A DNA stretch of 64,000 nt. It comes from Planctomycetota bacterium. GTDB lineage: Bacteria; Planctomycetota; UBA1135; JADKAF01. Positions 1-64,000 of the stretch are shown piece after piece. Both the position numbers and the translations under genes were made by a program. A model generated the notes under the pieces. It made no database searches, was not told the origin of the DNA, and saw only the letters and a program-made list of their open reading frames with translations. The stretch lies in the NCBI GenBank assembly GCA_016793245.1, contig JAEUHW010000426.1, positions 1-64,000 on the forward strand, given 5' to 3'. Every line of letters starts with the position of its first letter. Within the stretch, counting starts at the first letter, position 1.

Positions 1-19
1 CTGACGGTGTTGGAGCGTC

Positions 20-45
20 GAGCTCGTCGATTTGTCGACGAGCTC
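20..45 (-). terminator. Hairpin directly after the HAD gene
   Basis: A perfect 11-base-pair inverted repeat (GAGCTCGTCGA and its complement) with a 4-base loop TTTG lies immediately past the stop codon of the HAD hydrolase gene, which reads leftwards. No run of T follows on that strand, so it may be a terminator of the non-classical kind or a transcript-end stabiliser. Confidence 0.5.
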
Positions 46-789
46 TCAGCCCGCGGTCGGCAGATCGAGGCCGAAGTCGCGCACCAGGATCTCGCGCAGC
101 TCTTGGAAGTTCGTGACCGTGTAGTCGGGGATCGACTGCGCGGCCTCCTGGATGTGCTTCGAGCCGCCGCGGCGGTGCCACACCGTGATCATGCCGATCT
201 TCTTCGGCGGATCGATGTCGTTCTTCGGGTGGTCGCCGACGTACATCGCCGACTCGGGGGAGATGCCGAGCTCCTGGCAGGCCTTGAGATAGATCTTCGG
301 GTTCGGCTTCGAGATCCCCATCTGCTCGGAGATGAAGATCGCCATCGGGTCCAAGAACTCGTAGATCTTGAGCCGCACGATCTTCTCCATCTGCTTGATC
401 GTGAGGCCGGCCGAGATGATGCCGAGGCGGATCCTCGTCCGCGCGAGGTCCCGCAGCAGGAGATAGGCGTCGTCGTGGACCTTCAGCTCCTGCGTCTTCG
501 TCTCGTGGTAGGCCATCACGCCCGAGGCCACGAGGAAGGCGGGGTTCATCCCGGCGTAGGACGACGGCGGGATGCGCAGCATCAGCTTGTCGAAGTGCTT
601 GTCGTAGTTGGAGCTGAACTCGGCGATCACCTCGTTCAGCTCCTTCAGCAACAGCTCGCGGTCGGCGCGGATCCCCGCGCGGATCATCGCTTCGACGGCG
701 TTGCGTCGCGCTTTCTCGGCGAACACGGTCGTCGAGAAGAGCGTGTCGTCGATGTCGAAGAAGATCGTGGTCAGGTTGCGGGGCGGCAT
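46..789 (-). CDS. HAD-superfamily hydrolase (subfamily IA-like)
   Basis: Cytoplasmic phosphatase-type enzyme of the haloacid dehalogenase fold, 247 residues. Motif I is FFDIDDTL near the N-terminus (D12 as nucleophile, D14 as acid/base). Motif II is the segment IISAGL in mid-protein, motif III the lysine of SKPNPKIY, and motif IV YVGDHPKNDI with its acidic pair. A helical cap domain sits between motifs I and II, the order expected of subfamily IA. The overall pattern recalls the TIGR02253 group, but the substrate cannot be read from sequence. The ATG at 789 opens directly into motif I, as usual for the family. It reads in the same direction as the secretin gene upstream (923-3736), but a strong hairpin at 865-894 lies between them, so it probably has its own promoter or depends on read-through. 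Confidence 0.85.
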   Translation of the reverse strand: MPPRNLTTIFFDIDDTLFSTTVFAEKARRNAVEAMIRAGIRADRELLLKELNEVIAEFSSNYDKHFDKLMLRIPPSSYAGMNPAFLVASGVMAYHETKTQELKVHDDAYLLLRDLARTRIRLGIISAGLTIKQMEKIVRLKIYEFLDPMAIFISEQMGISKPNPKIYLKACQELGISPESAMYVGDHPKNDIDPPKKIGMITVWHRRGGSKHIQEAAQSIPDYTVTNFQELREILVRDFGLDLPTAG

Positions 790-864
790 CGCGGGCTTCG
801 GGGCGGAGGCGCGGGCAGAATCCTAGCTTCCGCTTCGATCAAACGCGCCACCGAATAAAGCAGG

Positions 865-894
865 AAGGGGCCGGGTGTCTCCACCCGGCCCCTT
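865..894 (-). terminator. Terminator-like hairpin after secretin 1
   Basis: An 11-base-pair perfect GC-rich stem (867-877 with 882-892), extended to 13 pairs by AA/TT, with loop TCTC. It starts about 28 bases past the stop codon of the secretin gene. On the minus strand it is followed by CCTGCTTTATT, a weak T-rich stretch. This is the likely end of the secretin transcript. Confidence 0.65.
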
Positions 895-922
895 CGCGTA
901 GACGTTGCCTGCGAGCAGTCGA

Positions 923-3736
923 TCAGTTGCGCGCCAGGTGTCGCTGCAGCTCGGCCTCGACGTCGGTGATGTAGGCCTTGATCAGGACCATCAGGTTCTC
1001 GGTCTCATCCGAGATCCCTTCCTGGCGGGCGAGGATGCCGACGATCGGCAGCTTCGCGATCCACGGCACCTCGGACTTGCGCTCGACGTTGCGGATCGTC
1101 TTCAGACCGCCGATCAGGATCGAGGCGCCGTCCGGGACGACCGCGGTCGTCTTCGCCGCCGACACCTGCATCTCGGGGAGCTGGAAGGTCACCGGGATGG
1201 TGAGGCCGGCCAGCGAGGTCGTGAAGTCCGGGATCGGCTTCCGCAGCGTGGCGACCGTCGGGCGGAGCTCCAGGATGATGTGCTTGCGGTCCTGCGTGAT
1301 GACCGGGCGCACGTCGAGGACCACGCCGTCCTGCAGCACGTTGATCACCGGGTCGGCGATGAACGACGCCTGCGCGACTTCGACGTCGAAGTCCTGGATG
1401 TAGGAGATCTGATTCACCACCGTGATGTAGGAGCGCTGGGTGTTGAACACCGACAGCGTCTGCGCGTTCACGATGCGGAAGTCGGCCGACTTCTCGACGG
1501 CGTTGATGACCAGCGAGAGCGCCGTGTCGTCGAGGATCGTGATGCCGAAGGTCGCGCCGCCCGTGGCCGAGAGGTTCTGGCCCAGCGGGTTGTCGAAGAT
1601 GTTCTCCGTGCGAGCGCGGACGTCGCCGTCCGAGCCGTCGTTGAAGAAGATGCCGCTCGAGGGGTGCTGGCCGGCGCCGGTGGTCAAGCCCGAGCCGTTG
1701 TTGTCGAAGCCCAGCGAGGCGTTGTCCTCGAGGCCGTTGGTGATGTCGTCCAGGTTCGCGAGGGGACCGGAGACACCGCCCAAGCCGCGGAAGTCGACCC
1801 CGAAGTTCTGCAGGAAGTTCTCCGACACGGTGAGGAACTTCGACTCGATCGTCACCAGCGAGGTCGTGGTGCGCTTCAGGTTCTGGAGGAACTCACGGAC
1901 CTGCTTCTGCACCTCGGGGCGATGGCGGACGAGCAGCGTGGTCGGGCTCTCGTCGGAGCCGCCGCGCGTGATCGAGTAGCGGTCGCCATCCCAGGTGCCC
2001 GGCGCGATGGTCGACTGGATGTACGAGTCGAGCTGGTCGCCGGTGATCAAGCTCGCGCTGTCTTCGCCGATCGTGCCGAACGGGCTCGCGCCTTCAGCGG
2101 TCGAGCCGGCGACGGTGATGTCCCCGATGTCGGGCGCGATGAACTGGTTCAGCTTGAAGGTCAGGTCCTTCACGCCGTAGGTCTCGAGGACCGCGTCGTC
2201 CGTGGATCCTTCGCCGCCGCCGATCGTCGTGAAGCGGATCATCACGGCGGGCTGCGCCAAGAGCTGGTAGGCGTAGCGGGGAGCCGTGCCGTCGTTCTCG
2301 GCGTTCGCCTTCACCATGGCGAGCTCGAGGACGTCGAAGAGCGAGAGGTCGTGGTAGTAGCTCTGCGCCAGCTCCGGCAGCTCGCTCGCGTCGCCGCTGA
2401 ACGCGGAGATCACGAGGGCCGGCCGACCGTTGATCACCGGCGGGTTGTTCCGCACCAGGTTGATCACGTCTTCGAGGGTTCCGACCGAGAGCTTCGGCTC
2501 GTCGCCTTCAGGCGCCGGGCCGCCGGGGACGTAGGTCTCCTTCAGGAGGCGGCGCAGCTCGGCGACGATCGCTTCGTCCTCGGGCGACTCGTTCGAGAAG
2601 CTCGCCTTCCGGCGCTCCGTGTTCTCCACGAAGGTCTTCGCGTCGGGCATGTTGATCGTGCCCGTGTACGGAATCTTCAGCTCGTCGTTCTGGAGCCGCA
2701 TCTCGCGGAAGCGCGCGCGCTTCGCCTTGATGTACTCCTTGTCGTTCTTGTCGAGCTGGAGCTTCTTGCTGGAGAGCTGGAGGTTCAGCGCGCGCTCGTT
2801 GTCGGGCTCGACGCTGAGGATCTGCTCGGCGTAGCGGAGCGAGATCTCGTACTGCTCCTGCTCGAACGCGCGGGTGCCCGCTTCGAGGAGCTGGGCGATC
2901 TCGCTGCGGCGGCGCTCCTGATTCTTCTCGTACCACTCCTTCAAGCGCTCGTCGACCACGCGGTCGCGCTCCGCCTTCTCGGCAGAGGCAGCCTTCTGGC
3001 GGCGCTGGATGGACTCGGAGAGCAGCGTCTCGGCTTCGGTCTGGATGCCCGCCCAGTCGCCGACGGGCGCGTACTTCACGTACTCGATGACGTTGCGGGC
3101 CTTCGACTCGGCCTGCGCGTAGTCGCCGATCGCGAGGGCGTTCTTGCCTTCGCTCAGGTGGAGCTGCGCTTGCTCGCGGATCAACTGCGCGCGGATCTCG
3201 GCGCTCTTGCCGGCTTCCGCGCTGAGGTCGCCCTTGCCGATGCCGAGGCGACCGAGCGCGGTCTCGATGCGCGTCTTCAGGCCGGCGTATTCGGCGTTGC
3301 TCGGGGCGTAGCGCGTGGCTTGGTCCGCGGCGCTGAGCGCGTTCTGCAGCTCGCCGCGCTCGAAGTCGGAGCGGGCCTGCTCATAGGCCTGGCGCGCGAG
3401 CGCGCTCCGCACTTGTTCCTGCAGGCGCGCGTCGTCTTGCGGCGCGTTCATGCCGCCGGCCGGGTCCTGCGGACCAGCAGCCGAGGCTTCCTCGCTCTTC
3501 GCTACGACGCTGCTCGATTCAAGTCCTGACGTCTGGCGGAGCTCCTCGCTGGAGGAGCTCTCCGGAGCCGAACTCGAGGTCGAGCAAGCGCCCAGCGCGA
3601 GGGCGAGCAGGCTCAGGCCGATCGACGTGCGCGCCGCACCCGCGAGCGGGAAGAGCGGCGAACGCGCGCCGAGCTCGGCGCTCGAGGAGGCGGCGCGAAT
3701 TGCGGTGGCGGCCGCGGAAGTGCCTTCGTGCGTCAT
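923..3736 (-). CDS. Secretin-family lipoprotein with N-terminal helical repeats (secretin 1)
   Basis: Outer-membrane channel protein of the GspD/PilQ secretin superfamily, 937 residues from the ATG at 3736. That start is chosen because a lipoprotein signal follows it, ending in the lipobox LALGAC with Cys51 as acylation site; the frame stays open for 57 more codons upstream without a signal. Residues about 100-340 are alpha-helical, charged, TPR-like repeats. The secretin core is roughly residues 620-930. It opens with SLVTIESKFLTVSENFLQNF and ends with the conserved VPDGASILIGGL and VPWIAKLPIVGIL segments that form the channel gate and lip. Known secretins are usually preceded by N domains, not TPRs, so the N-terminal half is unusual. 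It is paralogous to the product of 13366-16128. It lies downstream of the exbB/exbD set but is separated from it by a strong terminator and a 735-base gap, so it probably has its own promoter. Confidence 0.88.
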   Translation of the reverse strand: MTHEGTSAAATAIRAASSSAELGARSPLFPLAGAARTSIGLSLLALALGACSTSSSAPESSSSEELRQTSGLESSSVVAKSEEASAAGPQDPAGGMNAPQDDARLQEQVRSALARQAYEQARSDFERGELQNALSAADQATRYAPSNAEYAGLKTRIETALGRLGIGKGDLSAEAGKSAEIRAQLIREQAQLHLSEGKNALAIGDYAQAESKARNVIEYVKYAPVGDWAGIQTEAETLLSESIQRRQKAASAEKAERDRVVDERLKEWYEKNQERRRSEIAQLLEAGTRAFEQEQYEISLRYAEQILSVEPDNERALNLQLSSKKLQLDKNDKEYIKAKRARFREMRLQNDELKIPYTGTINMPDAKTFVENTERRKASFSNESPEDEAIVAELRRLLKETYVPGGPAPEGDEPKLSVGTLEDVINLVRNNPPVINGRPALVISAFSGDASELPELAQSYYHDLSLFDVLELAMVKANAENDGTAPRYAYQLLAQPAVMIRFTTIGGGEGSTDDAVLETYGVKDLTFKLNQFIAPDIGDITVAGSTAEGASPFGTIGEDSASLITGDQLDSYIQSTIAPGTWDGDRYSITRGGSDESPTTLLVRHRPEVQKQVREFLQNLKRTTTSLVTIESKFLTVSENFLQNFGVDFRGLGGVSGPLANLDDITNGLEDNASLGFDNNGSGLTTGAGQHPSSGIFFNDGSDGDVRARTENIFDNPLGQNLSATGGATFGITILDDTALSLVINAVEKSADFRIVNAQTLSVFNTQRSYITVVNQISYIQDFDVEVAQASFIADPVINVLQDGVVLDVRPVITQDRKHIILELRPTVATLRKPIPDFTTSLAGLTIPVTFQLPEMQVSAAKTTAVVPDGASILIGGLKTIRNVERKSEVPWIAKLPIVGILARQEGISDETENLMVLIKAYITDVEAELQRHLARN

Positions 3737-4471
3737 GAAGATCCAGCCTTTGAGAGGTCCAGCTTTCGAAACTGGCGCGTGAGCTCGGCGGCGGCGCCGC
3801 TGCCGACTCACGCGTGCGGATGGTTCGATCGAGCAGGCGAGCTCTGGAGAGCTCGGCTTGCGCGAGGAAGCTCGTTGGTTGGAAGCACTCGCGCGCTGCG
3901 GAGGCAACGCGGAGCGAGTTCGTGGGTCGGGCCTCGTGAGCGCGCGCGGGACGCGCTTCCGCGACGGTGTCCCTTTGGCGCTTCACAGTCGCGTTCCGTA
4001 GACACGCAGAGCCGCATCGGTGAGGACCTCACGCGATGACGGGAGCGGGTGGACGGCGGCGCGGTGCTAGGGCGTCAGCAGGAACGGCGGGAAGAGCGGC
4101 TCGTCGCGACGACGTGCACCCCGTCGGGTGACACGCGCCTCGAGGCCGTGGAGCGGGGCGTACTGTAGCCATGCCCCAGAGCGAAGTCAAAAGGTTAGGA
4201 ACTGGGTGCGAAGTCGTTGTGGCGAGCCGAGTTGGGAGCGCGAAACCGCGCTCGAGAGACGCCCGAAGCGAGCGATCGCAGGCCGCGCCGTCGCGCGTAT
4301 GCGTTCGCTCGCCCTGTGGCGCTCTTCGCGCTCGGCGAGTTGTCGTCGAGGGGCGCGCTAGCGTCGCCAGCGCGGTCGGTAACCGCAGCACTCGTGAACA
4401 AAACGCGCGAGGCGCGGCTCCCGACGAGGGGGAGCCGCGCCTCGCGCGCGATCGGCGGACGATGTCGAGGA
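3737..4471. other. Gene-free stretch between secretin 1 and the exbD-type gene
   Basis: About 735 bases with no convincing gene on either strand: the open frames here lack homology-like motifs and follow the codon shadow of high-GC DNA. It holds the 19-base-pair terminator of the exbD-type gene at its right end. It should also contain the promoter of secretin 1, but I could not identify -35/-10 elements with confidence. Confidence 0.6.
4399..4448 (-). terminator. Strong intrinsic terminator of the exbB/exbD set
   Basis: A perfect 19-base-pair inverted repeat, left arm 4404-4422 and right arm 4430-4448, loop GACGAGG. It is 23 bases past the stop codon of the minus-strand exbD-type gene. On that strand the stem is followed by TTTTG, giving the classical stem plus U-tract. 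It is the best-formed terminator in the window and marks the end of the exbB-exbD-exbD transcript. Confidence 0.85.
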
Positions 4472-5707
4472 CTAGCCGCCCGGGCGCTTCAGCACGCCGA
4501 ACGGCGACTTGTCCACCTGGTAGAGATTCGGATCGGTGAACTTCGCCTCGAGCACGCCGACGCTGCTGTCGCCGGCGAAGGTCTGCTCCAGGAACACGCG
4601 GCTGGCGACGTGCGCCGGGTTGCGCGACAGCTTCTTGTCCGGCTGGAAGGCCGGGATGCTGTTGTCGGCCTTGCCGGCGATCTCCTGGATGATGATGTTG
4701 TCGTTCAGCATGTCGAGGACCTCGGTCACATCGACGTACTGCACGTTCCAACCCTGGATGTCGTAGAACGAAGCGACGGTGCGCGGATTGCGATTCAGGG
4801 TCGCCGAGATCGCATCGCCCTTCTCGACGCAGGTCATCTCCGCCAGCCAGTACGGGCCGAACTTGGGCTTGTAGACCAGGGCGCGGCGCTTGTCGGTGAG
4901 CAGCGGAACCGGAGTACCGGGCCGCGCGACGGCCCATTGGAGCACCGTGCTCTCGCCGGTCTTGATGACCAGGGCGGGCGACTTCCGCTTGTACTCGTCG
5001 AAGCGCAGCTTGTCGGTATCCGGAGGCGGGTTTCCGTCGCGGTCGCGAATGCCGGCGTTCATCTCGCGGCGGTAGTACTTCCAGTAGAGCTCGCTCATGA
5101 GGAACTGGAGCTCCTCGACCGAGTAACAGACCGCGATCGTGCGGTCCGCGTTGCCGGGCTCCTGCTCGCGCACCTTGTAGCGCACGATGCGGACGGGCGA
5201 ACGCAGGGCGGCGTCGTACGCCACCTGCATGAAGTCGCCGGAGACGCCCTTGAAGACCTTGTTCTGGTACTCGCGGGCCCACTCCTCGAAATCCCAGTTG
5301 ACGCTCGGCGCGCGCTTGATGCCGGGGGGCTTCGATCCGATCGGGCGTCCGGACAACGCGACTTGCGCCTCGCGGTCCTCGAGGCGCGTGCCGCGGAACC
5401 ACTGCACCACCGTCGGAGGAGTCAGGAACTCCTTCGGATGGAGCCAGTCCTGCACCTCGCGGTTGTCGGGGGTGCGGTAGACCACCATGCCCGGCTCCAC
5501 GATGTCGAGGTCGATCGCCAGCTTCGGCTTCTCGACCTCGCCGGTGTTCTGGCTGCCGAAGCTGGTCGGCATCTCGATCTGCATCTTCGCGTCGAGCGAT
5601 TTGAACTTGATCGACACGAGGAAGAAGATCAGCAGGAGGAACGTGACGTCGATCATCGGCGTCATGTCCCCGACCTTCTCGTCGCTATGGCTGCGTCGCT
5701 TGCCCAT
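4472..5707 (-). CDS. Enlarged ExbD/TolR-type proton-motive-force transducer (ExbD 1)
   Basis: Single-pass inner-membrane protein, 411 residues, about three times the usual ExbD length of roughly 140. The N-terminus has the family hallmark: a short basic cytoplasmic tail, then DMTPMIDVTFLLLIFFLVSI, whose membrane aspartate (in MIDVTF) is the residue that carries protons in ExbD/TolR. The rest would be periplasmic. It includes a region of about 300 residues that I do not recognise, rich in charged and aromatic residues, where normal ExbD has only a small TolR-like domain. It is the last gene of the exbB-exbD-exbD set, 137 bases after ExbD 2. With ExbB it should form a proton-driven stator working on some periplasmic or outer-membrane partner, plausibly one of the nearby secretins or TPR proteins (inference). 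Confidence 0.87.
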   Translation of the reverse strand: MGKRRSHSDEKVGDMTPMIDVTFLLLIFFLVSIKFKSLDAKMQIEMPTSFGSQNTGEVEKPKLAIDLDIVEPGMVVYRTPDNREVQDWLHPKEFLTPPTVVQWFRGTRLEDREAQVALSGRPIGSKPPGIKRAPSVNWDFEEWAREYQNKVFKGVSGDFMQVAYDAALRSPVRIVRYKVREQEPGNADRTIAVCYSVEELQFLMSELYWKYYRREMNAGIRDRDGNPPPDTDKLRFDEYKRKSPALVIKTGESTVLQWAVARPGTPVPLLTDKRRALVYKPKFGPYWLAEMTCVEKGDAISATLNRNPRTVASFYDIQGWNVQYVDVTEVLDMLNDNIIIQEIAGKADNSIPAFQPDKKLSRNPAHVASRVFLEQTFAGDSSVGVLEAKFTDPNLYQVDKSPFGVLKRPGG

Positions 5708-5844
5708 GGTGTGCTAGCTCGAGGGTATGCCGGCTCGGAGAGAGAGGGCGATTTCGTGGGTGTCTGGTGCGATCGGCCGCTTGCGGATCGGCCAAGTGCG
5801 AAGCGCTCTCGCCGCGTCGATCGCGGCGAGCGAAGTGCGAGCGC

Positions 5845-6570
5845 CTAGGGCGAGCCCTGCGCGTTTTCCTTGTTCAAGCCGTCCTGGTCCTTCTTGGTCG
5901 AGAACTCGACCTTCTTGAACGGGAAGGCGGGGTCGCGGTCGGTCGGCGCCTTCTTCGAGTACGAAGGGTCCGCCGAAGGCAGGCACTTCTCCAGCACGTC
6001 GCTCACGGAGTAGAACGGCGTCCACTTGTCAGCGCGGATCAGCAAGGGGATGTCGATCACCTTCAGGGGATCGCCGGCACCGGCGGCCGTGGGGGCCGTG
6101 TCCAGGAACTGGATGCGAGCTTCCTTGTCCTTCGGCGTCTTGCCCTCGGTCTTGTCCTTCAGCTCCATCTCGAGGCCGTAGCGGCTGATGCGGTTGACCA
6201 AGCGCTCGTCGGTCTCGAGATCGGCGAGGGTCAGTCCCTCCAGCTCGCGCACGCGGGCCTCCAGGCGCTGGAGCTTCTTCGCACCCTTGGTGGTGCGGCT
6301 CAGCATCTCGCGCGCCGGCTGCGGCAGGAACATGGTGTCGGCCTTGATCACGATCTCCCCGGGACGGGTGATGTTGATCAGGAGGCGCTCCGGATCCGGC
6401 TTGTCCTCGACGGCTCCGTAGCGGACCTTCGGCGGCTCGACGTCCTCCAGGTCCTTCTGGGTGAAGTCGATGACGACGATGAAGAAGATGATCAACTGGA
6501 AGACCATGTCGATCATCGGCGTGAGGTCGACTTCGAGAGTGCCGGGGCTCGTGTCGCGTTTTCTGCTCAT
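5845..6570 (-). CDS. ExbD/TolR-type proton-motive-force transducer (ExbD 2)
   Basis: Second ExbD-type inner-membrane protein, 241 residues. After a short basic tail comes VDLTPMIDMVFQLIIFFIVV, the family transmembrane helix with the proton-carrying Asp in MIDMVF. The remaining about 200 residues are periplasmic, longer than standard ExbD, and carry several Lys/Glu-rich helices. It lies between ExbB (275 bases upstream) and ExbD 1 (137 bases downstream), all on the minus strand. Paired ExbD genes behind one ExbB occur in Planctomycetes and Bacteroidetes. The different periplasmic parts suggest that the two proteins have different partners or form a heterodimer on one ExbB pentamer. No clear Shine-Dalgarno sequence precedes the ATG at 6570, which is fixed by the position of the membrane helix. 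Confidence 0.9.
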   Translation of the reverse strand: MSRKRDTSPGTLEVDLTPMIDMVFQLIIFFIVVIDFTQKDLEDVEPPKVRYGAVEDKPDPERLLINITRPGEIVIKADTMFLPQPAREMLSRTTKGAKKLQRLEARVRELEGLTLADLETDERLVNRISRYGLEMELKDKTEGKTPKDKEARIQFLDTAPTAAGAGDPLKVIDIPLLIRADKWTPFYSVSDVLEKCLPSADPSYSKKAPTDRDPAFPFKKVEFSTKKDQDGLNKENAQGSP

Positions 6571-6845
6571 GGCTCAGCGCTCGGGGAGACGCGGGGGAAT
6601 CGATCGCGGGGGTACACGGCGTCCGCTGATGCGGACGGTCGCGCTGGCGTGCGTTCGGCTGTGCAGAGGCAACGCCGGCAACGGCGCAGGGTTCGGCGGA
6701 GGTGCCGAATTCCCGAAGAAGCATGGTTCACGAGCCGGTCGCGCATCCGCGAAGAGCACTGATGGCTCGATCGGCCGGCGGAACCGGCCCCGACGCGCGG
6801 CGAGAGCGGCGCGCCGGGGGGAACCTCGGAGACCTAGGTCGAAGC

Positions 6846-7580
6846 TCAGCCCTGCTTCGCCCGGAAGCGATCGAAGAGTTCTTCGCAGATCGCGCCCATC
6901 TCGAGGCCGATCTTCGTCGCGCGATTCTTGAAGTACACGTAGAAGGCCGAGATCGGAATCGCGATCACGAGACCGATAACCGTCGTGAGGAGCGCTTGGG
7001 AGATGTCGTCCGCGAAGTCCGCGGGCTTCACGGTCTCACCGGCCGAGGCGATCGTATCGAAGGCGCCGACCATCCCGGTCACCGTCCCGAGCAGACCGAG
7101 CATCGGGGCGACGGCCGCGTGCACGCCGAGCCAGCCGACCTTCTGGCCGAGCTTGATGGCTTCCTCGTCCTCCATCTCCTCGACCGACTTCTCGATGACT
7201 TCGAAGGAGTGGCCGATCTTCTGGATGCCGGCCGCGACGATGCGCGCGAAGGCGACGTCGTGCTGCTCGCAGAACTCGAGGGCCTCCTGGTAGTTGCCCT
7301 CTTCGAAGAGCACCTCGATCTCCTCGATCACTTCGGGCGGCGCGAACTTCTCGCGCTTCACGTTCACGAAGTGCTCGATCACCATCGCGAAGACGACGAT
7401 CGACTGGATGAGCTGGATGATGCCGACCCACCCGATGGCGCCGAGGAACCACATGATGGTGTTCGGCTCTTCCTTGGCGGCGGGCGTTGCGGCTTGCGCC
7501 CAGATGGGAGCGGCGAACACGCTCGCGACCAAGCCCGCGACGGCCAGGGCTCGGAGGGTCCGCTTCAGATCGCTGTTCAT
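6846..7580 (-). CDS. ExbB/TolQ/MotA-family proton channel protein
   Basis: Inner-membrane proton channel subunit, 244 residues from the ATG at 7580. That start is chosen because AAGGAG lies 11 bases upstream and a signal-like hydrophobic segment ending APIWAQA follows directly. A transmembrane helix with IMWFLGAIGWVGIIQLIQ comes next, then a cytoplasmic helical loop. The conserved MotA/TolQ/ExbB domain follows, with APMLGLLGTVTGMVGAF and ALLTTVIGLVIAIPISAFYV as helices lining the channel. An N-terminal cleavable segment before the first true helix is seen in many ExbB proteins of this kind. It is the first gene of the exbB-exbD 2-exbD 1 set and should supply the pentameric channel that energises both ExbD proteins. 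The set ends at the strong terminator at 4399-4448. Confidence 0.92.
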   Translation of the reverse strand: MNSDLKRTLRALAVAGLVASVFAAPIWAQAATPAAKEEPNTIMWFLGAIGWVGIIQLIQSIVVFAMVIEHFVNVKREKFAPPEVIEEIEVLFEEGNYQEALEFCEQHDVAFARIVAAGIQKIGHSFEVIEKSVEEMEDEEAIKLGQKVGWLGVHAAVAPMLGLLGTVTGMVGAFDTIASAGETVKPADFADDISQALLTTVIGLVIAIPISAFYVYFKNRATKIGLEMGAICEELFDRFRAKQG

Positions 7581-7981
7581 CTCGATTCGTTCTCCTTGGG
7601 GCTCGGTTCCGGTCTTCGTGGTGTCGTTCCTACGGGCGGGCTCGCGAGTGCGGCGGCCCAGGGGAGACGCGCGGTGAGGGGCAGAGGGCCGCTGCAGGCA
7701 CATCCGGCGGCGGCGCCGTGCGCGCGGACCGCGTGGTGCCTGCTGGCAGAGCTACAACCGGCGAAGTCGCCGTCGTCTTCGGCGCCCAGAACTCTCGAGG
7801 CGGCGGCGACGGGGCGAGCTCTTCGGTTCCAGCGGTGGCCAGCGACTGGCGGGTCGCTGGCGCGTGCATGGGGTTACCGCACCGACTCCGGTGAGAAGGG
7901 CGGGGGGCGGGGTTTGTAACCGAATCGTCGGCGAAGTTCCAGGCTGCGGAGCCCGGGAGCGGAGCGCTTCGGATCGAGCGT
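7581..7981. other. Gene-free stretch upstream of exbB
   Basis: About 400 bases between the start of the ExbB gene and the stop of the minus-strand repeat-protein gene. I see no gene, tRNA or clear inverted repeat. A G-rich patch lies near 7889-7916 on the plus strand. The exbB promoter should be here but is not recognisable. Confidence 0.5.
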
Positions 7982-9265
7982 TCAGCGCTTCGCGCGAGCG
8001 ACCTTGGCGATCGCGGCGGTCGGATGGAACTCGGCGACCTCGCGGAAGTAGCTCTTCGCGAGGGCCTCGGCGTTCTTGCCTCGGGCGTCGCTCAAGCACT
8101 CGGCGAGGCGCACCTTGCCGCGCGCGAGCAGCTCGGGAACTTCGGGGGCGACGGCGAGGGCCTGGAGGAAGGCTTCGATCGCCGCCTCCATGTCGGGCTT
8201 GCGGTTCCCTTCCTTCGCGACCAGGTAGTCCGCCTCGGCGCGGCCCAGCATCGCGTAGGCCCAGAGCTCCGAACCCGGCCACCAGCCCTTCGCGTAGGTC
8301 TCGGCGGTGAGCACGCGCGTCGGGCTGCCGTCCTTCTGGCGTCGGGCGTCCGGCGTTTGCGGCATCTTGTCCAAGATCGCCTTGAAGTAGCCCTGCGCCT
8401 GCTTCGGGTTCTGCGCCAGGATGCCGTAGCCCTGCCAGATCTGCGCTTGGCGCTCCAGGATCGCGAGGCGGCGGATCACGCCACCCAGGCCCTTCTTCTC
8501 GCTGAAGAAGGCGACGTCGGCCGTGGCGATCTCGCCGGCTTCCTTCGCCGTGTCGCGCGTGGTCGCGGGCGCGTCGCCGGCGAGGGCCGCGCGCGCGAGC
8601 AGGAGGCGCGCTTCGACGCGCAAGAGCTTGCCCGGATCACCGGCGGCGTCGGCCGCATCGACCAGGCCCTTCGCCACGGCGAGCGCTTCCTTCGCGTTGT
8701 CCTTCGCGAGGTAGAGGTCCACCGCGACGGGGGTCGCTTGGGTGAGGAACCAGGACTCCTTGTCCGCGAGCAGCGGCTGCAGCGCGGCCAGGCCCTTGTC
8801 GGCTTGCGCGGCGCGCTCGCCGTCCGCGCCGAGCGCTGCCAGGTCGAGATAGACCTTCGCGAGCGCGATCTGGGTCGCGGCCTTGCCGAACGGGTCCGCG
8901 ACCTTGGCGAGCTCTTTCTCGATCTCGCTGGCCGCGGCACCCAGCGCCGCGAGGCGCTCGCTCACGGGAGCGGAGGCCAGCTTGCCGACCAACGCCGCGT
9001 GATAGCGCACGGCGTTCGGCGTGGTGCCGAAATCGATGTTGGTGAACTCGTAGAGCGCCAAACGCCGCGTCGCGGGATTGTTCGCGCGCTTGAAGCCGAG
9101 ACCGGCGAGCTTGAGCTGCGTGATCTCGGCCACCTGCGCCGCGTCGAGCTCGGCGTTCTCCTTCCAGGAGTAGATGGTGTGGGTGGTCGCCGCGGGCGTC
9201 TGCGCGAGAGCTGCCGAGGGCAGCGCGGCGGAGCAGAGGAGGGCGAGGTGGAGTGCGTTCTTCAT
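7982..9265 (-). CDS. Secreted helical-repeat (TPR-like) protein
   Basis: Predicted exported protein of 427 residues. The ATG at 9265 is chosen because it opens straight into a signal peptide, MKNALHLALLCSAALPSAAL, with likely cleavage after ALA. No Shine-Dalgarno sequence is visible. The mature protein is almost wholly alpha-helical and Ala/Leu-rich. Repeated helix pairs such as AATQIALAKVYLDLAALG and AIEAFLQALAVAPEVPELL resemble TPR units and suggest a scaffold or protein-binding role in the periplasm. It lies 167 bases after the larger repeat protein 9433-12843 and upstream of exbB on the same strand. TPR-type partners of ExbBD systems are known (for example TolA-linked YbgF/CpoB), so a role with the ExbBD set is plausible but inferred from position only. 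Confidence 0.75.
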   Translation of the reverse strand: MKNALHLALLCSAALPSAALAQTPAATTHTIYSWKENAELDAAQVAEITQLKLAGLGFKRANNPATRRLALYEFTNIDFGTTPNAVRYHAALVGKLASAPVSERLAALGAAASEIEKELAKVADPFGKAATQIALAKVYLDLAALGADGERAAQADKGLAALQPLLADKESWFLTQATPVAVDLYLAKDNAKEALAVAKGLVDAADAAGDPGKLLRVEARLLLARAALAGDAPATTRDTAKEAGEIATADVAFFSEKKGLGGVIRRLAILERQAQIWQGYGILAQNPKQAQGYFKAILDKMPQTPDARRQKDGSPTRVLTAETYAKGWWPGSELWAYAMLGRAEADYLVAKEGNRKPDMEAAIEAFLQALAVAPEVPELLARGKVRLAECLSDARGKNAEALAKSYFREVAEFHPTAAIAKVARAKR

Positions 9266-9359
9266 GGCGTGGAAGAGAGGCGAATCCAGGTGTGCGCTCG
9301 AGAGGTGCGAGCGCTGGCGACGTGCGAAGAGGAGGCGAACGAAGAGGAGTCGAGTGGTG

Positions 9360-9387
9360 CTCCCGAGCTGCGGACGCAGCTCGGGAG
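9360..9387 (-). terminator. Hairpin between the two repeat-protein genes
   Basis: A perfect 12-base-pair stem (9360-9371 with 9376-9387), loop GGAC, 45 bases past the stop codon of the 9433-12843 gene on the minus strand. There is no T-run after it. It could be a weak terminator or a processing site that lowers expression of the downstream gene. Confidence 0.45.
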
Positions 9388-9432
9388 GTGGCTGCACGAA
9401 GCCGCGGATGCGGCGTCGGCCGGCGCTTCAGC

Positions 9433-12400
9433 TCACGTGCCGATGAAGCGCTCGAGCCAGACGTAGGCCGCGCGCCACGCCTTCTGGCGGTCGGCCGGGA
9501 TCTCCTTGTCGTCGACCGTCTTGTAGCCGCCCGGGAACTTCTCCCAGTCCTCGCCGGCCTGCGAGATCTCGTTCTTGAAGGTGCGGAGCTGCATGCGCGT
9601 CTCCTCGAGGTCCTTCGTGTTCGGATCGAGGGTCTTCGCCAGCAGCGCCTTCGCGTAGAAGTAGTTGATGTGCAGGTCGAGGTAGGCCTCGGTGCCGAGC
9701 TTCTTCTCCAGCGAGAGGAGATAGCCCCAGACTTCCTTGCCGACCTGGTGCGCGCGAACGGCGTTCGCGAGCTCTTCCTTGCCCGAGGGGTTCGCCTTCT
9801 GCAGGAGCTCGCCGAGGCCGAGCACCGGCACCGGCGGCTTGCCCGGCTCGCGCAGGTTCGGGCCGATCGAGCCCGCGTGAGCGGTGGCGCAGAGCGTGAG
9901 ATCGACGCCGCGGACGCCGTCGAGCACGTACTCGCTCTCGGCCTTGTCGCGCAGCTTGATCGTCATCTTGCGCTTGCCCGTGGTCCAGCCTTGCGCCGCG
10001 CTCCAGTCTTGCGCGCCCTTGGCGTCGCGCGTCCAGGGATAGAAGCACTTGGCAGAGAAGGTGGCGGCGGCTTCGCGATAGTTCTCGAGCCCGCCGATCA
10101 GGAGGCGCGTGCGCGCGATCGGGATGCGGAAGTTGTCCTGCTTCGCGGCGTCCGGCAGCGGCGCGATCGCCAGCCACTTCGCGAGCGCGGCCTCGGCGAC
10201 GCCGGGGGCGCCGGTCTTCGCGATCTCGGTCAGGTAGCGCGCTTCGAGCCAGAGGTTCGTGAACTTGGGCGCGCTGCCCGAGTTCATGCGCCCCAAGTAG
10301 TGCGCGGTCTGCTTGAAGAGCTCGTAGGTCGCGGCATCGAAGCGCGGATCGAGGCCGAGGTCGCCGTCCGGCATCGCCTCGGGCTTCAGCGCCGAGTAGA
10401 GCGCGAAGGCGGGATTCACGAGCGCCCTCGGGTCCACGGTGCCGAGCTTCGCGTCGAGTTTGTCGAACCAGGCCTTCGCCTCTTCGATCTGCTTCGCCTC
10501 GATGAGCAGCGGGATGCCGAAGGACATCGAGAGCGTGCCGAACTGCGCGTTCTGCCAAGGCTCGCTCGAAGACTCGCGGAAGTGGTCGATGGCCTTCTTG
10601 CGGAGGGCTTCCTTCGCGGCTTCCTCGCCGAGGCCCAAGAGCTCGCGGTAGGAGCGCCCCGCGTAGTAGTGCGCGAACTCGACGAAGGTCGCTTCGCGCG
10701 AAGCGGCGAAGTTCTTGCCCTTCTTCTTCTCGTCTTCCTTGCGCTTGGCGAGATCCGCGAGCGCCTTCTCGAGCTGCTGCGCCGCCTTCTGGAACTCCGC
10801 GACCGCCTTCGCCTTGTCGTCGGCGGCCTTGGCGGCCATCGCGATCTCGTAGTTGCAGCGGCCGATCAGGGTCTGGATCTGGAAGTACTTCGAGTGCTCC
10901 GTCTCGGTGACGTTCTTCAGGATCGAGATCGCGCGCTCGAAGCGATCGGCGTTGATGTCCTTCGTCGCGTCGGAGATCGCGAGCTCGACGGTGCCCTCGT
11001 TGCAGCGAATGCTGCCGAGGACGCTCGCTTCGTCCTTCCAACGTTCGCAGAGCTTCACCGAGGCCGGATCTTCGGACTCGACCTTGATGACGAGGGATCG
11101 GAAGCTCTTCGTGACCGAGCAGCGCGGCGAGGCGTCGCCCGCGTAGCGCTCGTCTTCCTCGAAGAAGTGGAGCGCGCCGGTGCGGGCCGCCATCGCAGCC
11201 AGGTGGCGCCGAGGTTCTCCGCCTTCGCTGAGGGAGTTGAAGCAGCGCGCGAGGTGCTCGTAGCAGATGACCAGGAAGGTCTCGGCGGGGACGAGCTCAC
11301 CACCCGTGCCGACTTCGCCGAAGCGCTTCAGGGCCTTGCGGAAGAGCGTCACCGCGGCGCGGTAATCCTTGTCGAGGTAGGCGGCAACCGCCGCCGCGCG
11401 GTACTGCTCGGCGTTGAGCTGGCCATCCTCGACGTGGGCCGCGATCTGGCGGATCGCGTCGATGGCCTTCCGGCCGAGCAGGTTCGTCGGGCGCACGGTG
11501 AGCGGATCGAGGTTGGCCTGCGCCACCGTCCACGTGAGCTCGAGTGCCGCCCCGGTCTGACCCGCGAGCGAGAGCACGATGCCGGCCTCCAGCGTCGCGC
11601 GATACGCGGCGTCGAAGTTGCCGAGCTCGCGCAGCGCGGGTTGACCCGAGTCGGTGGCGATCTTCCAGCGTTTGCGCTCCTCGAGGAACTGGTTCGCGAT
11701 GTCGAGCGCCTCGGGCACGAAGTTCTTCTGCCGGAAGAGGCGGATCGCCGTCTCGTAGGCCTGGCACATCGGTTGTCGCCGGCCGCGCGCGTAGCCCTGG
11801 TACTCGGCCGGGCTCATCTTCTGCTCGTCGCGCGCCAAGGCCCACTGGTCCTCGATCGGCTGGATCGAGAGCGGGTCGAACTCCTTGCCATCCTCCGGCT
11901 TCGGGCGCGGCAGCGCGGCGTCATAGACGCGCGTGAAGAAGCGCAGCGCCTCCTTCACCTTGCCGTTGTAGAGATAGCACTCCGCCTGTCGCGCCGTGGC
12001 GTACATGCCCGCGTTCGAGCTGTCGCCCGCGGTGTCCGCGATCTCGCGGAAGGTGCGCGTCGCGACGTCGAGGAACTGCTTCGCGTCGGCGGCGTTGGGG
12101 TTGCCGCTGGTCAGCAGCTTGTACTGCGCGAGGTAGATCTCGCCCTTCTCGAACTGCAGGCGCGCGAGCGCGGTCTCCAGCTCCTCGATCTGGTCGATCA
12201 AGGGCTGGTCCTTCAGCGGATCGCCCTCCATGGCGTCGTAGAGCGCCTCGATCTTCTTCGAGAGCTCGCCCGTCTCCACGTCGGAGTGCGTGACCGAGGC
12301 CTGCCAGCGCTTCTTGCCCGAGATCTGGCGCTCGATGGCGCTGTCGATCACGTGGCTCTTCACCTCGGCGGGCTGATCCGTGTCGGTCTCGAGCCAGAAG

Positions 12401-12843
12401 AGCGTGATATCGAGCTTCTCGCGCACGAGGCGCAGCATGTCGCGCGCGGCCTCGGAGCGCTGGTAGGTGCGGTTCTTGTCGGCGAGGTACGCGTCGAAGG
12501 CGTCGATGGCCTTGTCGTACGCCGAGAGGCGCTCGCGGTAGGCGGCACCGCGCTCGGCTGCGTCTACGCTCCGGAGGCCCGGTGCCGAGCTCTCGATCGC
12601 GTCGCGCAAGAGCGAGGAGAGCACGAACGCGAGCTGCTCTTCGTTGGCGCCCGGTGACTTCCGCAGGTCCTCGACGATCGTCTGCGCGAGATCGACGAAG
12701 CCGAACTCGCGCGCGAGTCCCGCGGCGAGCTCGAGGCGGCGATTCGCAGGCAGGTCCTGAGCGCGCAGCTCCGGCGCGGCGATCGCGCTCACGAGGACCG
12801 AGATGAGCGAAGCGGGCAGCAGGCGGTCCGCAGACCTACTCAT
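9433..12843 (-). CDS. Large secreted TPR-type protein
   Basis: Predicted exported protein of 1136 residues. The ATG at 12843 is chosen because AGGAG stands 7 bases upstream and a signal peptide follows at once (LLPASLISVLVSAIAAPELR, cleavage near LRAQ). The frame is open upstream but without signal or ribosome site. The mature part is a long array of helix pairs of TPR type. Recognisable units include the region around residues 250-330 (KGEIYLAQYKLL, ATRTFREIADTAG, AECYLYNGKVKEALRFFTRV) and another around 470-520 (AAVAAYLDKDYRAAVTLFRK). A Lys-rich helical segment lies in the middle (AVAEFQKAAQQLEKALADLA). No enzyme motif is seen. Its place between secretin 2 and the exbB set, in the same orientation, suggests a periplasmic scaffold of that machinery (inference). 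Confidence 0.8.
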   Translation of the reverse strand: MSRSADRLLPASLISVLVSAIAAPELRAQDLPANRRLELAAGLAREFGFVDLAQTIVEDLRKSPGANEEQLAFVLSSLLRDAIESSAPGLRSVDAAERGAAYRERLSAYDKAIDAFDAYLADKNRTYQRSEAARDMLRLVREKLDITLFWLETDTDQPAEVKSHVIDSAIERQISGKKRWQASVTHSDVETGELSKKIEALYDAMEGDPLKDQPLIDQIEELETALARLQFEKGEIYLAQYKLLTSGNPNAADAKQFLDVATRTFREIADTAGDSSNAGMYATARQAECYLYNGKVKEALRFFTRVYDAALPRPKPEDGKEFDPLSIQPIEDQWALARDEQKMSPAEYQGYARGRRQPMCQAYETAIRLFRQKNFVPEALDIANQFLEERKRWKIATDSGQPALRELGNFDAAYRATLEAGIVLSLAGQTGAALELTWTVAQANLDPLTVRPTNLLGRKAIDAIRQIAAHVEDGQLNAEQYRAAAVAAYLDKDYRAAVTLFRKALKRFGEVGTGGELVPAETFLVICYEHLARCFNSLSEGGEPRRHLAAMAARTGALHFFEEDERYAGDASPRCSVTKSFRSLVIKVESEDPASVKLCERWKDEASVLGSIRCNEGTVELAISDATKDINADRFERAISILKNVTETEHSKYFQIQTLIGRCNYEIAMAAKAADDKAKAVAEFQKAAQQLEKALADLAKRKEDEKKKGKNFAASREATFVEFAHYYAGRSYRELLGLGEEAAKEALRKKAIDHFRESSSEPWQNAQFGTLSMSFGIPLLIEAKQIEEAKAWFDKLDAKLGTVDPRALVNPAFALYSALKPEAMPDGDLGLDPRFDAATYELFKQTAHYLGRMNSGSAPKFTNLWLEARYLTEIAKTGAPGVAEAALAKWLAIAPLPDAAKQDNFRIPIARTRLLIGGLENYREAAATFSAKCFYPWTRDAKGAQDWSAAQGWTTGKRKMTIKLRDKAESEYVLDGVRGVDLTLCATAHAGSIGPNLREPGKPPVPVLGLGELLQKANPSGKEELANAVRAHQVGKEVWGYLLSLEKKLGTEAYLDLHINYFYAKALLAKTLDPNTKDLEETRMQLRTFKNEISQAGEDWEKFPGGYKTVDDKEIPADRQKAWRAAYVWLERFIGT

Positions 12844-13365
12844 GGAGTGGCTCCTGGATCGTAGCGGGAGTGCTGGGCGCTCTCCATGCCGCACCCGGCA
12901 TGGGCAGGCCGCACTCGGCGAAGCGGGATCGAGATCGAGCTCTGATGCGACCGCGCACACGGGTTCGCCATCGAACGAGCGTTCGACCTCGAACTCAGGC
13001 TTGCCATCGCAGACAGACGCGTTCGTTCTTCTACGTGTCGTGCTTCCACCGGCACCGCGGAGCGCGAGAGCAGGCGAAAGTCCATCCGGGCGGATCGCAG
13101 GGGAGCGCGAGCCGGAACGGCTGGCGTTCGCCGCGGTTCGCACCGGGCCGACTTCGCGGCGCAGGCGCACGAGCTGAACGGGAGGGCGCCGTCCAGCCGC
13201 AGTTGGTGGGCGACAGATTCTGCATGCGCGCGGCCTCGGTGCAACCCGCTTCCTGCGCGATGCTTCGCACGTTCGGAAATGGCAGCGGGGCCGAGAGGTC
13301 ATCGACCTCTCGGCCCCGCGCCGAAGAGCAGCAACCGCGGCGAGCGTGGCGCTCGCCGATCGGGC
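12844..13365. other. Gene-free stretch with the secretin 2 terminator
   Basis: About 520 bases between the large TPR gene and secretin 2, both on the minus strand. The open frames here have no recognisable domain and look like shadows of GC-rich DNA. The right end holds a 16-base-pair hairpin (13285-13319), listed separately. The promoter of the large TPR gene should be here but I could not define it. Confidence 0.5.
13285..13319 (-). terminator. Terminator-like hairpin after secretin 2
   Basis: A perfect 16-base-pair inverted repeat (13285-13300 with 13304-13319) closing on a 3-base ATC turn, about 46 bases past the secretin 2 stop codon. On the minus strand it is followed by TGCCATTTCC, only a short T stretch. 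The stem is very stable and probably ends the secretin 2 transcript. Confidence 0.65.
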
Positions 13366-16128
13366 TCAACGGAAGAGCTCGGGCTCGTGCTCCTCGAGGA
13401 TCACGATCTCGGCCTTCAGCAGGATCAGCAGGCGCCGATTGCTGGTGTAGCGGCCCTTCCGCGAGAAGAAGAAGGAGACGATCGGGATGTCCGAGAGGAC
13501 CGGGATGCCCGAGGTGAAGTCCTGCTTCTCCGAGATGTTCTGACCACCGAGCAGCAGCGTCGCGCCGTCGGGCATGGTCACCGTGGTGCGCACGCGCTGG
13601 ATCTCCAGCTCGGGGAGCTGGATCGTGACCGGCGAACCGACGCCCAGCGTCGTCGTGACTTCGCGGATCGGACGGGTCAGCGTCGCCACGGTCGGGCGCA
13701 GCTCCATCGTGATGAAGCGGCGGTCGGCGGAGACGATCGGCGTCACGTCGAGCACCACACCGTCCGAGATCACCTGGATCACCGGGTCGGCGATCGAGGC
13801 CGCTTGCGCGATCTCGACGTCGAAGTCGGAGACGTAGGAGACCTGGTTCGTCACCGAGATGTTCGCGCGCTCGGTGTTGTAGACCAAGAGGCGCGGCGCG
13901 GTGATGACCTGCACGCGCTCGGACTTCGAGACGGCGCGCAGCACGGCCTCGATCTGCGTGTCGTCGAGGAACGTGTACTGCGCGGAGAGGCCGCCCGAGT
14001 TGGTGAGGATCGACTCGTTGCCGAGGGCGCGGTCGTAGAGGTTCTCGGTGCGGCCGAGGATGTCGCCGTCGGAGCCGCGCGAGTAGTAGATGCCCGGCGT
14101 GTTGTCGGTGCCGATGCGGCCCGGCTCGAGCGGGCTGCCCGGCGCGTCGCCGAAGTCGTCGAAGAAGAGCGAGGTGCCCTTGCCCGGCTCGCCTTCACCG
14201 CCCGACTGGTCGCCGAGGCCGCGGAGGTCGACGCCGATGTCTTCGAGGAAGTTGTCCGCGACGCTCATGAAGCGCGACTGCACGTCGACCATCACGCGCG
14301 TCGCCCCTTGCAGAGCGGCGAGGAGCTCCTCGATCTGCGCGTGGACTTCCGGCGTGTGCATGACGACCAGCGTGCCGCTCGGCGTCACTTCGACGATCGC
14401 GCCGGCATCCCAGCTCGCGTCGCCGCGGGCGATGTTCGCCTTGATGAGGTCGGGCAGCGTCTCGGCGGAAGCGATGAGCGCTTCTTCCGGCGGTTCTTCC
14501 TCGGTGGCGAAGTCCTCGGCGCCGGGGCGGTAGAGGTTGATCTCCTTCGTCGGATAGAAGGCGACCTTGCGGACGATCTCGCTCACTTCGTAGAAGCGGC
14601 GGACCATCGTGTCCTTCAGCGCGAGCGAGCGCGGCAGCACTTGCACCACGCCGTTGCGCACGCGGTGGGTCATCCCCGAAGGCGTGAGCGGGAGGTTCCG
14701 CAGCCACTCGCTCACCGTCAGCGTGCCGCCGACGAGGCCGAGGTGGTTCTTCGCCGAGGTGACGCCTTCTTCTTCGGCGCCGGCTTCGAGCAGGAGCTGC
14801 ACGTTGACGCCGATGCGCTTCGAGATCGTCTTCAGGACGTCGCCCATCAGCTCGGCGTCGGCGATCTCGGCGGGGATCAGGACCTTCTCGCCGAGCGCGC
14901 GCTCGATCTCGAGATCGCGCGGGTCGCGGGCGATCGCATCTTCGCCGAGGCGGAGCGGCGTGCGCGAGGAGACCTCGCGCCAGTGCTCGCGGTCCTCGTG
15001 CATGATGATCTGGTTCTGCGGGAGATCGCTGTGCTCGATCTCCTGCATCGTCTTGATCCACTCGTAGCGGAAGCGATCGCGGATCTCGGTCTCCGACTTC
15101 TCGCGGCGCGCGTCTTCGACCATGTCGCGCAGCGTCACCGCTTCATCCAGATCGGGACGGCGGTGCAGCACGCGGTCGAGGGCGCGCAGCGCCAGATCGA
15201 AGTCGCCGTTCTGGAACGCGATGCGCGCTTCGTGCATCCAGCGCGAGACCTCGGCGGCCTGGCGCTGCGTCTGGGCGCGGCGCTCCGACTCGGAGAGGCG
15301 CTCGGCTTCGTTCTCGCGGGCTTCCATCTGCTCGCGCAGATACTGGTCGCGCTCCGCCTTCGTCGCCGCGATCAGGCTCATCACGGCCATCTCGCTCAGC
15401 GTCTGGTCCTGGATCAGGGTGTTCACCTTCACCAGGGTGAGCGCTTGCTCGTACGCTTCGAGCGCGCTGTCGTAGTCCTTCGTCGCGCGAGCGTCGCCGC
15501 CGCGCTCGATGGCGCGCAGCGCGGAAGCGCGGCTCAGGGCCCGGCTCAGCACCTCGCGCTGGACCTCGTCCCGGATGCTGTGGATCGCGGTCGCCGTGCG
15601 ATCGCCGATCAGCTTGTGGATCTCGAGGACCTTGCCGTTCACGCGCTCGTCGTTCGGCGCGAGCTGCAGCGCGCGGCTGTAGAAGTCGAGCGCCTGCTCG
15701 TACTGCCCGGCCTGCGTGTAGAAGTCGCCTTGCTGCACGAGCTGCGCGAGCAGCCGCGTGCGCTCGGCTTCGCTCGCGAACTCCTGCGGCGCCGGATCCT
15801 GGCGGCCCATCTCGGCGCCGGAATCCCGCGCGCCCATCCCGGCCGAGCCCGCCGGAGCATCGTTCGCCGGAGTCTCGCCACCGCCGTCGGCCATCGGCAT
15901 TTCGCCGTCGCCGTCTCGGTTCGCAGACATCTCGCTGGCGCCATTCTCGGCCGCAGCGCCGTCCTCCGAGGAGCTGGCGCAGCCGCCGAGGGGGAGCATG
16001 CCGCTCGCCATGATCGCGCTGAGCGCGAGTGCGGGCAGGCCGCTCGCTGTCGTTCTTCCGGCTAGCGGTGCGCGGCACGCGAGAGAGCCGAACAGGCTCA
16101 GCACGCGGCGGAACGCGGAGTCCGTCAT
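13366..16128 (-). CDS. Secretin-family lipoprotein with N-terminal helical repeats (secretin 2)
   Basis: Outer-membrane secretin of the GspD/PilQ superfamily, 920 residues. The ATG at 16128 has AGGAA 7 bases upstream and is followed by a lipoprotein signal ending MLPLGGC, with Cys50 as acylation site. After a Gly/Asp-rich linker come TPR-like repeats (FYTQAGQYEQALDFYSRALQ is a canonical unit) and a helical region to about residue 350. Then follow mixed alpha/beta N-type domains and the secretin core over about the last 320 residues, with VMVDVQSRFMSVADNFLED, MPDGATLLLGG and IPVLSDIPIVSFFF. It shares blocks with secretin 1 (SDGD, SYxxDFDVExAQAxxIADPVI, DGVVLDVxP, ELRPTVATL), so the two are paralogues. 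The C-terminus lacks the extra S-domain tail used for pilotin binding. The lipidated N-terminus may replace a pilotin (inference). Confidence 0.88.
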   Translation of the reverse strand: MTDSAFRRVLSLFGSLACRAPLAGRTTASGLPALALSAIMASGMLPLGGCASSSEDGAAAENGASEMSANRDGDGEMPMADGGGETPANDAPAGSAGMGARDSGAEMGRQDPAPQEFASEAERTRLLAQLVQQGDFYTQAGQYEQALDFYSRALQLAPNDERVNGKVLEIHKLIGDRTATAIHSIRDEVQREVLSRALSRASALRAIERGGDARATKDYDSALEAYEQALTLVKVNTLIQDQTLSEMAVMSLIAATKAERDQYLREQMEARENEAERLSESERRAQTQRQAAEVSRWMHEARIAFQNGDFDLALRALDRVLHRRPDLDEAVTLRDMVEDARREKSETEIRDRFRYEWIKTMQEIEHSDLPQNQIIMHEDREHWREVSSRTPLRLGEDAIARDPRDLEIERALGEKVLIPAEIADAELMGDVLKTISKRIGVNVQLLLEAGAEEEGVTSAKNHLGLVGGTLTVSEWLRNLPLTPSGMTHRVRNGVVQVLPRSLALKDTMVRRFYEVSEIVRKVAFYPTKEINLYRPGAEDFATEEEPPEEALIASAETLPDLIKANIARGDASWDAGAIVEVTPSGTLVVMHTPEVHAQIEELLAALQGATRVMVDVQSRFMSVADNFLEDIGVDLRGLGDQSGGEGEPGKGTSLFFDDFGDAPGSPLEPGRIGTDNTPGIYYSRGSDGDILGRTENLYDRALGNESILTNSGGLSAQYTFLDDTQIEAVLRAVSKSERVQVITAPRLLVYNTERANISVTNQVSYVSDFDVEIAQAASIADPVIQVISDGVVLDVTPIVSADRRFITMELRPTVATLTRPIREVTTTLGVGSPVTIQLPELEIQRVRTTVTMPDGATLLLGGQNISEKQDFTSGIPVLSDIPIVSFFFSRKGRYTSNRRLLILLKAEIVILEEHEPELFR

Positions 16129-16440
16129 GGGGTTCCTACCTCGAGAAAGACTGGAGAGATTCCTTCGCGACGTCACGCAGCTCTTCGGCTGGGCGGCCTT
16201 GCGTCCGAGCGCCGACGAATCACCTCGAGCGCCGCATGGAATCGGCGTTCGGCGGAGAGGGAAGTCGACGATCTCTGGCGCGCGGAACGCGGCGGTCGAG
16301 ACGGGTGGCGGGGATGAGTATCGAGCGTTCGATCCGGGCAGGGGACGCCCGGAGCGGGGCATAGGTTAGCGATCTCGCGAGCCCGATCCAGCGCGAAATG
16401 CTCGTGCTCGGAGGCTCGCGGCCCTGGCCTCGCGCGCCGC
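16129..16440. other. Gene-free stretch upstream of secretin 2
   Basis: About 310 bases between the secretin 2 start and the stop of the 16441-17511 gene. It should hold the secretin 2 promoter and the end of the PilM-like operon. I see no gene and no hairpin strong enough to report. Confidence 0.5.
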
Positions 16441-17511
16441 TCAACGCGCGCGCGGAACCTCGGCCGGCGGGAGGATCTGGAGGGTGCGCCCCCAGCCGTC
16501 CCGCACCTCCACGGCCGGCAGCCAGACCCGCTCTTCGAGCACGAAGAACTTCGTCTGCGCTCCGCCCTCCCCGGGCTCGAGCGTTCCGTCGCTGCGGAAC
16601 ACGGGCTCGCGGTAGCGGATCGGCCTCACGACCTCGACCCAGCGGAGCGCTACGACCTCGAGGCCGGTCGCGCACGCTTGGCCGATCGCCTGACCCGGGC
16701 TCACCTCGACCACTTCGGTGCGCCCATCCTCCGTGCGGCGCACTTCGAGCCGCGCGGAGGTCGGGTTGCCCGGAGGTGGCTCCGATGCCCCTGGCGTCGC
16801 GGGAGGAGGTTCGTTCCGATCCGCGCGCTGTTCCTCGAGGAGGGCGAGCACGTGGAGGGCCGGAAGCTCGACCTGCACCGCGCGACCTTCGCTCCTAGAG
16901 CCCGACCCGTCCCCGGTAACCGCGAAGACCGAGTAGCCGATCTCGATCGGCCCCGGAGCGAGACCCGCATCCACGTAGCGCGGCGCGATCAGCTTCGAGG
17001 CGACGAGGGTCGGCTCGGTGGTCGCCGTCCAGCGCCAGACCTCGAACTCGAGCGCGGGCAGGTTCGGGTCCTCCGCGGACCAACTCAGCGCGACATCGAC
17101 GCGGTCCGCGCGCCCGGAGGGGCTCGCGCTCAAGAGCTGGACCGGCGGCAGGAAGCGCGCTCCGGGTGGCGGCGGCGCCAAGGTCACCGCGGGGCGCGCG
17201 CGCCGGGCGGACTCCACTTCGGCGGCGCTGCGCCGCAGCGTGTCGGCGGCCGTGCGAGCCGCCGAGGTGTTCGCCGCGCGCAGCGCGCGCAGCGCGCGCT
17301 CGCCGTCGCGGAGCCGACCGAGGCGCGCCATGGCCGCGTCCGTGCCGGCGACGCGCAGGTCTTCCGCCGTGGAGGCGACGCCCGCGTTGCCGCGGCTCGC
17401 CGCGGCATCCTGCAAGCGCGGCCCGAAGAGCAGGGCGAAGGCGAGGGCTGCCGCGCCGACCGCGAGGCCGATTCGCAGCGTGCGCAGGATCCACGGCGCA
17501 CTGCGCTTCAT
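16441..17511 (-). CDS. Bitopic membrane protein in PilM-like operon (PilP/GspC position)
   Basis: Predicted inner-membrane protein of 356 residues. The ATG at 17511 overlaps the stop of the gene before it by four bases (ATGA), which fixes the start. A short basic tail is followed by one transmembrane helix (IGLAVGAAALAFALLFG), then an Ala/Arg-rich helical stretch. Next is a beta-rich segment like a fibronectin type III or Ig fold (VDVALSWSAEDP ... YVDAGLAPGPIEIGYSVFAV). After a Pro-rich linker comes a small C-terminal beta domain with a VSPGQAIGQ motif. Membrane anchor plus periplasmic beta domain, last in a PilM/N-O-like operon and upstream of a secretin gene, matches the place of PilP or GspC, which link the inner-membrane platform to the secretin. 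Sequence similarity alone does not prove that identity. Confidence 0.6.
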   Translation of the reverse strand: MKRSAPWILRTLRIGLAVGAAALAFALLFGPRLQDAAASRGNAGVASTAEDLRVAGTDAAMARLGRLRDGERALRALRAANTSAARTAADTLRRSAAEVESARRARPAVTLAPPPPGARFLPPVQLLSASPSGRADRVDVALSWSAEDPNLPALEFEVWRWTATTEPTLVASKLIAPRYVDAGLAPGPIEIGYSVFAVTGDGSGSRSEGRAVQVELPALHVLALLEEQRADRNEPPPATPGASEPPPGNPTSARLEVRRTEDGRTEVVEVSPGQAIGQACATGLEVVALRWVEVVRPIRYREPVFRSDGTLEPGEGGAQTKFFVLEERVWLPAVEVRDGWGRTLQILPPAEVPRAR

Positions 17512-18077
17512 CGCTCGCCTCCTGCGAGGGCCGCGTCGCCGGCCGGCGCGACGTGCAAGCGCAGGCGACCGACGATCTCCGCATGCGCGCCGCTCGCGAT
17601 CGGGCCGACGATCGACCAGCGGCAGGAGCGGGGCTCGAGCGGAGAGCTCGCGGCGGCGTGGAGCACCTCTTCCCACCACGCGACCGCATTCTCCGCGGGA
17701 GCGCGGAACTCGGCCTCGAGGTTCGCGCTCCCTTCGGCGGAGCGCTGCCAGCGCGCTTCGACCCCGTGGCGCGCCGCGGCGTCGAGGCAGCGCGCGAGGG
17801 CCAGCCCGGTCGCGTCGAGCGCTTGGTCAGGTGCACCTCCGAGCGCTTCGCGCGCCGCGGCGATGCCGCTCGGCGAAGGTCCCTCGAGCGCGGGCACCTC
17901 GAGCTTCGGAGCGAGCTCGTCGAGGGCTTTCTCGATCTGGGAGCCGCAGCTCGCATCGATCCACGGACGCAGCGGAGTTTCCTCGCGTATGGCGACCGGC
18001 GGGCCGATCCAGAGCAAGCGACCGGCCCAGACCAGCGCGCCCAAGGCGAATACGGTGGCGCAGGTGTCGCGGATCAT
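17508..18077 (-). CDS. Bitopic membrane protein in PilM-like operon (PilO/GspM position)
   Basis: Predicted inner-membrane protein of 189 residues with one N-terminal helix (TCATVFALGALVWAGRLLWI) and a periplasmic alpha/beta domain of about 150 residues. It overlaps the PilM/N-like gene by four bases (ATGA) and the next gene by four more, so the three are translationally coupled. PilO and GspM proteins have exactly this plan: a helix then a ferredoxin-like domain of this size, encoded directly after PilN/GspL. The helix-strand pattern in ALARCLDAAARHGVEARWQR and AEIVGRLRLHVAP fits such a fold, but I see no diagnostic motif. The call rests on size, topology and order. Confidence 0.6.
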   Translation of the reverse strand: MIRDTCATVFALGALVWAGRLLWIGPPVAIREETPLRPWIDASCGSQIEKALDELAPKLEVPALEGPSPSGIAAAREALGGAPDQALDATGLALARCLDAAARHGVEARWQRSAEGSANLEAEFRAPAENAVAWWEEVLHAAASSPLEPRSCRWSIVGPIASGAHAEIVGRLRLHVAPAGDAALAGGER

Positions 18078-19792
18078 CGCCCGCCCTCCGCGACAGCGTC
18101 GTTGCGCTGCAGCCGCAGCGAGAGTCGCCAGCGTCCGGCATCACTGGGATCCGGAGCGCTGCGCGTGGCGGAGGGCTCGAGCGACCACGAGGCGCCGCTG
18201 CCGTCGCTCTCGGGATTCTCGGCGCCGCCGCGCAGCGCCTGGATCCAGGGCGCGAGCGGGCCGGCGATCAATTCGTCGGCGATCCGCGCGCCGCTCTCGT
18301 CCGCCGCGAGCTCCGGCCGCGGCAAGCTGAGGTCGAACTCGATCTGCGCCTCTCCCCGGCTCGAAGACCAATGCGCGCTGAGCAGGCGTGCGCTCTCGGG
18401 CAGCGCACTCCAGCTCCCGATCCAATCGTACGCGAGGCGCTGGGTGCGCAGCTCCGCATCGACCGCGCGCTCGAGGGCGAGAGAGCGATGTTCGACCTCG
18501 TGCATCCGGGTCTCTCCGGAGCGAGCCGCGACGACTTGCGGCGCGGAGCTCGACTCGCTGCGCGAGCTGGCGGCGCGGCGCGCTTCCATCCATCCGGCGG
18601 CGAGCACGAGGCCGGCGGCCAGCGCCAAGCGCAGTGAGGCCCCGCGGCGGACACCCTTCGAGGCGTCGCGCGCGGCGAGATCGATCACGGGCGCGCTCTC
18701 CCACTCGAGCGAGAGCGCCGCGCCGATGGCGGGCACGAAATCGCCGAGCTCGGTCCGTAGATGACCGTCGCAACCCTCGCACATCGCGAGACGCGGGAAA
18801 TGCGCGAGGTGCTTCACCGCGACCTCGAAGGCGCTCTCCAAGCGAGGAGCGAGCCCGTGTAGCGAGCCACCGGTCCCGAGCAGGAGCAGGCGCCGCGGCG
18901 AGGCCGAGAGCGGTCGGCGCTGCCGCTCTTCTCGCAGCTTCTCGATCAGCTCGTCGAGGTAGGTGTCGAGCGCGAGCTGCACGGCGGCGTTCGGCGGAGG
19001 CACGCCGCGTTCCAGATCCTCGGCGATGGCGCGCGCGCGCGCGGCATCGAGCGCGAGCTCCTGCTGGAGGAGCTGGCGCAGGCGCACCAGGCCGCCGGTG
19101 CGCGTGGTCGAGCTGTAGCCTTCGTAGGTCGAGCGCGACCAGTCGACCAAGCTCTCGCCGACGCGCAAGGTCCAGAGGTTGTCGTCCGGACGCCAGGATT
19201 CCGTGCCTTCGTGGTGCTGCAGGAAGCCCAGGAACGCGCGGTCGGCGAGCGGAGCGAAGGTCACCCGGTCGGCGCTGAGCCCCGCGGAGTCGACCAGGTC
19301 CAGATAGCTCGCGAGTACCGCGCGCGGCCACGAAGCGACGAGCGTGCGACCGGTCGTGTCGGTGGGACCGGCCTCCTCGCGCCAGGCGATCACGCGCTCT
19401 TCTCCACCTTGCGGCTGGAGGCGCTCGCTCTCGACTTCCAAGCGGGCGAGCTCGGCCAGCCGGGCCGCATCGACTCGGGGCAGGTGCAGCGTCGCGATCG
19501 TGCCGCGCAGCGCCGGGACCACGACCGCGAGGCGCGTTTCGCGGCCGAGGCGGAAGGTGCGTCGCCAAGCGGCGAGGGTCTCATGGGCATGCACGCGATA
19601 TTCGGCCGGCGTGATGCTGCGGCTCTCGGGGAGCAGGCGCGAGCAGGCGAGCTGCTCGATCACGGCGCCCTCCGCGTTCCGCCGCAGCGCCACGAGGCGC
19701 AACGCCGTCGGGCCGAGCTCGAGCGCCCAACAGCGGCGCGAGCGGAGCGCGGACCAAGCGCTCCCGGCGAGCTGTGCGAAGCTCCGCTTCAT
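18074..19792 (-). CDS. PilM/PilN-like fusion (GspL-type assembly platform protein)
   Basis: Predicted 572-residue inner-membrane assembly protein. The N-terminal about 350 residues resemble the actin-like ATPase fold of PilM: an opening strand pair WALELGPTALRLVALRR and a later RRLLLLGTGGSLHGLAPRLE, matching the PilM glycine loop before the last subdomain. A transmembrane helix follows (SLRLALAAGLVLAAGWM), then a coiled segment and a PilN-like periplasmic domain (WIGSWSALPESARLLSAHW). Cytoplasmic actin-like part, helix and periplasmic domain on one chain is the GspL plan, while PilM and PilN are usually separate. The ATG at 19792 is the first good start after the upstream stop; a TTG at 19816 is possible. 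It begins a three-gene coupled unit that lacks the secretion ATPase and pilin genes in this window. Confidence 0.72.
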   Translation of the reverse strand: MKRSFAQLAGSAWSALRSRRCWALELGPTALRLVALRRNAEGAVIEQLACSRLLPESRSITPAEYRVHAHETLAAWRRTFRLGRETRLAVVVPALRGTIATLHLPRVDAARLAELARLEVESERLQPQGGEERVIAWREEAGPTDTTGRTLVASWPRAVLASYLDLVDSAGLSADRVTFAPLADRAFLGFLQHHEGTESWRPDDNLWTLRVGESLVDWSRSTYEGYSSTTRTGGLVRLRQLLQQELALDAARARAIAEDLERGVPPPNAAVQLALDTYLDELIEKLREERQRRPLSASPRRLLLLGTGGSLHGLAPRLESAFEVAVKHLAHFPRLAMCEGCDGHLRTELGDFVPAIGAALSLEWESAPVIDLAARDASKGVRRGASLRLALAAGLVLAAGWMEARRAASSRSESSSAPQVVAARSGETRMHEVEHRSLALERAVDAELRTQRLAYDWIGSWSALPESARLLSAHWSSSRGEAQIEFDLSLPRPELAADESGARIADELIAGPLAPWIQALRGGAENPESDGSGASWSLEPSATRSAPDPSDAGRWRLSLRLQRNDAVAEGGR

Positions 19793-19817
19793 CGGGGACT
19801 CCGGTGCGCGAGGCAAG

Positions 19818-20687
19818 TCACGCCCTGCCCTCGTCGCCGCGCGGGCGCGCGTCGCGTCGCGGCTCGAGTCCGATCGTCTTCATGGCCAGCTTGATGTCCT
19901 CCCAACACTTCGGCTTGTAATCCGGGCTGCGGAGCAGGAACGACGGGTGCACGGTCGGTACGACGGGAGTGCCGGCGACCTCCCACGGAGAGGGAACCGC
20001 GTAGACCTGGCCACGCAACTCCAGGATCCCTTCGCTGCGGCCCGTGAGGAGCTGCGTCGCGAAGCGCCCGAGCGTCACGATCACGGCGGGGCGCACGATA
20101 TCGAGCTGCCGCCGCAGGAAGGGCTCGCAGGCTTGGATTTCGTCCGGCTCGGGGTTGCGATTGCCGGGCGGGCGGCATTTCACCGTGTTGCCGATCCACA
20201 CGCGCGAACGCTCGAGGCCCATCCCGCGCTCGATGATCGCGGTGAGGAGCTGGCCCGCCGCGCCGACGAAGGGGCGCCCGCTGCGATCCTCGTCGTAGCC
20301 CGGTCCCTCGCCGACGAACGCGACGCGAGCATCCGCGGGCCCTTCGCCCGGCACCGCTAGCTTGCGCTTCTCGCAGAGGCGACACGCCCGGCAGGACTGC
20401 ACCTCGCGGGCCAGCATCTGCAGCGCCTTCTCGCGCTCGGGCAGCGGCGCGTCGGGGGGCGGCGGCGAGGCGGGAGGTACGCGGGAGGCGCCGGGCGCGC
20501 TCGCGGGCTCGCCCCGGCGCACGCCGCTCGTCGCGTTCGCGCTCGTGTTCGCCGGCGCGGGTGAAGGCGCGGGTGCGGCGAGGGCCGAGCGGCGGACGTA
20601 CTCCAAGCCCCAGCCTTCGCGCAGGCGAGTGAAGTGCTCGCGCAGCGCTTCGCGCGGCGTCAGAAGAGGTTCGAACTCGGGCTCCAT
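19818..20687 (-). CDS. Family 4 uracil-DNA glycosylase
   Basis: DNA-repair enzyme removing uracil from DNA, 289 residues from the ATG at 20687 (a GTG two codons upstream is possible). The catalytic domain starts near residue 90. Four cysteines ligate a 4Fe-4S cluster in this family; here Cys99 and Cys102 precede the domain core (an extra Cys105 follows), and Cys171 and Cys187 have the usual 15-residue spacing. Motif I is GEGPGYDEDRSGRPFVGAAG and the second active-site motif is HPSFLLR near the C-terminus. A Pro/Ala-rich N-terminal extension of about 85 residues is longer than usual and probably disordered. The gene ends 25 bases before the PilM/N-like gene on the same strand, so they may share a transcript though the functions are unrelated. 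Confidence 0.93.
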   Translation of the reverse strand: MEPEFEPLLTPREALREHFTRLREGWGLEYVRRSALAAPAPSPAPANTSANATSGVRRGEPASAPGASRVPPASPPPPDAPLPEREKALQMLAREVQSCRACRLCEKRKLAVPGEGPADARVAFVGEGPGYDEDRSGRPFVGAAGQLLTAIIERGMGLERSRVWIGNTVKCRPPGNRNPEPDEIQACEPFLRRQLDIVRPAVIVTLGRFATQLLTGRSEGILELRGQVYAVPSPWEVAGTPVVPTVHPSFLLRSPDYKPKCWEDIKLAMKTIGLEPRRDARPRGDEGRA

Positions 20688-20861
20688 GCACACCTGCGGC
20701 GCAGCTCGGGCGCCGAGTGCTCATCATGCGCTCGACGTTGCCGCTGCTCCAGAGGGTCGGCGCGGTCCCCGCAGCTCGAGAACTCGGCGCGGGCTCGGCA
20801 CCGCCGCGTCTCGGCGTTACAAACCCAGATCGAAGACCGCCCGTCTCCGCTCCATACGCAC
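20688..20861. promoter_or_regulatory. Divergent intergenic region
   Basis: About 170 bases between the uracil-DNA glycosylase start (minus strand) and the TPR protein start (plus strand). Promoters for both directions should lie here by gene arrangement. I could not identify clear -35/-10 hexamers. Confidence 0.45.
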
Positions 20862-22379
20862 ATGCAGCTCCAGCCCGCCTCCATCATCGTCGCGCGCCGC
20901 GCCCTGCTCGGCCTGCTCCTCGCCGCGACCGGGTCGCCTCGATCGGCCGCGCAGGACTTCCGCACCTACGCCCGCGCCGAGCGTCCGCGCGGACCGCTGC
21001 ACAACGCGCTCGGACCGGCGCGCGATGCGCTCGCGGCCGACCTCGAACGCCTGCGCGCGCGCCCAGAGGAGCTCGCCGAGCGCGTCGATCGCGCGCTCGC
21101 GGATCTGCGCGGGATCGGCTCGGGCGAGCCCGACGCCGAAGCGCGCGCCTTCCAAGCCGAACTGCTGCGCCTGCGCGGCGCCGTGCGCCTGGCTCTCGGC
21201 GCGCGGGAGATCGATCGCGCGCTCGAGGCGAGCGGCCGCGCCGATCTCGAGCGCGCGCTCGCGCTCTGGCAAGCCCTGGCGAAAGAGGGGCCCTGGCGCT
21301 TCGAGGCCGAGCTCGGCCTCGGTCGCTGCGAAGAGGCCCTCGGGCGCCGCATCGAGGCGCTGCGGCACTGGAGCGCCGCGGCCGAGCTCGATCCGCTGCA
21401 CGAAGCTCCGTGGCTCGAGAAGGCGCGCCTCTATCGCGAGGCCGGCGAGGAGGAGCAGGCGCTCGCGGAAGTGCGGGCCGGTCTGCAGCGCTTGCCGGGA
21501 GAGATCCACTTGGAGCTCGAGCTCCTCGCGTGCGAGATCCAGGCCGGCGGGGATCACTGCGAGCGCTTCGGCGCGTTCCTGAACGCGATCCGCGTGAGCC
21601 CGGAGCCCGCGCTGCGCTCGCGTCTCGCGCTGCAGATGGTGCAGCAGGCGCTGCTGCTCCTGCGCCGCGACGATGCGCAGAAGAAGGACACCGCGCGCGC
21701 GCTCGCGCTGCTCGGCGAGGCCACCCTGCTCGATCCGCTGCAAGGCGATGGTTGGTACTTCCGCGCCGACGCGCTCGCGCGCGCGGGCCTCGTCTCGTTC
21801 GTGGAGGCGGTGCAGGCCTACGAGCGCGCGATCGAATGCGGGACGCGGCTGCTCGACGAGGCGCGCTTCGAGCAGGCGAAGCTCGTCGCCGTGGTGTACG
21901 GCAAGCTGCTCGAGGCCGATCGCGCACAGGCGCTGCGCTGGATGCGGCGCGCACAGGAGTTCCGCGCCGAGCTCGCGGAGCGCGAGATCGGGCTCGGCGG
22001 GCTCGATGCGCGCCTCGTCGCATGCTTCGAGGAAGACGTCGCCCGCGGCCAGCGCGCCGTCGAAGCGGAGCGCTGGCAAGACGGCTTGCAGGCCTTCGAT
22101 CTCGCCGCGATCGCCGATCCCGCGAATGCCTGGGTCGCGAGCTATCGCGGCATGTGTCTCGGCGAGCTCGGTCGCGCCGAGGAGATGCGCTCGGCGTTCC
22201 GCGACGCGATGGACATCGCGGTGGCGCGGCGCCAAGACGTGTGGTTGCCGTTCGCCGAGATGGCGGAGGAAGCGCGCGCGGCGGGGCGCATGGAAGAAGC
22301 GCGCGCGTTCGCGGCGCGCTACTTGGAGGCGTTCCCGAGCGGCGCGCGGGCGCCGTGGTTCCGCGAGCGCTACTCGTGA
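20862..22379 (+). CDS. Secreted TPR protein
   Basis: Predicted exported protein of 505 residues. The ATG at 20862 begins a signal peptide whose core is RRALLGLLLAATGSPRSAAQ, so this start is preferred over an upstream in-frame one. The mature part is a TPR array: a clear unit near residues 155-190 (ALGRRIEALRHWSAAAELDP) is followed by LEKARLYREAGEEEQALAEV and QDGLQAFDLAAIADPANAWV. A final set ends AGRMEEARAFAARYLEAFP. No enzymatic motif is seen, so it is probably a scaffold. It overlaps the next gene by four bases (GTGA), which couples its translation to the beta-lactamase-like protein and suggests the two act together outside the cytoplasm. Confidence 0.8.
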   Translation: MQLQPASIIVARRALLGLLLAATGSPRSAAQDFRTYARAERPRGPLHNALGPARDALAADLERLRARPEELAERVDRALADLRGIGSGEPDAEARAFQAELLRLRGAVRLALGAREIDRALEASGRADLERALALWQALAKEGPWRFEAELGLGRCEEALGRRIEALRHWSAAAELDPLHEAPWLEKARLYREAGEEEQALAEVRAGLQRLPGEIHLELELLACEIQAGGDHCERFGAFLNAIRVSPEPALRSRLALQMVQQALLLLRRDDAQKKDTARALALLGEATLLDPLQGDGWYFRADALARAGLVSFVEAVQAYERAIECGTRLLDEARFEQAKLVAVVYGKLLEADRAQALRWMRRAQEFRAELAEREIGLGGLDARLVACFEEDVARGQRAVEAERWQDGLQAFDLAAIADPANAWVASYRGMCLGELGRAEEMRSAFRDAMDIAVARRQDVWLPFAEMAEEARAAGRMEEARAFAARYLEAFPSGARAPWFRERYS

Positions 22380-23944
22380 GCGCGCGCGCCGCGTGGTTCG
22401 CGCTCTGGAGCTGCGCTGCGCTCGCGGCGCAGGAAGCGCCGCCTTGGAACCTCGATCGCGCGCTGCTCGAGGCCGAGTTGGAGCAGCTCGAGAGCCGCGG
22501 TCCCCGCGGCGTGCGCCTCGGCCTCTGGGTCGGCGATCCCGAGGGGCGAGCGGCTTGCGCGCGTCGCGCTGACGAGGCGTTCCCCGCGGCGAGCGCGATC
22601 AAGACGGCGCTCGTGATCGAGGTCTTCGCGCGCCGCGCCGACGAGCTCGAGCGGATCCCGCGCGAACTCGTGGCGCTCTGCGATGATCCCGCGCATCCGC
22701 TCTGGGCCCCGCTCGCTCCAAGGCCATCGCAGGGCTCGGTGGAAATCGAAGGACCGCGCGAGCTCGCGCGCGCCGCGCTGCGCGAGCTCTCGCTCTTCGC
22801 CCTGGGCGATCTCGCCCTCCGCGGCACGGCCGCGACAAATGCGACGTACAACGCCGGAGGCAGCGCGCTGCTCGCGCTCCTCGGTGGACCGGAGGCCGCG
22901 TCGCAGGCGCTGCGAGCGCGCTCGCCGCGCTACGCGGGGTTGGAGCTCCGGCGCTGGTTCCTCGCGCCGCGCACGCGCGGGGACAACACCGCGACGCCGC
23001 GCGCGCTCGGGGCCTTGCTCGGCGATCTCGCGCGCGACGCCGTGCCCGGGATGTCCCGCGAAGCCGCGTCGGCCGCCCGGGCGGTGTTGCTCGCGCGGCG
23101 CTCGCTCGAGCATGGCGCGCTCTACCAGAAGGACGGGGCGCTGGACACGGACCCGGCGTGCCGCGTGCGCAGCGGCTTCGCCGAGGATCGCTTCGGCGCC
23201 TGGGTCTGGGTGATCGCCGCCACCGCCGATGCCGGCGGGGACGCGCGTGGGCCGGAGCTCGAGCGCGCGGTCGCAGAGGCGCACGAGGTCGTGCGCGAGC
23301 GCGTTCGCGCCGCCCGGGCCGGACGGGCGGTCGCGTTCGAGCGCCGGAGTGGCTTCGTCTCCGAAGGGGAGAGCGCCGAGGCCTGGCCCGTCCGACCCGC
23401 GGGAGCGCTCGTCGGTGCGGCGCGACTCCCGGCCGTGGTGGGCGCGCGCGAAGGCGAGCACGTCGCCGTGCTCGGACCGGCGCGGGTCGAGGAGATCTTG
23501 GCCCTCGCCGAGGACGTCGGCGCCGAGGGACGCGTGCAGGTCCACGACCCGCGGAGCGAGCGCCTGCGCCTCCTCGCGCTGGAGGCCTCCTCCCGCGGAC
23601 TCGATCAGGTGATCTCGGCTCGGGACCGCGACGGTCTGCCGGAGTGGAACCCGCCGCTCGCGACGCTGGCCGTGCATGCGCCGGAGCGCTCGCTGAAGCC
23701 CGCCGGACGCTCCTCCGCGCTGGACGCGCTGCTCGCCGCGCTCGCGCCGGGAGGAATCGCCGTGCTCTGGCTGGACGGCGCGGCCGTTCCGGCGGGGGAG
23801 CTCGCTCGCGAAGCCGAGCTCCGGGGCTGGCTCGAGGCGGCGCGGGCCCTCGGCTTCGAGCGCGGGCGCCTCTGGCGCTTTCCGCAAGGAGCGGCGTTCG
23901 CCCTCGAGCTGCGGCGCCCCGCGGCCGGTGAGCGCCGGCGCTGA
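22376..23944 (+). CDS. Beta-lactamase-like serine hydrolase with C-terminal Rossmann-like domain
   Basis: Predicted 522-residue exported protein. The GTG at 22376 overlaps the TPR stop codon (GTGA) and opens a short signal peptide (FALWSCAALAAQ). Residues about 25-320 match the class A beta-lactamase/penicillin-binding fold: S73-A-I-K76 is the SxxK nucleophile motif. T157-Y-N159 stands where class A enzymes have SDN, just before LLGGP. GDNTATPRA matches the DTTTP loop, and R265-S-G267 stands for KTG. The Glu of the usual ExxLN loop is missing, so it is unlikely to be an efficient beta-lactamase; a peptidoglycan-related hydrolase or binding protein is possible. Residues about 330-520 look like a degenerate class I methyltransferase fold (HVAVLGPARVEEILALAED, LLAALAPGGIAVLWLDG), odd for an exported protein. 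Confidence 0.72.
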   Translation: MSARAAWFALWSCAALAAQEAPPWNLDRALLEAELEQLESRGPRGVRLGLWVGDPEGRAACARRADEAFPAASAIKTALVIEVFARRADELERIPRELVALCDDPAHPLWAPLAPRPSQGSVEIEGPRELARAALRELSLFALGDLALRGTAATNATYNAGGSALLALLGGPEAASQALRARSPRYAGLELRRWFLAPRTRGDNTATPRALGALLGDLARDAVPGMSREAASAARAVLLARRSLEHGALYQKDGALDTDPACRVRSGFAEDRFGAWVWVIAATADAGGDARGPELERAVAEAHEVVRERVRAARAGRAVAFERRSGFVSEGESAEAWPVRPAGALVGAARLPAVVGAREGEHVAVLGPARVEEILALAEDVGAEGRVQVHDPRSERLRLLALEASSRGLDQVISARDRDGLPEWNPPLATLAVHAPERSLKPAGRSSALDALLAALAPGGIAVLWLDGAAVPAGELAREAELRGWLEAARALGFERGRLWRFPQGAAFALELRRPAAGERRR

Positions 23945-24045
23945 AGCGCGCGCCGTCGCGAGCGAGCATAGATAATGTGGCGCCCGCGAGTGCAGTCCGA
24001 GCGCGCTTTGCGGCGGTCTCTCAGCCGTACTCCGGATCTTTGGCG

Positions 24046-25194
24046 TCAGCGGCGAAGTTCGGCGTAGTGCTCTTCGGCCCAGCGGCGCAGGGCGCTGCGG
24101 AGCGCGGCCTCGCGGGCCGCGGGGGGCTGCACCGCCGCGGTGGGGTGGCGGCGGGCGCGTTCGGGGAAGAACACGAGCTCGAGGTCCGGGCGCATCCCCG
24201 CTTCCGCGGCGAGGAGCCGCAGTGCGTGATAGCGCGCGAAGAGATCGCCCGCCTCCGCCGCTTCGAGCAAGCTCGCGACGCGCTCGGCGCCGCCGCTCTG
24301 CCAAGCGAAGCCCTGCGCCGCGAGTCCTTCCTCGACCCAGCTCTCGCTGGCGACCTCGGCGCGCTCGGCGAGAAAGGCCTCGGCTTGCGCGAGGGCGGCG
24401 CTGATCTCCTCGGCACTCGGCGCGGAACTCGCGAGCCGATCTCGTCCCGCGAGGAACGAGCGATTGCAGGTGTAGGCGAGGGCCAGCCAGAGCGCTTGGC
24501 GGAGCGCTGGATCCGCTTGCGCGCGGGCGCGCTGCGCGAACTCGAGCGCGCGCTCGGGGGCGACGCGTCCGCAGAGGCCGATCGCAAGCTCGAGCAAGGC
24601 GCGCGTGGCCGCGGGGGCGTTGATGCCGCTCGCCTCGACGCGCTCCAAGAGGGCGAGGAGCTCATTCGTGCGCGCGCGAGCGATCGCGCCGCGCGCGGCC
24701 GCGTTCGCGCGCCGCAAGTCCTCGGCGATGCGCGCGCGTTGTCCCTTTGCGCGCAGCTCGTGCAGCGACGGCAGCGAGGCTTCGATCGCGAGGGCGCGCG
24801 CGCAGGCGACCAGGTGCACGTAGGCGCGCTCGTCGCTGAGGTGCTCGTCGAGCAGCGCGTTCGCGAGCGCCTCGACGATCTCCGCGTCGGCACAGGTCTG
24901 CAGGGCGAGCGCCAGCACGCAGCGCAGGTCTCCTTCGGCGCGTTGCCACGCGGCGAAGAGCGCGCGCGGAGCGAGCGCCGGGAGCGTGCCGAGCTCGAAG
25001 AGCAGCGCGTCCCAGCGCGCCGCTTCGTCGCGCACGTCGTTTGCGCTTTCCTTCGCGGCGCGCTCCAGGAGGGCGGCTACGCGCGCGTCCTCGATCGGCG
25101 CCGCTTGGGCGGGATCCTGCGCGGCGCGCTCCGGGAGCCAGGCGCCCGGGGCGAGCGGGGCCATGGCGAGCAGCGCGAACGCGTGGAAGAGCAT
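24046..25194 (-). CDS. Secreted HEAT/helical-repeat protein of unknown function
   Basis: Predicted exported protein of 382 residues. The ATG at 25194 starts a signal peptide (AFALLAMAPLAPGAWLPE, cleavage near ERAAQ) and follows the methyltransferase gene by 14 bases. The mature chain is alpha-helical and Ala/Leu/Glu/Arg-rich, with helix pairs such as AEIVEALANALLDEHLSDE and NELLALLERVEASGINAPA that resemble HEAT or TPR units. I recognise no family. Close spacing after the RlmI-like gene implies co-transcription. It converges on the beta-lactamase-like gene across a 100-base gap with no clear terminator. Confidence 0.68.
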   Translation of the reverse strand: MLFHAFALLAMAPLAPGAWLPERAAQDPAQAAPIEDARVAALLERAAKESANDVRDEAARWDALLFELGTLPALAPRALFAAWQRAEGDLRCVLALALQTCADAEIVEALANALLDEHLSDERAYVHLVACARALAIEASLPSLHELRAKGQRARIAEDLRRANAAARGAIARARTNELLALLERVEASGINAPAATRALLELAIGLCGRVAPERALEFAQRARAQADPALRQALWLALAYTCNRSFLAGRDRLASSAPSAEEISAALAQAEAFLAERAEVASESWVEEGLAAQGFAWQSGGAERVASLLEAAEAGDLFARYHALRLLAAEAGMRPDLELVFFPERARRHPTAAVQPPAAREAALRSALRRWAEEHYAELRR

Positions 25195-25208
25195 GGGGGC
25201 GCTGCTCC

Positions 25209-26411
25209 TCAGCCGCGCTGGCGCACGGCGTAGAGGAAGGCTTTCAGGTACGAGGTCTCGGGACAGTCGGGATCGACGGGATGGTCCGGTGCGGCACCGC
25301 TCTGCGCGAGCCGCAGGAGCTTCCGCTCCGCCTGCTCCGCCGCGGCCGTGCAGATCGCGTCGAAGGTCTCCGCGGGCAAGAGGCCCGTGCAGGAGCACGT
25401 GAGCAGGAGGCCGTTGTTCTTCAGCACCGCCATCGCGAGTCGGTTCATGTCGAAGTACTTGCGCTCCGCGCGCGGCAGCTCTTCGCGCGAGCGCGCGAGC
25501 TTCGACGGATCGAGGATCACTACGTCCCAGCGCGTGCGCTGCTCCGCGGCCGCGCGCAGATAGTCGAAGACGTCGGCGTGGACGAACTCGATCGCCGCGT
25601 CGTTGGCGCGCGCGTTCTCTTCGGCGCGCGCGAGCGCTTTCTCGTCGAGGTCGACGGCGGTCACGCGCCCGGCGCCTCCGCGTGCCTTGGCGTGGATCGC
25701 GAAGCCGCCGGAGTTCGTGCAGAGGTCGAGCACGTTCGCGTCCCGCACATAGGCGGCGAGGCGCGAGCGGTTGTCGCGTTGGTCGACGAAGAAGCCGGTC
25801 TTGTGGCCGTGCCGCAGATCGACGTGGAAGCGCAGCCCGTCCTCTTGGATCCAGACGCGCTCCGGACCGCTGGAGCGCTCCGCGGCGTCGAGGGCGAAGC
25901 CCTCTCGCTCGGCGATCCAATCATCCGCGCGCACGGCGATCTGGGTGCCGGGGAAGAGCCGTCCGAGCTCCTCGCGCAGCTCCGGCAAGCGCCGGTACCA
26001 GGCCAGCGAGAAGAGCTCGATCACGAGCACATCGGCGAAGCGATCGACGATGAGCCCGGAGAGGCCATCGGACTCCGCGTGGACCACGCGCCAGGCATCG
26101 GTGCGCTCGTCGAGGCGCAGCACTTTCCGCCGCAGGTAGACCGCGTCCTTCAGGCGCCGCGCGAGGAAGTCGGGCGAGAAGCCCTTCTCCGGACCGCGGT
26201 AGAGGAAGCGCAGCGCGATCTGCGAGCTCTCGTGGTACAGCGCGATCCCGACGAAGGTCCCCTCGCGGTCGACGACGCGCACGAGGTCGCCCGAGTTGGC
26301 CTCGCGCCCCGGGGCGACCATCTTCCGGAACACGAAGGGATGGCCGCCGCGAGGACGGGTGCGGAGGGCGACGGAGGGGAAGGCGGAGGTGGGATCGGCG
26401 GGGTTGGTCAT
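25209..26411 (-). CDS. rlmI: RlmI-like 23S rRNA cytosine-C5 methyltransferase
   Basis: S-adenosylmethionine-dependent methyltransferase of the RlmI/YccW family, 400 residues, expected to modify a cytosine of 23S rRNA (C1962 in E. coli). The ATG at 26411 is chosen because the N-terminal PUA domain (GGHPFVFRKMV, GDLVRVVDREGTFVGIALYH) begins shortly after it. A central EEHEE-like part follows. The Rossmann methyltransferase core then runs from VLDLCTNSGGFAIHAKARGG (SAM loop) through VTAVDLDEKALARAEENARA to VVILDPSKLARS (motif IV; DPP is usual, here DPS) and LLTCSCTG, whose cysteine is the likely catalytic nucleophile. It is divergent from the SPOR protein and followed closely by the 24046-25194 gene. 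Symbol given by family resemblance. Confidence 0.85.
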   Translation of the reverse strand: MTNPADPTSAFPSVALRTRPRGGHPFVFRKMVAPGREANSGDLVRVVDREGTFVGIALYHESSQIALRFLYRGPEKGFSPDFLARRLKDAVYLRRKVLRLDERTDAWRVVHAESDGLSGLIVDRFADVLVIELFSLAWYRRLPELREELGRLFPGTQIAVRADDWIAEREGFALDAAERSSGPERVWIQEDGLRFHVDLRHGHKTGFFVDQRDNRSRLAAYVRDANVLDLCTNSGGFAIHAKARGGAGRVTAVDLDEKALARAEENARANDAAIEFVHADVFDYLRAAAEQRTRWDVVILDPSKLARSREELPRAERKYFDMNRLAMAVLKNNGLLLTCSCTGLLPAETFDAICTAAAEQAERKLLRLAQSGAAPDHPVDPDCPETSYLKAFLYAVRQRG

Positions 26412-26575
26412 CGTCGGGCCCGTCGCGCGCTGTGGCGGCGGACCGGGCAGTGTCGGTGCCGGAGCGACGAGGGTCAATTGACAGCATCTGGGGCTCGTCG
26501 CTAAGTTGCACCTCAACATCTAGCGGTCCAGGCGCGAAGCGGTTCGAGCGTCGATGGACCGGGAGCGAAGCGCGC

Positions 26576-27595
26576 ATGAGTGATTCCGGCCATCTGCTGG
26601 ACGCCCTGAAGGGGCGCCAGCCCGACGACGACGATCCCGAGCACCGCCTGGCCTCGCAGTGGCTGAACGCCGCCGAAGGGCCGAGTTCCATCGAGCGCGA
26701 GGCCGCCGCGCGCCGCGCGCGCTTCCGCCGGCCCGCGAGCTCCGCGGAAGCCGGTGAGGCGGACGCCGGTGCCGCCGAGGAGCACGGCGCTCCGCTGGAA
26801 GCGGTCCCGGCCGCCCTCCCCGCGGAGGAGTCCGGCGAAGTGCGCCGCACGCGCATCGTCGCCGCCCCGGAGGCCACGCGGCCGAAGGCCGATGAACCGA
26901 AGCGGAGCGCCTTCGCCGGTCTGGGCGCGATGCGCCAAGCCGTGAGCTCGGCGCTCGGTTCCGGGCGCGCGAAGGCCACGCCCGCGGCGGCGCCGGCCGC
27001 GGCGCCCGCCAGCGAGCGTTCGAGCGCCTCACCGCGCGCGAGCGCCGCGAAGCCGCGCGGCAAGGTGCAGCTTTCGCACAGCGAAGCGCTGCTCTTCGTC
27101 CTGGTCGCGCTGATCGTGGTGCTGAGCGCCTACGTGATCGGCAAGAACGGCACCCGCGAGTCGCAGGCGGGTGCTCCGTCGCTACTCAGCCGGGTGGCGC
27201 CGGAAGGCGGTCCGGGAGGCGGCGAAAAGGGCGACCCGAAGCAGAAGGTCGATCCTCCGACCCCGCCGCCGGGGCCGGAGGAGGGGCCGGAGGGGCCGAA
27301 GAAGAATCCGGAGGCCCAGCCGGCCGCAGCGTGGGGCGTCCGCGTGACCTCCTACGCCGACAAGGCCGAGGCCGAGAAGCAAGCCGGGGTGTTCCGCGAA
27401 GGACTCGCCGCTGGCGAGGAGATCACCCTGGTCGAGCGCCCCGGCCGCCGCGGTCCCGAGTACCACCTCTTCGTCGGCCGCAGCGAGAAAAAGGAGGACC
27501 CCGCCTTGGCAGCCCTCCTGGAGAAGTTTAGAACCGTCGCCCGCAATGGCGGCCAGAAGCCCTACGCGCGCAGCGCGGAGATCCAGGGCTTCTGA
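26576..27595 (+). CDS. SPOR-domain membrane protein
   Basis: Predicted bitopic inner-membrane protein of 339 residues. A long acidic then Ala/Arg-rich cytoplasmic part (about residues 1-165) leads to one helix, ALLFVLVALIVVLSAYVIG. A Pro/Gly-rich periplasmic linker follows, and the C-terminal about 80 residues form a SPOR-like domain (WGVRVTSYADKAEAEKQAG ... YHLFVGRSEKKED). SPOR domains bind denuded peptidoglycan glycan strands, typically at the division septum, so a wall or division role is likely. The ATG at 26576 is chosen because GGAG lies about 10 bases upstream. It is divergent from the RlmI-like gene; the 160-base gap between them should hold both promoters. Confidence 0.82.
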   Translation: MSDSGHLLDALKGRQPDDDDPEHRLASQWLNAAEGPSSIEREAAARRARFRRPASSAEAGEADAGAAEEHGAPLEAVPAALPAEESGEVRRTRIVAAPEATRPKADEPKRSAFAGLGAMRQAVSSALGSGRAKATPAAAPAAAPASERSSASPRASAAKPRGKVQLSHSEALLFVLVALIVVLSAYVIGKNGTRESQAGAPSLLSRVAPEGGPGGGEKGDPKQKVDPPTPPPGPEEGPEGPKKNPEAQPAAAWGVRVTSYADKAEAEKQAGVFREGLAAGEEITLVERPGRRGPEYHLFVGRSEKKEDPALAALLEKFRTVARNGGQKPYARSAEIQGF

Positions 27596-27699
27596 TCGGC
27601 AGGACTTCGAATCGGCGTCGCGCGCGCGTCCGGCACCAGCCGACTCGCGCGCTCGCTGTGGTTCTTCGCACCGTTCCCTCACCACGATCGACTGCTCCC

Positions 27700-27957
27700 A
27701 TGTCCGTTCATCCTAGCCTTCGCTCCGGCTTCGGCCTCACTCGGGACCGCAACGTGTGGACGCGCCTCGAGCGCCTCGAAGCCCTGAAGAAGAAGGGCAA
27801 GTGGTCGGAAGGCGAGTCCGTGCTCGGCCTCCCGAAGGTGCGCACGCGCTTCAAGACCGCCGCGAAGAAGAAGGCCGCGAAGGCCGACAAGGCCGAGGGA
27901 GCGGGCGACAAGAAGGCCGAAGCCAAGCCCGCTGCGAAGCCCGCCGGCAAGAAGTAG
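27700..27957 (+). CDS. PVC-type small basic protein
   Basis: Small basic protein of 85 residues, starting at the ATG at 27700. The first half is MSVHPSLRSGFGL, then RNVWTRLERLEALKKKGKW, then GLPKVRTRFK. The tail is Lys/Ala-rich and probably disordered. This layout resembles the small basic protein family (TIGR04137), described as a signature of the Planctomycetes-Verrucomicrobia-Chlamydiae superphylum. Its molecular role is not established; the charge suggests nucleic acid or ribosome contact. It lies alone, 104 bases after the SPOR protein gene and 233 bases before the aminotransferase. It is the best taxonomic marker in the window. Identification is from memory of the conserved core and should be confirmed by a profile search. 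Confidence 0.85.
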   Translation: MSVHPSLRSGFGLTRDRNVWTRLERLEALKKKGKWSEGESVLGLPKVRTRFKTAAKKKAAKADKAEGAGDKKAEAKPAAKPAGKK

Positions 27958-27999
27958 AGCTCGGCGAGCGCGCCTGCCCGCGCCTCCCGCCGTCCGCGG

Positions 28000-28022
28000 G
28001 TCGCGCCTGCGATCGGCGCGAC
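28000..28022 (+). terminator. Weak hairpin after the small basic protein gene
   Basis: An 8-base-pair perfect inverted repeat, GTCGCGCC and its complement, with a 7-base loop, 42 bases past the stop codon. No T-run follows. It is only a candidate terminator. Confidence 0.3.
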
Positions 28023-28190
28023 TAGCGGCACGACAAGAGCGGCTCGAAAACAGTCGCGGGCCTGCTTGGCCAGGATCGAAGGCGCTGCGCTCGAGCGAGC
28101 GGGCGCCTTCGTCGTTCTCGGAGAGCGCGCGCGCAACGCGCCGCCTTACCTTGGATCGCGGACCGTTCGAGTCCGCCGAAGTGAGCTCGG

Positions 28191-29339
28191 ATGGGAGCAT
28201 CGAAGAAGCCCGCCGCCGAACGCATCTCGCAGCGCGCGCAGGCCATCCAGGCCAGCGGCATCCGCCGCATGTTCGAGCTCTCGTCGACGATGGTCGACCC
28301 GATCAATCTCAGCATCGGGCAAGCCCACTTCGATCCTCCGGAAGAGCTCGTCGAAGCGGCGATCCACGCGCTGCGCTCGGGGCACCATCGCTACTCGGTG
28401 ACCGAGGGCCTGCCGAAGCTGAACGTCGCCATCGCCAGCTACTTCGAGCGGCAATGGGGGCGGCGCCCCGCGTCCACGATGGTGACGCTCGGGGTCTCCG
28501 GCGGGATCATGCTCTCGTTCCTCGCCGCGCTCGATCCGGGCGACGAAGTGCTGATCCCCGATCCGTACTTCGTGATGTACAAGCACGTCGCGACGATGCT
28601 CGGCATCACGCCCGTCACCTACGACCTCTATCCCGACTTCCGCCTGCGCCGCGCCGCGCTCGAGCGCGCCGTCTCGCCGCGCACGAAGGCGATCCTCGTG
28701 AACAGCCCCGCGAATCCCACCGGGGCGGTGCTCTCGCGCGAGGAGCTCGAGCTCGTCGCCGCGTTCGCCAAAGAGCACGATCTGCTGGTGATCTCGGATG
28801 AGATCTACTCCGAGTTCTGCTTCGACGGGGCGTTCCCCTCGATGATCCAGGCCGAGCCGGATGCGCTCGTGCTGGGCGGCTTCTCGAAGACCTACGGCAT
28901 TCCGGGCTGGCGCCTCGGTTACGCGGTGGGGCCCGAGGCGATCATCGACAAGATGCGCACGCTGCAGCAATTCACCTTCGTGTGCGCGCCGGTGCCGCTG
29001 CAGCACGCCGCCGTGAAGGCGCTGGACCTCGACATGAGCGCCGAGATCCGCGCTTATGCCGCGAAGCGCGATCGCGTGGTCGAAGGCCTGCGCGAGCACT
29101 TCGAGCTGGTCGCTCCCGCGGGCTCGTTCTACGCCTTCCCGCGCTTGCCCGCCGGCGTCGATCCCCAGCTCTTCGCCGAGCGCGCCGTGGCGAAGAAGAC
29201 GCTGATCGTCCCGGGCTCGGCGTTCTCGCTGCGCAACACGCACTTCCGGCTGAGCTTCGCGCTCGACGATGCGAAGCTGCAGCGCGGCATCGACGTGCTG
29301 AACGAGATCGCGCGCGATCTCGGGGCGCGTCGCGCCTGA
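28191..29339 (+). CDS. Class I/II pyridoxal-phosphate aminotransferase
   Basis: Cytoplasmic PLP-dependent aminotransferase of fold type I, 382 residues, the usual length. The Schiff-base lysine is K233 in GGFSKTYGIPGWRLGY. The aspartate that holds the pyridine nitrogen is D203 in SDEIY, and NSPANPTG (171-178) is the substrate/PLP loop. The late RLSFA segment carries the conserved carboxylate-binding Arg. The N-terminal helix and the sequence order are those of aspartate/alanine or aromatic aminotransferases, but the amino-acid substrate cannot be fixed from sequence. It is followed after 10 bases by queE, so the two are probably co-transcribed, without an obvious metabolic link. Confidence 0.9.
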   Translation: MGASKKPAAERISQRAQAIQASGIRRMFELSSTMVDPINLSIGQAHFDPPEELVEAAIHALRSGHHRYSVTEGLPKLNVAIASYFERQWGRRPASTMVTLGVSGGIMLSFLAALDPGDEVLIPDPYFVMYKHVATMLGITPVTYDLYPDFRLRRAALERAVSPRTKAILVNSPANPTGAVLSREELELVAAFAKEHDLLVISDEIYSEFCFDGAFPSMIQAEPDALVLGGFSKTYGIPGWRLGYAVGPEAIIDKMRTLQQFTFVCAPVPLQHAAVKALDLDMSAEIRAYAAKRDRVVEGLREHFELVAPAGSFYAFPRLPAGVDPQLFAERAVAKKTLIVPGSAFSLRNTHFRLSFALDDAKLQRGIDVLNEIARDLGARRA

Positions 29340-29349
29340 GGTCGCGGCC

Positions 29350-30096
29350 GTGCCGGTCTCGGGTTCGATCGTCGAGGTCTTCGCCAGCCTGCAGGGCGAA
29401 GGGCTCTACTGCGGAGAGCCGCAGATCTTCGTGCGCCTCGGCGGTTGCCCGCTGCGCTGTCTCTACTGCGATACGCCGCAGGGGCTCGAAGCGCCTGCGG
29501 AGTGGATCGCGCATCTCGAACCCGCGCGGCGCGGAGCGAATCCGGTGCTTGCGGACGGGGTCGCGGATCTCGTGCGCGCGTTCGATGTCGCGTGGGGCGC
29601 CGCGCGCACGATCTCGGTGACGGGCGGCGAGCCGCTCGCGCAGCCGGACTTCCTCGCCGAGCTATTGCCCCGTTGGCGCGGCGAGCGGCGCGTGCATCTC
29701 GAGACGGCCGGCGTGCATCCCGCCGCGCTCGAGCGCGTCGCCGCGTACGTCGATCACGTCTCGATGGACTGGAAGCTCGCTTCGACGATGGAGCGCGGGC
29801 GCTACGACGAGCGTCATGCCGCGTTCCTCGACGTGATCGTCGCGCGGGGGCTCGACGCCTGCGTGAAGTTCGTGATCACGCCCGCGGTCGGCGATGCCGA
29901 GCTCGCGGGGGCACTCGAGCTCGTGCTCGCGCGAGCGTCGCGCGTGCCGATCTTCCTCCAGCCGGCGACGCCGGACCGCGCCGTGCCGCAGGGCCCGAGC
30001 GCGGAGCGCATGGACCAGCTCGCGCGCCTCGCGTGCGCACGGGGCGCCGCGGTGCGCGTGCTCCCGCAGGTGCACAAGCTCCTCGGTATCCGCTGA
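29350..30096 (+). CDS. queE: 7-carboxy-7-deazaguanine synthase (radical SAM)
   Basis: Radical SAM enzyme converting 6-carboxytetrahydropterin to 7-carboxy-7-deazaguanine in queuosine and related 7-deazapurine synthesis, 248 residues. The cluster motif is C33-x3-C37-x2-C40 in GGCPLRCLYCDTP, with the substrate-binding SLQGEG just before it. TGGEP lies downstream and a KFVIT strand in the second half; all are typical of QueE. The C-terminal PQVHKLLGIR is also family-like. It starts with GTG at 29350, 10 bases after the aminotransferase stop. No queC, queD or queF is in the window, so the rest of the pathway must be elsewhere. It converges on the cobalamin adenosyltransferase across a hairpin. 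Confidence 0.9.
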   Translation: MPVSGSIVEVFASLQGEGLYCGEPQIFVRLGGCPLRCLYCDTPQGLEAPAEWIAHLEPARRGANPVLADGVADLVRAFDVAWGAARTISVTGGEPLAQPDFLAELLPRWRGERRVHLETAGVHPAALERVAAYVDHVSMDWKLASTMERGRYDERHAAFLDVIVARGLDACVKFVITPAVGDAELAGALELVLARASRVPIFLQPATPDRAVPQGPSAERMDQLARLACARGAAVRVLPQVHKLLGIR

Positions 30097-30212
30097 GCGG
30101 AGGAGCGGGCCGCGAGGATCCGGGCTCGCAGGCCTTCCGGTGCGGCGCCTCGGGTCCCTCGTGACGAGGTCAACCGTTGCAGCACCTGACGCACTGCCGC
30201 TCGTTCTCGTGC

Positions 30213-30240
30213 AAGGCGCGCTCAGGTTCCGAGCGCGCTT
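30213..30240. terminator. Bidirectional terminator candidate between convergent genes
   Basis: An inverted repeat GCGCGCTC and its complement (30216-30223 with 30231-30238), loop AGGTTCC, lengthened by an A-T and a G-U pair. It lies between queE and the convergent adenosyltransferase gene, directly past the latter's stop codon. Neither side has a strong T-run. Confidence 0.5.
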
Positions 30241-30242
30241 CG

Positions 30243-30857
30243 TCATCCGCGCGGCAGCGGCGGCTCCGGCATCGCGCGCACCCAGATCTCCTCTTCCGCG
30301 CGGCAGCGCAGCGTGATCCAGCGCGCGAGCACGAAGAGCGCATCGGAGAGGCGATTGAGATACGGGATCACCCAGGCTCCGAGCTCGTCGCGCCGCGCGA
30401 GCGAGCGCGTGGCGCGCTCCGCGCGGCGGCAGACGCAGCGCGCCCAGTGGAGTCGAACACCGGTCTCGGGTTCGCCGGCGAGCACGAAGTCCTTCAGCGG
30501 CGGCAGCGTCGCGTTGAACGCGTCGACCAGGCGCTCCAGATAGGCGAGCTCGGCTTCGCCGACGAGCGGCATCCCCGGGAAGCGGGACGCGAGCGGGGTC
30601 GCGAGATCGCCGCCGACGGTGAAGAGCTGGTTCTGCAGATAGCGCAGGTGGGGCTCGAGCTGCGCGTGCGCGCTGGCGTGCAGCCCGGTCGCGATCGCGC
30701 TGCGCGCGCTCGCGACCGCCGCGCCGAGGATCGCGCCGAGCTCGTCCACCGTTCCGTAGGCCTCGAGGCGCGGGTCGTCTTTCGGGACGCGCGAGCCGTC
30801 GGCCAGACCGGTCGTGCCATCATCTCCGGTGCGAGTGGTAACCTTCGTGATCCGCAT
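30243..30857 (-). CDS. PduO-type cob(I)alamin adenosyltransferase
   Basis: Cytoplasmic enzyme transferring the adenosyl group of ATP to cob(I)alamin to make coenzyme B12, 204 residues from the ATG at 30857. The N-terminal ATP-binding segment is TRTGDDGTTGLADGSRV. The helical core holds the two conserved patterns RCVCRRAERATRSL and YLNRLSDALFVLAR, whose Arg, Glu and Asp residues contact ATP and the corrinoid. The protein forms trimers in characterised members. The start is chosen because the family begins with the KVTTRTGD strand. No other cobalamin gene is near, so it probably serves B12-dependent enzymes elsewhere by salvage. It is divergent from the unknown secreted protein; the gap is only 79 bases. 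Confidence 0.93.
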   Translation of the reverse strand: MRITKVTTRTGDDGTTGLADGSRVPKDDPRLEAYGTVDELGAILGAAVASARSAIATGLHASAHAQLEPHLRYLQNQLFTVGGDLATPLASRFPGMPLVGEAELAYLERLVDAFNATLPPLKDFVLAGEPETGVRLHWARCVCRRAERATRSLARRDELGAWVIPYLNRLSDALFVLARWITLRCRAEEEIWVRAMPEPPLPRG

Positions 30858-30936
30858 GTGTTCTGGCCGTGCTCCTCGATCCCCGGTGCCTTCGATCATG
30901 TTCGATGTACCCGCTTCGTCCTGCGACGAGAGGCCG

Positions 30937-32790
30937 ATGCAGCCCGCGTTTCCGAGCTCTCGTAGATTGCCGCGAGCGGGGGGATTCTCCCGAGAGCGCG
31001 CGGCGTTGACGAGGGCCGAATCGCGCCGTCGCCTCCCGCGCGTCGCGTTCGCGCTGGGAGCGTTGGTCGCTCTGGCAACGCTCGCGCCGTCGAGCGCCGG
31101 GCAAGGCTACGCGTGGGGGGTGCGCGCGCTGCGCCATGGCGAGGTCGAGGTGCGGATCGACGAGGCGGGCGCTCGGCGCGAGCTGCGCCTCGAGGTCGCG
31201 CCGGAGGCCCTCGCTCCCGCGGCGGCGCGGCGCGGCGATGCGCGCGCGATCCACGCGAGCTACGCGGAGGCGGAGGCGCGCGAAGGGCGCCTCAGCTTGA
31301 GCGCGAGCGTGCTCGAATCGAAGGTGCTGCGCTTCTGGCTTCAGGCCGAGCTCGCGTTCGAGCGCGCGCGCTTCTTCGGGCTCGAGCTGCCGGCCGGCGA
31401 AGGCACCGCGCCCGCCGCTCTCGACGGCTTGCGCGCGCTGCTCGTCGAGCTCTGCGCCGCGGCTCGGGCGAGCGGTGAGCGCGAGGCGTTCCTCAGTCTG
31501 GCCACGGCCCTCTCGGCCGCGGAGTGGCCGCCCGTGCTCGCGGAGGCCGAACGCGCGGAGGTCGAGCGACGCTTGGCCGTGCTCGACGCCGAGCGCGGGC
31601 CAGCGCCTCGGCGCTCGAGCAGTGCGTGGGGGCGCGCGGCGGAGGAGCTCGATCGCGCTCTGAGCGCCAAGGCCTCGACGGTCGCCCTGGACAGCGTCGC
31701 GCGCGTGCTGAGCTCGCGTCCGGCGCAGCGCGCTTCGCTCGCGCGCTGGGCCGCGTTCGAGAGCGCGTGGCGCGGACCGTCGGGGAGCGGACTCTTCGTC
31801 GATGGCGAGAAGAGCGGCGCCTTGCTGCGGCGGGCGGAGAGCTCTTGGCCGAGCCCGCTCCCCGGGGACGCGAGCGCGGATCTCGGGCGCGCGCTCGCTT
31901 CTTTCGCGGCCGAGGGGCGCTCCGCCGACCTGCCGGGACTGCGGGCCGCCGCCTGGCGCGAGCTCTGGAGCGATGTCGACCCGCAGGTGCTCGCGCGCCT
32001 CGACGACCGCGGCGCGCTCGACGCCTGCGCGCGCGCCGCGGTGCGTCAGGGAGCGGGGCTCGATGCGGGCGCCCCGCGCTTCCCGGAGGTCGAGCGCTTC
32101 GCGCCGCAAGAGCTGCGCGTGCTGGACGCTCCCGAGGAGCTCTGGATCGCGCCGGAGCTCGGCGCGCTGCCGCACACGGCGTATCTCCGGCGAGCGGCCG
32201 ACGGCTTCGGCGCGCTCGCGCAGCTCCTGGAGGATCGCCTCGGCGCCGAGCTCGCCTCGACGCTGCGCTGTTGGAGCGAGGACGTGAGCGTCGGGCTCGA
32301 CGTGGTCGCCGAGCTCCGGCATCTCGAGGATCTGCACCGCGGCGCGCTCGCGTTGGTCTGCGACCAGCTCGGCCTCGATTGGAAGCGCACCGGGCACGAG
32401 AAGCTCTATCGCGCGCTCGGCGGTCGCGACTTCGCCGTGCGCTTCACCGCCGAGCTCGGCGCCGATCCGCTGCTCCGCGGCGATCTTCGGCGAGTGATCG
32501 CCACTCCGCTCGCGAATGGCCGCGTGCTCGCTCGCGCCTGCGTCGGCGTCGCGGTCTGGCACGGGGTGCTCCGCTACGTGCAGCCGCCGCCGGTGAACCT
32601 CTATCTCGAAGACGGCAGCGAGCTCCCCGCGGGGCGGCTCGCCGTCGGTTTCCAGGATGCGCCGGTGCGCGTGCCGCACGAGATCTGGATCGCGTTCGTC
32701 GCGGCGGAGGCGCCGAGCGACTCCGCGTGGCGGGCGGCGTGTGACGCGGCGGGAGACGTGGAGGAGCTGCGGACGCGCTTCCAACGCTGA
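30937..32790 (+). CDS. Secreted protein of unknown function
   Basis: Predicted exported protein of 617 residues that I do not recognise. The ATG at 30937 has AGAGG 4 bases upstream. A basic N-terminus of about 35 residues leads to a hydrophobic signal core (VAFALGALVALATLAPSSAG). An upstream in-frame ATG at 30898 is possible. The mature chain is Ala/Leu/Arg/Glu-rich and mostly helical. Segments near residues 430-520 (LVCDQLGLDWKRTGHEKLYR, GGRDFAVRFTAELGADPLL) have more mixed composition, and the C-terminal about 70 residues may be a beta-rich domain. No catalytic motif is visible. It stands alone between the adenosyltransferase and the ATPase/TOPRIM pair. Confidence 0.65.
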   Translation: MQPAFPSSRRLPRAGGFSRERAALTRAESRRRLPRVAFALGALVALATLAPSSAGQGYAWGVRALRHGEVEVRIDEAGARRELRLEVAPEALAPAAARRGDARAIHASYAEAEAREGRLSLSASVLESKVLRFWLQAELAFERARFFGLELPAGEGTAPAALDGLRALLVELCAAARASGEREAFLSLATALSAAEWPPVLAEAERAEVERRLAVLDAERGPAPRRSSSAWGRAAEELDRALSAKASTVALDSVARVLSSRPAQRASLARWAAFESAWRGPSGSGLFVDGEKSGALLRRAESSWPSPLPGDASADLGRALASFAAEGRSADLPGLRAAAWRELWSDVDPQVLARLDDRGALDACARAAVRQGAGLDAGAPRFPEVERFAPQELRVLDAPEELWIAPELGALPHTAYLRRAADGFGALAQLLEDRLGAELASTLRCWSEDVSVGLDVVAELRHLEDLHRGALALVCDQLGLDWKRTGHEKLYRALGGRDFAVRFTAELGADPLLRGDLRRVIATPLANGRVLARACVGVAVWHGVLRYVQPPPVNLYLEDGSELPAGRLAVGFQDAPVRVPHEIWIAFVAAEAPSDSAWRAACDAAGDVEELRTRFQR

Positions 32791-32886
32791 CGGAGCACCG
32801 GGGTGTGGACCTCCGCGGGTCATTTCCTCTCCGCGGGGCTATGCTCCTGGTGCCTTCCATCGTGACTCTCAGACGTCGAGCCCCCG

Positions 32887-34020
32887 ATGCAGCAATTGCA
32901 GCGTGTCGTGATCCGCGGCTTCCGCTCGCTCCGCGAAGTGGACTTCGAGCTCGGACCGCTCACGGTGATGGTCGGCGCGAATGGGGTGGGCAAGTCGAAC
33001 GTCGCGAGCTTCTTCGACCTGCTGAGCTACCTGTTCTCGGGCGAGCTGCAGCTCTACGTCGGGCGCAAAGGCGGAGCTGGATCGATCTTGCACTACGGCC
33101 CCAAGGCAACGCCTGCATTGTCGGCCGAGCTGCGCTTCTCCGCGGGGGAGAGCTATGAGGTCAGGCTAGAGTTCGCTCAGCCGGATCGCCTCGTGTTCTC
33201 GCATGAAGCGCTCGTCGCGACGCGTTCCGGCACGCAGCACAACGTTGCTTTCAAGCCGAACCGCAGCGGAGGTCTGTTGGAATCGGGAACGCTTGCGCTG
33301 CATCGCGATTCTTCAGCGACCGAGCCGGTGTCCGTCGGCCTGGAGATCATCTCCAAGCTGAAATCTCTGCAGGCCTATCATTTCCACGACACCTCGCCGA
33401 CCTCGCCGATTCGCGCCGGCCAGGATCTTCAACGCAACCGCTACCTGCTGGCGAATGGTGGCAATCTCGCCGCCTTCCTCCACATGCTCCGCTCGAGCTA
33501 TCCCCAGCACTATGCGCGCATCCTCTCCACCGTGCAGCTCGCCGTGCCCTATCTCGCGGATCTCGTCCTCGAGCCCGATGCGCTGAGCGCACGCACGATC
33601 TACTTGCGCTGGCGCGACCGGAGCGGAGAGTACGAATATGGGCCGCATCAATGGTCGGATGGCAGCTTGCGGATGCTCGCTCTCGTCACGGCGCTGCTCC
33701 AGCCGGAGGAGTTCCTCCCGCGCGTCCTGGTGATCGACGAGCCCGAGCTCGGACTGCACCCTCGCGGGATCAGCGTGCTGGCCGAGCTCCTGCGCTACGC
33801 CTCGACCAAGACACAGGTCCTCGTCTCCACGCAGTCGCCGCGCCTGGTCGCGGCGTTCGAGCCCGGCGAGGTCCTCGTCGCCGAGCGTCGCGAGGATGCG
33901 GCCGGGCGCGGCGAGACCTTGCTGCGACGTCTCGAGGCGGAGGCGCTGGCTAGCTGGCTCGAGGAATACGACCTCGGACAGCTCTTCGAGATGAACGTCA
34001 CCGGTGGGGGGCCGGCGTGA
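32887..34020 (+). CDS. OLD-like AAA/ABC-type ATPase of a two-gene cassette
   Basis: ATPase of 377 residues from the SMC/OLD-like branch. The N-terminus RVVIRGFRSLREVDFELGPL is typical of AAA_21/AAA_15 proteins. Walker A is GANGVGKS (30-37). An ABC-signature-like WSDGSLRMLAL is at 256-266, followed by Walker B LVIDEPELGLHP (281-292, D284 and E285 for Mg and catalysis). A late STQSPRLV segment matches the D-loop/switch region of OLD proteins. It ends just after the ATPase domain, so the TOPRIM nuclease that normally follows on the same chain is absent. The next gene, overlapping by four bases (GTGA), supplies a TOPRIM-like protein. GC in sampled lines (58-62 percent by hand count) is below that of its neighbours, suggesting transfer. 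Likely role: sensing or regulatory subunit of a defence pair (inference). Confidence 0.85.
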   Translation: MQQLQRVVIRGFRSLREVDFELGPLTVMVGANGVGKSNVASFFDLLSYLFSGELQLYVGRKGGAGSILHYGPKATPALSAELRFSAGESYEVRLEFAQPDRLVFSHEALVATRSGTQHNVAFKPNRSGGLLESGTLALHRDSSATEPVSVGLEIISKLKSLQAYHFHDTSPTSPIRAGQDLQRNRYLLANGGNLAAFLHMLRSSYPQHYARILSTVQLAVPYLADLVLEPDALSARTIYLRWRDRSGEYEYGPHQWSDGSLRMLALVTALLQPEEFLPRVLVIDEPELGLHPRGISVLAELLRYASTKTQVLVSTQSPRLVAAFEPGEVLVAERREDAAGRGETLLRRLEAEALASWLEEYDLGQLFEMNVTGGGPA

Positions 34021-34676
34021 GAACGGCCGAGCTGACGGTGCTGTGCGAAGGACGGACCGAGATGCTCTTCGTGGAGCAGGTGTTGCGTCCGCATCTCTCG
34101 CTCTACCGCGTGCATGCTCGACCGCAGTACCTCGTCGGAGAGCGCGGCGGGATCGTGCCCTTCGACAAGCTGCGCGCCGCTCATCAGCGCTTCGTCGGGA
34201 ACCTTCGTTCGCATCAGTTCCTGACCACGATGGTCGACCTGTACGCACTGCGCGAGTTCCCGGGCGACGAGCGCCGTTCGGGCGAGGCCCCCGTGGAGCG
34301 CGTCGCGCGCATCGAGGGCGCCATGAGGGAACGCCTGCCGAGCCCGCAGTTCCTCCCCTACGTCCAGCTCCACGAGTTCGAGGCGTTGGTCTTCGTGGAT
34401 CTCGATGCGCTGTCGCCGGAGTTTCCCGGCGAGGATCTCGCCGAGGTCCTGCGGAAGCTGCGGACCGAGGTCGGAGCGCTGGCTCCCGAGGAGATCGACG
34501 ACTCGCCACGGACGGCCCCTTCGAAGCGCTTGATCCGCGTCATCCCCGGCTACGAAGCGCTGAAGGCGACCGCCGGGGCGAAGATCGCCGGCCGGATCGG
34601 CCTCACGCGCCTCCGAGAGTCGTGCCCGCACTTCGCGGCGTGGCTGAGCCGCCTCGAAGCGCTGGCCGGCGGGTAG
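34017..34676 (+). CDS. DUF4276-family TOPRIM-like protein
   Basis: Protein of 219 residues beginning with GTG at 34017 inside the stop region of the ATPase gene. It matches the DUF4276 pattern as I know it: an opening strand ELTVLCEGRTEMLFVEQVL, then GGIVPFDKL, then FLTTMVDLYALREFPGDE, then YVQLHEFEALVFVD, and a C-terminal block IPGYEALKATAGAKIAGRIG with CPHFAAWLSRLE. The first Glu (in CEGRTE) and the Asp of MVDLYAL stand where TOPRIM folds place their metal-binding acids. DUF4276 is grouped with TOPRIM-like folds, so a nuclease role is plausible. The overlap with the ATPase gene means tightly coupled expression. Together they make a split version of an OLD-type ATPase-TOPRIM protein. A hairpin follows the stop. 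Confidence 0.85.
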   Translation: MRTAELTVLCEGRTEMLFVEQVLRPHLSLYRVHARPQYLVGERGGIVPFDKLRAAHQRFVGNLRSHQFLTTMVDLYALREFPGDERRSGEAPVERVARIEGAMRERLPSPQFLPYVQLHEFEALVFVDLDALSPEFPGEDLAEVLRKLRTEVGALAPEEIDDSPRTAPSKRLIRVIPGYEALKATAGAKIAGRIGLTRLRESCPHFAAWLSRLEALAGG

Positions 34677-34685
34677 TCGACGAGG

Positions 34686-34709
34686 TGCCTCGCCAACTTG
34701 GTCGAGGCA
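34686..34709 (+). terminator. Hairpin after the ATPase/DUF4276 pair
   Basis: An inverted repeat TGCCTCG (34686-34692) with CGAGGCA (34703-34709), plus a short inner CCA/TGG pairing, starts 10 bases past the DUF4276 stop codon. It is followed by a G-rich stretch, not T. It probably separates the cassette from der. Confidence 0.4.
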
Positions 34710-34773
34710 GGCGAGGGGGCGGTCGGCTAGACTCTCCCGCCCACGGCGCGCCCCCTCAGCGCCGAGTGCACCC

Positions 34774-36105
34774 ATGCCGCTCCCCATCGTGACCATCGTC
34801 GGCCGCCCGAACGTCGGGAAGTCGACCCTCCTGAACCGCCTCTCCGGCAAGCGCATCTCCATCGTCGACGACGCCGAGGGGGTCACGCGGGATCGCGTGA
34901 TCACCGATGTCGAGGTCGACGGGCGGCGCTTCCAGCTCGTCGACACCGGCGGGATCGGCTTCGTCGACGAGGAGCGCTTGCGCGAGCACGTCGAGCGGCA
35001 GATCGAGATCAGCCTGCAGCGCGCGCAGGTGATCCTCTTCGTGACCGACGTGCGCTCGGGCCTCACCGACGCGGATCGCGAGATCGCGCAGCGCCTGCGG
35101 CGCTTCGAGATCCCGGTGATCCCGGTCGTGAACAAGGTCGAAGGGCGGATGCTCTCGCACGAGGTGGGGGCCTTCTTCCGGCTCGGCCTCGGCGAGCCCG
35201 TGCCGATCTCGGCCCAGAACGGCGAGGGGATCGACGCGCTCTTCGAGCGCCTGCTGAAGGAGCTCCCGGAGGCCGACGGAGTCGAGAGCGCCGTCGACGT
35301 CGCGCTGAAGCTCGCGATCATCGGCCGCCGCAACGCGGGGAAGTCCACGCTGGTGAACACGATCGCGCGCGAAGAGCGCGTCATCGTGAGCGAGATCGAG
35401 GGCACGACGCGCGACGCGATCGATGTCGTGGTCGATCGCGGCTCCGAGCGTTGGGTGCTGATCGACACGGCAGGGGTGCGCCGCAAGAAGGCGCTCACCG
35501 ACTCGATCGAGTTCTACAGCCAGGCGCGCTCCGAAACGGCGATCCGCCGCGCCGATGTCGTGGCGCTGCTCTTCGACGCGACGACCGAGATCTCGCAGGT
35601 GGACAAGCACCTCGGGCGCTACGCGGTGGATCACTACAAGCCGGTCGTCGTCGTCGCGAACAAGGCCGACCTCGTGCCCGACCTCGATGTCGAGAGCTAC
35701 GAGAAGTACCTGAACGATCGGTTGAGCGGGCTCGGCTTCGCGCCGATCGCGATGATCTCCGCGCAGAGCGGCGCCGGCGTGAGCAGCCTGCTGAAGACCT
35801 GCCGCGATCTGCGGCACCAAGCGCAGACGCGCGTCTCGACTGCCGAGCTGAATCGGGTGCTCGAGATGGCCAAGACCTCGCGCCTGCCTTCGAGCAGCGG
35901 CAAGGTCCCGAAGATGTTCTACGCGACGCAGGTCTCGGTCGATCCGCCGACGATCGTGATCTTCGTCAACGATCCCGACCTCTTCGGCAAGGACTACGAT
36001 CGCTTCCTGCAGAACCGCTTCCGCGAGCACCTGCCCTTCCGCGAGGTGCCGCTCCAGATCGTGTTCCGGCGCCGCGAGAAGGTAGAGCTCGGCGCCGAGG
36101 ATTGA
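34774..36105 (+). CDS. der: Ribosome-associated GTPase Der (EngA)
   Basis: Essential GTPase with two tandem G domains, needed for 50S subunit maturation, 443 residues (usual length). Domain 1: GRPNVGKSTLLNRL near residues 10-23, G3 DTGGIG, G4 NKVEG (most Der proteins have NKxD, so the Glu is a small deviation). Domain 2: GRRNAGKSTLVNTI at about residue 187, G3 DTAGVR, G4 NKADL. A C-terminal KH-like domain begins after RVSTAELNRVLE and ends in the conserved SSGKVPKMFYATQV and PPTIVIFVNDPDLF segments. The ATG at 34774 is directly before the first G domain strand. It is followed after 27 bases by a lipoprotein gene on the same strand. Confidence 0.97.
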   Translation: MPLPIVTIVGRPNVGKSTLLNRLSGKRISIVDDAEGVTRDRVITDVEVDGRRFQLVDTGGIGFVDEERLREHVERQIEISLQRAQVILFVTDVRSGLTDADREIAQRLRRFEIPVIPVVNKVEGRMLSHEVGAFFRLGLGEPVPISAQNGEGIDALFERLLKELPEADGVESAVDVALKLAIIGRRNAGKSTLVNTIAREERVIVSEIEGTTRDAIDVVVDRGSERWVLIDTAGVRRKKALTDSIEFYSQARSETAIRRADVVALLFDATTEISQVDKHLGRYAVDHYKPVVVVANKADLVPDLDVESYEKYLNDRLSGLGFAPIAMISAQSGAGVSSLLKTCRDLRHQAQTRVSTAELNRVLEMAKTSRLPSSSGKVPKMFYATQVSVDPPTIVIFVNDPDLFGKDYDRFLQNRFREHLPFREVPLQIVFRRREKVELGAED

Positions 36106-36132
36106 GGGGGAACGCCCTCACGGAGTCTCCGC

Positions 36133-36669
36133 ATGCGCACCACCTTCGCTCGCGTCCGCGCGTTCGCGGCGCTTCTCGTCCTCTCCCTCCTCGGATCCTG
36201 CGCCTCGAGCGAGATCTGGGTCGACCAGGAGTTCGATCAAGTGAGCTTCGACCGCGTGTGGGCGGTCTCCCAAGGCGCGCTCGTCGCCTCCGACTACGAC
36301 ATCGGCAAGGCGCGTCGCGAAGAAGGCACGATCGAGACCCAGTGGCGCTTCTCGCCCTGGATGTTCTCGAACGACGCGTGGCGCGAAGGGCGCGAGTCCC
36401 TGCGCCAGCCGCGGCGTTACCGCGCTCACGTGCGCCTCGAGGAGCGCGGCCTCGGCAAGTGGTTCGTGGCCGTGCGCGTCGAGCGCGAGCGCAACACCGA
36501 CATGGTCGATCCCTCGAACGAAGCTCGGGCGACTTGGTGGGGCGAAGACGACGACGAGGAAAAGGCGCGGGCCCTGCTTTTCCGAATAGAGAACAGCATC
36601 CGGGTCTGGAACGACGCTCCCGCGAACGCGGCACCCAGCTCGATCGGCGCGCCGACGAGCGGGCTCTGA
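36133..36669 (+). CDS. Small lipoprotein of unknown function
   Basis: Predicted lipoprotein of 178 residues. The signal (FAALLVLSLLGSCAS) has lipobox LLGSC, so the mature chain starts at Cys23. Mature residues show an alpha/beta pattern with VSFDRVWAVSQGALVASDYD and YRAHVRLEERGLGKWFVAVR, an order also seen in small outer-membrane lipoproteins with one compact domain. I do not recognise the family. It begins 27 bases after der and ends 37 bases before the Wzm-type permease gene, so it may be co-transcribed with either. A 9-C run lies in the gap to the permease gene. Confidence 0.78.
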   Translation: MRTTFARVRAFAALLVLSLLGSCASSEIWVDQEFDQVSFDRVWAVSQGALVASDYDIGKARREEGTIETQWRFSPWMFSNDAWREGRESLRQPRRYRAHVRLEERGLGKWFVAVRVERERNTDMVDPSNEARATWWGEDDDEEKARALLFRIENSIRVWNDAPANAAPSSIGAPTSGL

Positions 36670-36684
36670 GCGGAGCGTCTCCTG

Positions 36685-36693
36685 CCCCCCCCC
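36685..36693 (+). repeat. Poly-C tract before the polysaccharide exporter
   Basis: Nine consecutive C residues lie between the lipoprotein stop codon and the Wzm ATG, 13 bases upstream of that ATG and just before its Shine-Dalgarno GGAG. Homopolymer runs of this length can change length by slippage. Here a change would alter leader spacing, not a reading frame. Confidence 0.8.
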
Positions 36694-36706
36694 GCCTGGA
36701 GAATCG

Positions 36707-37651
36707 ATGAGCGAAGGAGGATCCATCAGCGCGCCGCTCGGCGAGCGCGCCTACGGTGTGCATCGCACGCTGCCGCCCGTTCTGGCGGTCTTCGAGCTGC
36801 CGCGCATCCTCTGGGAGCATCGCGAGCTCGTGAAGGCGATGGCGCGGCGCAGCCTGAAGGCGCGCTTCCGCGGCTCGGTGCTCGGGCTGCTCTGGCCGCT
36901 CATCCACCCGTTCTGCCTCTTCTGGATCTACCTCTTCGTCTTCTCGCGCATCTTCCCGTCGAGGAAGGACTTCTTCGCTTCGGAGCTGGTGCTCCTCGGC
37001 GACGTGAGCCAAGTGCTCCGGGACAACTACTACTTCGCGGTCTACCTCTTCTCAGGCATCCTCGCCTGGACCGCGTTCGGCGAAGCGGTGCATCGCAACG
37101 CGCAGGCGATCACCGGCAATGGGAACCTCATCAAGAAGATGGCATTCCCCTCCGAGGTGATGCCGCTCGCGGAGTGCCTTGCGACCCTGGCCATCCAGGT
37201 CTTCGGCACCTCGGTGTTCCTGGGCTTCATGTTCGTGGGCGGTCTCTGGCCCGCGCCCGGACCGGCGCAGCTCTTGATCTGGCCGATCCTGCTCGTGCTG
37301 CAGCTCGTCTTCACCTACGGCTTGAGCCTCATCGTGGGCACGCTGCAGGTCTTCCTCCGCGACACGGACCACATCCTCGGGGTTCTCATCACCTTCTGGA
37401 TGTTCCTGACGCCGATCTTCTGGTCGCCGCACATCGAAGCGCTGCAGGGCTACGTCGGCTACTTCGAGTGGAACCCGATGTTCCACTTGATCCAGGCGTA
37501 CCGGAACGTGCTGATCCATCCCGGCTGCGATTGGCTCTCCTGGGAGGCCTGGCGCCCGGTGCTCGTCTTCGCGGGCGTCGGCTTGGGCATGCTCTGGCTC
37601 GGGGTCTGGTTCTTCCAGTCGAAGCGCAAGCGCTTCGCCGACGAGATCTGA
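36707..37651 (+). CDS. wzm: ABC-2 type polysaccharide export permease (Wzm/TagG-like)
   Basis: Inner-membrane permease half of an ABC exporter for lipid-linked polysaccharides, 314 residues. The N-terminal HRELVKAMARRSLKARFRGS and VLGLLWPLIHPFCLFWIYLF blocks are the family hallmark. Six membrane segments follow, among them YFAVYLFSGILAWTAFGEAV, VFGTSVFLGFMFVGGLWP, LLVLQLVFTYGLSLIVG, VLITFWMFLTPIFW and a last helix before a basic C-terminus (SKRKRFADEI). The WNPMFHLIQAYRNVL segment is also typical. GGAG stands 7 bases before the ATG. It is the first gene of the glycan locus and is followed after 10 bases by its ATPase. The product would carry a completed glycan across the inner membrane. Symbol by role; orthology to E. 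coli wzm is not implied. Confidence 0.93.
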   Translation: MSEGGSISAPLGERAYGVHRTLPPVLAVFELPRILWEHRELVKAMARRSLKARFRGSVLGLLWPLIHPFCLFWIYLFVFSRIFPSRKDFFASELVLLGDVSQVLRDNYYFAVYLFSGILAWTAFGEAVHRNAQAITGNGNLIKKMAFPSEVMPLAECLATLAIQVFGTSVFLGFMFVGGLWPAPGPAQLLIWPILLVLQLVFTYGLSLIVGTLQVFLRDTDHILGVLITFWMFLTPIFWSPHIEALQGYVGYFEWNPMFHLIQAYRNVLIHPGCDWLSWEAWRPVLVFAGVGLGMLWLGVWFFQSKRKRFADEI

Positions 37652-37661
37652 GAGCCGCGCC

Positions 37662-38894
37662 ATGAACCACGCCATCGAAGTCCGCGGGCTCTCGAAGAAG
37701 TACAAGAGCTACCCCACGCCCGGGCATCGCATCCTCGAGGCACTCAGCCTCGGGCAGCGCTCGTTCCACCGCGAACACTGGGCGCTGCGCGACGTCGATT
37801 TCGACGTCGCCAAGGGCTCGGCGCTCGGCATCATCGGTGCCAACGGCGCGGGCAAGTCCACGCTGATGAAGATCCTCTCGGGGACCACCTTCCAGACGAG
37901 CGGGACCTTCGCCTGCCACGGGCGCGTGAGCTCGATGCTCGAGCTCGGCGCGGGCTTCCACGCCGAGTTCTCCGGTCGCGAGAACCTCATCATGAACGGG
38001 ATCATGATGGGCTACTCGCGCCGCGAGATGCTGGAGAAGTTCGACGAGATCTGGGAGTTCAGCGAGCTCGGCGCGTTCATCGAGGAGCCGCTCCGCACCT
38101 ACTCCTCGGGCATGGCGATGCGCCTCGGCTTCTCGGTGGCGGTCGCGGTCGACCCCGAGATCCTGATCATCGACGAGATCTTCGCGGTGGGGGACATGCA
38201 CTTCCAGAAGAAGTGCATCGACAAGATCTACGAGTTCCGCGAGCGAGGAAAGACGATCCTCTTCTGCTCGCACTCGCTCTACGACATCCGCCAGCTCTGC
38301 GACCAGGCGCTGTGGGTCCGCGATGGGCGGATCGCGCGCCACGGCGACGCCACGCTGGTCACGAACGAGTACGCGGCCTTCGAGCGCGCGCTCGACATCG
38401 ACGCGAAGGCGGTCGTCGAGGGCGATCTGCCCGCGGCGCCGAAGGGGGCGAAGGAGCAGCATCCTCGGATCACCGAGGTCCGCGTGTATCGCCCGGGCAG
38501 CGAAGAGGAGTGTCGCGAGTGCTCGCCCGGCGAAGCGCTCGACGTCGCGGTGAGCTACGAGAACCCCGATCCCTCGCGCTATCCGATCCACATCGGGATC
38601 GGCTTCCTGCGCAGCGATCAGACCCTCTGCATCGCGAACTCGACGCAGTTCGATGGCGTCGCGGTTCCGGGCGAGAGCGGCACCGCCGTGCTGCACATCC
38701 CGCGGCTGCAGCTCCTCTCGGGGACCTTCGTGGTCTTCTGCGTGATCCTGGACGGCCCCGGCATCCACCGCTACGACAACCGCATGGCGAAGCAGGACCT
38801 CGTCGTGCTGAGCCGCGAGCGGAACCTCGGCCTCTTCGCGCAGGATCACCGCTGGAAGATCGAGGTCGCGCGAGAGGTGGGCCCGATCTCCTGA
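37662..38894 (+). CDS. wzt: ABC exporter ATPase with C-terminal glycan-binding domain (Wzt-like)
   Basis: Cytoplasmic ATPase of the polysaccharide exporter, 410 residues. Walker A is GANGAGKSTLMKIL near residue 60, the signature YSSGMAMRLGFSVAVAV near 150, and Walker B ILIIDEIFAVGD follows at once; the H-switch is in LFCSHSLYDIRQL. After about residue 260 a beta-rich domain begins (ITEVRVYRPG ... VAVSYENPDP ... GTAVLHIPRLQLLSGTFVVF), matching the Wzt C-terminal domain that in O9a-type systems recognises the chemical cap at the non-reducing end. Its presence suggests that the exported glycan carries a terminal mark that times export. The gene follows the permease by 10 bases and ends 14 bases before the first glycosyltransferase. 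Confidence 0.94.
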   Translation: MNHAIEVRGLSKKYKSYPTPGHRILEALSLGQRSFHREHWALRDVDFDVAKGSALGIIGANGAGKSTLMKILSGTTFQTSGTFACHGRVSSMLELGAGFHAEFSGRENLIMNGIMMGYSRREMLEKFDEIWEFSELGAFIEEPLRTYSSGMAMRLGFSVAVAVDPEILIIDEIFAVGDMHFQKKCIDKIYEFRERGKTILFCSHSLYDIRQLCDQALWVRDGRIARHGDATLVTNEYAAFERALDIDAKAVVEGDLPAAPKGAKEQHPRITEVRVYRPGSEEECRECSPGEALDVAVSYENPDPSRYPIHIGIGFLRSDQTLCIANSTQFDGVAVPGESGTAVLHIPRLQLLSGTFVVFCVILDGPGIHRYDNRMAKQDLVVLSRERNLGLFAQDHRWKIEVAREVGPIS

Positions 38895-38908
38895 ACGGAG
38901 CGCGCGCC

Positions 38909-40057
38909 ATGGCCGACGTCTCCGCCGTGATCCTGAGCTACAACTCGGCCGCCTACGCCGTCGAGTGTGTGCGGAGCCTGCGGCGCGAAGCCGAGCGAGC
39001 GGGGATCTCCGTCGAGCTCGTGCTGGTCGACAATCGCTCGCCCGAGCTCGAGCGCGACCGGCCCATCCTGGAGGCGCTCGCCGCGGAGTCCGGCGCGGAG
39101 CTGCTCTTCAACGATCGCAACAGCGGCTACTCGGGCGGGATGAACTTCGGTCTGCGTGCGACGAGCGCGCCCGTCCTCGCGATCCTGAACCCCGACCTCT
39201 GCTTCTTCGAGGGTTCGCTGGAGAAGCTCCATCGTCACGTCGTCGAGCATCGCGAGTGCGGCGTCGCGGGCCCGATGGGCTTCTACGATCTCGATCGCGC
39301 GGTGGCGCTGCCGCCGAACCCGCTGCCCGATCTCGCCGATCACTGGCGACAAGTCTACGCGCACCTCACGCCCGGGCTCGCCCGCGCGTACGCGCGCCAT
39401 CGCTCGCGCGTCTCCTACCGCTACTGGACGCTCGAGCGTCCGACCGCGCTGCCTATGCTCTCCGGCTGCTGCATGGTGCTGCGACGCGACGTGCTGCCGA
39501 CGATCGGCGGGCTCTTCGACGAGCGCTTCCCGCTCTACTACGAGGACGCCGACTTCTATCGCCGCGTCGGTCGCGCGGGGCTCGAGTGCACGCTGGTGCC
39601 GGACGCGCACATCGCGCACTTCTACGGGCGCTCCTCGGCCACCGATGGCGGCGAGGCGATGCGCCGCTACCACATCGCGCAGCAGGAGTACTACCGCAAG
39701 TGGTACGGGCCGCTGCGGCGCGCTCTGGGCTACGAACTCGGCAAGAAGCTGATCGACTGGTGGCCCGGGAAGTGGAAGAAGCGCCCGCCGCTGGAGCCCG
39801 TCGATCTGGGGCGCGTCGTCGCTCCGCCGTCGATCGAGGTCCCGACGCGCGAGCCGTTCTTCCTCGAGCTCTCGATGGACCCGATGTTCTTCCTCGCCGG
39901 GGGCATGGTGCGCGCGGCGAATCCGTTCGCGTTCTCCGAGCTCGCCTGGCGCAGCATCGGATACCTCCGCTACTTCGTGCGCGCGGTCGATGTCGCCACG
40001 ATGCGGACGCTGCGCGTCTGGACCTTCGAGCGCGTCGCCGCGGAGACCGCGCGATGA
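38909..40057 (+). CDS. GT2-family glycosyltransferase (rhamnosyltransferase-like)
   Basis: Inverting GT-A-fold glycosyltransferase of family 2, 382 residues. The N-terminal nucleotide-binding strand is VSAVILSYNSAAYAVECVRS, with ELVLVDNRSPE next. NSGYSGGMNFGL precedes the metal-site region NPDLCF, in place of the usual NPD/DxD. Later come SGCCMVLRRDVLPTIGGLFDE and LYYEDADFYRRVGRAG, whose ED pair holds the catalytic base. A C-terminal extension of about 90 residues has no recognised motif. It most resembles rhamnosyl- and related deoxyhexosyltransferases (WbbL type), but sugar and acceptor cannot be deduced. It overlaps the next gene by four bases (ATGA). Confidence 0.88.
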   Translation: MADVSAVILSYNSAAYAVECVRSLRREAERAGISVELVLVDNRSPELERDRPILEALAAESGAELLFNDRNSGYSGGMNFGLRATSAPVLAILNPDLCFFEGSLEKLHRHVVEHRECGVAGPMGFYDLDRAVALPPNPLPDLADHWRQVYAHLTPGLARAYARHRSRVSYRYWTLERPTALPMLSGCCMVLRRDVLPTIGGLFDERFPLYYEDADFYRRVGRAGLECTLVPDAHIAHFYGRSSATDGGEAMRRYHIAQQEYYRKWYGPLRRALGYELGKKLIDWWPGKWKKRPPLEPVDLGRVVAPPSIEVPTREPFFLELSMDPMFFLAGGMVRAANPFAFSELAWRSIGYLRYFVRAVDVATMRTLRVWTFERVAAETAR

Positions 40058-40998
40058 GCGCCCCCGCGCCCGAGCTCTCGATCGTGATCCTCTCGTGGAA
40101 CACCCGCGAGCTGCTGCAGCGCTGCCTCGAGAGCCTGCGGCAGGTGCGGGACACCGTGCGCCGCGAGCTGCTCGTCGTCGACAACGCCAGCAGCGACGGA
40201 TCCTCAGAGATGGTGCGCGAGCGCTTCCCGGAGGCGCGCCTCCTCGTCAACGCGCGGAACGAGGGCTACGCGCGCGGCAACAACATCGGCATCGCCGCCG
40301 CGAGCGGCGCGAACGTGCTCTTGCTGAACAGCGACACCGAGGTGCGCGACGGCAGCCTGGACAAGCTGGTGGGCTTCCTGCGCGGCCATCGGGCGCACGG
40401 CGCGGTCGGCGCCGGGCTGCGGAACGCCGACGGGAGCGTGCAGCCGTGCTGCATGCGCTTCCCCACGCTGCTCGTTCCGCTCTTCTTCGACATGAACCTC
40501 GACAAGCGCTGGCCGCGGAACCCCGTGATGCGGCGCTACTTCATGCGGGATTACGACCACCGCACGAGCCGCGATGTCGACCAGCCGCCGGGCGCGTGCC
40601 TGCTGATCCGCCGCGAGGTGCTGGAGCAGGTGGGCGTCTTCGACGAGGAGCTCTGGCTCTACTTCAACGACGTCGATCTCTGCCAGCGCATCCGCCGCGC
40701 GGGCTGGCTGATCCACTACCTGGTCGAAGCGCAGGTCGTGCATCACGTCGGACAGAGCACGAAGCGCTTCTCGACGCGCGTCGTGGAGTGGCACCGCAAT
40801 CGCCTCTCCTACTACCGCAAGCACTACGGTCGCCTCGGCGCGGCGTGGGTGCGCTTCATGGTCCGCTGGCGCGCGTGGGAGGAACGCCGTCGGCTGCGCC
40901 GCGAGCTGCAGGACGCCGGAGAGCGCGAGGCCGCGCTCCGCGAGCTCGAGGGCATCGTGCGCGACATCTTCGCCTCCGAGGCGCGGAGGAGCGCATGA
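40054..40998 (+). CDS. GT2-family glycosyltransferase
   Basis: GT2 enzyme of 314 residues, starting within the previous stop (ATGA). ELSIVILSWNTRELLQRCLE is the opening strand and LLVVDNASSDGS the nucleotide-contact loop. NARNEGYARGNNIGI comes next, and LLLNSDTEVRDGS carries the DxD-type metal motif (SDT). PPGACLLIRREVLEQVGVFD and LYFNDVDLCQRIRRAGW close the catalytic domain. The C-terminal about 60 residues are basic and helical and may touch the membrane. It is a close structural relative of the gene before it but clearly a separate transferase, presumably adding another sugar to the same lipid-linked chain. Its 3' end overlaps the first PIG-L gene by four bases. Confidence 0.9.
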   Translation: MSAPAPELSIVILSWNTRELLQRCLESLRQVRDTVRRELLVVDNASSDGSSEMVRERFPEARLLVNARNEGYARGNNIGIAAASGANVLLLNSDTEVRDGSLDKLVGFLRGHRAHGAVGAGLRNADGSVQPCCMRFPTLLVPLFFDMNLDKRWPRNPVMRRYFMRDYDHRTSRDVDQPPGACLLIRREVLEQVGVFDEELWLYFNDVDLCQRIRRAGWLIHYLVEAQVVHHVGQSTKRFSTRVVEWHRNRLSYYRKHYGRLGAAWVRFMVRWRAWEERRRLRRELQDAGEREAALRELEGIVRDIFASEARRSA

Positions 40999-41699
40999 GC
41001 TCGCCTCGCCTCGTCCCTCCGCCGCTGCCGATCGCTTGGGCCGCTCCGCCTCGCGGGCGCGTCGTCGTCTTCGCTCCGCATGCCGACGACGACGTGATCG
41101 GCTGCGGCGGCGCGAGCGCGCTGCATCGGGCGCAAGGCGATCCGGTGCAAGTGGTCGTGCTGACGAGCGGGCTCTCGGGCGATCCCGACGGGTGCTACGG
41201 CCGCGAGGAGCTGCTCGCGCTGCGCGAGCGAGAGGCGCGTTCGGGAGGCGCCGTGCTCGGCATCGAGGACTACGCCTTCTGGCGCTATCCCGATGGCTAC
41301 GAGGTGACCGACGCCGACGTGGAGCAGCTCGCGGAGAGCGTGCGCGCTCATCTGGAGCGCGTCCGTCCCGACCTCGTCTATTACCCGTGGCCCCGCGAGG
41401 CGCACTCCGATCACTGGATCGCGGCGCTCGGGATCGAGCGCGCGCTGGAGCGGCTGTCGTTCGCTTGCGCGGCGTGGGGCTACGAGGTGTGGACGCCGTG
41501 CGTCGCCGACGTCGTGCTCGATATCTCCACGGTGGTGGAGAAGAAGCGCGCCGCGCTGCGCGAGCATGCCTCCCAATTACAGTACACGGATCTCGTGCAC
41601 ATGTCGCTCGGCCTCTGCGCGCAGAGGAGCCTCTACTTGCCGAAGGGGGCGACGCACGGCGAGGCCTTCGTGCGCTGGCGCGGTCGAGGTGGGGCATGA
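40995..41699 (+). CDS. PIG-L family deacetylase 1
   Basis: Zinc-dependent N-deacetylase of the PIG-L/LmbE family, 234 residues. Metal and catalytic motif VVVFAPHADDDVIGCGG corresponds to the family AHPDDE; the final Glu is Asp here, a conservative change at a residue that is usually Glu. The second metal motif is EAHSDHWIAALG. YYPWPREAHSDH and the LREHASQLQYTDL segment near the end are also typical. The family removes acetyl groups from GlcNAc-linked lipids or from sugars of nucleotide-derived glycans. In this locus it probably de-N-acetylates one residue of the growing glycan. It is coupled on both sides by four-base overlaps. Confidence 0.9.
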   Translation: MSSPRLVPPPLPIAWAAPPRGRVVVFAPHADDDVIGCGGASALHRAQGDPVQVVVLTSGLSGDPDGCYGREELLALREREARSGGAVLGIEDYAFWRYPDGYEVTDADVEQLAESVRAHLERVRPDLVYYPWPREAHSDHWIAALGIERALERLSFACAAWGYEVWTPCVADVVLDISTVVEKKRAALREHASQLQYTDLVHMSLGLCAQRSLYLPKGATHGEAFVRWRGRGGA

Positions 41700-42964
41700 G
41701 GATCGCGCACGTCGTGCACAACTTCCCGCCGGAGTTCGTCGGCGGGACCGAGCGCTTCGTCGCGGAGATCGCCCGCGCGCAGCTCGCCGCGGGCCACGAG
41801 CTGCTCGTCGTCGCGGGCTCCGATCAGCCGCACCGCGGCGTCGATCTCGAGCCCGAGCTCTGGCAGGAGCTCGAGGTACTGCGCTTGAAGCGCACGCCAG
41901 AAGAGGTCTATCACCTCGATCCGCAGCGCGAGCGCAGCTCGCGCGTGCTGCGCGCGCTCTGGCGCGAGCGCGCGCCCGAGATCGTGCACGTTCACCACTG
42001 GCAGACGCTGCCCTTCGATGTCGCGCGCGGCGCCGCGGAGAGCGGCGCTCTGGCCTTCGTCTCGCTGCACGACTTCTTCGCGGTCTGCCCGCGCTTCTTC
42101 CGCTTGTCGCCCGACCCCCAGGTCACCTGCCCCGCCGACACCCGGCGCGGGGATTGCCTGCGCTGCGTGGCACCCGATGTCGGCGAGTCCGAGGATCGGA
42201 TCTACGCGCGTTTCGCGCGACGCGATGAGGCGCTCCGCGGAGAGCTCGCATGCGCGGTCGAGCGCCACGCGCCCTCGTGGACGCACGCGCGCGCGCTGGC
42301 GCGGCTCCTCCCCGAGGGCACCGCGTCGATCGAGGTCGTGGAGCCCGGTCTGCCCGAGCCCTTCCATCGCTCGGCGCTCGAGGCGCCTCGCCAACGCACC
42401 CTCGACGAGCCGCTCCGCGTGGCGACTTGGGGCAACCACGTCTGGGTGAAGGGCCTGCTCGTGCTGGTGGAGGCGCTCGCCCAACAAGCGGTCCCCGCTC
42501 TGGTCGAGCTCGAAGTGCTCGGGCCCTTCCGCGACGCGGCGCTGGAGCGCGCGGTGCGCGCGCGAGCCGAGGAGACGGGTCTGGCGATCCGCTTCCGCGG
42601 CGCCTACCGCGGGCTCGAAGAGCTGCACGCATGGACGCGCGACTGCGACCTCGCGGCGTTCCCCTCGCTCGCGCACGAATCCTACGGACTCGTCGTCGAC
42701 GAGGCGCTCTCACTCGGGCTACCGGTCCTGGTGAGCGATCGCGGCGCCCTCGGCGAGCGCTGCGGCGACGCCGGCGTCGTGCTGCCCGCGGGGGATGTCG
42801 AAGCGTGGGCGCGCGCGCTGCGCCGCCTCTCCGTCGACTGCGCGTGGCTGGACGAGCTCCGCGAAGCGCTGCCGGGCCGAGTGCCGACCATGGAGGACGC
42901 CGCGCGCGATCTCCTCGCGCGCTATGCGCGCGCCCTCGCGCGCCGCGCCGGAGGTGTCGCGTGA
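41696..42964 (+). CDS. GT4-family glycosyltransferase with Cys cluster (1)
   Basis: Retaining GT-B-fold glycosyltransferase of family 4, 422 residues. The N-terminal Rossmann half opens with MRIAHVVHNFPPEFVGGTER, whose GGTE loop binds the acceptor side. VHVHHWQTL follows, and LHDFFAVCPRFF begins a cysteine cluster completed by VTCPADTRRGDCLRCV. The C-terminal half holds the donor site: WGNHVWVKGLLVLVEAL, and HESYGLVVDEALSLGLPVLV with the E-x7-E pair that binds the nucleotide sugar. The same Cys pattern occurs in the other three GT4 enzymes of the locus. Donor and acceptor are unknown. It is coupled by ATGA and GTGA overlaps. Confidence 0.9.
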   Translation: MRIAHVVHNFPPEFVGGTERFVAEIARAQLAAGHELLVVAGSDQPHRGVDLEPELWQELEVLRLKRTPEEVYHLDPQRERSSRVLRALWRERAPEIVHVHHWQTLPFDVARGAAESGALAFVSLHDFFAVCPRFFRLSPDPQVTCPADTRRGDCLRCVAPDVGESEDRIYARFARRDEALRGELACAVERHAPSWTHARALARLLPEGTASIEVVEPGLPEPFHRSALEAPRQRTLDEPLRVATWGNHVWVKGLLVLVEALAQQAVPALVELEVLGPFRDAALERAVRARAEETGLAIRFRGAYRGLEELHAWTRDCDLAAFPSLAHESYGLVVDEALSLGLPVLVSDRGALGERCGDAGVVLPAGDVEAWARALRRLSVDCAWLDELREALPGRVPTMEDAARDLLARYARALARRAGGVA

Positions 42965-43710
42965 TCGATCTCGGCTTCCGCTTTCCAGCGCTGCTGCCCT
43001 GGCGCGCGTTGGTCGGTGCGCGCGTGCTCGTCGTCGCGCCGCACGCGGACGACGAGGTGATCTCCGCCGGCGGCCTGCTCGCGCAAGCCGCGGCGAACGG
43101 TGTCGCGGTCCGCGTCCTGCATCTCACCGATGGCTCGGCCGGTGATCCCACCGGGAGCTACGGCGACATCGTCGCCGTGCGGCGCGCCGAGTCCGACGCG
43201 GCGCTCGCGGCGTTGGGGCTCGAGCCCGCGCTCGAATTCGGATTCGGCGATGGAACGCTCGGCGCTCGCGTGGGCGAGCTCGCCGAACGGCTGCAGGCGG
43301 AGCTCCGGAGCTTCGAGCCGGATACCGCGATCGCCCTCTCGCCCTTCGAGGCGCACGCCGATCATCGCGCCGCGGCCGAGGCCCTGCGACGCGCGCTGCC
43401 CGCCTCTCCGGCGGTGCGACGGGTGCTCTGGGCGGGCGTCAACTCGCCGGTCCCGGCGAACCTGCTGGTGGACATCACGACCGCGCTCGCGCAGAAGGAC
43501 GCCGCCATGGCCTGTTACGCGAGCCAGATCGCCACCAACGACATCCGCACCAAGGTGCGCGCGCTCGATGCGTCGCGCACCGTCAACGTCGATCTGCCCG
43601 AAGTGCGCGCCTGCGAGGCGTTCCTCCGGCTCGACGCGGGCCGGAGCGACGAGCTCTTCGCCCTGGTAGAGCGCCTGGAGCGCCTGACCTTCGAGGACGC
43701 CTGCTCATGA
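42961..43710 (+). CDS. PIG-L family deacetylase 2
   Basis: Second zinc-dependent PIG-L/LmbE deacetylase, 249 residues, starting with GTG at 42961 inside the previous stop (GTGA). It has the full metal motif VLVVAPHADDEVISAGGLL with the catalytic Asp-Asp-Glu, VLHLTDGSAGDPTGSY, and EAHADHRAAAEALRRAL as second metal site. The C-terminal ALAQKDAAMACYASQI is the usual closing helix. Unlike deacetylase 1 it keeps the canonical Glu. Two such enzymes in one glycan operon suggest two different acetylated positions, or one acting on a precursor and one on the polymer (inference). Confidence 0.9.
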   Translation: MIDLGFRFPALLPWRALVGARVLVVAPHADDEVISAGGLLAQAAANGVAVRVLHLTDGSAGDPTGSYGDIVAVRRAESDAALAALGLEPALEFGFGDGTLGARVGELAERLQAELRSFEPDTAIALSPFEAHADHRAAAEALRRALPASPAVRRVLWAGVNSPVPANLLVDITTALAQKDAAMACYASQIATNDIRTKVRALDASRTVNVDLPEVRACEAFLRLDAGRSDELFALVERLERLTFEDACS

Positions 43711-44624
43711 TCGATCGTCGCGCGAGCGCCGTGCTGACCTCGTTCAACAAGCGCGAGGACGTTCGCAAGAACCTGCGCTCGCTCCTCGCCCAGGTCGAGC
43801 CCTTCCTGGAGATCATCGTCGTCGACAACGCGTCGAAGGACGGCACGATCGAGATGGTGCGCAGCGAGTTCCCCTCGGTGCGGTTGATCGTCATGCCCGA
43901 TCCGTCCTACGGGGCGTGCGAGACCTTCAACATCGGCTTCTCGACGGCGCAGGCGCCCTTCATCGCGATCCTCGACGACGACATCGTGCTGCCGCCGGAT
44001 TGGCTGAAGCGGCTCTTCGATCGCTTCGAGCAGGAGCCCGAGACGACGGGGATGATCTCGACCAAGGTCGTCGAGCCCGAGATGCCGCAGAGCTACATCG
44101 ACGCGCCCGCGGTGAACGAGATCCGCTACATGTCGACCTTCCGCGGCTGCGGCACGCTGGCGAAGACGGACGTGATCCGCCGCGCCGGCTGGTACGACGA
44201 GCGCTTCTTCATCTACGGGAACGAACGCGACCTCGCCGCGCGCGTGCTCGGATTGGGCTTCCGCATCCTGCAGTTCCCCGAGGTCGTGACGCAGCACGGG
44301 ACGCCCTTCGGGATGAAGAAGGGCGCGCGCTCGCTCTACTACCACGTGCGGAACTTCTGGCTCGTGATGTTCAAGCACGCGCCGCTCTCGCAGATCCTCG
44401 GCTTCCCCTTCGCGTTCGTCTGGCGCCGCGTCCGCAAGCGCGACGACGCGGAGGATGCCGCGGATGCCGTGGGCGGCATCGGCCTCATCTCGAACATCCG
44501 CCAGACGAAGCGCGGCTGGTGGATCGTGATCAAGGCCACGCTGGCCGCGCTCGCGAACGTGCCATACTGCTGGAAGCGGCGGAAGGTCTGTCGCGCGCCG
44601 GACTTCGAGATGCCCGATGTCTGA
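43707..44624 (+). CDS. GT2-family glycosyltransferase
   Basis: GT2 enzyme of 305 residues, coupled by ATGA to the deacetylase gene. The opening strand is ASAVLTSFNKREDVRKNLRS and the nucleotide loop IIVVDNASKDGTIEMV. The metal motif is a strong IAILDDDIVLPPDWL. Then FRGCGTLAKTDVIRRAGWYD precedes FFIYGNERDLAARVLGLG, where NERD replaces the ED seen in the others. The C-terminal part carries a basic, hydrophobic segment (ILGFPFAFVWRRVRKR) that may bind the membrane, then WWIVIKATLAALANVP. Of the five GT2 proteins it diverges most in the second half. It overlaps the next gene by eight bases. Confidence 0.88.
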   Translation: MIDRRASAVLTSFNKREDVRKNLRSLLAQVEPFLEIIVVDNASKDGTIEMVRSEFPSVRLIVMPDPSYGACETFNIGFSTAQAPFIAILDDDIVLPPDWLKRLFDRFEQEPETTGMISTKVVEPEMPQSYIDAPAVNEIRYMSTFRGCGTLAKTDVIRRAGWYDERFFIYGNERDLAARVLGLGFRILQFPEVVTQHGTPFGMKKGARSLYYHVRNFWLVMFKHAPLSQILGFPFAFVWRRVRKRDDAEDAADAVGGIGLISNIRQTKRGWWIVIKATLAALANVPYCWKRRKVCRAPDFEMPDV

Positions 44625-45714
44625 GAGCGAGCGGCGGGCGAGCGCACCGGATCCGCGGACCGCGGCGGTCTCGGCGGTGGTGGTGAACTACCAAGGCGAG
44701 CGCTATCTCGAGCGCTGCCTCGGAGCGCTCGTCGCCCTCGGGAACGAGCTCGACGAGATCGTGCTCGTCGACGACGCGTCGACGGACGGTGGCTTGGCGC
44801 TCGCGCAGCGCGCGTTTCCGAGCGTGCGCATCGTTGCGCTCGATCGCAACGGTGGCCCCTGCGTCGCGCGGAACCGCGGACTCGCGGAGGCGCGCCATCG
44901 CTGGGTGCTGCTCGTCGACAACGATGCGGTGATCGAGCCCGACGCGCTGCGGAAGCTGCGCGCGGCTGCCTTCGAGCGCTCCTCCGCCGTGGCGCAACCG
45001 CGCGCCGTCTTCGATGGCGAGCCCTCGCGCGTCCACTACGATGGTGCCCGCTTTCATTACGTGGGGCTCCTCGTGCTCCGGAACTTCCATGCGCCGCTGG
45101 AGCAAGCCGAAGGACGCGGTACGGTCGCGGTCGACGGCATGACCGCGGTGACGCTGCTCGTCGATCGCGATGCGCTGCGCGCCGTGGGGGGCTTCGACGA
45201 AGAACTCTACTACTTGATGGAGGACTACGACCTCTCCTTTCGCCTGCGCCTCGCCGGCTACACCATCTGCAGCGCGGAGGACGCCATCGTGCGCCACATG
45301 GGCGGGACGGCGGGACTCAGCTTCCGCGCCGACGAGTACCCCGCGCGACGCGCGTTCTTCCACAGTCGCAATCGCTGCCGCCTGTTGCTGAAGAACCATC
45401 AGGTGCGGAGCCTCGTGCTCGCCGTGCCGGCGCTCGTCCTCTATGAGATCGTCTGGTTCGGCTTCACCTTGAAGGCGCGCCTGCTCGGTCCGTATCTGCG
45501 CGGCAAGCTGCGCTTCCTGCGCGAGCTGCCTCGCGTCCTGCGCCAGCGCCGCGAGGTGCAGCGTCTGCGCGTCGTGCGCGATCGCGAGCTGCTGGTCGGC
45601 GGCCCCCTGACGCTGAATCCGCAGCTCCTCGCGAAGCCCTTCGCTCGACGAGTCGCTCTCGCCCTGGACGCGCTGCTGCGCGGATGGTGGAGCCTCGTGC
45701 GGAGGTTCGCATGA
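44617..45714 (+). CDS. GT2-family glycosyltransferase
   Basis: GT2 enzyme of 365 residues whose start overlaps the previous gene by eight bases. Motifs in order: VSAVVVNYQGERYLERCLGA, EIVLVDDASTDGGLALA, DRNGGPCVARNRGLAEA, and metal motif LLVDNDAVIEPDAL. Then come VDGMTAVTLLVDRDALRAVG and YYLMEDYDLSFRLRLAGY with the catalytic ED. A C-terminal extension of about 100 residues has a hydrophobic stretch (SLVLAVPALVLYEIVWFGFT) that may be a membrane helix, followed by a very basic tail. Such an anchor would hold the enzyme at the lipid-linked substrate. Coupled to the next gene by ATGA. Confidence 0.9.
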   Translation: MSESERRASAPDPRTAAVSAVVVNYQGERYLERCLGALVALGNELDEIVLVDDASTDGGLALAQRAFPSVRIVALDRNGGPCVARNRGLAEARHRWVLLVDNDAVIEPDALRKLRAAAFERSSAVAQPRAVFDGEPSRVHYDGARFHYVGLLVLRNFHAPLEQAEGRGTVAVDGMTAVTLLVDRDALRAVGGFDEELYYLMEDYDLSFRLRLAGYTICSAEDAIVRHMGGTAGLSFRADEYPARRAFFHSRNRCRLLLKNHQVRSLVLAVPALVLYEIVWFGFTLKARLLGPYLRGKLRFLRELPRVLRQRREVQRLRVVRDRELLVGGPLTLNPQLLAKPFARRVALALDALLRGWWSLVRRFA

Positions 45715-46667
45715 GAGCCGACGAGGCGTTGGGTGTCGTGGTCCTCAACTGGAACGGCGGCGAAGCGAACCTGCGTTGCCTGCGCTCGCTGCTGCGCGCC
45801 GGCATCGGAGAGGAGCGCATCGTCTTCGTCGACAACGCCTCGGAGGACGGCTCGCGCGAGGCGGTCGAGCGGGAGTTCTCTCGCGCGCTGATCGTGCGCA
45901 ACTCGGCGAACCTCGGGTTCTGCGCGGGCATGAACGTCGGTCTGCGTCGGGCGCTCGAGCGGGGCGACCGCGCGCTGCTCGTCCTGAACAACGACGTCGA
46001 GGTCGAGCCGCAGTTCTACCCGCCGCTCGCGCGCGCGCTCGCCGAGGCGCGCGTCGGCGCCGCGGGGCCGAAGGTGCTGCTGCCGGGACCGGAGCGCCGC
46101 ATCTGGTGCGCGGGCGGCCGCATCGATCATCGCGCGAACGTCTCCACGCTGCGAGGCCATGGCGAGCTCGATCGCGGAGCCCATGAGCGCGAAGAAGACG
46201 TCGATTACCTGCCCGGATGCGCCCTGCTCCTGCGCGCGGAGGCGCTGCGCGAGGTCGGCCTCTTCGACGAGCAGTTCTTCGCCTACATGGAGGACGTCGA
46301 CCTCGGCGTGCGCCTCCGCGAACGCGGCTGGCGCGTGCGCTATGTGCCGAGCTCCGTGGTCGTGCACGAGAGCGGGAGCGCGAGCGGCGGCGGTTACGCG
46401 CCGGCGCGGAAGTACGCGAACGCGCTGAACTCGGTGCGCTTCCTGCGGAAACACTCCTCTCTGCGCGGCTGGCTCGGGCTCTTCGTCTTCGACGTGTTGA
46501 CTCTGCCGCTCGCGTTCGCGCGTGAAGCGCTGCGCGGCGGGCGTCCGACCGCGGTGCTCGCAAAGGCGCGCGGGATCTTCGATGGGTTGCGCGGTCGACG
46601 CGTCGAGGCGGCCTCGTTCGCTCGCGCGCGCGCCGCGCGGCTCCGCGGGGAGGAGGCGCGCTCGTGA
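45711..46667 (+). CDS. GT2-family glycosyltransferase
   Basis: GT2 enzyme of 318 residues; the ATG at 45711 overlaps the previous stop (ATGA). Motifs: GVVVLNWNGGEANLRCLRSL, IVFVDNASEDGSREAV, NSANLGFCAGMNVGLR, metal motif LLVLNNDVEVEPQF (NND), then VDYLPGCALLLRAEALREVG and FFAYMEDVDLGVRLRERGW with the catalytic ED. This is the WbbL/rhamnosyltransferase-like branch of GT2. The C-terminal region ends basic, with a moderately hydrophobic helix (GWLGLFVFDVLTLPLAFA) that may lie on the membrane. It is coupled to the first of three consecutive GT4 genes by GTGA. Confidence 0.9.
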   Translation: MRADEALGVVVLNWNGGEANLRCLRSLLRAGIGEERIVFVDNASEDGSREAVEREFSRALIVRNSANLGFCAGMNVGLRRALERGDRALLVLNNDVEVEPQFYPPLARALAEARVGAAGPKVLLPGPERRIWCAGGRIDHRANVSTLRGHGELDRGAHEREEDVDYLPGCALLLRAEALREVGLFDEQFFAYMEDVDLGVRLRERGWRVRYVPSSVVVHESGSASGGGYAPARKYANALNSVRFLRKHSSLRGWLGLFVFDVLTLPLAFAREALRGGRPTAVLAKARGIFDGLRGRRVEAASFARARAARLRGEEARS

Positions 46668-48070
46668 AGGTGCTGCTCGTCGCGCATCGCTATCCGCCGC
46701 GTCACCACGCGGGCGTCGAGGTCTACACCGCCGGCCTCGCGCGCGCCCTCGTGCGCCGCGGGCATCGCGTCGAGGTCTTCTGTGCCGAGAAGGACGTCGC
46801 GCAGCCGGATCGAACGCTGCTCCGCCGCGAGCACGAGGGCATCGTCGTGCACGAGCTGGTGAACAACCTGCTCCACGACGATCTGCGCGAGAGCTTCCTC
46901 TGGCCGCCCGCCGAGGAGGCCTTCGAGCGGGTGCTGGACGAAGCCCGCCCCGACGTCGTGCACTTCACGCATCTCCTCTACCTCTCGCTGGGCTGCGCGC
47001 CGCGCGCCCGCGCGCGCGGCATCGCCGCGATCTACACACTGAACGACTTCTGGCTGCAGTGCGCGCGCTTTGGCCAGCGCCTTCGCGACGACGATCAGGT
47101 CTGCCATGCGATCGAGCCGGCGACCTGCGCGCGCTGCATCGCGACGCTGCCGTTCGCTCAGGGCGGCCTCGAACGCCGAGCAGCGCCGTGGGTCGCGCGC
47201 GTGAAGCGCGCGACGGGGCTCGATCTCTCGCCGGCGCTACGTGCGGGCGCCCGCGCCGCGCGCGCGCTGCGCGCGCAGCCGAGCGCTAGCGAGCCCGCAG
47301 CCGAAGCGGTGAGCGGAGCCGCTCGCGCGCTCGCCGAGCGCGAGGCCTTCGTGAAGGGGCCGTTCACCGCGGCGCTGCACGCGCTCGTGACGCCGTCGCG
47401 CTTCCTGCACGACGAGTTCGCGCGCTGGGGCCTGCCGGACGCGAAGCTGCGCCAGCTCCGCTCGGGGATCGATGTCCGGGAGCTCAAAGAGCAGCGGACG
47501 CCGCGCGCGGGGCCGCTGCGCGTCGCGTTCCTCGGCACGGTGGTCCCGCACAAGGGCGCGCATGTGCTGCTCGAGGCCTGGGCGCAGCTCGCGCCGGGAG
47601 GCGCCGCGCGGCTCCGCATCTACGGCAACACGAGCTACCGTCCCGAGTACGTCGCGAAGCTGCGCGCGCGCGCGACGGAGCTCGGCGTCGAGCTCCGCGG
47701 GACCGTGCCCCATGCGCGCATCGCCGAGGTGCTCGGCGAGACCGATCTGCTCGTGGTGCCGTCGATCTGGTACGAGAATTCGCCGCTGATCATCCAAGAA
47801 GCGTTGGCGCTGCGCACCCCGTTGCTCGTCTCCGATCTCGGCGGTATGCGCGAGCTCGTGGAGGAAGGTGTCAGTGGTTGGCGCTTCCGCGCCGGCGATG
47901 CCGCGGATCTCGCGCGTGCGCTGCGCGCGGTGCTCGAGGCGCCGGAGCGCCTCGATGCGCTCTATCCTCGCGGCCCGCTCCATCCGCGCACGATCGAAGA
48001 GGACGCCGCCGATCTGGAAGCGCTCTATGGCGAGGCCATCGCGGCGCTCGCCTCCGGAGGAAGGCGATGA
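46664..48070 (+). CDS. GT4-family glycosyltransferase with Cys cluster (2)
   Basis: GT-B-fold GT4 enzyme of 468 residues, starting with GTG at 46664 in the previous stop region. The N-terminal loop is VLLVAHRYPPRHHAGVEVYT. VVHFTHLLYLSLGC leads to LNDFWLQCARFGQRL and VCHAIEPATCARC, the Cys cluster common to the GT4 set. An Ala/Arg-rich insertion of about 70 residues follows. The donor half has VAFLGTVVPHKGAHVLLEAW, LRIYGNTSYRPEYV, and SIWYENSPLIIQEALALRTP (E-x7-E) with LLVSDLGGMRELVEEG. The insertion makes it longer than a typical GT4. ATGA overlap couples it to the next gene. Confidence 0.9.
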   Translation: MKVLLVAHRYPPRHHAGVEVYTAGLARALVRRGHRVEVFCAEKDVAQPDRTLLRREHEGIVVHELVNNLLHDDLRESFLWPPAEEAFERVLDEARPDVVHFTHLLYLSLGCAPRARARGIAAIYTLNDFWLQCARFGQRLRDDDQVCHAIEPATCARCIATLPFAQGGLERRAAPWVARVKRATGLDLSPALRAGARAARALRAQPSASEPAAEAVSGAARALAEREAFVKGPFTAALHALVTPSRFLHDEFARWGLPDAKLRQLRSGIDVRELKEQRTPRAGPLRVAFLGTVVPHKGAHVLLEAWAQLAPGGAARLRIYGNTSYRPEYVAKLRARATELGVELRGTVPHARIAEVLGETDLLVVPSIWYENSPLIIQEALALRTPLLVSDLGGMRELVEEGVSGWRFRAGDAADLARALRAVLEAPERLDALYPRGPLHPRTIEEDAADLEALYGEAIAALASGGRR

Positions 48071-49494
48071 AGATCCTGCTCGTAGCGCACGGCTTCCCAC
48101 CGGAGAACGTGGGCGGCACCGAGACCTACGTCGAGCGCTTGGCGCTCGCGCTGCAAGCGCGCGGCCACGAGGTGGTCGTCGTCGCGGGCACGCTGCGTTA
48201 CGAGGCGGAGGAGCCGCGCGTCGAGGCGTTCCAGCGCGAGGACGGCCTCCGCGGCTACTGGATCCTGCGCGCCGATCTCTACTTCGACTCGTGGGAGAAG
48301 AGCTACGAGCCCAGGGTCGGCCGCGCGTTCCGCGAGATCCTGGAGCGCGAGCGCCCCGATGTCGTGCACGTGCATCACTGGGTGCGCCTGACGCGCGATC
48401 TCCTGCACCGCGCCTTCCTCGCGGGAATCCCCGGCGTCGTCACGCTGCACGATCTCTGGACCACGTGCTTGATCTGCTTCCGCGTGAAGGCGGACCAGAG
48501 CTTCTGCACGGCGGTGCCGGGGAACGAGCCCTGCCGAGGTTGCGTGGACGAGAAGCCCTGGCACGGTCCGAGCGAGATCGCGCGCGCGATCGAGCTCTGG
48601 CGCGACGACGCGCGGAACGAGCTGGCCCTCGCGCGGCGCGTCTTCGTGCCTTCGCGCGCGCAGGGCGAGCTCGTCTCGCGTGTCACCGCGCTCGCGGCGG
48701 AACAATTCACCGTGCTGCCGCACGGCATCGCGGCCGAGCTCCCGCCGAGCCCGCCGCTCCCGGGGGTGCCCGGGCGCGATCGAACGCTGCGCGTCGCGTG
48801 CTGGAGCCATCTCTATCCCGCGAAAGGCCAGCAGGTGTTGCTGGAGGCATTGCGCCGCGCGAAGCACCGCGCGAGCCTCGAGGTGGATCTGCTCGGCGAC
48901 TGCTGGGATCCGGCGCATCGCGCGAGCTTGGAGGCGCTCGCGGCGGAGAGCCACGTCCGCTTCCGCGGTCCCTTCCGTCCGCCGGAGCTCGCGTCCCTGC
49001 ACGCGGATCTCGCCGTGCTGCCGTCGCTCTGCCACGAGTCGTACTCCTTCGTCGTCGACGAAGCGCGAGCGCTCGGCTGGCCGCTGCTCGCGACGCGCGC
49101 CGGCGCGTTGGAAGAGCGCGTGCCGCCGGGCGGCGAGCTCTTCGCGCGCGGCGACGCCGACGAGCTCGCCCGTCTCCTCGATGCCGCGATCGACGAGCCG
49201 GAGCGCCTCGCGGGTTGGCGCGCGGCGGTCCGTCCACCCGAGCGCTTCGCGGACTGCGTCGCACGCCTGGAAGAGCACTATGGCGCGGTCGTACGCGCGG
49301 GCCTCGCCGGCGTCATCGACCGCTTCGACGAGGCCGCCCACGAGGAATTCGAGGCCTACCGCTCGGAGCAGCGTTATCGCCACGCGCTGCGCTGGTCGGG
49401 CGCGCCCGAGCACATCGCCAATCTGGAGCGCGAGAATCGCCACTTGCGAGCGCAGCTCGAAGCGCGTCGCGCGAGCGAAGAGGGCTCTGCGTGA
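48067..49494 (+). CDS. GT4-family glycosyltransferase with Cys cluster (3)
   Basis: GT4 enzyme of 475 residues, coupled by ATGA. The acceptor loop is ILLVAHGFPPENVGGTETYV. VVHVHHWVRLTRDLL is followed by LHDLWTTCLICFRVKADQ and FCTAVPGNEPCRGCVDEK, the shared Cys cluster with one extra Cys. Donor half: RVACWSHLYPAKGQQVLLEA, VDLLGDCWDPAHR, and HESYSFVVDEARALGWPLLA with the E-x7-E pair. A C-terminal helical tail of about 70 residues (ENRHLRAQLEARRASEEG) looks like a short coiled coil, which could hold it in a complex with another enzyme of the locus. GTGA overlap joins it to the last GT4 gene. Confidence 0.9.
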   Translation: MKILLVAHGFPPENVGGTETYVERLALALQARGHEVVVVAGTLRYEAEEPRVEAFQREDGLRGYWILRADLYFDSWEKSYEPRVGRAFREILERERPDVVHVHHWVRLTRDLLHRAFLAGIPGVVTLHDLWTTCLICFRVKADQSFCTAVPGNEPCRGCVDEKPWHGPSEIARAIELWRDDARNELALARRVFVPSRAQGELVSRVTALAAEQFTVLPHGIAAELPPSPPLPGVPGRDRTLRVACWSHLYPAKGQQVLLEALRRAKHRASLEVDLLGDCWDPAHRASLEALAAESHVRFRGPFRPPELASLHADLAVLPSLCHESYSFVVDEARALGWPLLATRAGALEERVPPGGELFARGDADELARLLDAAIDEPERLAGWRAAVRPPERFADCVARLEEHYGAVVRAGLAGVIDRFDEAAHEEFEAYRSEQRYRHALRWSGAPEHIANLERENRHLRAQLEARRASEEGSA

Positions 49495-50765
49495 GGATCT
49501 TGGCCGTCGTACACCAGTTCCTGCCGAAGCACTTCGCGGGTACGGAGCTCATGGCCTTCCTGGTCGCGGACGGCCTGCGATCGAGAGGGCACGAGGTCGT
49601 GCTTCTCTGCGCCGAGCGAGATACCGGGCGCGAGGCCTACTCGATCCGGCGGACGAGCTACGTCGGGCTCCCGGTCGAGGAGGTGGCGTACGACAACCTC
49701 TTCCACGACTACTCCGAGATGTACGCGGATGCGGAGATGACCCGCGCGTTCGCCCGCGTGCTCGACGAGTTCCGCCCCGAGCTCGTGCATCTGCAGCACA
49801 CGGCGTTCTTCGGCATCGAGATCATCGCGGAGGCGCGGCGACGCGCGATCCCCGTCGTCGCCACCCTGCACGACTACTACTGGATCTGTCCGCGCGGCAC
49901 CTTGATGCTGGAGGATCTCGGCCTCTGCGATGGGCCGAGTCCATCGAGCTGCGGCCATTGCATGCGCGCGTTCCCGCTCCAGCCGGCGCGCTACGGTTGC
50001 GCGCCCGAAGATCGCGCGAGCGCTTGGCCGCGCGCGCTCGCGGCGCGGCGCGAGCGCTTCGATGCGCGTGGCGCGGAGATCGCGGCCTTCGTCTCGCCAT
50101 CGCAATTCCTGCGCGGCGTGTTCGAGGCCTACGGAGAACCCTTCCGTGGGCGCATAGCGCACATCGAAGCCGGCCTGCCGGGGCTTCCGAGCTCGTCGGC
50201 GGGGCGCGCGCGAGGATCGCGGCGCATCGTCTTCGGCTATGTCGGGACCATCGCGGACTACAAAGGTGTCGCCGCGCTCGTGGAGGCGTTTCGCGGGCTC
50301 GAAGGCGACGAGCTCGCGCTGGAGATCCACGGCGAGTTGAGCTGGTTCCCTCCGTTCGTCGCACGTCTGCGCGAGCTGGCCGCGGGCGATCCTCGCATCT
50401 CCTTCCTCGGCGCCTTCGATCCGCATCGATCGCACGAGATCCATCCGCGCTTCGACGCCCTCGTCGTTCCCTCGCTGTGGTACGAGAACGCGCCGGTCAC
50501 GATCATGGAGGCGCGCCGGGAGGGGTTGCCCGTGATCGCGACCGATCTCGGCGGCATGCGCGAAGCGGTGCGCGATGGGGCCGACGGGCTGCTGTTCCCC
50601 CGCGGCGACGTCGCGGCGCTCCGCGAGTGCTTGCGGCGCTTCGCGGAGGACGCGGCGCTGCGAGCGCGGCTCACCGCGGGCGTGCGCCCGCCGCGAGAGG
50701 CCTCCGCGATGGCCGCCGACTACGAGCGGCTATTCGCCAGCACCGTCTCGAGCTCGGCGCCGTAG
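49491..50765 (+). CDS. GT4-family glycosyltransferase with Cys cluster (4)
   Basis: GT4 enzyme of 424 residues, starting with GTG at 49491. The acceptor loop is ILAVVHQFLPKHFAGTELMA. LVHLQHTAFFGIEII leads to LHDYYWICPRGTLML and LCDGPSPSSCGHCMRAF, the Cys cluster. Donor half: FGYVGTIADYKGVAALVEAF, LEIHGELSWFPPFV, and SLWYENAPVTIMEARREGLP (E-x7-E) with VIATDLGGMREAVRDGADG. It is closest to GT4 (2), with which it shares the SLWYEN and DLGGMRE blocks. It is the last gene of the glycan operon; its final 46 bases overlap the convergent GNAT-like gene. Confidence 0.9.
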   Translation: MRILAVVHQFLPKHFAGTELMAFLVADGLRSRGHEVVLLCAERDTGREAYSIRRTSYVGLPVEEVAYDNLFHDYSEMYADAEMTRAFARVLDEFRPELVHLQHTAFFGIEIIAEARRRAIPVVATLHDYYWICPRGTLMLEDLGLCDGPSPSSCGHCMRAFPLQPARYGCAPEDRASAWPRALAARRERFDARGAEIAAFVSPSQFLRGVFEAYGEPFRGRIAHIEAGLPGLPSSSAGRARGSRRIVFGYVGTIADYKGVAALVEAFRGLEGDELALEIHGELSWFPPFVARLRELAAGDPRISFLGAFDPHRSHEIHPRFDALVVPSLWYENAPVTIMEARREGLPVIATDLGGMREAVRDGADGLLFPRGDVAALRECLRRFAEDAALRARLTAGVRPPREASAMAADYERLFASTVSSSAP

Positions 50766-51898
50766 AGGCGGTAGCGCTTCGAGAGCACGCCGCCGACGGC
50801 CTCGATGGTCTTGATCATCGGCTGGTTCGTCTCGAGCACCCACGAGAGCTCGGCCTCGTTGAAGCCCAGCTCGCGGCCGCGATCGATGATCTCCAGGATC
50901 ATCGCCGCCTCGATGCCGGAGTGCCGGAAACCCTCGAGCACGCCGAGGGTCACCACGCGTACGGCGCGCACGCGCTTCATCAGGAAGGGCAGGCGCAGCC
51001 AGCCGAAGGGGAAGATGCGCGAGTTCACCGCCGCGAGCGCCGGATTCACGTCGGGGAGGGCCATGGCGAAGGCGACGACGGCGCCGTCCTTCTCCGCGAG
51101 CACCACGAGCTGTGGCCGCACGATGCGGCGCATCTCGCGCGCCTGCGTGCGAAACTCCGCATCGCGCAGCGGGACGAAGCCCCAGTTCTCCTGCCAGGCC
51201 TCGTTGTAGACGCGGCGGATGCCGTCGAGCTCGCGTTCGAAGAATGCGAGGTCCAGGGTGCGCAAGGAGATGCCTGCGCGCTCGCGAGCTCGCGACGCGA
51301 TGCGTCGAAAGCGCTCGTCGGTGACGCCGGCATCGACGATGCGGAAGGCGAGCAGGTCCATCGCCTTCGCGAGGCCGAGCGCCTCCAGGCGCGGCGCGTA
51401 ATACGGCGGGTTGTAGGTCATCATCAGCGCCGGGCGGACCCCGAAACCCTCGACCAGGAGCCCGGCTTCGTAGTTGGTCGAGTGCTGGATCGGACCGAGG
51501 ATCTCCTTCACGCCGCGCTCGCGCAGCCAGAGCGTCGCGGCTTCCAGCAACGCCCCGAAGACCTCCGCATCGTCCTCCGCTTCGAGGAAGCCGAAGACGC
51601 CGACCGCGCGGCCGTGGCGCTCCTGGAGGTCGCGGTCCACGATCGCCGCGATCCGTCCGCGGATGCAACCGCCTTCGCGCGCGAGGAAGAGCGCCTGCTC
51701 GGCGTGCGCGAAGAACGGGTTCTTGCGCTCGTCGAGCTGATGGAGCACGGCGCCGGTGAGAGGCGGGACGTAGGCCGGGTCGTCTCGGTATAGTGCGCGC
51801 GCGTACTCGACGAAGCGTCGGCGCTCGGCGCTGCGTTCGATCTGCTCGACGCGCACGCGGCGCGGCGAACTCGAGGGCGCAGTACTTCGCATGGTCAT
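50720..51898 (-). CDS. GNAT-fold acyltransferase-like protein (YghO-like)
   Basis: Cytoplasmic protein of 392 residues. The ATG at 51898 is chosen because GGAG lies 6 bases upstream; an in-frame ATG two codons later and one at 51931 are less supported. The N-terminal half contains FVEYARALYRDDPAYVPPLT, LGPIQHSTNYEAGLLVEGF and MTYNPPYYAPRLEALGLAKA. The second half has VVAFAMALPDVNPAL and VTLGVLEGFRHSGIEAAMIL, a degenerate acetyl-CoA-binding region, and ELSWVLETNQPMIKTIEAVG, a typical GNAT end. Proteins of this type are widespread (E. coli YghO among them) with no firm substrate. It reads against the glycan operon and overlaps its last gene tail-to-tail. It is divergent from the HEAT lipoprotein. 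Confidence 0.78.
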   Translation of the reverse strand: MTMRSTAPSSSPRRVRVEQIERSAERRRFVEYARALYRDDPAYVPPLTGAVLHQLDERKNPFFAHAEQALFLAREGGCIRGRIAAIVDRDLQERHGRAVGVFGFLEAEDDAEVFGALLEAATLWLRERGVKEILGPIQHSTNYEAGLLVEGFGVRPALMMTYNPPYYAPRLEALGLAKAMDLLAFRIVDAGVTDERFRRIASRARERAGISLRTLDLAFFERELDGIRRVYNEAWQENWGFVPLRDAEFRTQAREMRRIVRPQLVVLAEKDGAVVAFAMALPDVNPALAAVNSRIFPFGWLRLPFLMKRVRAVRVVTLGVLEGFRHSGIEAAMILEIIDRGRELGFNEAELSWVLETNQPMIKTIEAVGGVLSKRYRLYGAELETVLANSRS

Positions 51899-52000
51899 GC
51901 GGCGCTCCGGCTCACGCGGGGGGCGCTCCATCAGAGGAAGCGAATGGATCGACGAGCACGGGATCCTCGGCGAGGAGCGCTCGCTCCGCAGGATGGCACG

Positions 52001-52915
52001 GTGTCCCCGCGCTTCGCAAGCCATCCCGCGGCGCTGGCGGCCGCGCTCGCGCTCTGCGCTGCGTGCTCGACCGAGCCCGAAGCTCCGCCGCCGCTGAGCG
52101 CGTCCGAAGAGGAGGAGAAGGCCCGCGTCGAGCGCCTGGTCGCGCTGTACCAGACCGGCGATCCGACCTGGCCCTCCGCTCGCGACGAAGCCCTCGAAGA
52201 CCCGCGCATCGCCGAGCTGCTCGTACAGAACTTCATCCGCGCCATGCTGCGCGCGCACGAGCGCGAGCGCGCCGGCGCCGCGATGGTCGGCTCGTGGACG
52301 GACTTCCGCGAGCACCAAGCGCAGCTCGTGGCGATGGGCGACGCCGCGGCGCCGCTCCTCGCCGTCGGGCTCCGCGCCGACGACAAGGTCGTCGTCGCGT
52401 TGGTGAAGGACACGCTGGTGCAGATCGGCGCCCGCGCCGTCGCGCCTCTGCAGTCGAGCTTCGCGGCGAGCTCCGACGCGGCCGAGCGCCGCGAGATCCT
52501 CTCCGTGCTGGCCTCGATCGGCGGTGTGCCGATGATCGAGGTCTTCGCGCGCTATCTCGGCGATCCCGAGTGGCAGGTGCGCGGCGAGGCCTATCTCTCG
52601 CTCGGGCGCATCGCCGCGAGCTTCGGCGCCGATGCCGCGGCGCGACAACGCGTGCGCGAGCTGCTCGTGCGCGGCTTGAAGGATGGCGACGCCTTCGTGC
52701 GGCGCCAGGCCGTGAAGGGCTTGGCCGAGATGGCGGACGCCGAGGCGCTGGCGCTGCTGATCTCGCGCTATGCGCGAGCTCAGGAGCTGCGCCTCTCCGT
52801 CGAGGAGCGCCAGGACCTGCTCCAAGTGCTGCGTCGCACCACGCGGATGCCGGGCGCCGTGCGCGTCGACGAGTTCGAGGCGTGGCTCGCGCGGCGCCGC
52901 GGCAACGGCTCCTGA
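52001..52915 (+). CDS. HEAT-repeat lipoprotein
   Basis: Predicted lipoprotein of 304 residues from a GTG at 52001, which has AGGA 7 bases upstream and is followed by a signal ending ALALCAAC, so Cys22 would be acylated. Starting farther upstream would put about 20 charged residues before the signal. The mature chain has a Glu-rich linker, then at least four HEAT/PBS-type helix pairs, clearest in VVALVKDTLVQIGARAVAPL, REILSVLASIGGVPMIEVFA, WQVRGEAYLSLGRIAASFG and AFVRRQAVKGLAEMADAEAL. Such repeats bind other proteins or lyase-type bilin partners; here a periplasmic scaffold is most likely. It is followed by the zinc-ribbon gene after 74 bases. Confidence 0.78.
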   Translation: MSPRFASHPAALAAALALCAACSTEPEAPPPLSASEEEEKARVERLVALYQTGDPTWPSARDEALEDPRIAELLVQNFIRAMLRAHERERAGAAMVGSWTDFREHQAQLVAMGDAAAPLLAVGLRADDKVVVALVKDTLVQIGARAVAPLQSSFAASSDAAERREILSVLASIGGVPMIEVFARYLGDPEWQVRGEAYLSLGRIAASFGADAAARQRVRELLVRGLKDGDAFVRRQAVKGLAEMADAEALALLISRYARAQELRLSVEERQDLLQVLRRTTRMPGAVRVDEFEAWLARRRGNGS

Positions 52916-52989
52916 GCGTTGCGCCCTCGCTTGCGCTCGCGAGAGATGTTCTGATCTCGCGCGACGGAAATCGGAGCCGTTGATCCGCC

Positions 52990-53580
52990 ATGGCGAATTG
53001 GAAGATCTCGCGCCGCGCGACGCACTGCGATGCCTGCTCGAAGGAATTCGAGCCCGCCGAAGAGCACTACTCGTGGCTCGAGCTGGGCGGTGAAGAGTGG
53101 CGGCGCATCGATCGCTGCGCCGCGTGCTTCCGACCCGCCGATCTGCGCGTCGACATCCCGTTCTGGCGCACGCAGCGACCGCAGGGCAAGCGCGAGCGTC
53201 AGGTCGATCTCGAGAGCTTGCGCGCGTTGCTCTCTCACGTGGTCACGCTCGAGCTCGACAAGCGTCAGCGCATGCTGGCGTTCCTGATCGCGTTGATCCT
53301 GATCCGCAAGCGCCGCTTCGTGCTGCTCGGTACGCAGCGCTCGGAGCAAGGGGACTTCCTCCGCCTCGGCTATCCGAAGAGCGAACACTCGTTGCGCGTG
53401 GCGGTCGAGCCGCCGACGCAGGCGGAGATGCCGGAGCTGCGCCAAGCGCTGCAGGACCTCTTCGAGGATCCCGATTCCGTCGAGGGCCTGCTGCCCGCGG
53501 GCGTGCTCGATGCGCTCGCCGAGACCGGCGGGGGCGGCGTCGCCGAGACCGCCGACGAGAGCGTCGCGCGCGAGGACTGA
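52990..53580 (+). CDS. Zinc-ribbon protein of unknown function
   Basis: Predicted cytoplasmic protein of 196 residues. It begins with a zinc-ribbon pattern: CDAC at residues 13-16 and CAAC about 29 residues later, likely binding one Zn. A helical segment follows, with a hydrophobic stretch RMLAFLIALILIRKRRFVLL that may be a buried helix, not a membrane span, since it is flanked by charged residues. A Gly/Glu/Ala-rich acidic tail ends the chain. I know no function for this arrangement. It is the last gene before the 740-base leader of the mra cluster and runs in the same direction. Confidence 0.7.
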   Translation: MANWKISRRATHCDACSKEFEPAEEHYSWLELGGEEWRRIDRCAACFRPADLRVDIPFWRTQRPQGKRERQVDLESLRALLSHVVTLELDKRQRMLAFLIALILIRKRRFVLLGTQRSEQGDFLRLGYPKSEHSLRVAVEPPTQAEMPELRQALQDLFEDPDSVEGLLPAGVLDALAETGGGGVAETADESVARED

Positions 53581-53803
53581 TCGCGCGGGAACGTCCTCGA
53601 GCACTGCGCCGAGGAACTGCGGGGAGAGCGAGGCTCGCGCCGAAGAGGCGCGGGCCTCGTTCGTTTGCGTCTCGACCCGGTGCGCGCTCGCTCCGCGCGC
53701 GAGCGCGGCGCGTCGCTCGAGCCCTCGAGCGCGAGCCTGCACGCCACCGACTTCGCTGCCCGGCCGGCGCGCCGGGACCGGTCCGCGACGTGCTGCGACC
53801 CCC

Positions 53804-53855
53804 GGTGGGGCGGAGTGGTGGTGCTCCCTGGTGGGGTGCGGTGGTGGGGCGCGGT
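53804..53855 (+). repeat. 13-base tandem repeat, four units, upstream of mraZ
   Basis: Four consecutive 13-base units begin at 53804, 53817, 53830 and 53843. Each opens with GGTGGGG or GGTGGTG, followed by six variable bases, mostly G/C ending in T. A partial fifth unit GGAGG follows. The G-runs could also form a quadruplex on the plus strand. Confidence 0.75.
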
Positions 53856-53960
53856 GGAGGTCGAACGGCACGCCCTCGAGCCAGAGTCTCGTCCCGCGCT
53901 GGGAAAACGCGGAATCCCGGCGGCGCACCCCTTGCACATGAGGGCTCGACCCGAGTAAGT

Positions 53961-53985
53961 TGGGGCCAGGTGGTGGCCGATGGGG
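53961..53985 (+). promoter_or_regulatory. Putative MraZ operator
   Basis: Three 5-base boxes TGGGG (53961), TGGTG (53971) and TGGGG (53981) are separated by exactly 5 bases each. E. coli MraZ binds three TGGGN direct repeats with 5-base spacers upstream of its own gene. The fit here is exact for the first and third boxes and one mismatch for the middle one. It lies about 335 bases upstream of the mraZ start. Autoregulation is inferred. Confidence 0.6.
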
Positions 53986-54319
53986 CTGCGGAACGGTTGA
54001 GTGTCGGTCAGGTGGGGTTCGACCTGCTGGTCAGGTGGATCCCGGTGGCTGGCGACTCTGGGTTCCCGGCATCCCCTCGGATCCCGGTGCTCCCGTCCAT
54101 GAACTCGTCCGAACCGCAACGCGGGCCTCGATCGACACGACCCTTCGGCAGGGCGTTCGACTCGGCCTTCGCGAGGTTCTCCTGGGGTCTCGGCACGGCG
54201 GGCAGTGGGGTCGAGTGGGGTGCTTCCGGCGCGCGAGGCGCCGGGTTCGGGAATGCAGGGGCTCGGGCCGAGCGTAGCACCGCGGTTCGCTCTCGGGAAT
54301 CGCTGTGGGGAGGCGAGGT

Positions 54320-54826
54320 ATGACCTCGAGCCCTTCGGCGCCGGTGCCCGCGAGTGGCATCTCGGAGCTGCTCTTCTTCGGCAACTCCGAGCACAAGCTC
54401 GACGGCAAGAACCGCGTACACGTCCCGAAGCGCTTCCGCGAGCCGTCGGCTGCGACTGGGGGAGGTTCCGAAGGGGTCTCCTTCGCGCAGTTCTTTCTCA
54501 TCCCGTGGGAAGCGGATGGCTGTGTCTGGCTCCTGACTCGTCAGCAGTTCCAGAACCACGCGACGTTCGTGCCGCGCGAGTCGATCGCCGGTGCGGATGC
54601 CGCTCGCAACCGCCAAGTGCAACGCTCCTTCTTCCAGAGCGTGGAAGTCGTCGACGTCGATGTTCAGGGTCGCATCACGCTCTCGGGCGAGATGATGCGG
54701 AACATCTTCGGCGCGGACCTCCCGATCGAAGAGGAGCGCAAAGTGCAGATGGTCGGTGCGGGAGATCGCGCGGAGATCTGGAGCCTTGCGCGCTGGCATG
54801 TTCAGAGCGGTCGACCTGCCGCCTGA
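54320..54826 (+). CDS. mraZ: Transcriptional regulator MraZ
   Basis: DNA-binding regulator at the head of the division and cell wall cluster, 168 residues. Two AbrB-like half-domains are seen, each with the DxxxR signature: HKLDGKNRVHVPKRFRE near residue 30 and VDVDVQGRITLSGEMMRNIF near residue 105. The first has Asn in place of the usual Gly, the second keeps GR. Between them is a longer loop with a Gly/Ser-rich part. The ATG at 54320 is preferred over a GTG at 54305 because GGGGAGG lies about 8 bases upstream. MraZ rings bind tandem G-rich boxes; such boxes occur at 53961-53985. About 170 residues is at the long end for the family. Confidence 0.93.
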   Translation: MTSSPSAPVPASGISELLFFGNSEHKLDGKNRVHVPKRFREPSAATGGGSEGVSFAQFFLIPWEADGCVWLLTRQQFQNHATFVPRESIAGADAARNRQVQRSFFQSVEVVDVDVQGRITLSGEMMRNIFGADLPIEEERKVQMVGAGDRAEIWSLARWHVQSGRPAA

Positions 54827-54884
54827 CCCCGTCCCAACGAACAGGCCCGTGGAGCATGCCTCCGCGGGCACCCTCCTGCAGACT

Positions 54885-54907
54885 CCCCGCCGGCTCGCCC
54901 GGCGGGG
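54885..54907 (+). other. GC hairpin between mraZ and rsmH
   Basis: Perfect 9-base-pair stem CCCCGCCGG with its complement, loop CTCGC, 58 bases past the mraZ stop. No T-run follows. It may act with the hairpin at 54968 or be a transcript stabiliser. Confidence 0.4.
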
Positions 54908-54967
54908 GGTGACCGCGGAGGCGAGCGAACCGAACGCGCTGAGGCGAAACGAGCGTGTCGTGTCGGT

Positions 54968-55010
54968 CCGGGCTCGGAGAGGCGACTCTCCGGGCCCGGG
55001 CTTTCTCTTC
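54968..55010 (+). terminator. Attenuator-like terminator before rsmH
   Basis: Two-part stem: CCGGG (54968-54972) with CCCGG (54995-54999), a 2-by-2 internal loop, then CGGAGAG (54975-54981) with CTCTCCG (54986-54992), loop GCGA. It is followed by the T-rich stretch CTTTCTCTTC, which ends just before the rsmH Shine-Dalgarno GGGAGG. The layout would let part of the transcription stop after mraZ. Confidence 0.6.
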
Positions 55011-55023
55011 GGGAGGTCCGGCG

Positions 55024-55962
55024 GTGAGTGATCGCGTACACACCCCCGTCATGGTGGAGGAGTGCCTCTCGGCGCTGCTCGTCGCGGAGGAGGGGCTCTA
55101 CCTCGACCTCACGACGGGCGCCGGCGGGCACGCGGAGGCCGCGCTCTCGCGCGCCCCGCGAGCTCGCTGGCTCGGCGTCGATCGCGACGCGGAGATCCTC
55201 GAGATCGCGCGGGCGAACCTGGCGCGCTTCGGCGAGCGCGTCGAGCTCGTGCAGGCGCGCTGGGGAGACCTGGATCGACTGCTCGACGAGCGCGGCATCG
55301 CCGCGATCGACGGCGCTCTGCTCGACCTCGGCGTCTCCTCCCTCCAGCTCGACCGCGCCGAGCGCGGATTCGCCTTCTCGCAAGACGGCCCTCTCGACAT
55401 GCGCCTCGATCCGCGAGGCGGCGAGGCGACCGCGGCAGAGCTCCTCGAGCGAGCGACCCAAGAGCAGATTGCGACTTGGATCCGCAGCTACGGCGAGGAG
55501 CGCTTCGCAGGGCGCATCGCTCGCGTGATCGTCGAGGCGCGTCGGCGTCAGCCGCTGCGGCGGACGGGCGAGCTCGCGAGGCTGATCGAGGAGGTCGTGC
55601 CCGCGCCGCCGCGCGGCCAGCGGCGGCGGATCCACCCGGCGACGCGCACGTTCCAAGCGCTGCGTATCGCGGTGAATCGCGAGCTGGAAGACCTGGAGTG
55701 CGTGCTCGGCATCCTGCGCCGACGCCTCGCGCCAGGGGGGAGATTGGTGGTGCTGAGCTACCACAGTCTCGAGGACCGGATTGTCAAACGCTTCCTGCGG
55801 GATACCGAACGTGCGGATGAATTCCATCGGGTGAGCAAGAAGCCCCTGCGCCCGAGCGAAGAAGAGATCCGCAGCAACTCGCGCTCACGCAGCGCGAAGT
55901 TGCGCATCGGCGAGCGCGCTCGGCCCACGGAGGTCGGCGCGGCTCGCAAACGGCCCCGCTGA
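55024..55962 (+). CDS. rsmH: 16S rRNA (cytosine-N4) methyltransferase RsmH (MraW)
   Basis: SAM-dependent methyltransferase for C1402 of 16S rRNA, 312 residues, the usual length. The GTG at 55024 is chosen because GGGAGG lies 8 bases upstream and the family N-terminus HTPVMVEECLSAL follows. Motifs: LDLTTGAGGHAEAAL (SAM loop), WLGVDRDAEILEIARANL, ALLDLGVSSLQLDRAERGF and the internal GPLDMRLDP. The RIHPATRTFQALRIAVNREL block is diagnostic, and GGRLVVLSYHSLEDRIVKRF is the closing strand. The basic C-terminal tail (RSRSAKLRIGERA) is normal. Its place after mraZ matches the conserved mra order. Confidence 0.97.
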   Translation: MSDRVHTPVMVEECLSALLVAEEGLYLDLTTGAGGHAEAALSRAPRARWLGVDRDAEILEIARANLARFGERVELVQARWGDLDRLLDERGIAAIDGALLDLGVSSLQLDRAERGFAFSQDGPLDMRLDPRGGEATAAELLERATQEQIATWIRSYGEERFAGRIARVIVEARRRQPLRRTGELARLIEEVVPAPPRGQRRRIHPATRTFQALRIAVNRELEDLECVLGILRRRLAPGGRLVVLSYHSLEDRIVKRFLRDTERADEFHRVSKKPLRPSEEEIRSNSRSRSAKLRIGERARPTEVGAARKRPR

Positions 55963-56015
55963 ATTCTCCGACTTCCTAGTCCGACGCGCACGAGCGCGCA
56001 CCCCCGAGGCAAGAC

Positions 56016-56303
56016 ATGCGGCACGCGGCGACATTGGCGGTGGGCTTCGGCCTCGTCGCGCTCTGCATCTATACGTCGGCGATTCGCGGTCGACTCTGGC
56101 TCGCGGACGCGGCGCTCGAGAGCTGCCTGCGGGAAGAGCTGCGCCTCGAGGAGTCGATCCGCAACGCGCGGGTCCGGCGGCATCACGACGCGTCGCTGCG
56201 GAACCTCGCCGCGACGCTCCGCCGCGAGGAGCTCCAGGGCGCGACCAATTCTTCCAAGCCGGCGTCGGTGCCTCCCGTGGCGCTCGCCGGAAGGGGACGC
56301 TGA
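56016..56303 (+). CDS. FtsL-position small membrane protein
   Basis: Predicted bitopic protein of 95 residues. An N-terminal helix (ATLAVGFGLVALCIYTSAI) is followed by a Leu/Glu/Arg-rich helix (LADAALESCLREELRLEESI) and a disordered tail. FtsL proteins have this plan, short N-terminus, one helix and a periplasmic coiled coil, and are encoded between rsmH and ftsI as here. FtsL sequences diverge strongly, so no motif can confirm it. GAGG lies 7 bases before the ATG. It would bind the FtsI/FtsW synthase at the septum. Confidence 0.68.
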   Translation: MRHAATLAVGFGLVALCIYTSAIRGRLWLADAALESCLREELRLEESIRNARVRRHHDASLRNLAATLRREELQGATNSSKPASVPPVALAGRGR

Positions 56304-56308
56304 ACGCC

Positions 56309-58111
56309 ATGGCTCTCCGCTTCTCCCTCTGGAGCCGCCCGGCGGCGGGCGGCGTGCTGCCGCGGGTCGCGCTGCCGATCGCGCTGCTGCTGCCGCTCTT
56401 GGTGATCGTCCTCGTTCGCACGGCCATGCTTCACGTTCAGCAAGGTCCCGCGGTCGAGCTCCGCGTCGATCGCATGGTGCGTCGCGTGTCGCAGGTCGCC
56501 GCCGACCGCGGTGCGATCCTGGACCGCGAGGGCCGCGTGCTCGCCGCGACCCAGGTCACCTATGGCATCGCGTTCGACGGCAAGGGGGCCGAGCTCTGGA
56601 CCAGCGTCGAGCGCAAGACCAAGGTCGCCGACCCGATCGCCTGGTTCCTCGGGCAAGCGGCGCGGACCCTCGAGCTCGAGCCGAAGGCCGAGCGCCGCAT
56701 GATCACCGGCCTCGCGCAGGCGCTGGTCGGCGAGAAGCGCTACTTCGTCCTGGCGCCGGCCGTCGCCGCGGAGAAGGCCAACGCCTTCCGCGCGCTGCTG
56801 GAGGCCAACGGCTGGCAAGGCTGGTTCCGCTTCGAGCCGATCGAGCGGCGGGTCTATCCGCTGGGCGAAGTGGGCTCGACGGTCCTCGGCTACCTGAACG
56901 ATCAGCCCGTCGCCGCCTGCGGTCTCGAGCTCTACTTCGACCCGGTGCTCCGGGGCGAGACCGGACGTCACGTCTACCGCCAGTACCCGCTGATCGACGA
57001 GTTCGTCGCGGCGCCGGGGCGCTCGGTCGATCCGCGCGGCGGGAAGAGCCTGCGGCTCACGCTCGACGCGACGATCGCCTTCCTCGCGCAGGAAGAGCTC
57101 GCCGCGGCGTGCCAGAAGTGCGATGCCCAGTGGGGGACCGCCATCGTGATGGACCCGCGCTCGGGTGAGCTGCTGGCGCTCGAGAGCTGGCCGAGCTTCG
57201 ACCCGCAGCGCTTCGGCGAGTACGCGAACGATCCGCGGCAGCCGTTCTGCATCCGCCCGGTGCAGTCGATCATCGTCCCGGGCTCGATCTTCAAGCCGTT
57301 CATCCTCGCCGGCGTGCTGGACCACGGCCTCAGCAGCCTGGGCGAGGTCGTCGACTGCGGCGGCCCCGCGGGCAAGGTCTTCGGCCGCTTCCGGATCCAC
57401 GACCACAAGGCGCTCGGCATCCTCACCGTGGAGCAGGTGCTCCAGAAGTCCTCGAACATCGGCATGGCCACGATCGGCTCGCGCCTCGGCCAGAAGAAGA
57501 TGTACGAGACGCTGGATCGCTTCGAGCTCCGCGAGAAGACGGGCCTCGAACTCGGCGGCGAGCTCGGAGCGCGGCATCCCGAGTGGAACGAGCGCTACTC
57601 GCCCTACTCGCTCTCCTTCGGGCACGAGATCCAGGTCACGCCGCTCCGCGTCGCCGCGTCCTTCGCGGCCTTCGCGAACGGCGGGCTCGTGGTCACGCCG
57701 CGCCTGGTCTCGCACATCATCGACGCCGACGGTCAGGTCGTGCCGCGCCCGGCGCCCGCGCCGCGGCGAGCGATCTCGTCCGAGCTCGCCGAGACCATTC
57801 GCGCGCTCTTGGAGAGCGTCGTCGAAGAAGGGACCGGCAAGGACCTGAAGAAGCTCCTCACGTGCACGACGCTCGCCGGCAAGTCCGGCACGACGCAGCA
57901 CGAGACGCGCAAGAGCGAGTACATCGCGTCCTTCGTGGGCTTCTCACCGGCGAAGGACCCCGACCTGCTCTGCATGGTCGTGGTGTACGGCCCGAAGGGC
58001 TACCCGCACAGCGGGAGCTACATCTCCGGCCCGCCGACCGCACGCATTCTCGACCGCAGCATTCGACATCTGACAGACCGCAGCCGCGCGACCGGGACCG
58101 CGCGGTTCTAG
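56309..58111 (+). CDS. ftsI: Septal peptidoglycan transpeptidase FtsI (PBP3-like)
   Basis: Class B penicillin-binding protein, 600 residues. An N-terminal helix (ALPIALLLPLLVIVLVRTAM) is followed by the pedestal motif RGAILDREGRVLAA. The transpeptidase domain has SxxK at S326-I-F-K329, SxN at S381-S-N383 and KSGT at 525-528. All catalytic residues are present, so the enzyme should be active and bind beta-lactams. No PASTA domain is present. It crosslinks septal peptidoglycan with FtsW (same cluster). Its place after the FtsL-like gene fits FtsI, not an elongation PBP2. It starts 5 bases after the FtsL-position gene and ends 18 bases before murE. Confidence 0.95.
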   Translation: MALRFSLWSRPAAGGVLPRVALPIALLLPLLVIVLVRTAMLHVQQGPAVELRVDRMVRRVSQVAADRGAILDREGRVLAATQVTYGIAFDGKGAELWTSVERKTKVADPIAWFLGQAARTLELEPKAERRMITGLAQALVGEKRYFVLAPAVAAEKANAFRALLEANGWQGWFRFEPIERRVYPLGEVGSTVLGYLNDQPVAACGLELYFDPVLRGETGRHVYRQYPLIDEFVAAPGRSVDPRGGKSLRLTLDATIAFLAQEELAAACQKCDAQWGTAIVMDPRSGELLALESWPSFDPQRFGEYANDPRQPFCIRPVQSIIVPGSIFKPFILAGVLDHGLSSLGEVVDCGGPAGKVFGRFRIHDHKALGILTVEQVLQKSSNIGMATIGSRLGQKKMYETLDRFELREKTGLELGGELGARHPEWNERYSPYSLSFGHEIQVTPLRVAASFAAFANGGLVVTPRLVSHIIDADGQVVPRPAPAPRRAISSELAETIRALLESVVEEGTGKDLKKLLTCTTLAGKSGTTQHETRKSEYIASFVGFSPAKDPDLLCMVVVYGPKGYPHSGSYISGPPTARILDRSIRHLTDRSRATGTARF

Positions 58112-58129
58112 ACCAGTGGGGGCAGTTTC

Positions 58130-59593
58130 ATGAGACTTTCCGCTCTTTTGTCGGCCGTGGAGCCCAAGGCCGTTCTCTCCACCTACGCGAGCAACGGACG
58201 CGACCCCGAGATCACCGGGATCGCCTGCAACTCTCGTTGTGTGCAGCCGGGCCACCTCTTCGTGATGATCCGCGGCGTCCGGCACGACGCGCGCGACTTC
58301 GCCAATGACGCGGTGCGCCGCGGCGCCTCCGCCATCGTCGGCGAGACCTTCGTCGACGGCGTCGAGGTGCCGCAATACGTGGTCAGCGATCCGCGCCGCG
58401 TGCTCGCCGATCTCGCCACCGAGTTCTACGGCGAGCCGTCGCGCGCCCTGACCTGCGTCGGCATCACCGGGACGAACGGCAAGTCCACCACGGCCTACCT
58501 GCTCTCCTCGATCTACCGCGCGCTCGGAGACAACCCCGGTCTGATCGGGACGCTCGGTCACGGCATCTTCGGCGCGCTGGTCCCGGGCAAGAACACCACC
58601 CCCGACGCGATCACGATCCAGGCGCTGCTGCGCGAATTCGTCGAGCGCGGCTCGATGACGGCCGTGATGGAGGTCTCCTCGCACGGCATCGCCCAGGGGC
58701 GCGTCCGCGGCATCCACTTCGATGCGGCGGTCTTCACCAACCTGACTCACGACCACCTCGACTACCATCCGAGCTTCGATGATTACCGCGAGACCAAGGC
58801 GCGGCTCTTCGACGAGCTCTCGCCGTTGGCCGTGGCCGTCCTCAACGCCGACGACGAGTCCGGCAAGCGCATGGGCTTGCTCACGCGGGCTCGGGTCGTG
58901 CGCTACGCGCTGGACCGCAGCGACGTCGAATGGAGCGCCCGCGTGCTGGAGCGCAGCCTCGAGGGTTCGCGCTTCGAGGTCCGCGGGCCCAGCATGTGCA
59001 CGCAGATCCAGACGCGCCTGCTCGGCCGCCACAACGTGATGAACTGCCTCGCGGCGGCCGCGACCGCAGCAACGCTCGGTGTGCCCGAACAGGCGATCCG
59101 CGCCGGCATCGAGTCGGTCTCCCGCGTGCCGGGGCGACTGGAGCGCGTCTCCATCCCGGGCAAGCCCATCGTCCTCGTCGATTACGCCCACACCGACGAT
59201 GCGCTCGAGAACGTGTTGCGCTCGCTGCGCCCGCACGTCTCGGGGCGCCTCATCACCGTCTTCGGTGCAGGTGGCGATCGCGACGCCACGAAGCGTCCGC
59301 GCATGGGGCGCGTCGTCGCCGAGCACTCCGACGAGATCGTCATCACCAGCGACAATCCGCGCAGCGAGGACCCCGCGGCGATCGCCGCCGAGGTGCGCTC
59401 CGGCATGGGCTCCCGTCCAGCCATCGTCGAGCTCGATCGACGCCGCGCCATTGAACGCGCGATCGAGTTCGCGCAGCATGGCGACGCCGTGTTGATCGCG
59501 GGCAAGGGGCACGAGACCTACCAGGTGATCGGAAGCCAGACGACGCGCTTCGACGACCGCGAGGTCGCACGCGAGATCCTGAGCGCGAGGTGA
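58130..59593 (+). CDS. murE: UDP-MurNAc-tripeptide synthetase MurE (DAP-type)
   Basis: Cytoplasmic ATP-dependent ligase adding the third amino acid to UDP-MurNAc-L-Ala-D-Glu, 487 residues. ATP-binding loop CVGITGTNGKSTTAYLL, AVMEVSSHGIAQGRVRG with the substrate-binding Ser/His, and TNLTHDHLDYHPSFDDY including the carbamylated-Lys neighbourhood. The C-terminal domain has VLVDYAHTDDALENVL, FGAGGDRDATKRPRMG and ITSDNPRSEDP. DNPR with Arg is the signature of meso-diaminopimelate-specific MurE, so the wall is predicted to be of the DAP type. It overlaps murF by four bases (GTGA). Confidence 0.96.
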   Translation: MRLSALLSAVEPKAVLSTYASNGRDPEITGIACNSRCVQPGHLFVMIRGVRHDARDFANDAVRRGASAIVGETFVDGVEVPQYVVSDPRRVLADLATEFYGEPSRALTCVGITGTNGKSTTAYLLSSIYRALGDNPGLIGTLGHGIFGALVPGKNTTPDAITIQALLREFVERGSMTAVMEVSSHGIAQGRVRGIHFDAAVFTNLTHDHLDYHPSFDDYRETKARLFDELSPLAVAVLNADDESGKRMGLLTRARVVRYALDRSDVEWSARVLERSLEGSRFEVRGPSMCTQIQTRLLGRHNVMNCLAAAATAATLGVPEQAIRAGIESVSRVPGRLERVSIPGKPIVLVDYAHTDDALENVLRSLRPHVSGRLITVFGAGGDRDATKRPRMGRVVAEHSDEIVITSDNPRSEDPAAIAAEVRSGMGSRPAIVELDRRRAIERAIEFAQHGDAVLIAGKGHETYQVIGSQTTRFDDREVAREILSAR

Positions 59594-60978
59594 TTCCGAT
59601 GCAGATCCGCTGGGTGGCCGAGGCGGTGCAGGGCGAGCTCCTCTGTGCGCCGCGTGGTGGGGAGCGCCGCGTGCTGCGGCGCGTCCGCACCGACAGCCGC
59701 GAGGTCGAGGAAGCCGACCTCTTCGTGGCGCTCCGCGGAGATCGCTTCGACGGCCACGACTTCGTGGTCGAGTCCTTGCGCCGCGGCGCCGGTGCCGCCC
59801 TCGTCGATCGCTCGCCGACCCCGGAAGCGATCGACGCGGGCAACGCCAGCGCCTTCATCCGCGTGAAGGACACCGGGCGCGCGCTGCGCGACTTGGGGGC
59901 CGCCTGGCGCCGGGCGATGCCGGCGACCGTGATCGGCATCACCGGATCCTGCGGCAAGACCTCGACGAAGAACATCCTCCGCCACGTGCTGGAGGGCGGC
60001 CTCTCCACGACGGCCTCCGATCGCTCGTTCAACAACGACGTCGGGGTGCCCCTGACGCTGCTGAAGATCGAGCCCTCGACGCAGGCCGCGGTGGTCGAGA
60101 TCGGCACGAACGGTCCGGGCGAGATCGAGCGCCTCACCCGCTTGGCTGCGCCGCAGATCGGCATCGTCACCAATGTCTTCGAGACGCATCTGGAAGGGCT
60201 CGGCTCGATCGACGGCGTCGCGAACGAGAAGGCGAACCTGATCCGCCTGCTGCCGCGAGACGGACTCGCGGTGTTGAACCTCGACTGCCCCCGCAGCAGT
60301 TGGCTCCGCTCGCAGACCGAGGCGCGCGTCGCCACGGTCGGCCTCGCCGACGGAGCGGAGTACCGCGCCGAAGCGGTTTCCTTCTCCGCGCTCGGCACGA
60401 GCTTCCGCTTCCGCGGTCACGAGATCACGATCCCGCTCACGGGGACCCACTTCGTTCACAACGTGCTCTTCGCCATGGCCGTGGCGGAGCACCTCGGGCT
60501 CGGCATCGAGGCGATCGCCGAGCGGCTGCGCGAGATCCCGATCACTCCGCGCCGCATGGAGAGGAAGTCCTTCGGCAGCCTCGAGGTGATCGACGACTCC
60601 TACAATGCGTCGCCGGCCTCCGTGCGCGCCGCTCTGCGCGCGGTGAAGGGGCTGAACGGCGGTCGCCGCTCCGTGATCGTGCTCGGCGACATGCTCGAAC
60701 TCGGCGAGCAGAGCGCCGCGCTGCACCAGAGCCTCGCCGAAGAAGTCGCGGAGGAGGGTTTCGACCTCGTGGTCACCGTCGGCGCACACAGTCGCGCCAT
60801 CGAGCGAGCGGTCGTCGCCCGCGGCGGCGCCGCGCGCCACTTCGAAGCGGTCCCGGAGCTCCTGGCGAACCTGGGCGAGCTGGTGCTGCCGCGCGACCGC
60901 GTGCTCGTGAAAGGCTCGAACGCGCTCGGTCTCGACCGCGTCGTCCGCGATCTCTCACGCCTCGGCGAACAGCTTTGA
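59590..60978 (+). CDS. murF: UDP-MurNAc-pentapeptide synthetase MurF
   Basis: Ligase that adds D-Ala-D-Ala to the UDP-MurNAc-tripeptide, 462 residues. The GTG at 59590 overlaps the murE stop; an ATG three codons later is the alternative. N-terminal domain: RVRTDSREVEEADLFVALRG. ATP loop VIGITGSCGKTSTKNILRHV, VVEIGTNGPGEIERL, and VTNVFETHLEGLGSIDGVAN. C-terminal domain: VIDDSYNASPASVRAALRAV, GRRSVIVLGDMLELGEQS and VLVKGSNALGLDRVV. All family motifs are intact. It completes the soluble precursor that MraY, encoded 56 bases downstream, transfers to the lipid carrier. Confidence 0.96.
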   Translation: MIPMQIRWVAEAVQGELLCAPRGGERRVLRRVRTDSREVEEADLFVALRGDRFDGHDFVVESLRRGAGAALVDRSPTPEAIDAGNASAFIRVKDTGRALRDLGAAWRRAMPATVIGITGSCGKTSTKNILRHVLEGGLSTTASDRSFNNDVGVPLTLLKIEPSTQAAVVEIGTNGPGEIERLTRLAAPQIGIVTNVFETHLEGLGSIDGVANEKANLIRLLPRDGLAVLNLDCPRSSWLRSQTEARVATVGLADGAEYRAEAVSFSALGTSFRFRGHEITIPLTGTHFVHNVLFAMAVAEHLGLGIEAIAERLREIPITPRRMERKSFGSLEVIDDSYNASPASVRAALRAVKGLNGGRRSVIVLGDMLELGEQSAALHQSLAEEVAEEGFDLVVTVGAHSRAIERAVVARGGAARHFEAVPELLANLGELVLPRDRVLVKGSNALGLDRVVRDLSRLGEQL

Positions 60979-61034
60979 TCGTGCCGCGTTCCGTTGCAGC
61001 TCGGTCGGCCCGCGAGGCGGAGGCGCGCTGAGCG

Positions 61035-62162
61035 ATGCTCTACGATCTGGTCGTGAGCTTCGCGGGCGGAGCCTCCGAGCTCCTGACGCCGGCGATCACC
61101 CTGCGCACGGCGCTGGCGGCTCTGGTCTCCTTCGCGCTCTCGCTCTGGGCGGGGCCGCGCTTCATCCGCTACATGCAGCGGCGCGGCTATCTCGAGCGCG
61201 CGGCGGACAGCGACTCCGCCGACATCTCGAAGTTCATCACCACGCACGCGCAGCAGAAGCTGAAGACCCCGACGATGGGCGGGGTCCCGATCGTCGGCAC
61301 CTTCCTCGTCTCCGCGGCGCTGTTCAGCTCCTGGTCGAACCTCTACGCGCTGCTCGGCATCTTCGTGGTGCTCTCCTTCGCGGTGCTGGGCTGGCTCGAC
61401 GACGCGACGAAGATGGCCGGCCGCGGCGGGCTCTCGCGCCGCGCCAAGATGCTGGGCCTCACGGGGGCCGGGGCGGTGGTGCTGGCGCTCACGACCTGGT
61501 TCGCGCTGTCCACGGGGCGCGATGCTCTGCTGACGCTCCACCTGCCGGTGGTGAAGGACGCCTCGATCAACTGCGCCGAGGCGGGCATCCTCGCCCTCGG
61601 GCTCCTGCTCTTCTTCGAGTGGTTCGTGCTCGTCGGCTCGGCGAACGCGGTGAACATCACCGATGGCCTCGACGGCCTCGCCTCGGGTTGCGCGTTGATC
61701 TCGGTCTTCGCCGTCTCGGTGTTCTGCTACGCCGCGGGGCACTATCGCTTCGCGGAGTATCTGAACGTGCCCTTCGTGAAGGACGCGGGAGAGGTCACCG
61801 TGCTCGGCGGCGCGCTGCTCGGCTCGATCCTGGGCTTCCTCTGGTTCAACGCGACGCCGGCGCAGATCTTCATGGGGGATACCGGCTCGCTCGCGATCGG
61901 CGGCTTCCTCGGCTACGCTGCGATCATCGCGCGCCAAGAGCTGATCCTGCCCGTCGTCGCCCTGGTCTTCGTGATCGAGGCTGCTTCGAGCTGGATCCAG
62001 ATCTACAGCTACAAGCTGACCAAGAAGCGCCCGTTCCCGTACGCTCCGATCCACCACATCTGGCAGAAGCGCGGCATGCCGGAATCGAAGCTCGTCGTGC
62101 GCTTCTGGATCGTCGCCGCCGTGTCCGCCGTCGCCGGCCTCGCCTTGCTGAAGCTGCCGTGA
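61035..62162 (+). CDS. mraY: Phospho-MurNAc-pentapeptide transferase MraY
   Basis: Integral membrane enzyme making lipid I from UDP-MurNAc-pentapeptide and undecaprenyl phosphate, 375 residues, about ten helices. Key motifs: KTPTMGGVPIVGTFL, VLGWLDDATKMAGRGGLSRR (catalytic DD), SANAVNITDGLDGLASGC with the Mg-binding Asp, ATPAQIFMGDTGSLAIGGFL and APIHHIWQKRGMPESKLVVR. The last has His-His where many MraY proteins have three His, a minor deviation. The region between helices includes an insertion with NCAEAG. GGAGG is about 13 bases upstream of the ATG. It overlaps ftsW by four bases. Confidence 0.96.
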   Translation: MLYDLVVSFAGGASELLTPAITLRTALAALVSFALSLWAGPRFIRYMQRRGYLERAADSDSADISKFITTHAQQKLKTPTMGGVPIVGTFLVSAALFSSWSNLYALLGIFVVLSFAVLGWLDDATKMAGRGGLSRRAKMLGLTGAGAVVLALTTWFALSTGRDALLTLHLPVVKDASINCAEAGILALGLLLFFEWFVLVGSANAVNITDGLDGLASGCALISVFAVSVFCYAAGHYRFAEYLNVPFVKDAGEVTVLGGALLGSILGFLWFNATPAQIFMGDTGSLAIGGFLGYAAIIARQELILPVVALVFVIEAASSWIQIYSYKLTKKRPFPYAPIHHIWQKRGMPESKLVVRFWIVAAVSAVAGLALLKLP

Positions 62163-63328
62163 GCTCCACTACCGACCTCTCTTCGAACGCGCTCGCCGAA
62201 TCGCGGAGCTGGCTCCTCGGCGACGGCTCCACGCGCACGCTCGAGCGCTCTCTGCGCGGGCTGGTCGGCGTGGTCCTCGCGCTCTCGGGGATCGGTCTCG
62301 TCGCGGCCGCGTCGTTCGCGCCGCCCGGCGAAGAGCTCCATGCGGCGCGGCGTCATGCGCTCTACCTCGCCTTGGGCCTGATCGGGTTCCTGCTCGCCTG
62401 CAGGTTCGACCTCGAGCGTTGGATCCGCCAGCGCGATCGCTTCGTCGTGGGCATCGCGATCCTGCTCGGCAGCGTCTTCTTCTTCCCCGACATCAACGAA
62501 GCGCATCGGTGGATCCGCTTCGGCAGCTTCTCGTTCCAGCCCTCCGAGCTGGCGAAGCTGGTGATGATCTACTACACCGCGGCCTTCGTCGCGGAGCACG
62601 GGGCGTGGCTCCACGACTTCCGCCGCGGCTTCCTCTCGCCGCTGCTGCGCATCGGCGCGATCGCGGGCTTGATCCTCTTCGAGCCCGACTTCGGCACCGC
62701 CACCTTCCTCTTCCTCGTCTGCAGCACGATGCTCGTCGTGGCCGGCGCGCGCTGGTCGCACTTCGCCGCCGTCGGCCTCTTCGCGCTGCCGCTGATGCTG
62801 GTGATCGCGTGGACGCAGTTCGAGCACGTCTCCACGCGCATCGAGATGCTGTTCCAGGAGACCGAGGAGGTCCTGCAGATCTCGCGCGGGCATCTCGCGC
62901 TCGCCGCGGGAGGGCTCGGGGGCGAGGGGGTCGGTCGCGGCGTGATGAAGCTCGGCCTCGTGCCCGAAGGGCGGAACGACTTCGTCTTCGCGCAGATCGG
63001 AGAGGAGTGGGGGCTCGCCGGCACCGCGGCGGTGATCCTGCTCTTCGGGCTCTTCGCGGTGCACGGGATCCGCGTCCTGAACGCGGTCCGCGATCCGCTG
63101 CGCTCGCTGGTGATCTTCGGCTGTATCTTCAGCATCGCCTTCCAAGCCGTGCTGAATCTGGGCGTCGTCACGAAGCTCCTGCCGCCGAAGGGCATCGCCT
63201 TGCCGTTCGTCTCGGCCGGGGGGAGCTCGCTGGTCGCGGGGCTGATCGCTCTGGGACTGATCGTCGGTGCCGCGCGGAGCGCGCTCGTGCGCGCGCGCGG
63301 GGAAGAAGCAGGCTCACAGGCGCCGTGA
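62159..63328 (+). CDS. ftsW: Septal peptidoglycan glycosyltransferase FtsW (SEDS family)
   Basis: SEDS-family polymerase of lipid II, 389 residues, GTG start at 62159 inside the mraY stop (GTGA). About ten membrane helices. Conserved features are HRWIRFGSFSFQPSELAKL, LILFEPDFGTATFLFLVCST (catalytic Asp in EPDFGTA), GVMKLGLVPEGRNDFVFAQI, and PPKGIALPFVSAGGSSLVAG at the C-terminus. Sequence alone does not fully separate FtsW from RodA; the division-cluster location and adjacent FtsI favour FtsW. The cytoplasmic N-terminus of about 35 residues is typical. Confidence 0.93.
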   Translation: MSSTTDLSSNALAESRSWLLGDGSTRTLERSLRGLVGVVLALSGIGLVAAASFAPPGEELHAARRHALYLALGLIGFLLACRFDLERWIRQRDRFVVGIAILLGSVFFFPDINEAHRWIRFGSFSFQPSELAKLVMIYYTAAFVAEHGAWLHDFRRGFLSPLLRIGAIAGLILFEPDFGTATFLFLVCSTMLVVAGARWSHFAAVGLFALPLMLVIAWTQFEHVSTRIEMLFQETEEVLQISRGHLALAAGGLGGEGVGRGVMKLGLVPEGRNDFVFAQIGEEWGLAGTAAVILLFGLFAVHGIRVLNAVRDPLRSLVIFGCIFSIAFQAVLNLGVVTKLLPPKGIALPFVSAGGSSLVAGLIALGLIVGAARSALVRARGEEAGSQAP

Positions 63329-63388
63329 GGCGCGCAAGATGGATCCGCCGCGAGCTGCACTCGGCGCCGGCGGCACGAGGAGTTCGAC

Positions 63389-64000
63389 ATGGCCACTGAT
63401 CTCGAACGCTACGGCGTCTTCGCCCTCATCTTCGTCGTGCTGCTCATCGTCGGCATCTCGATCTGGGGGCCGCAGCGCGAAGAGGAGGCGCTGCTGGCGT
63501 CGACGGGGGCTGCGGCGGCGAGGATCCAGCCGGTGGGTGAAGTCGCCGCGCCCGTCGGCGAAGGACGCGAGCACGGCGTGCTCGCGGATCCCAACGCCGA
63601 CTACGCCATGGAGACCCTCACCGCGTTCTACAAGGTGCAGGGCGGCGACAACCCGACGAAGATCGCGCGCAAGCTCTGGCGCAACGATCGCCACATCGAC
63701 GCTCTCCTCGCGGCGAATCCCGGCGTGCGTCCGAACGCGCTGCGAGCGAACGACCTCCTGCGCTTGCCGAACGTGGACGAGGAGCCGGATGCGCGCTACG
63801 TGATCCCCGGTCACGAGCTCGCACAGCTCGCGGTGTCCTCGGGTGGCAAGGCCGCGCCGAGCGCGGCCCCGACGGGAGGCGAGAGCTCCGACTCGAAGAG
63901 CGCCGAAGCGAAGACCGCTCAGGGCTCGGCGCCGCGGACGAAGGACGCGGACCAACCGAAGGTCGCGGACCAGCCGAAGGTCGCAACACTCGGGAAGCTC
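63389..64000 (+). CDS. Membrane-anchored LysM-like protein, truncated by window end
   Basis: The first 204 codons of a protein that continues past the window end. GAGGAG lies 6 bases before the ATG at 63389. After a short N-terminus comes one membrane helix (YGVFALIFVVLLIVGISIWG). A linker leads to a LysM-like domain: TAFYKVQGGDNPTKIARKLW, then IDALLAANPGVRPNALRAND and LLRLPNV. An Ala/Ser/Lys-rich periplasmic tail follows, with DQPKVA repeated twice. LysM domains bind peptidoglycan, so this is a wall-binding protein of the same cluster. The domain count and C-terminus are unknown. It follows ftsW by 60 bases. Confidence 0.82.
   Translation, partial: MATDLERYGVFALIFVVLLIVGISIWGPQREEEALLASTGAAAARIQPVGEVAAPVGEGREHGVLADPNADYAMETLTAFYKVQGGDNPTKIARKLWRNDRHIDALLAANPGVRPNALRANDLLRLPNVDEEPDARYVIPGHELAQLAVSSGGKAAPSAAPTGGESSDSKSAEAKTAQGSAPRTKDADQPKVADQPKVATLGKL

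Follow-up and report, generated by a model that had tools for sequence, protein, structure and literature searches.

A conserved planctomycete gene system of paired secretins, ExbB-ExbD-ExbD and TPR proteins: a candidate proton-motive-force-energised trans-envelope system

A cluster of secretin, ExbB/ExbD and helical-repeat (TPR) genes in a 64,000-nt stretch of planctomycetotal DNA (the window; contig C163 of a genome of 7.57 Mb in 458 contigs) belongs, on the well-supported evidence of comparative gene content and order, to a conserved gene system; no description of its combination of secretin pair, ExbBD and TPR proteins was found in the literature searched. To our knowledge, the secretin machines whose energetics have been worked out are all driven by a cytoplasmic ATPase, and the partners described for ExbBD-type motors are TonB, Tol or gliding proteins. 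The first-pass annotation of this DNA proposed a single machine in which ExbBD acts on a secretin or its scaffold; the linkage of the genes proved to be conserved, but the association of secretins and motor is not obligate, and an action of ExbBD on a secretin is still something that we infer. The cluster probably encodes one functional system, and we give even weight for and against its being a proton-motive-force-energised trans-envelope system whose outer-membrane part is the secretin pair. Direct coupling of the motor to the secretins, which we likewise infer, is put slightly below even chances. More tentative still is a new class of secretin transport, in which ExbB-ExbD1-ExbD2, acting via periplasmic TPR proteins, would replace the cytoplasmic ATPase at the secretin pair.

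The seven minus-strand genes first annotated, with their secretin, ExbB and ExbD domains, were all recovered with Pfam (Table 1), and the description of the secretins as lipoproteins agrees with lipobox-like N termini (LALGAC in SecB, LPLGGC in SecA), the lipobox cysteine of SecA being nearly invariant in 39 orthologues. The two proteins described as secreted and TPR-like do have signal-peptide-like N termini, but neither contains a significant Pfam domain, and the term "enlarged" fits the ExbDs of this genome (241 and 411 aa) but not the family, whose medians are about 185 and about 190 aa stop to stop. The span originally assigned to the cluster, 923-16128, ends at the start of SecA and missed three co-directional genes (gC-gB-gA, 16441-19816), with which the gene unit reaches 19.8 kb; 4-bp overlaps join gC to gB and gB to gA. 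The intergenic gaps among the seven genes are 137-735 bp, which counts against the one-system reading in that a single transcript for all seven is only putative. A uracil-DNA glycosylase gene (19818-20693, minus strand) immediately precedes the cluster and recurs a short way upstream at about 72 loci; it is probably a housekeeping neighbour and was set aside.

Table 1. Genes of the cluster in the window. For SecB, ExbB, TPRs, TPRL and SecA the higher coordinate is the likely start on the minus strand.
Gene	Product	Coordinates	Open frame to	Strand	Evidence
SecB	Lipoprotein secretin, N-terminal TPR-like region	923..3736	3907	-	PF00263 E 1.4e-20; orthologues form downstream cluster end at other loci
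ExbD2	ExbD/TolR-type, 411 aa	4472..5707		-	PF02472 E 5.4e-9
ExbD1	ExbD/TolR-type, 241 aa	5845..6570		-	PF02472 E 9.9e-13
ExbB	ExbB/TolQ-type proton channel	6846..7580	7703	-	PF01618 (MotA_ExbB) E 7e-26
TPRs	Exported helical-repeat protein, ~430 aa, adjoins ExbB	7982..9265		-	Weak TIGR02795 YbgF-like match; position conserved
TPRL	Exported helical-repeat protein, ~1140 aa	9433..12843		-	Homologues directly 3' of SecA in most loci
SecA	Lipoprotein secretin, N-terminal TPR domain	13366..16128	16362	-	PF00263 E 1.6e-28
gA	One TM helix + FN3 + C-terminal beta domain	16441..17511		-	Orthologues directly 5' of SecA
gB	Small one-TM protein	17508..18077		-	Direct reading; one-TM ORFs at equivalent place in other loci
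gC	PilM/GspL-like protein	18074..19816		-	Profile of orthologues

The one-system reading is supported by the fixed order of motor, TPR and secretin genes over most of 87 loci. A first scan with secretin A as query had returned 80 loci, whose titles name Planctomycetota or a planctomycete in nearly every case, and order was then counted with per-gene profiles at 87 planctomycetotal loci where 11.5 kb or more of sequence follows the anchor, a secretin-A homologue. ExbB-ExbD-ExbD lies between two secretins in 64 of these 87 loci, a percentage slightly biased upward because the choice of some of loci L139-L178 was guided by a prior finding of two secretin hits spaced about 11 kb (loci L020-L099 were picked on secretin A alone). 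The exact order of the window, Sec-TPRL-TPRs-ExbB-ExbD1-ExbD2-Sec, was found in 45/87 loci, and 13 further loci have this order with a sulfatase-like gene ahead of the last secretin; ExbB-ExbD-ExbD follows the secretin(s) in 4/87 and is absent in 19/87. The strand of the anchor is shared by 433 of the 434 motor and TPR genes, and the counts of order and strand together rule out a chance neighbourhood. At two loci (L154, L155) the two secretins are adjacent and the TPR-motor module comes directly after them, a second arrangement that still keeps module and secretins linked.

Conservation of gene order in relatives, the check suggested with the original annotation, extends across distant Planctomycetota families and into deep lineages; the order is ancient. 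Within the taxonomic order of the window's genome, one genome (L018) holds the complete gene set and others hold partial sets. With a threshold of E 1e-60, secretin A was detected in 237 of the 392 Planctomycetota genomes sampled, most genomes having two SecA-family hits, so that, judged by secretin A, more than half of the sample carries the cluster. At least one carrier is a complete genome (L036; CP036296, titled Pla86), which we take to be a member of the shape-shifting 'Saltatorellus' clade. The interval from ExbD2 to SecB offers just one candidate for a further conserved gene, the sulfatase-like gene, present in part of the lineages; other clusters of frames in this gap look like shadow frames. 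Encoded there in a group of deep lineages (L050:18928-20892 and equivalents), the sulfatase-like protein has C-terminal similarity to TPR repeats and a motif that suggests a non-cysteine nucleophile.

Motif searches found the ExbB pore threonine in 79/81 orthologues and the transmembrane aspartate in 74/79 ExbD1 and 72/86 ExbD2 orthologues (ExbD2 motif TPMID); ExbB and both ExbDs thus have the residues expected of a functional motor of the ExbBD type. TPRs and TPRL both recur as protein families in other genomes, TPRL with poor sequence conservation (14-44% identity to the first member in an alignment of 30). Used as a query, TPRL found no relatives in a collection of genome contigs, and the relatives found within its taxonomic order were weak, a failure attributable to fast divergence, and secretin A served as query instead. 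Most ExbBs linked to secretins or belonging to TPRL modules group together in an ExbB tree (support 0.876), apart from those linked to von Willebrand factor A (vWA) genes, and two divergent secretin-linked ExbBs (L155, L159) branch outside the main group. That this deep support is just 0.876, and that conservation of a neighbourhood falls short of proof of physical contact, both weigh against the one-system reading. In the window's genome another large TPR protein is encoded next to ExbB and ExbD on contig C234 (L180:3696-8494), followed by a large TM protein; this locus looks like a further ExbBD-TPR system.

If motor and secretins are coupled, the ExbD pair would work within an ExbB pentamer, and the periplasmic domains of the ExbDs would pull or turn the TPR proteins. 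These in turn may make contact with the TPR/ring part of the outer-membrane secretins on the periplasmic side, a contact that would open the gate or move substrate through the secretin. In lineages that keep gC-gB-gA, the window's included, a PilM-type inner-membrane platform might also hold secretin A.

The reported absence of ATPase and TonB genes from the cluster was borne out: among 12 PF00437 (T2SSE-type) matches in the window's genome none lies on C163, and the sole TonB_C match of the genome lies on contig C225, beside an ExbB/ExbD set distinct from that of the cluster, which rules out the ExbBD of the cluster as the TonB system. ExbBD genes are hence not always tied to Tol or TonB, since TonB_C has an ExbB/ExbD set of its own and the ExbB of the cluster falls in a distinct clade. 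Pfam detected no pilin or pseudopilin, and no TolA, TolB or Pal, among the ten genes of the cluster.

The strongest rival, which we nonetheless consider unlikely, is that two separate systems share the locus: SecA (with gC-gB-gA) and SecB would be T4P/T2SS-like and served by an ATPase encoded elsewhere, and TPR-ExbBD would be an independent motor. Homologues of gC-gB-gA occur 5' of SecA at about ten loci of the first set and at many loci of deep lineages, and they would provide secretin A with inner-membrane partners of the type IV pilus secretin kind; with PilM-type partners in this position in many lineages, a conventional T4P-like role with a distant ATPase keeps some plausibility. The gC orthologues are PilM family members, 4 of the 7 tested passing the PF11104 PilM_2 cut-off; the window's gC falls below that threshold in Pfam and belongs to the same profile family as the matching orthologues. 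The FN3 domain of gA was seen both by profile search and in a model. A PilP/GspC HR fold for its C-terminal beta domain went unconfirmed, Foldseek matches being mainly of FN3/immunoglobulin type; gA is PilP/GspC-like in position.

The secretins themselves also lend weight to such a division. Both belong to the PilQ/GspD superfamily (PF00263), and SecA matches MshL/PilQ/GspD and Amuc_1098 profiles. An AlphaFold2 model of SecA built with 39 orthologues (mean pLDDT 66.8, pTM 0.35) places the TPR domain at about residues 115-366, then ring domains, and a secretin domain at about 612-910; its best PDB match is PilQ (6w6m), and BfpB, InvG and GspD are also among the best. PF00437 ATPases, moreover, were present in all five genomes tested, in the window's genome some of them on contigs that lack a secretin match (C79, C195). 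Three other secretins of that genome already stand beside ATPases (C130, C157, C365), however, and neither an ATPase nor a pilin is linked to the locus: in the L036 genome the cluster lies at about 2.31-2.32 Mb and the nearest T2SSE match some 450 kb off (the cluster position was taken from G020, whose ExbB coordinates equal those of L036's genome). The persistence of the motor linkage across the phylum, in two arrangements, likewise argues against two systems. Elsewhere in the window's genome two further secretins stand in tandem (C422; L106:6857-10494), on a contig without an ATPase match.

Two systems would also accord with the separability of the module from the secretins. In several genomes with tandem secretins the TPR-TPR-ExbB-ExbD-ExbD module occupies a different locus, and most genomes in which the secretin pair lacks an adjacent motor have a complete or nearly complete module elsewhere; in G223 (9.5 Mb in one contig, about 40% GC) SecA, a further secretin and the module are far from one another, at three sites (L160, L161, L194). 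Two Planctomycetia-like genomes (G144, G167) have an orphan TPRL-TPRs-ExbB-ExbD-ExbD module and no SecA-family secretin at E 1e-30. Their ExbBs nest within the secretin-linked group (support 0.949 with three secretin-linked ExbBs), and this nesting suggests that the secretins were lost secondarily. Because the module occurs alone or at another locus, secretin and motor are associated, though not obligately. Across the 392 genomes the presence of SecA and that of TPRL are associated (both in 163, SecA only in 74, TPRL only in 35, neither in 120), which favours one system, in a count that ignores relatedness and in which TPRL detection is weak, G142 being listed without a match and G174 absent from the matches despite TPRL beside SecA (L159, L154).

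A second rival, improbable in our estimation, is a tethering motor like Tol-Pal or the vWA modules, in which ExbBD and TPR proteins would pull on the outer membrane as the cell grows or divides, with the secretins as anchors, not channels. Orphan modules without secretins in two genomes would suit such a motor, as would the weak YbgF/CpoB-type similarity of the TPRs protein and the presence in planctomycete genomes of related TPR-ExbB-ExbD-ExbD-vWA modules, in which ExbB and two ExbDs accompany vWA, mostly with a TPR gene, and which match the published module (PMC12204202). Anchors would nevertheless need less than a pair of full-length secretins, with gate and ring domains in the SecA model, and the cluster has no vWA, TolA, TolB or Pal genes. 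Four such vWA modules were noted (L184:6755-11463, L187, L188, L189), and L184 and L187 also hold TPR and signal peptidase II-like genes. An Agl-Glt-like motor for surface motility, moving adhesins or polymer anchored by outer-membrane secretins, is very unlikely: the make-up of one TolQ and two TolRs with TPR partners (PMC3169522) and the cluster's presence in Pla86, given the shape-shifting described for the 'Saltatorellus' clade (PMC11481906), speak for it, but Agl-Glt as described has no secretin and most carriers of the cluster are uncultured. Crateriform pits as the function of the cluster are only a lead.

Were secretins and ExbBD indeed joined in a proton-motive-force-energised system, secretins would have an added energy source or ExbBD motors a new output. 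The cluster shares with TonB-ExbBD and Tol-Pal an ExbB/ExbD family motor but lacks TonB, TolA, TolB and Pal genes. With PilMNOP-PilQ and GspLMC-GspD it shares an equivalent order, a PilM-like gC followed by one-TM gB and gA and by a secretin, the likeness of gB and gA to PilN/O/P being one of position and TM layout only; unlike T4P and T2SS loci, it has no PilB/GspE-type ATPase and does have ExbBD. N-terminal TPRs on a large secretin are known from the PilQ-type Amuc_1098 of Akkermansia (PMC4960237), which SecA resembles in this respect; the secretins of the window differ in being two per locus, in their linkage to ExbBD and in their scores against the Amuc_1098 profile NF042912 (SecA 95.8 bits, E 1.8e-27; SecB 33.3 bits), neither of which reaches the curated cut-off of 750 bits. 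Myxococcus AglRQS-Glt likewise has a single TolQ-type protein, a pair of TolR-type proteins and periplasmic TPR partners (PMC3169522), but has no secretin as described, and the TPR resemblance is one of make-up only. The published PVC force-transducer module TPR-TolQ-TolR-TolR-vWA (PMC12204202) is related to the TPR-TPR-ExbB-ExbD-ExbD module, with a TPR gene, one TolQ/ExbB and two different TolR/ExbD genes in equal order; Pfam found no vWA domain among the ten genes of the cluster, whose ExbB belongs to a separate clade and which adds a large TPR protein and a flanking pair of secretins.
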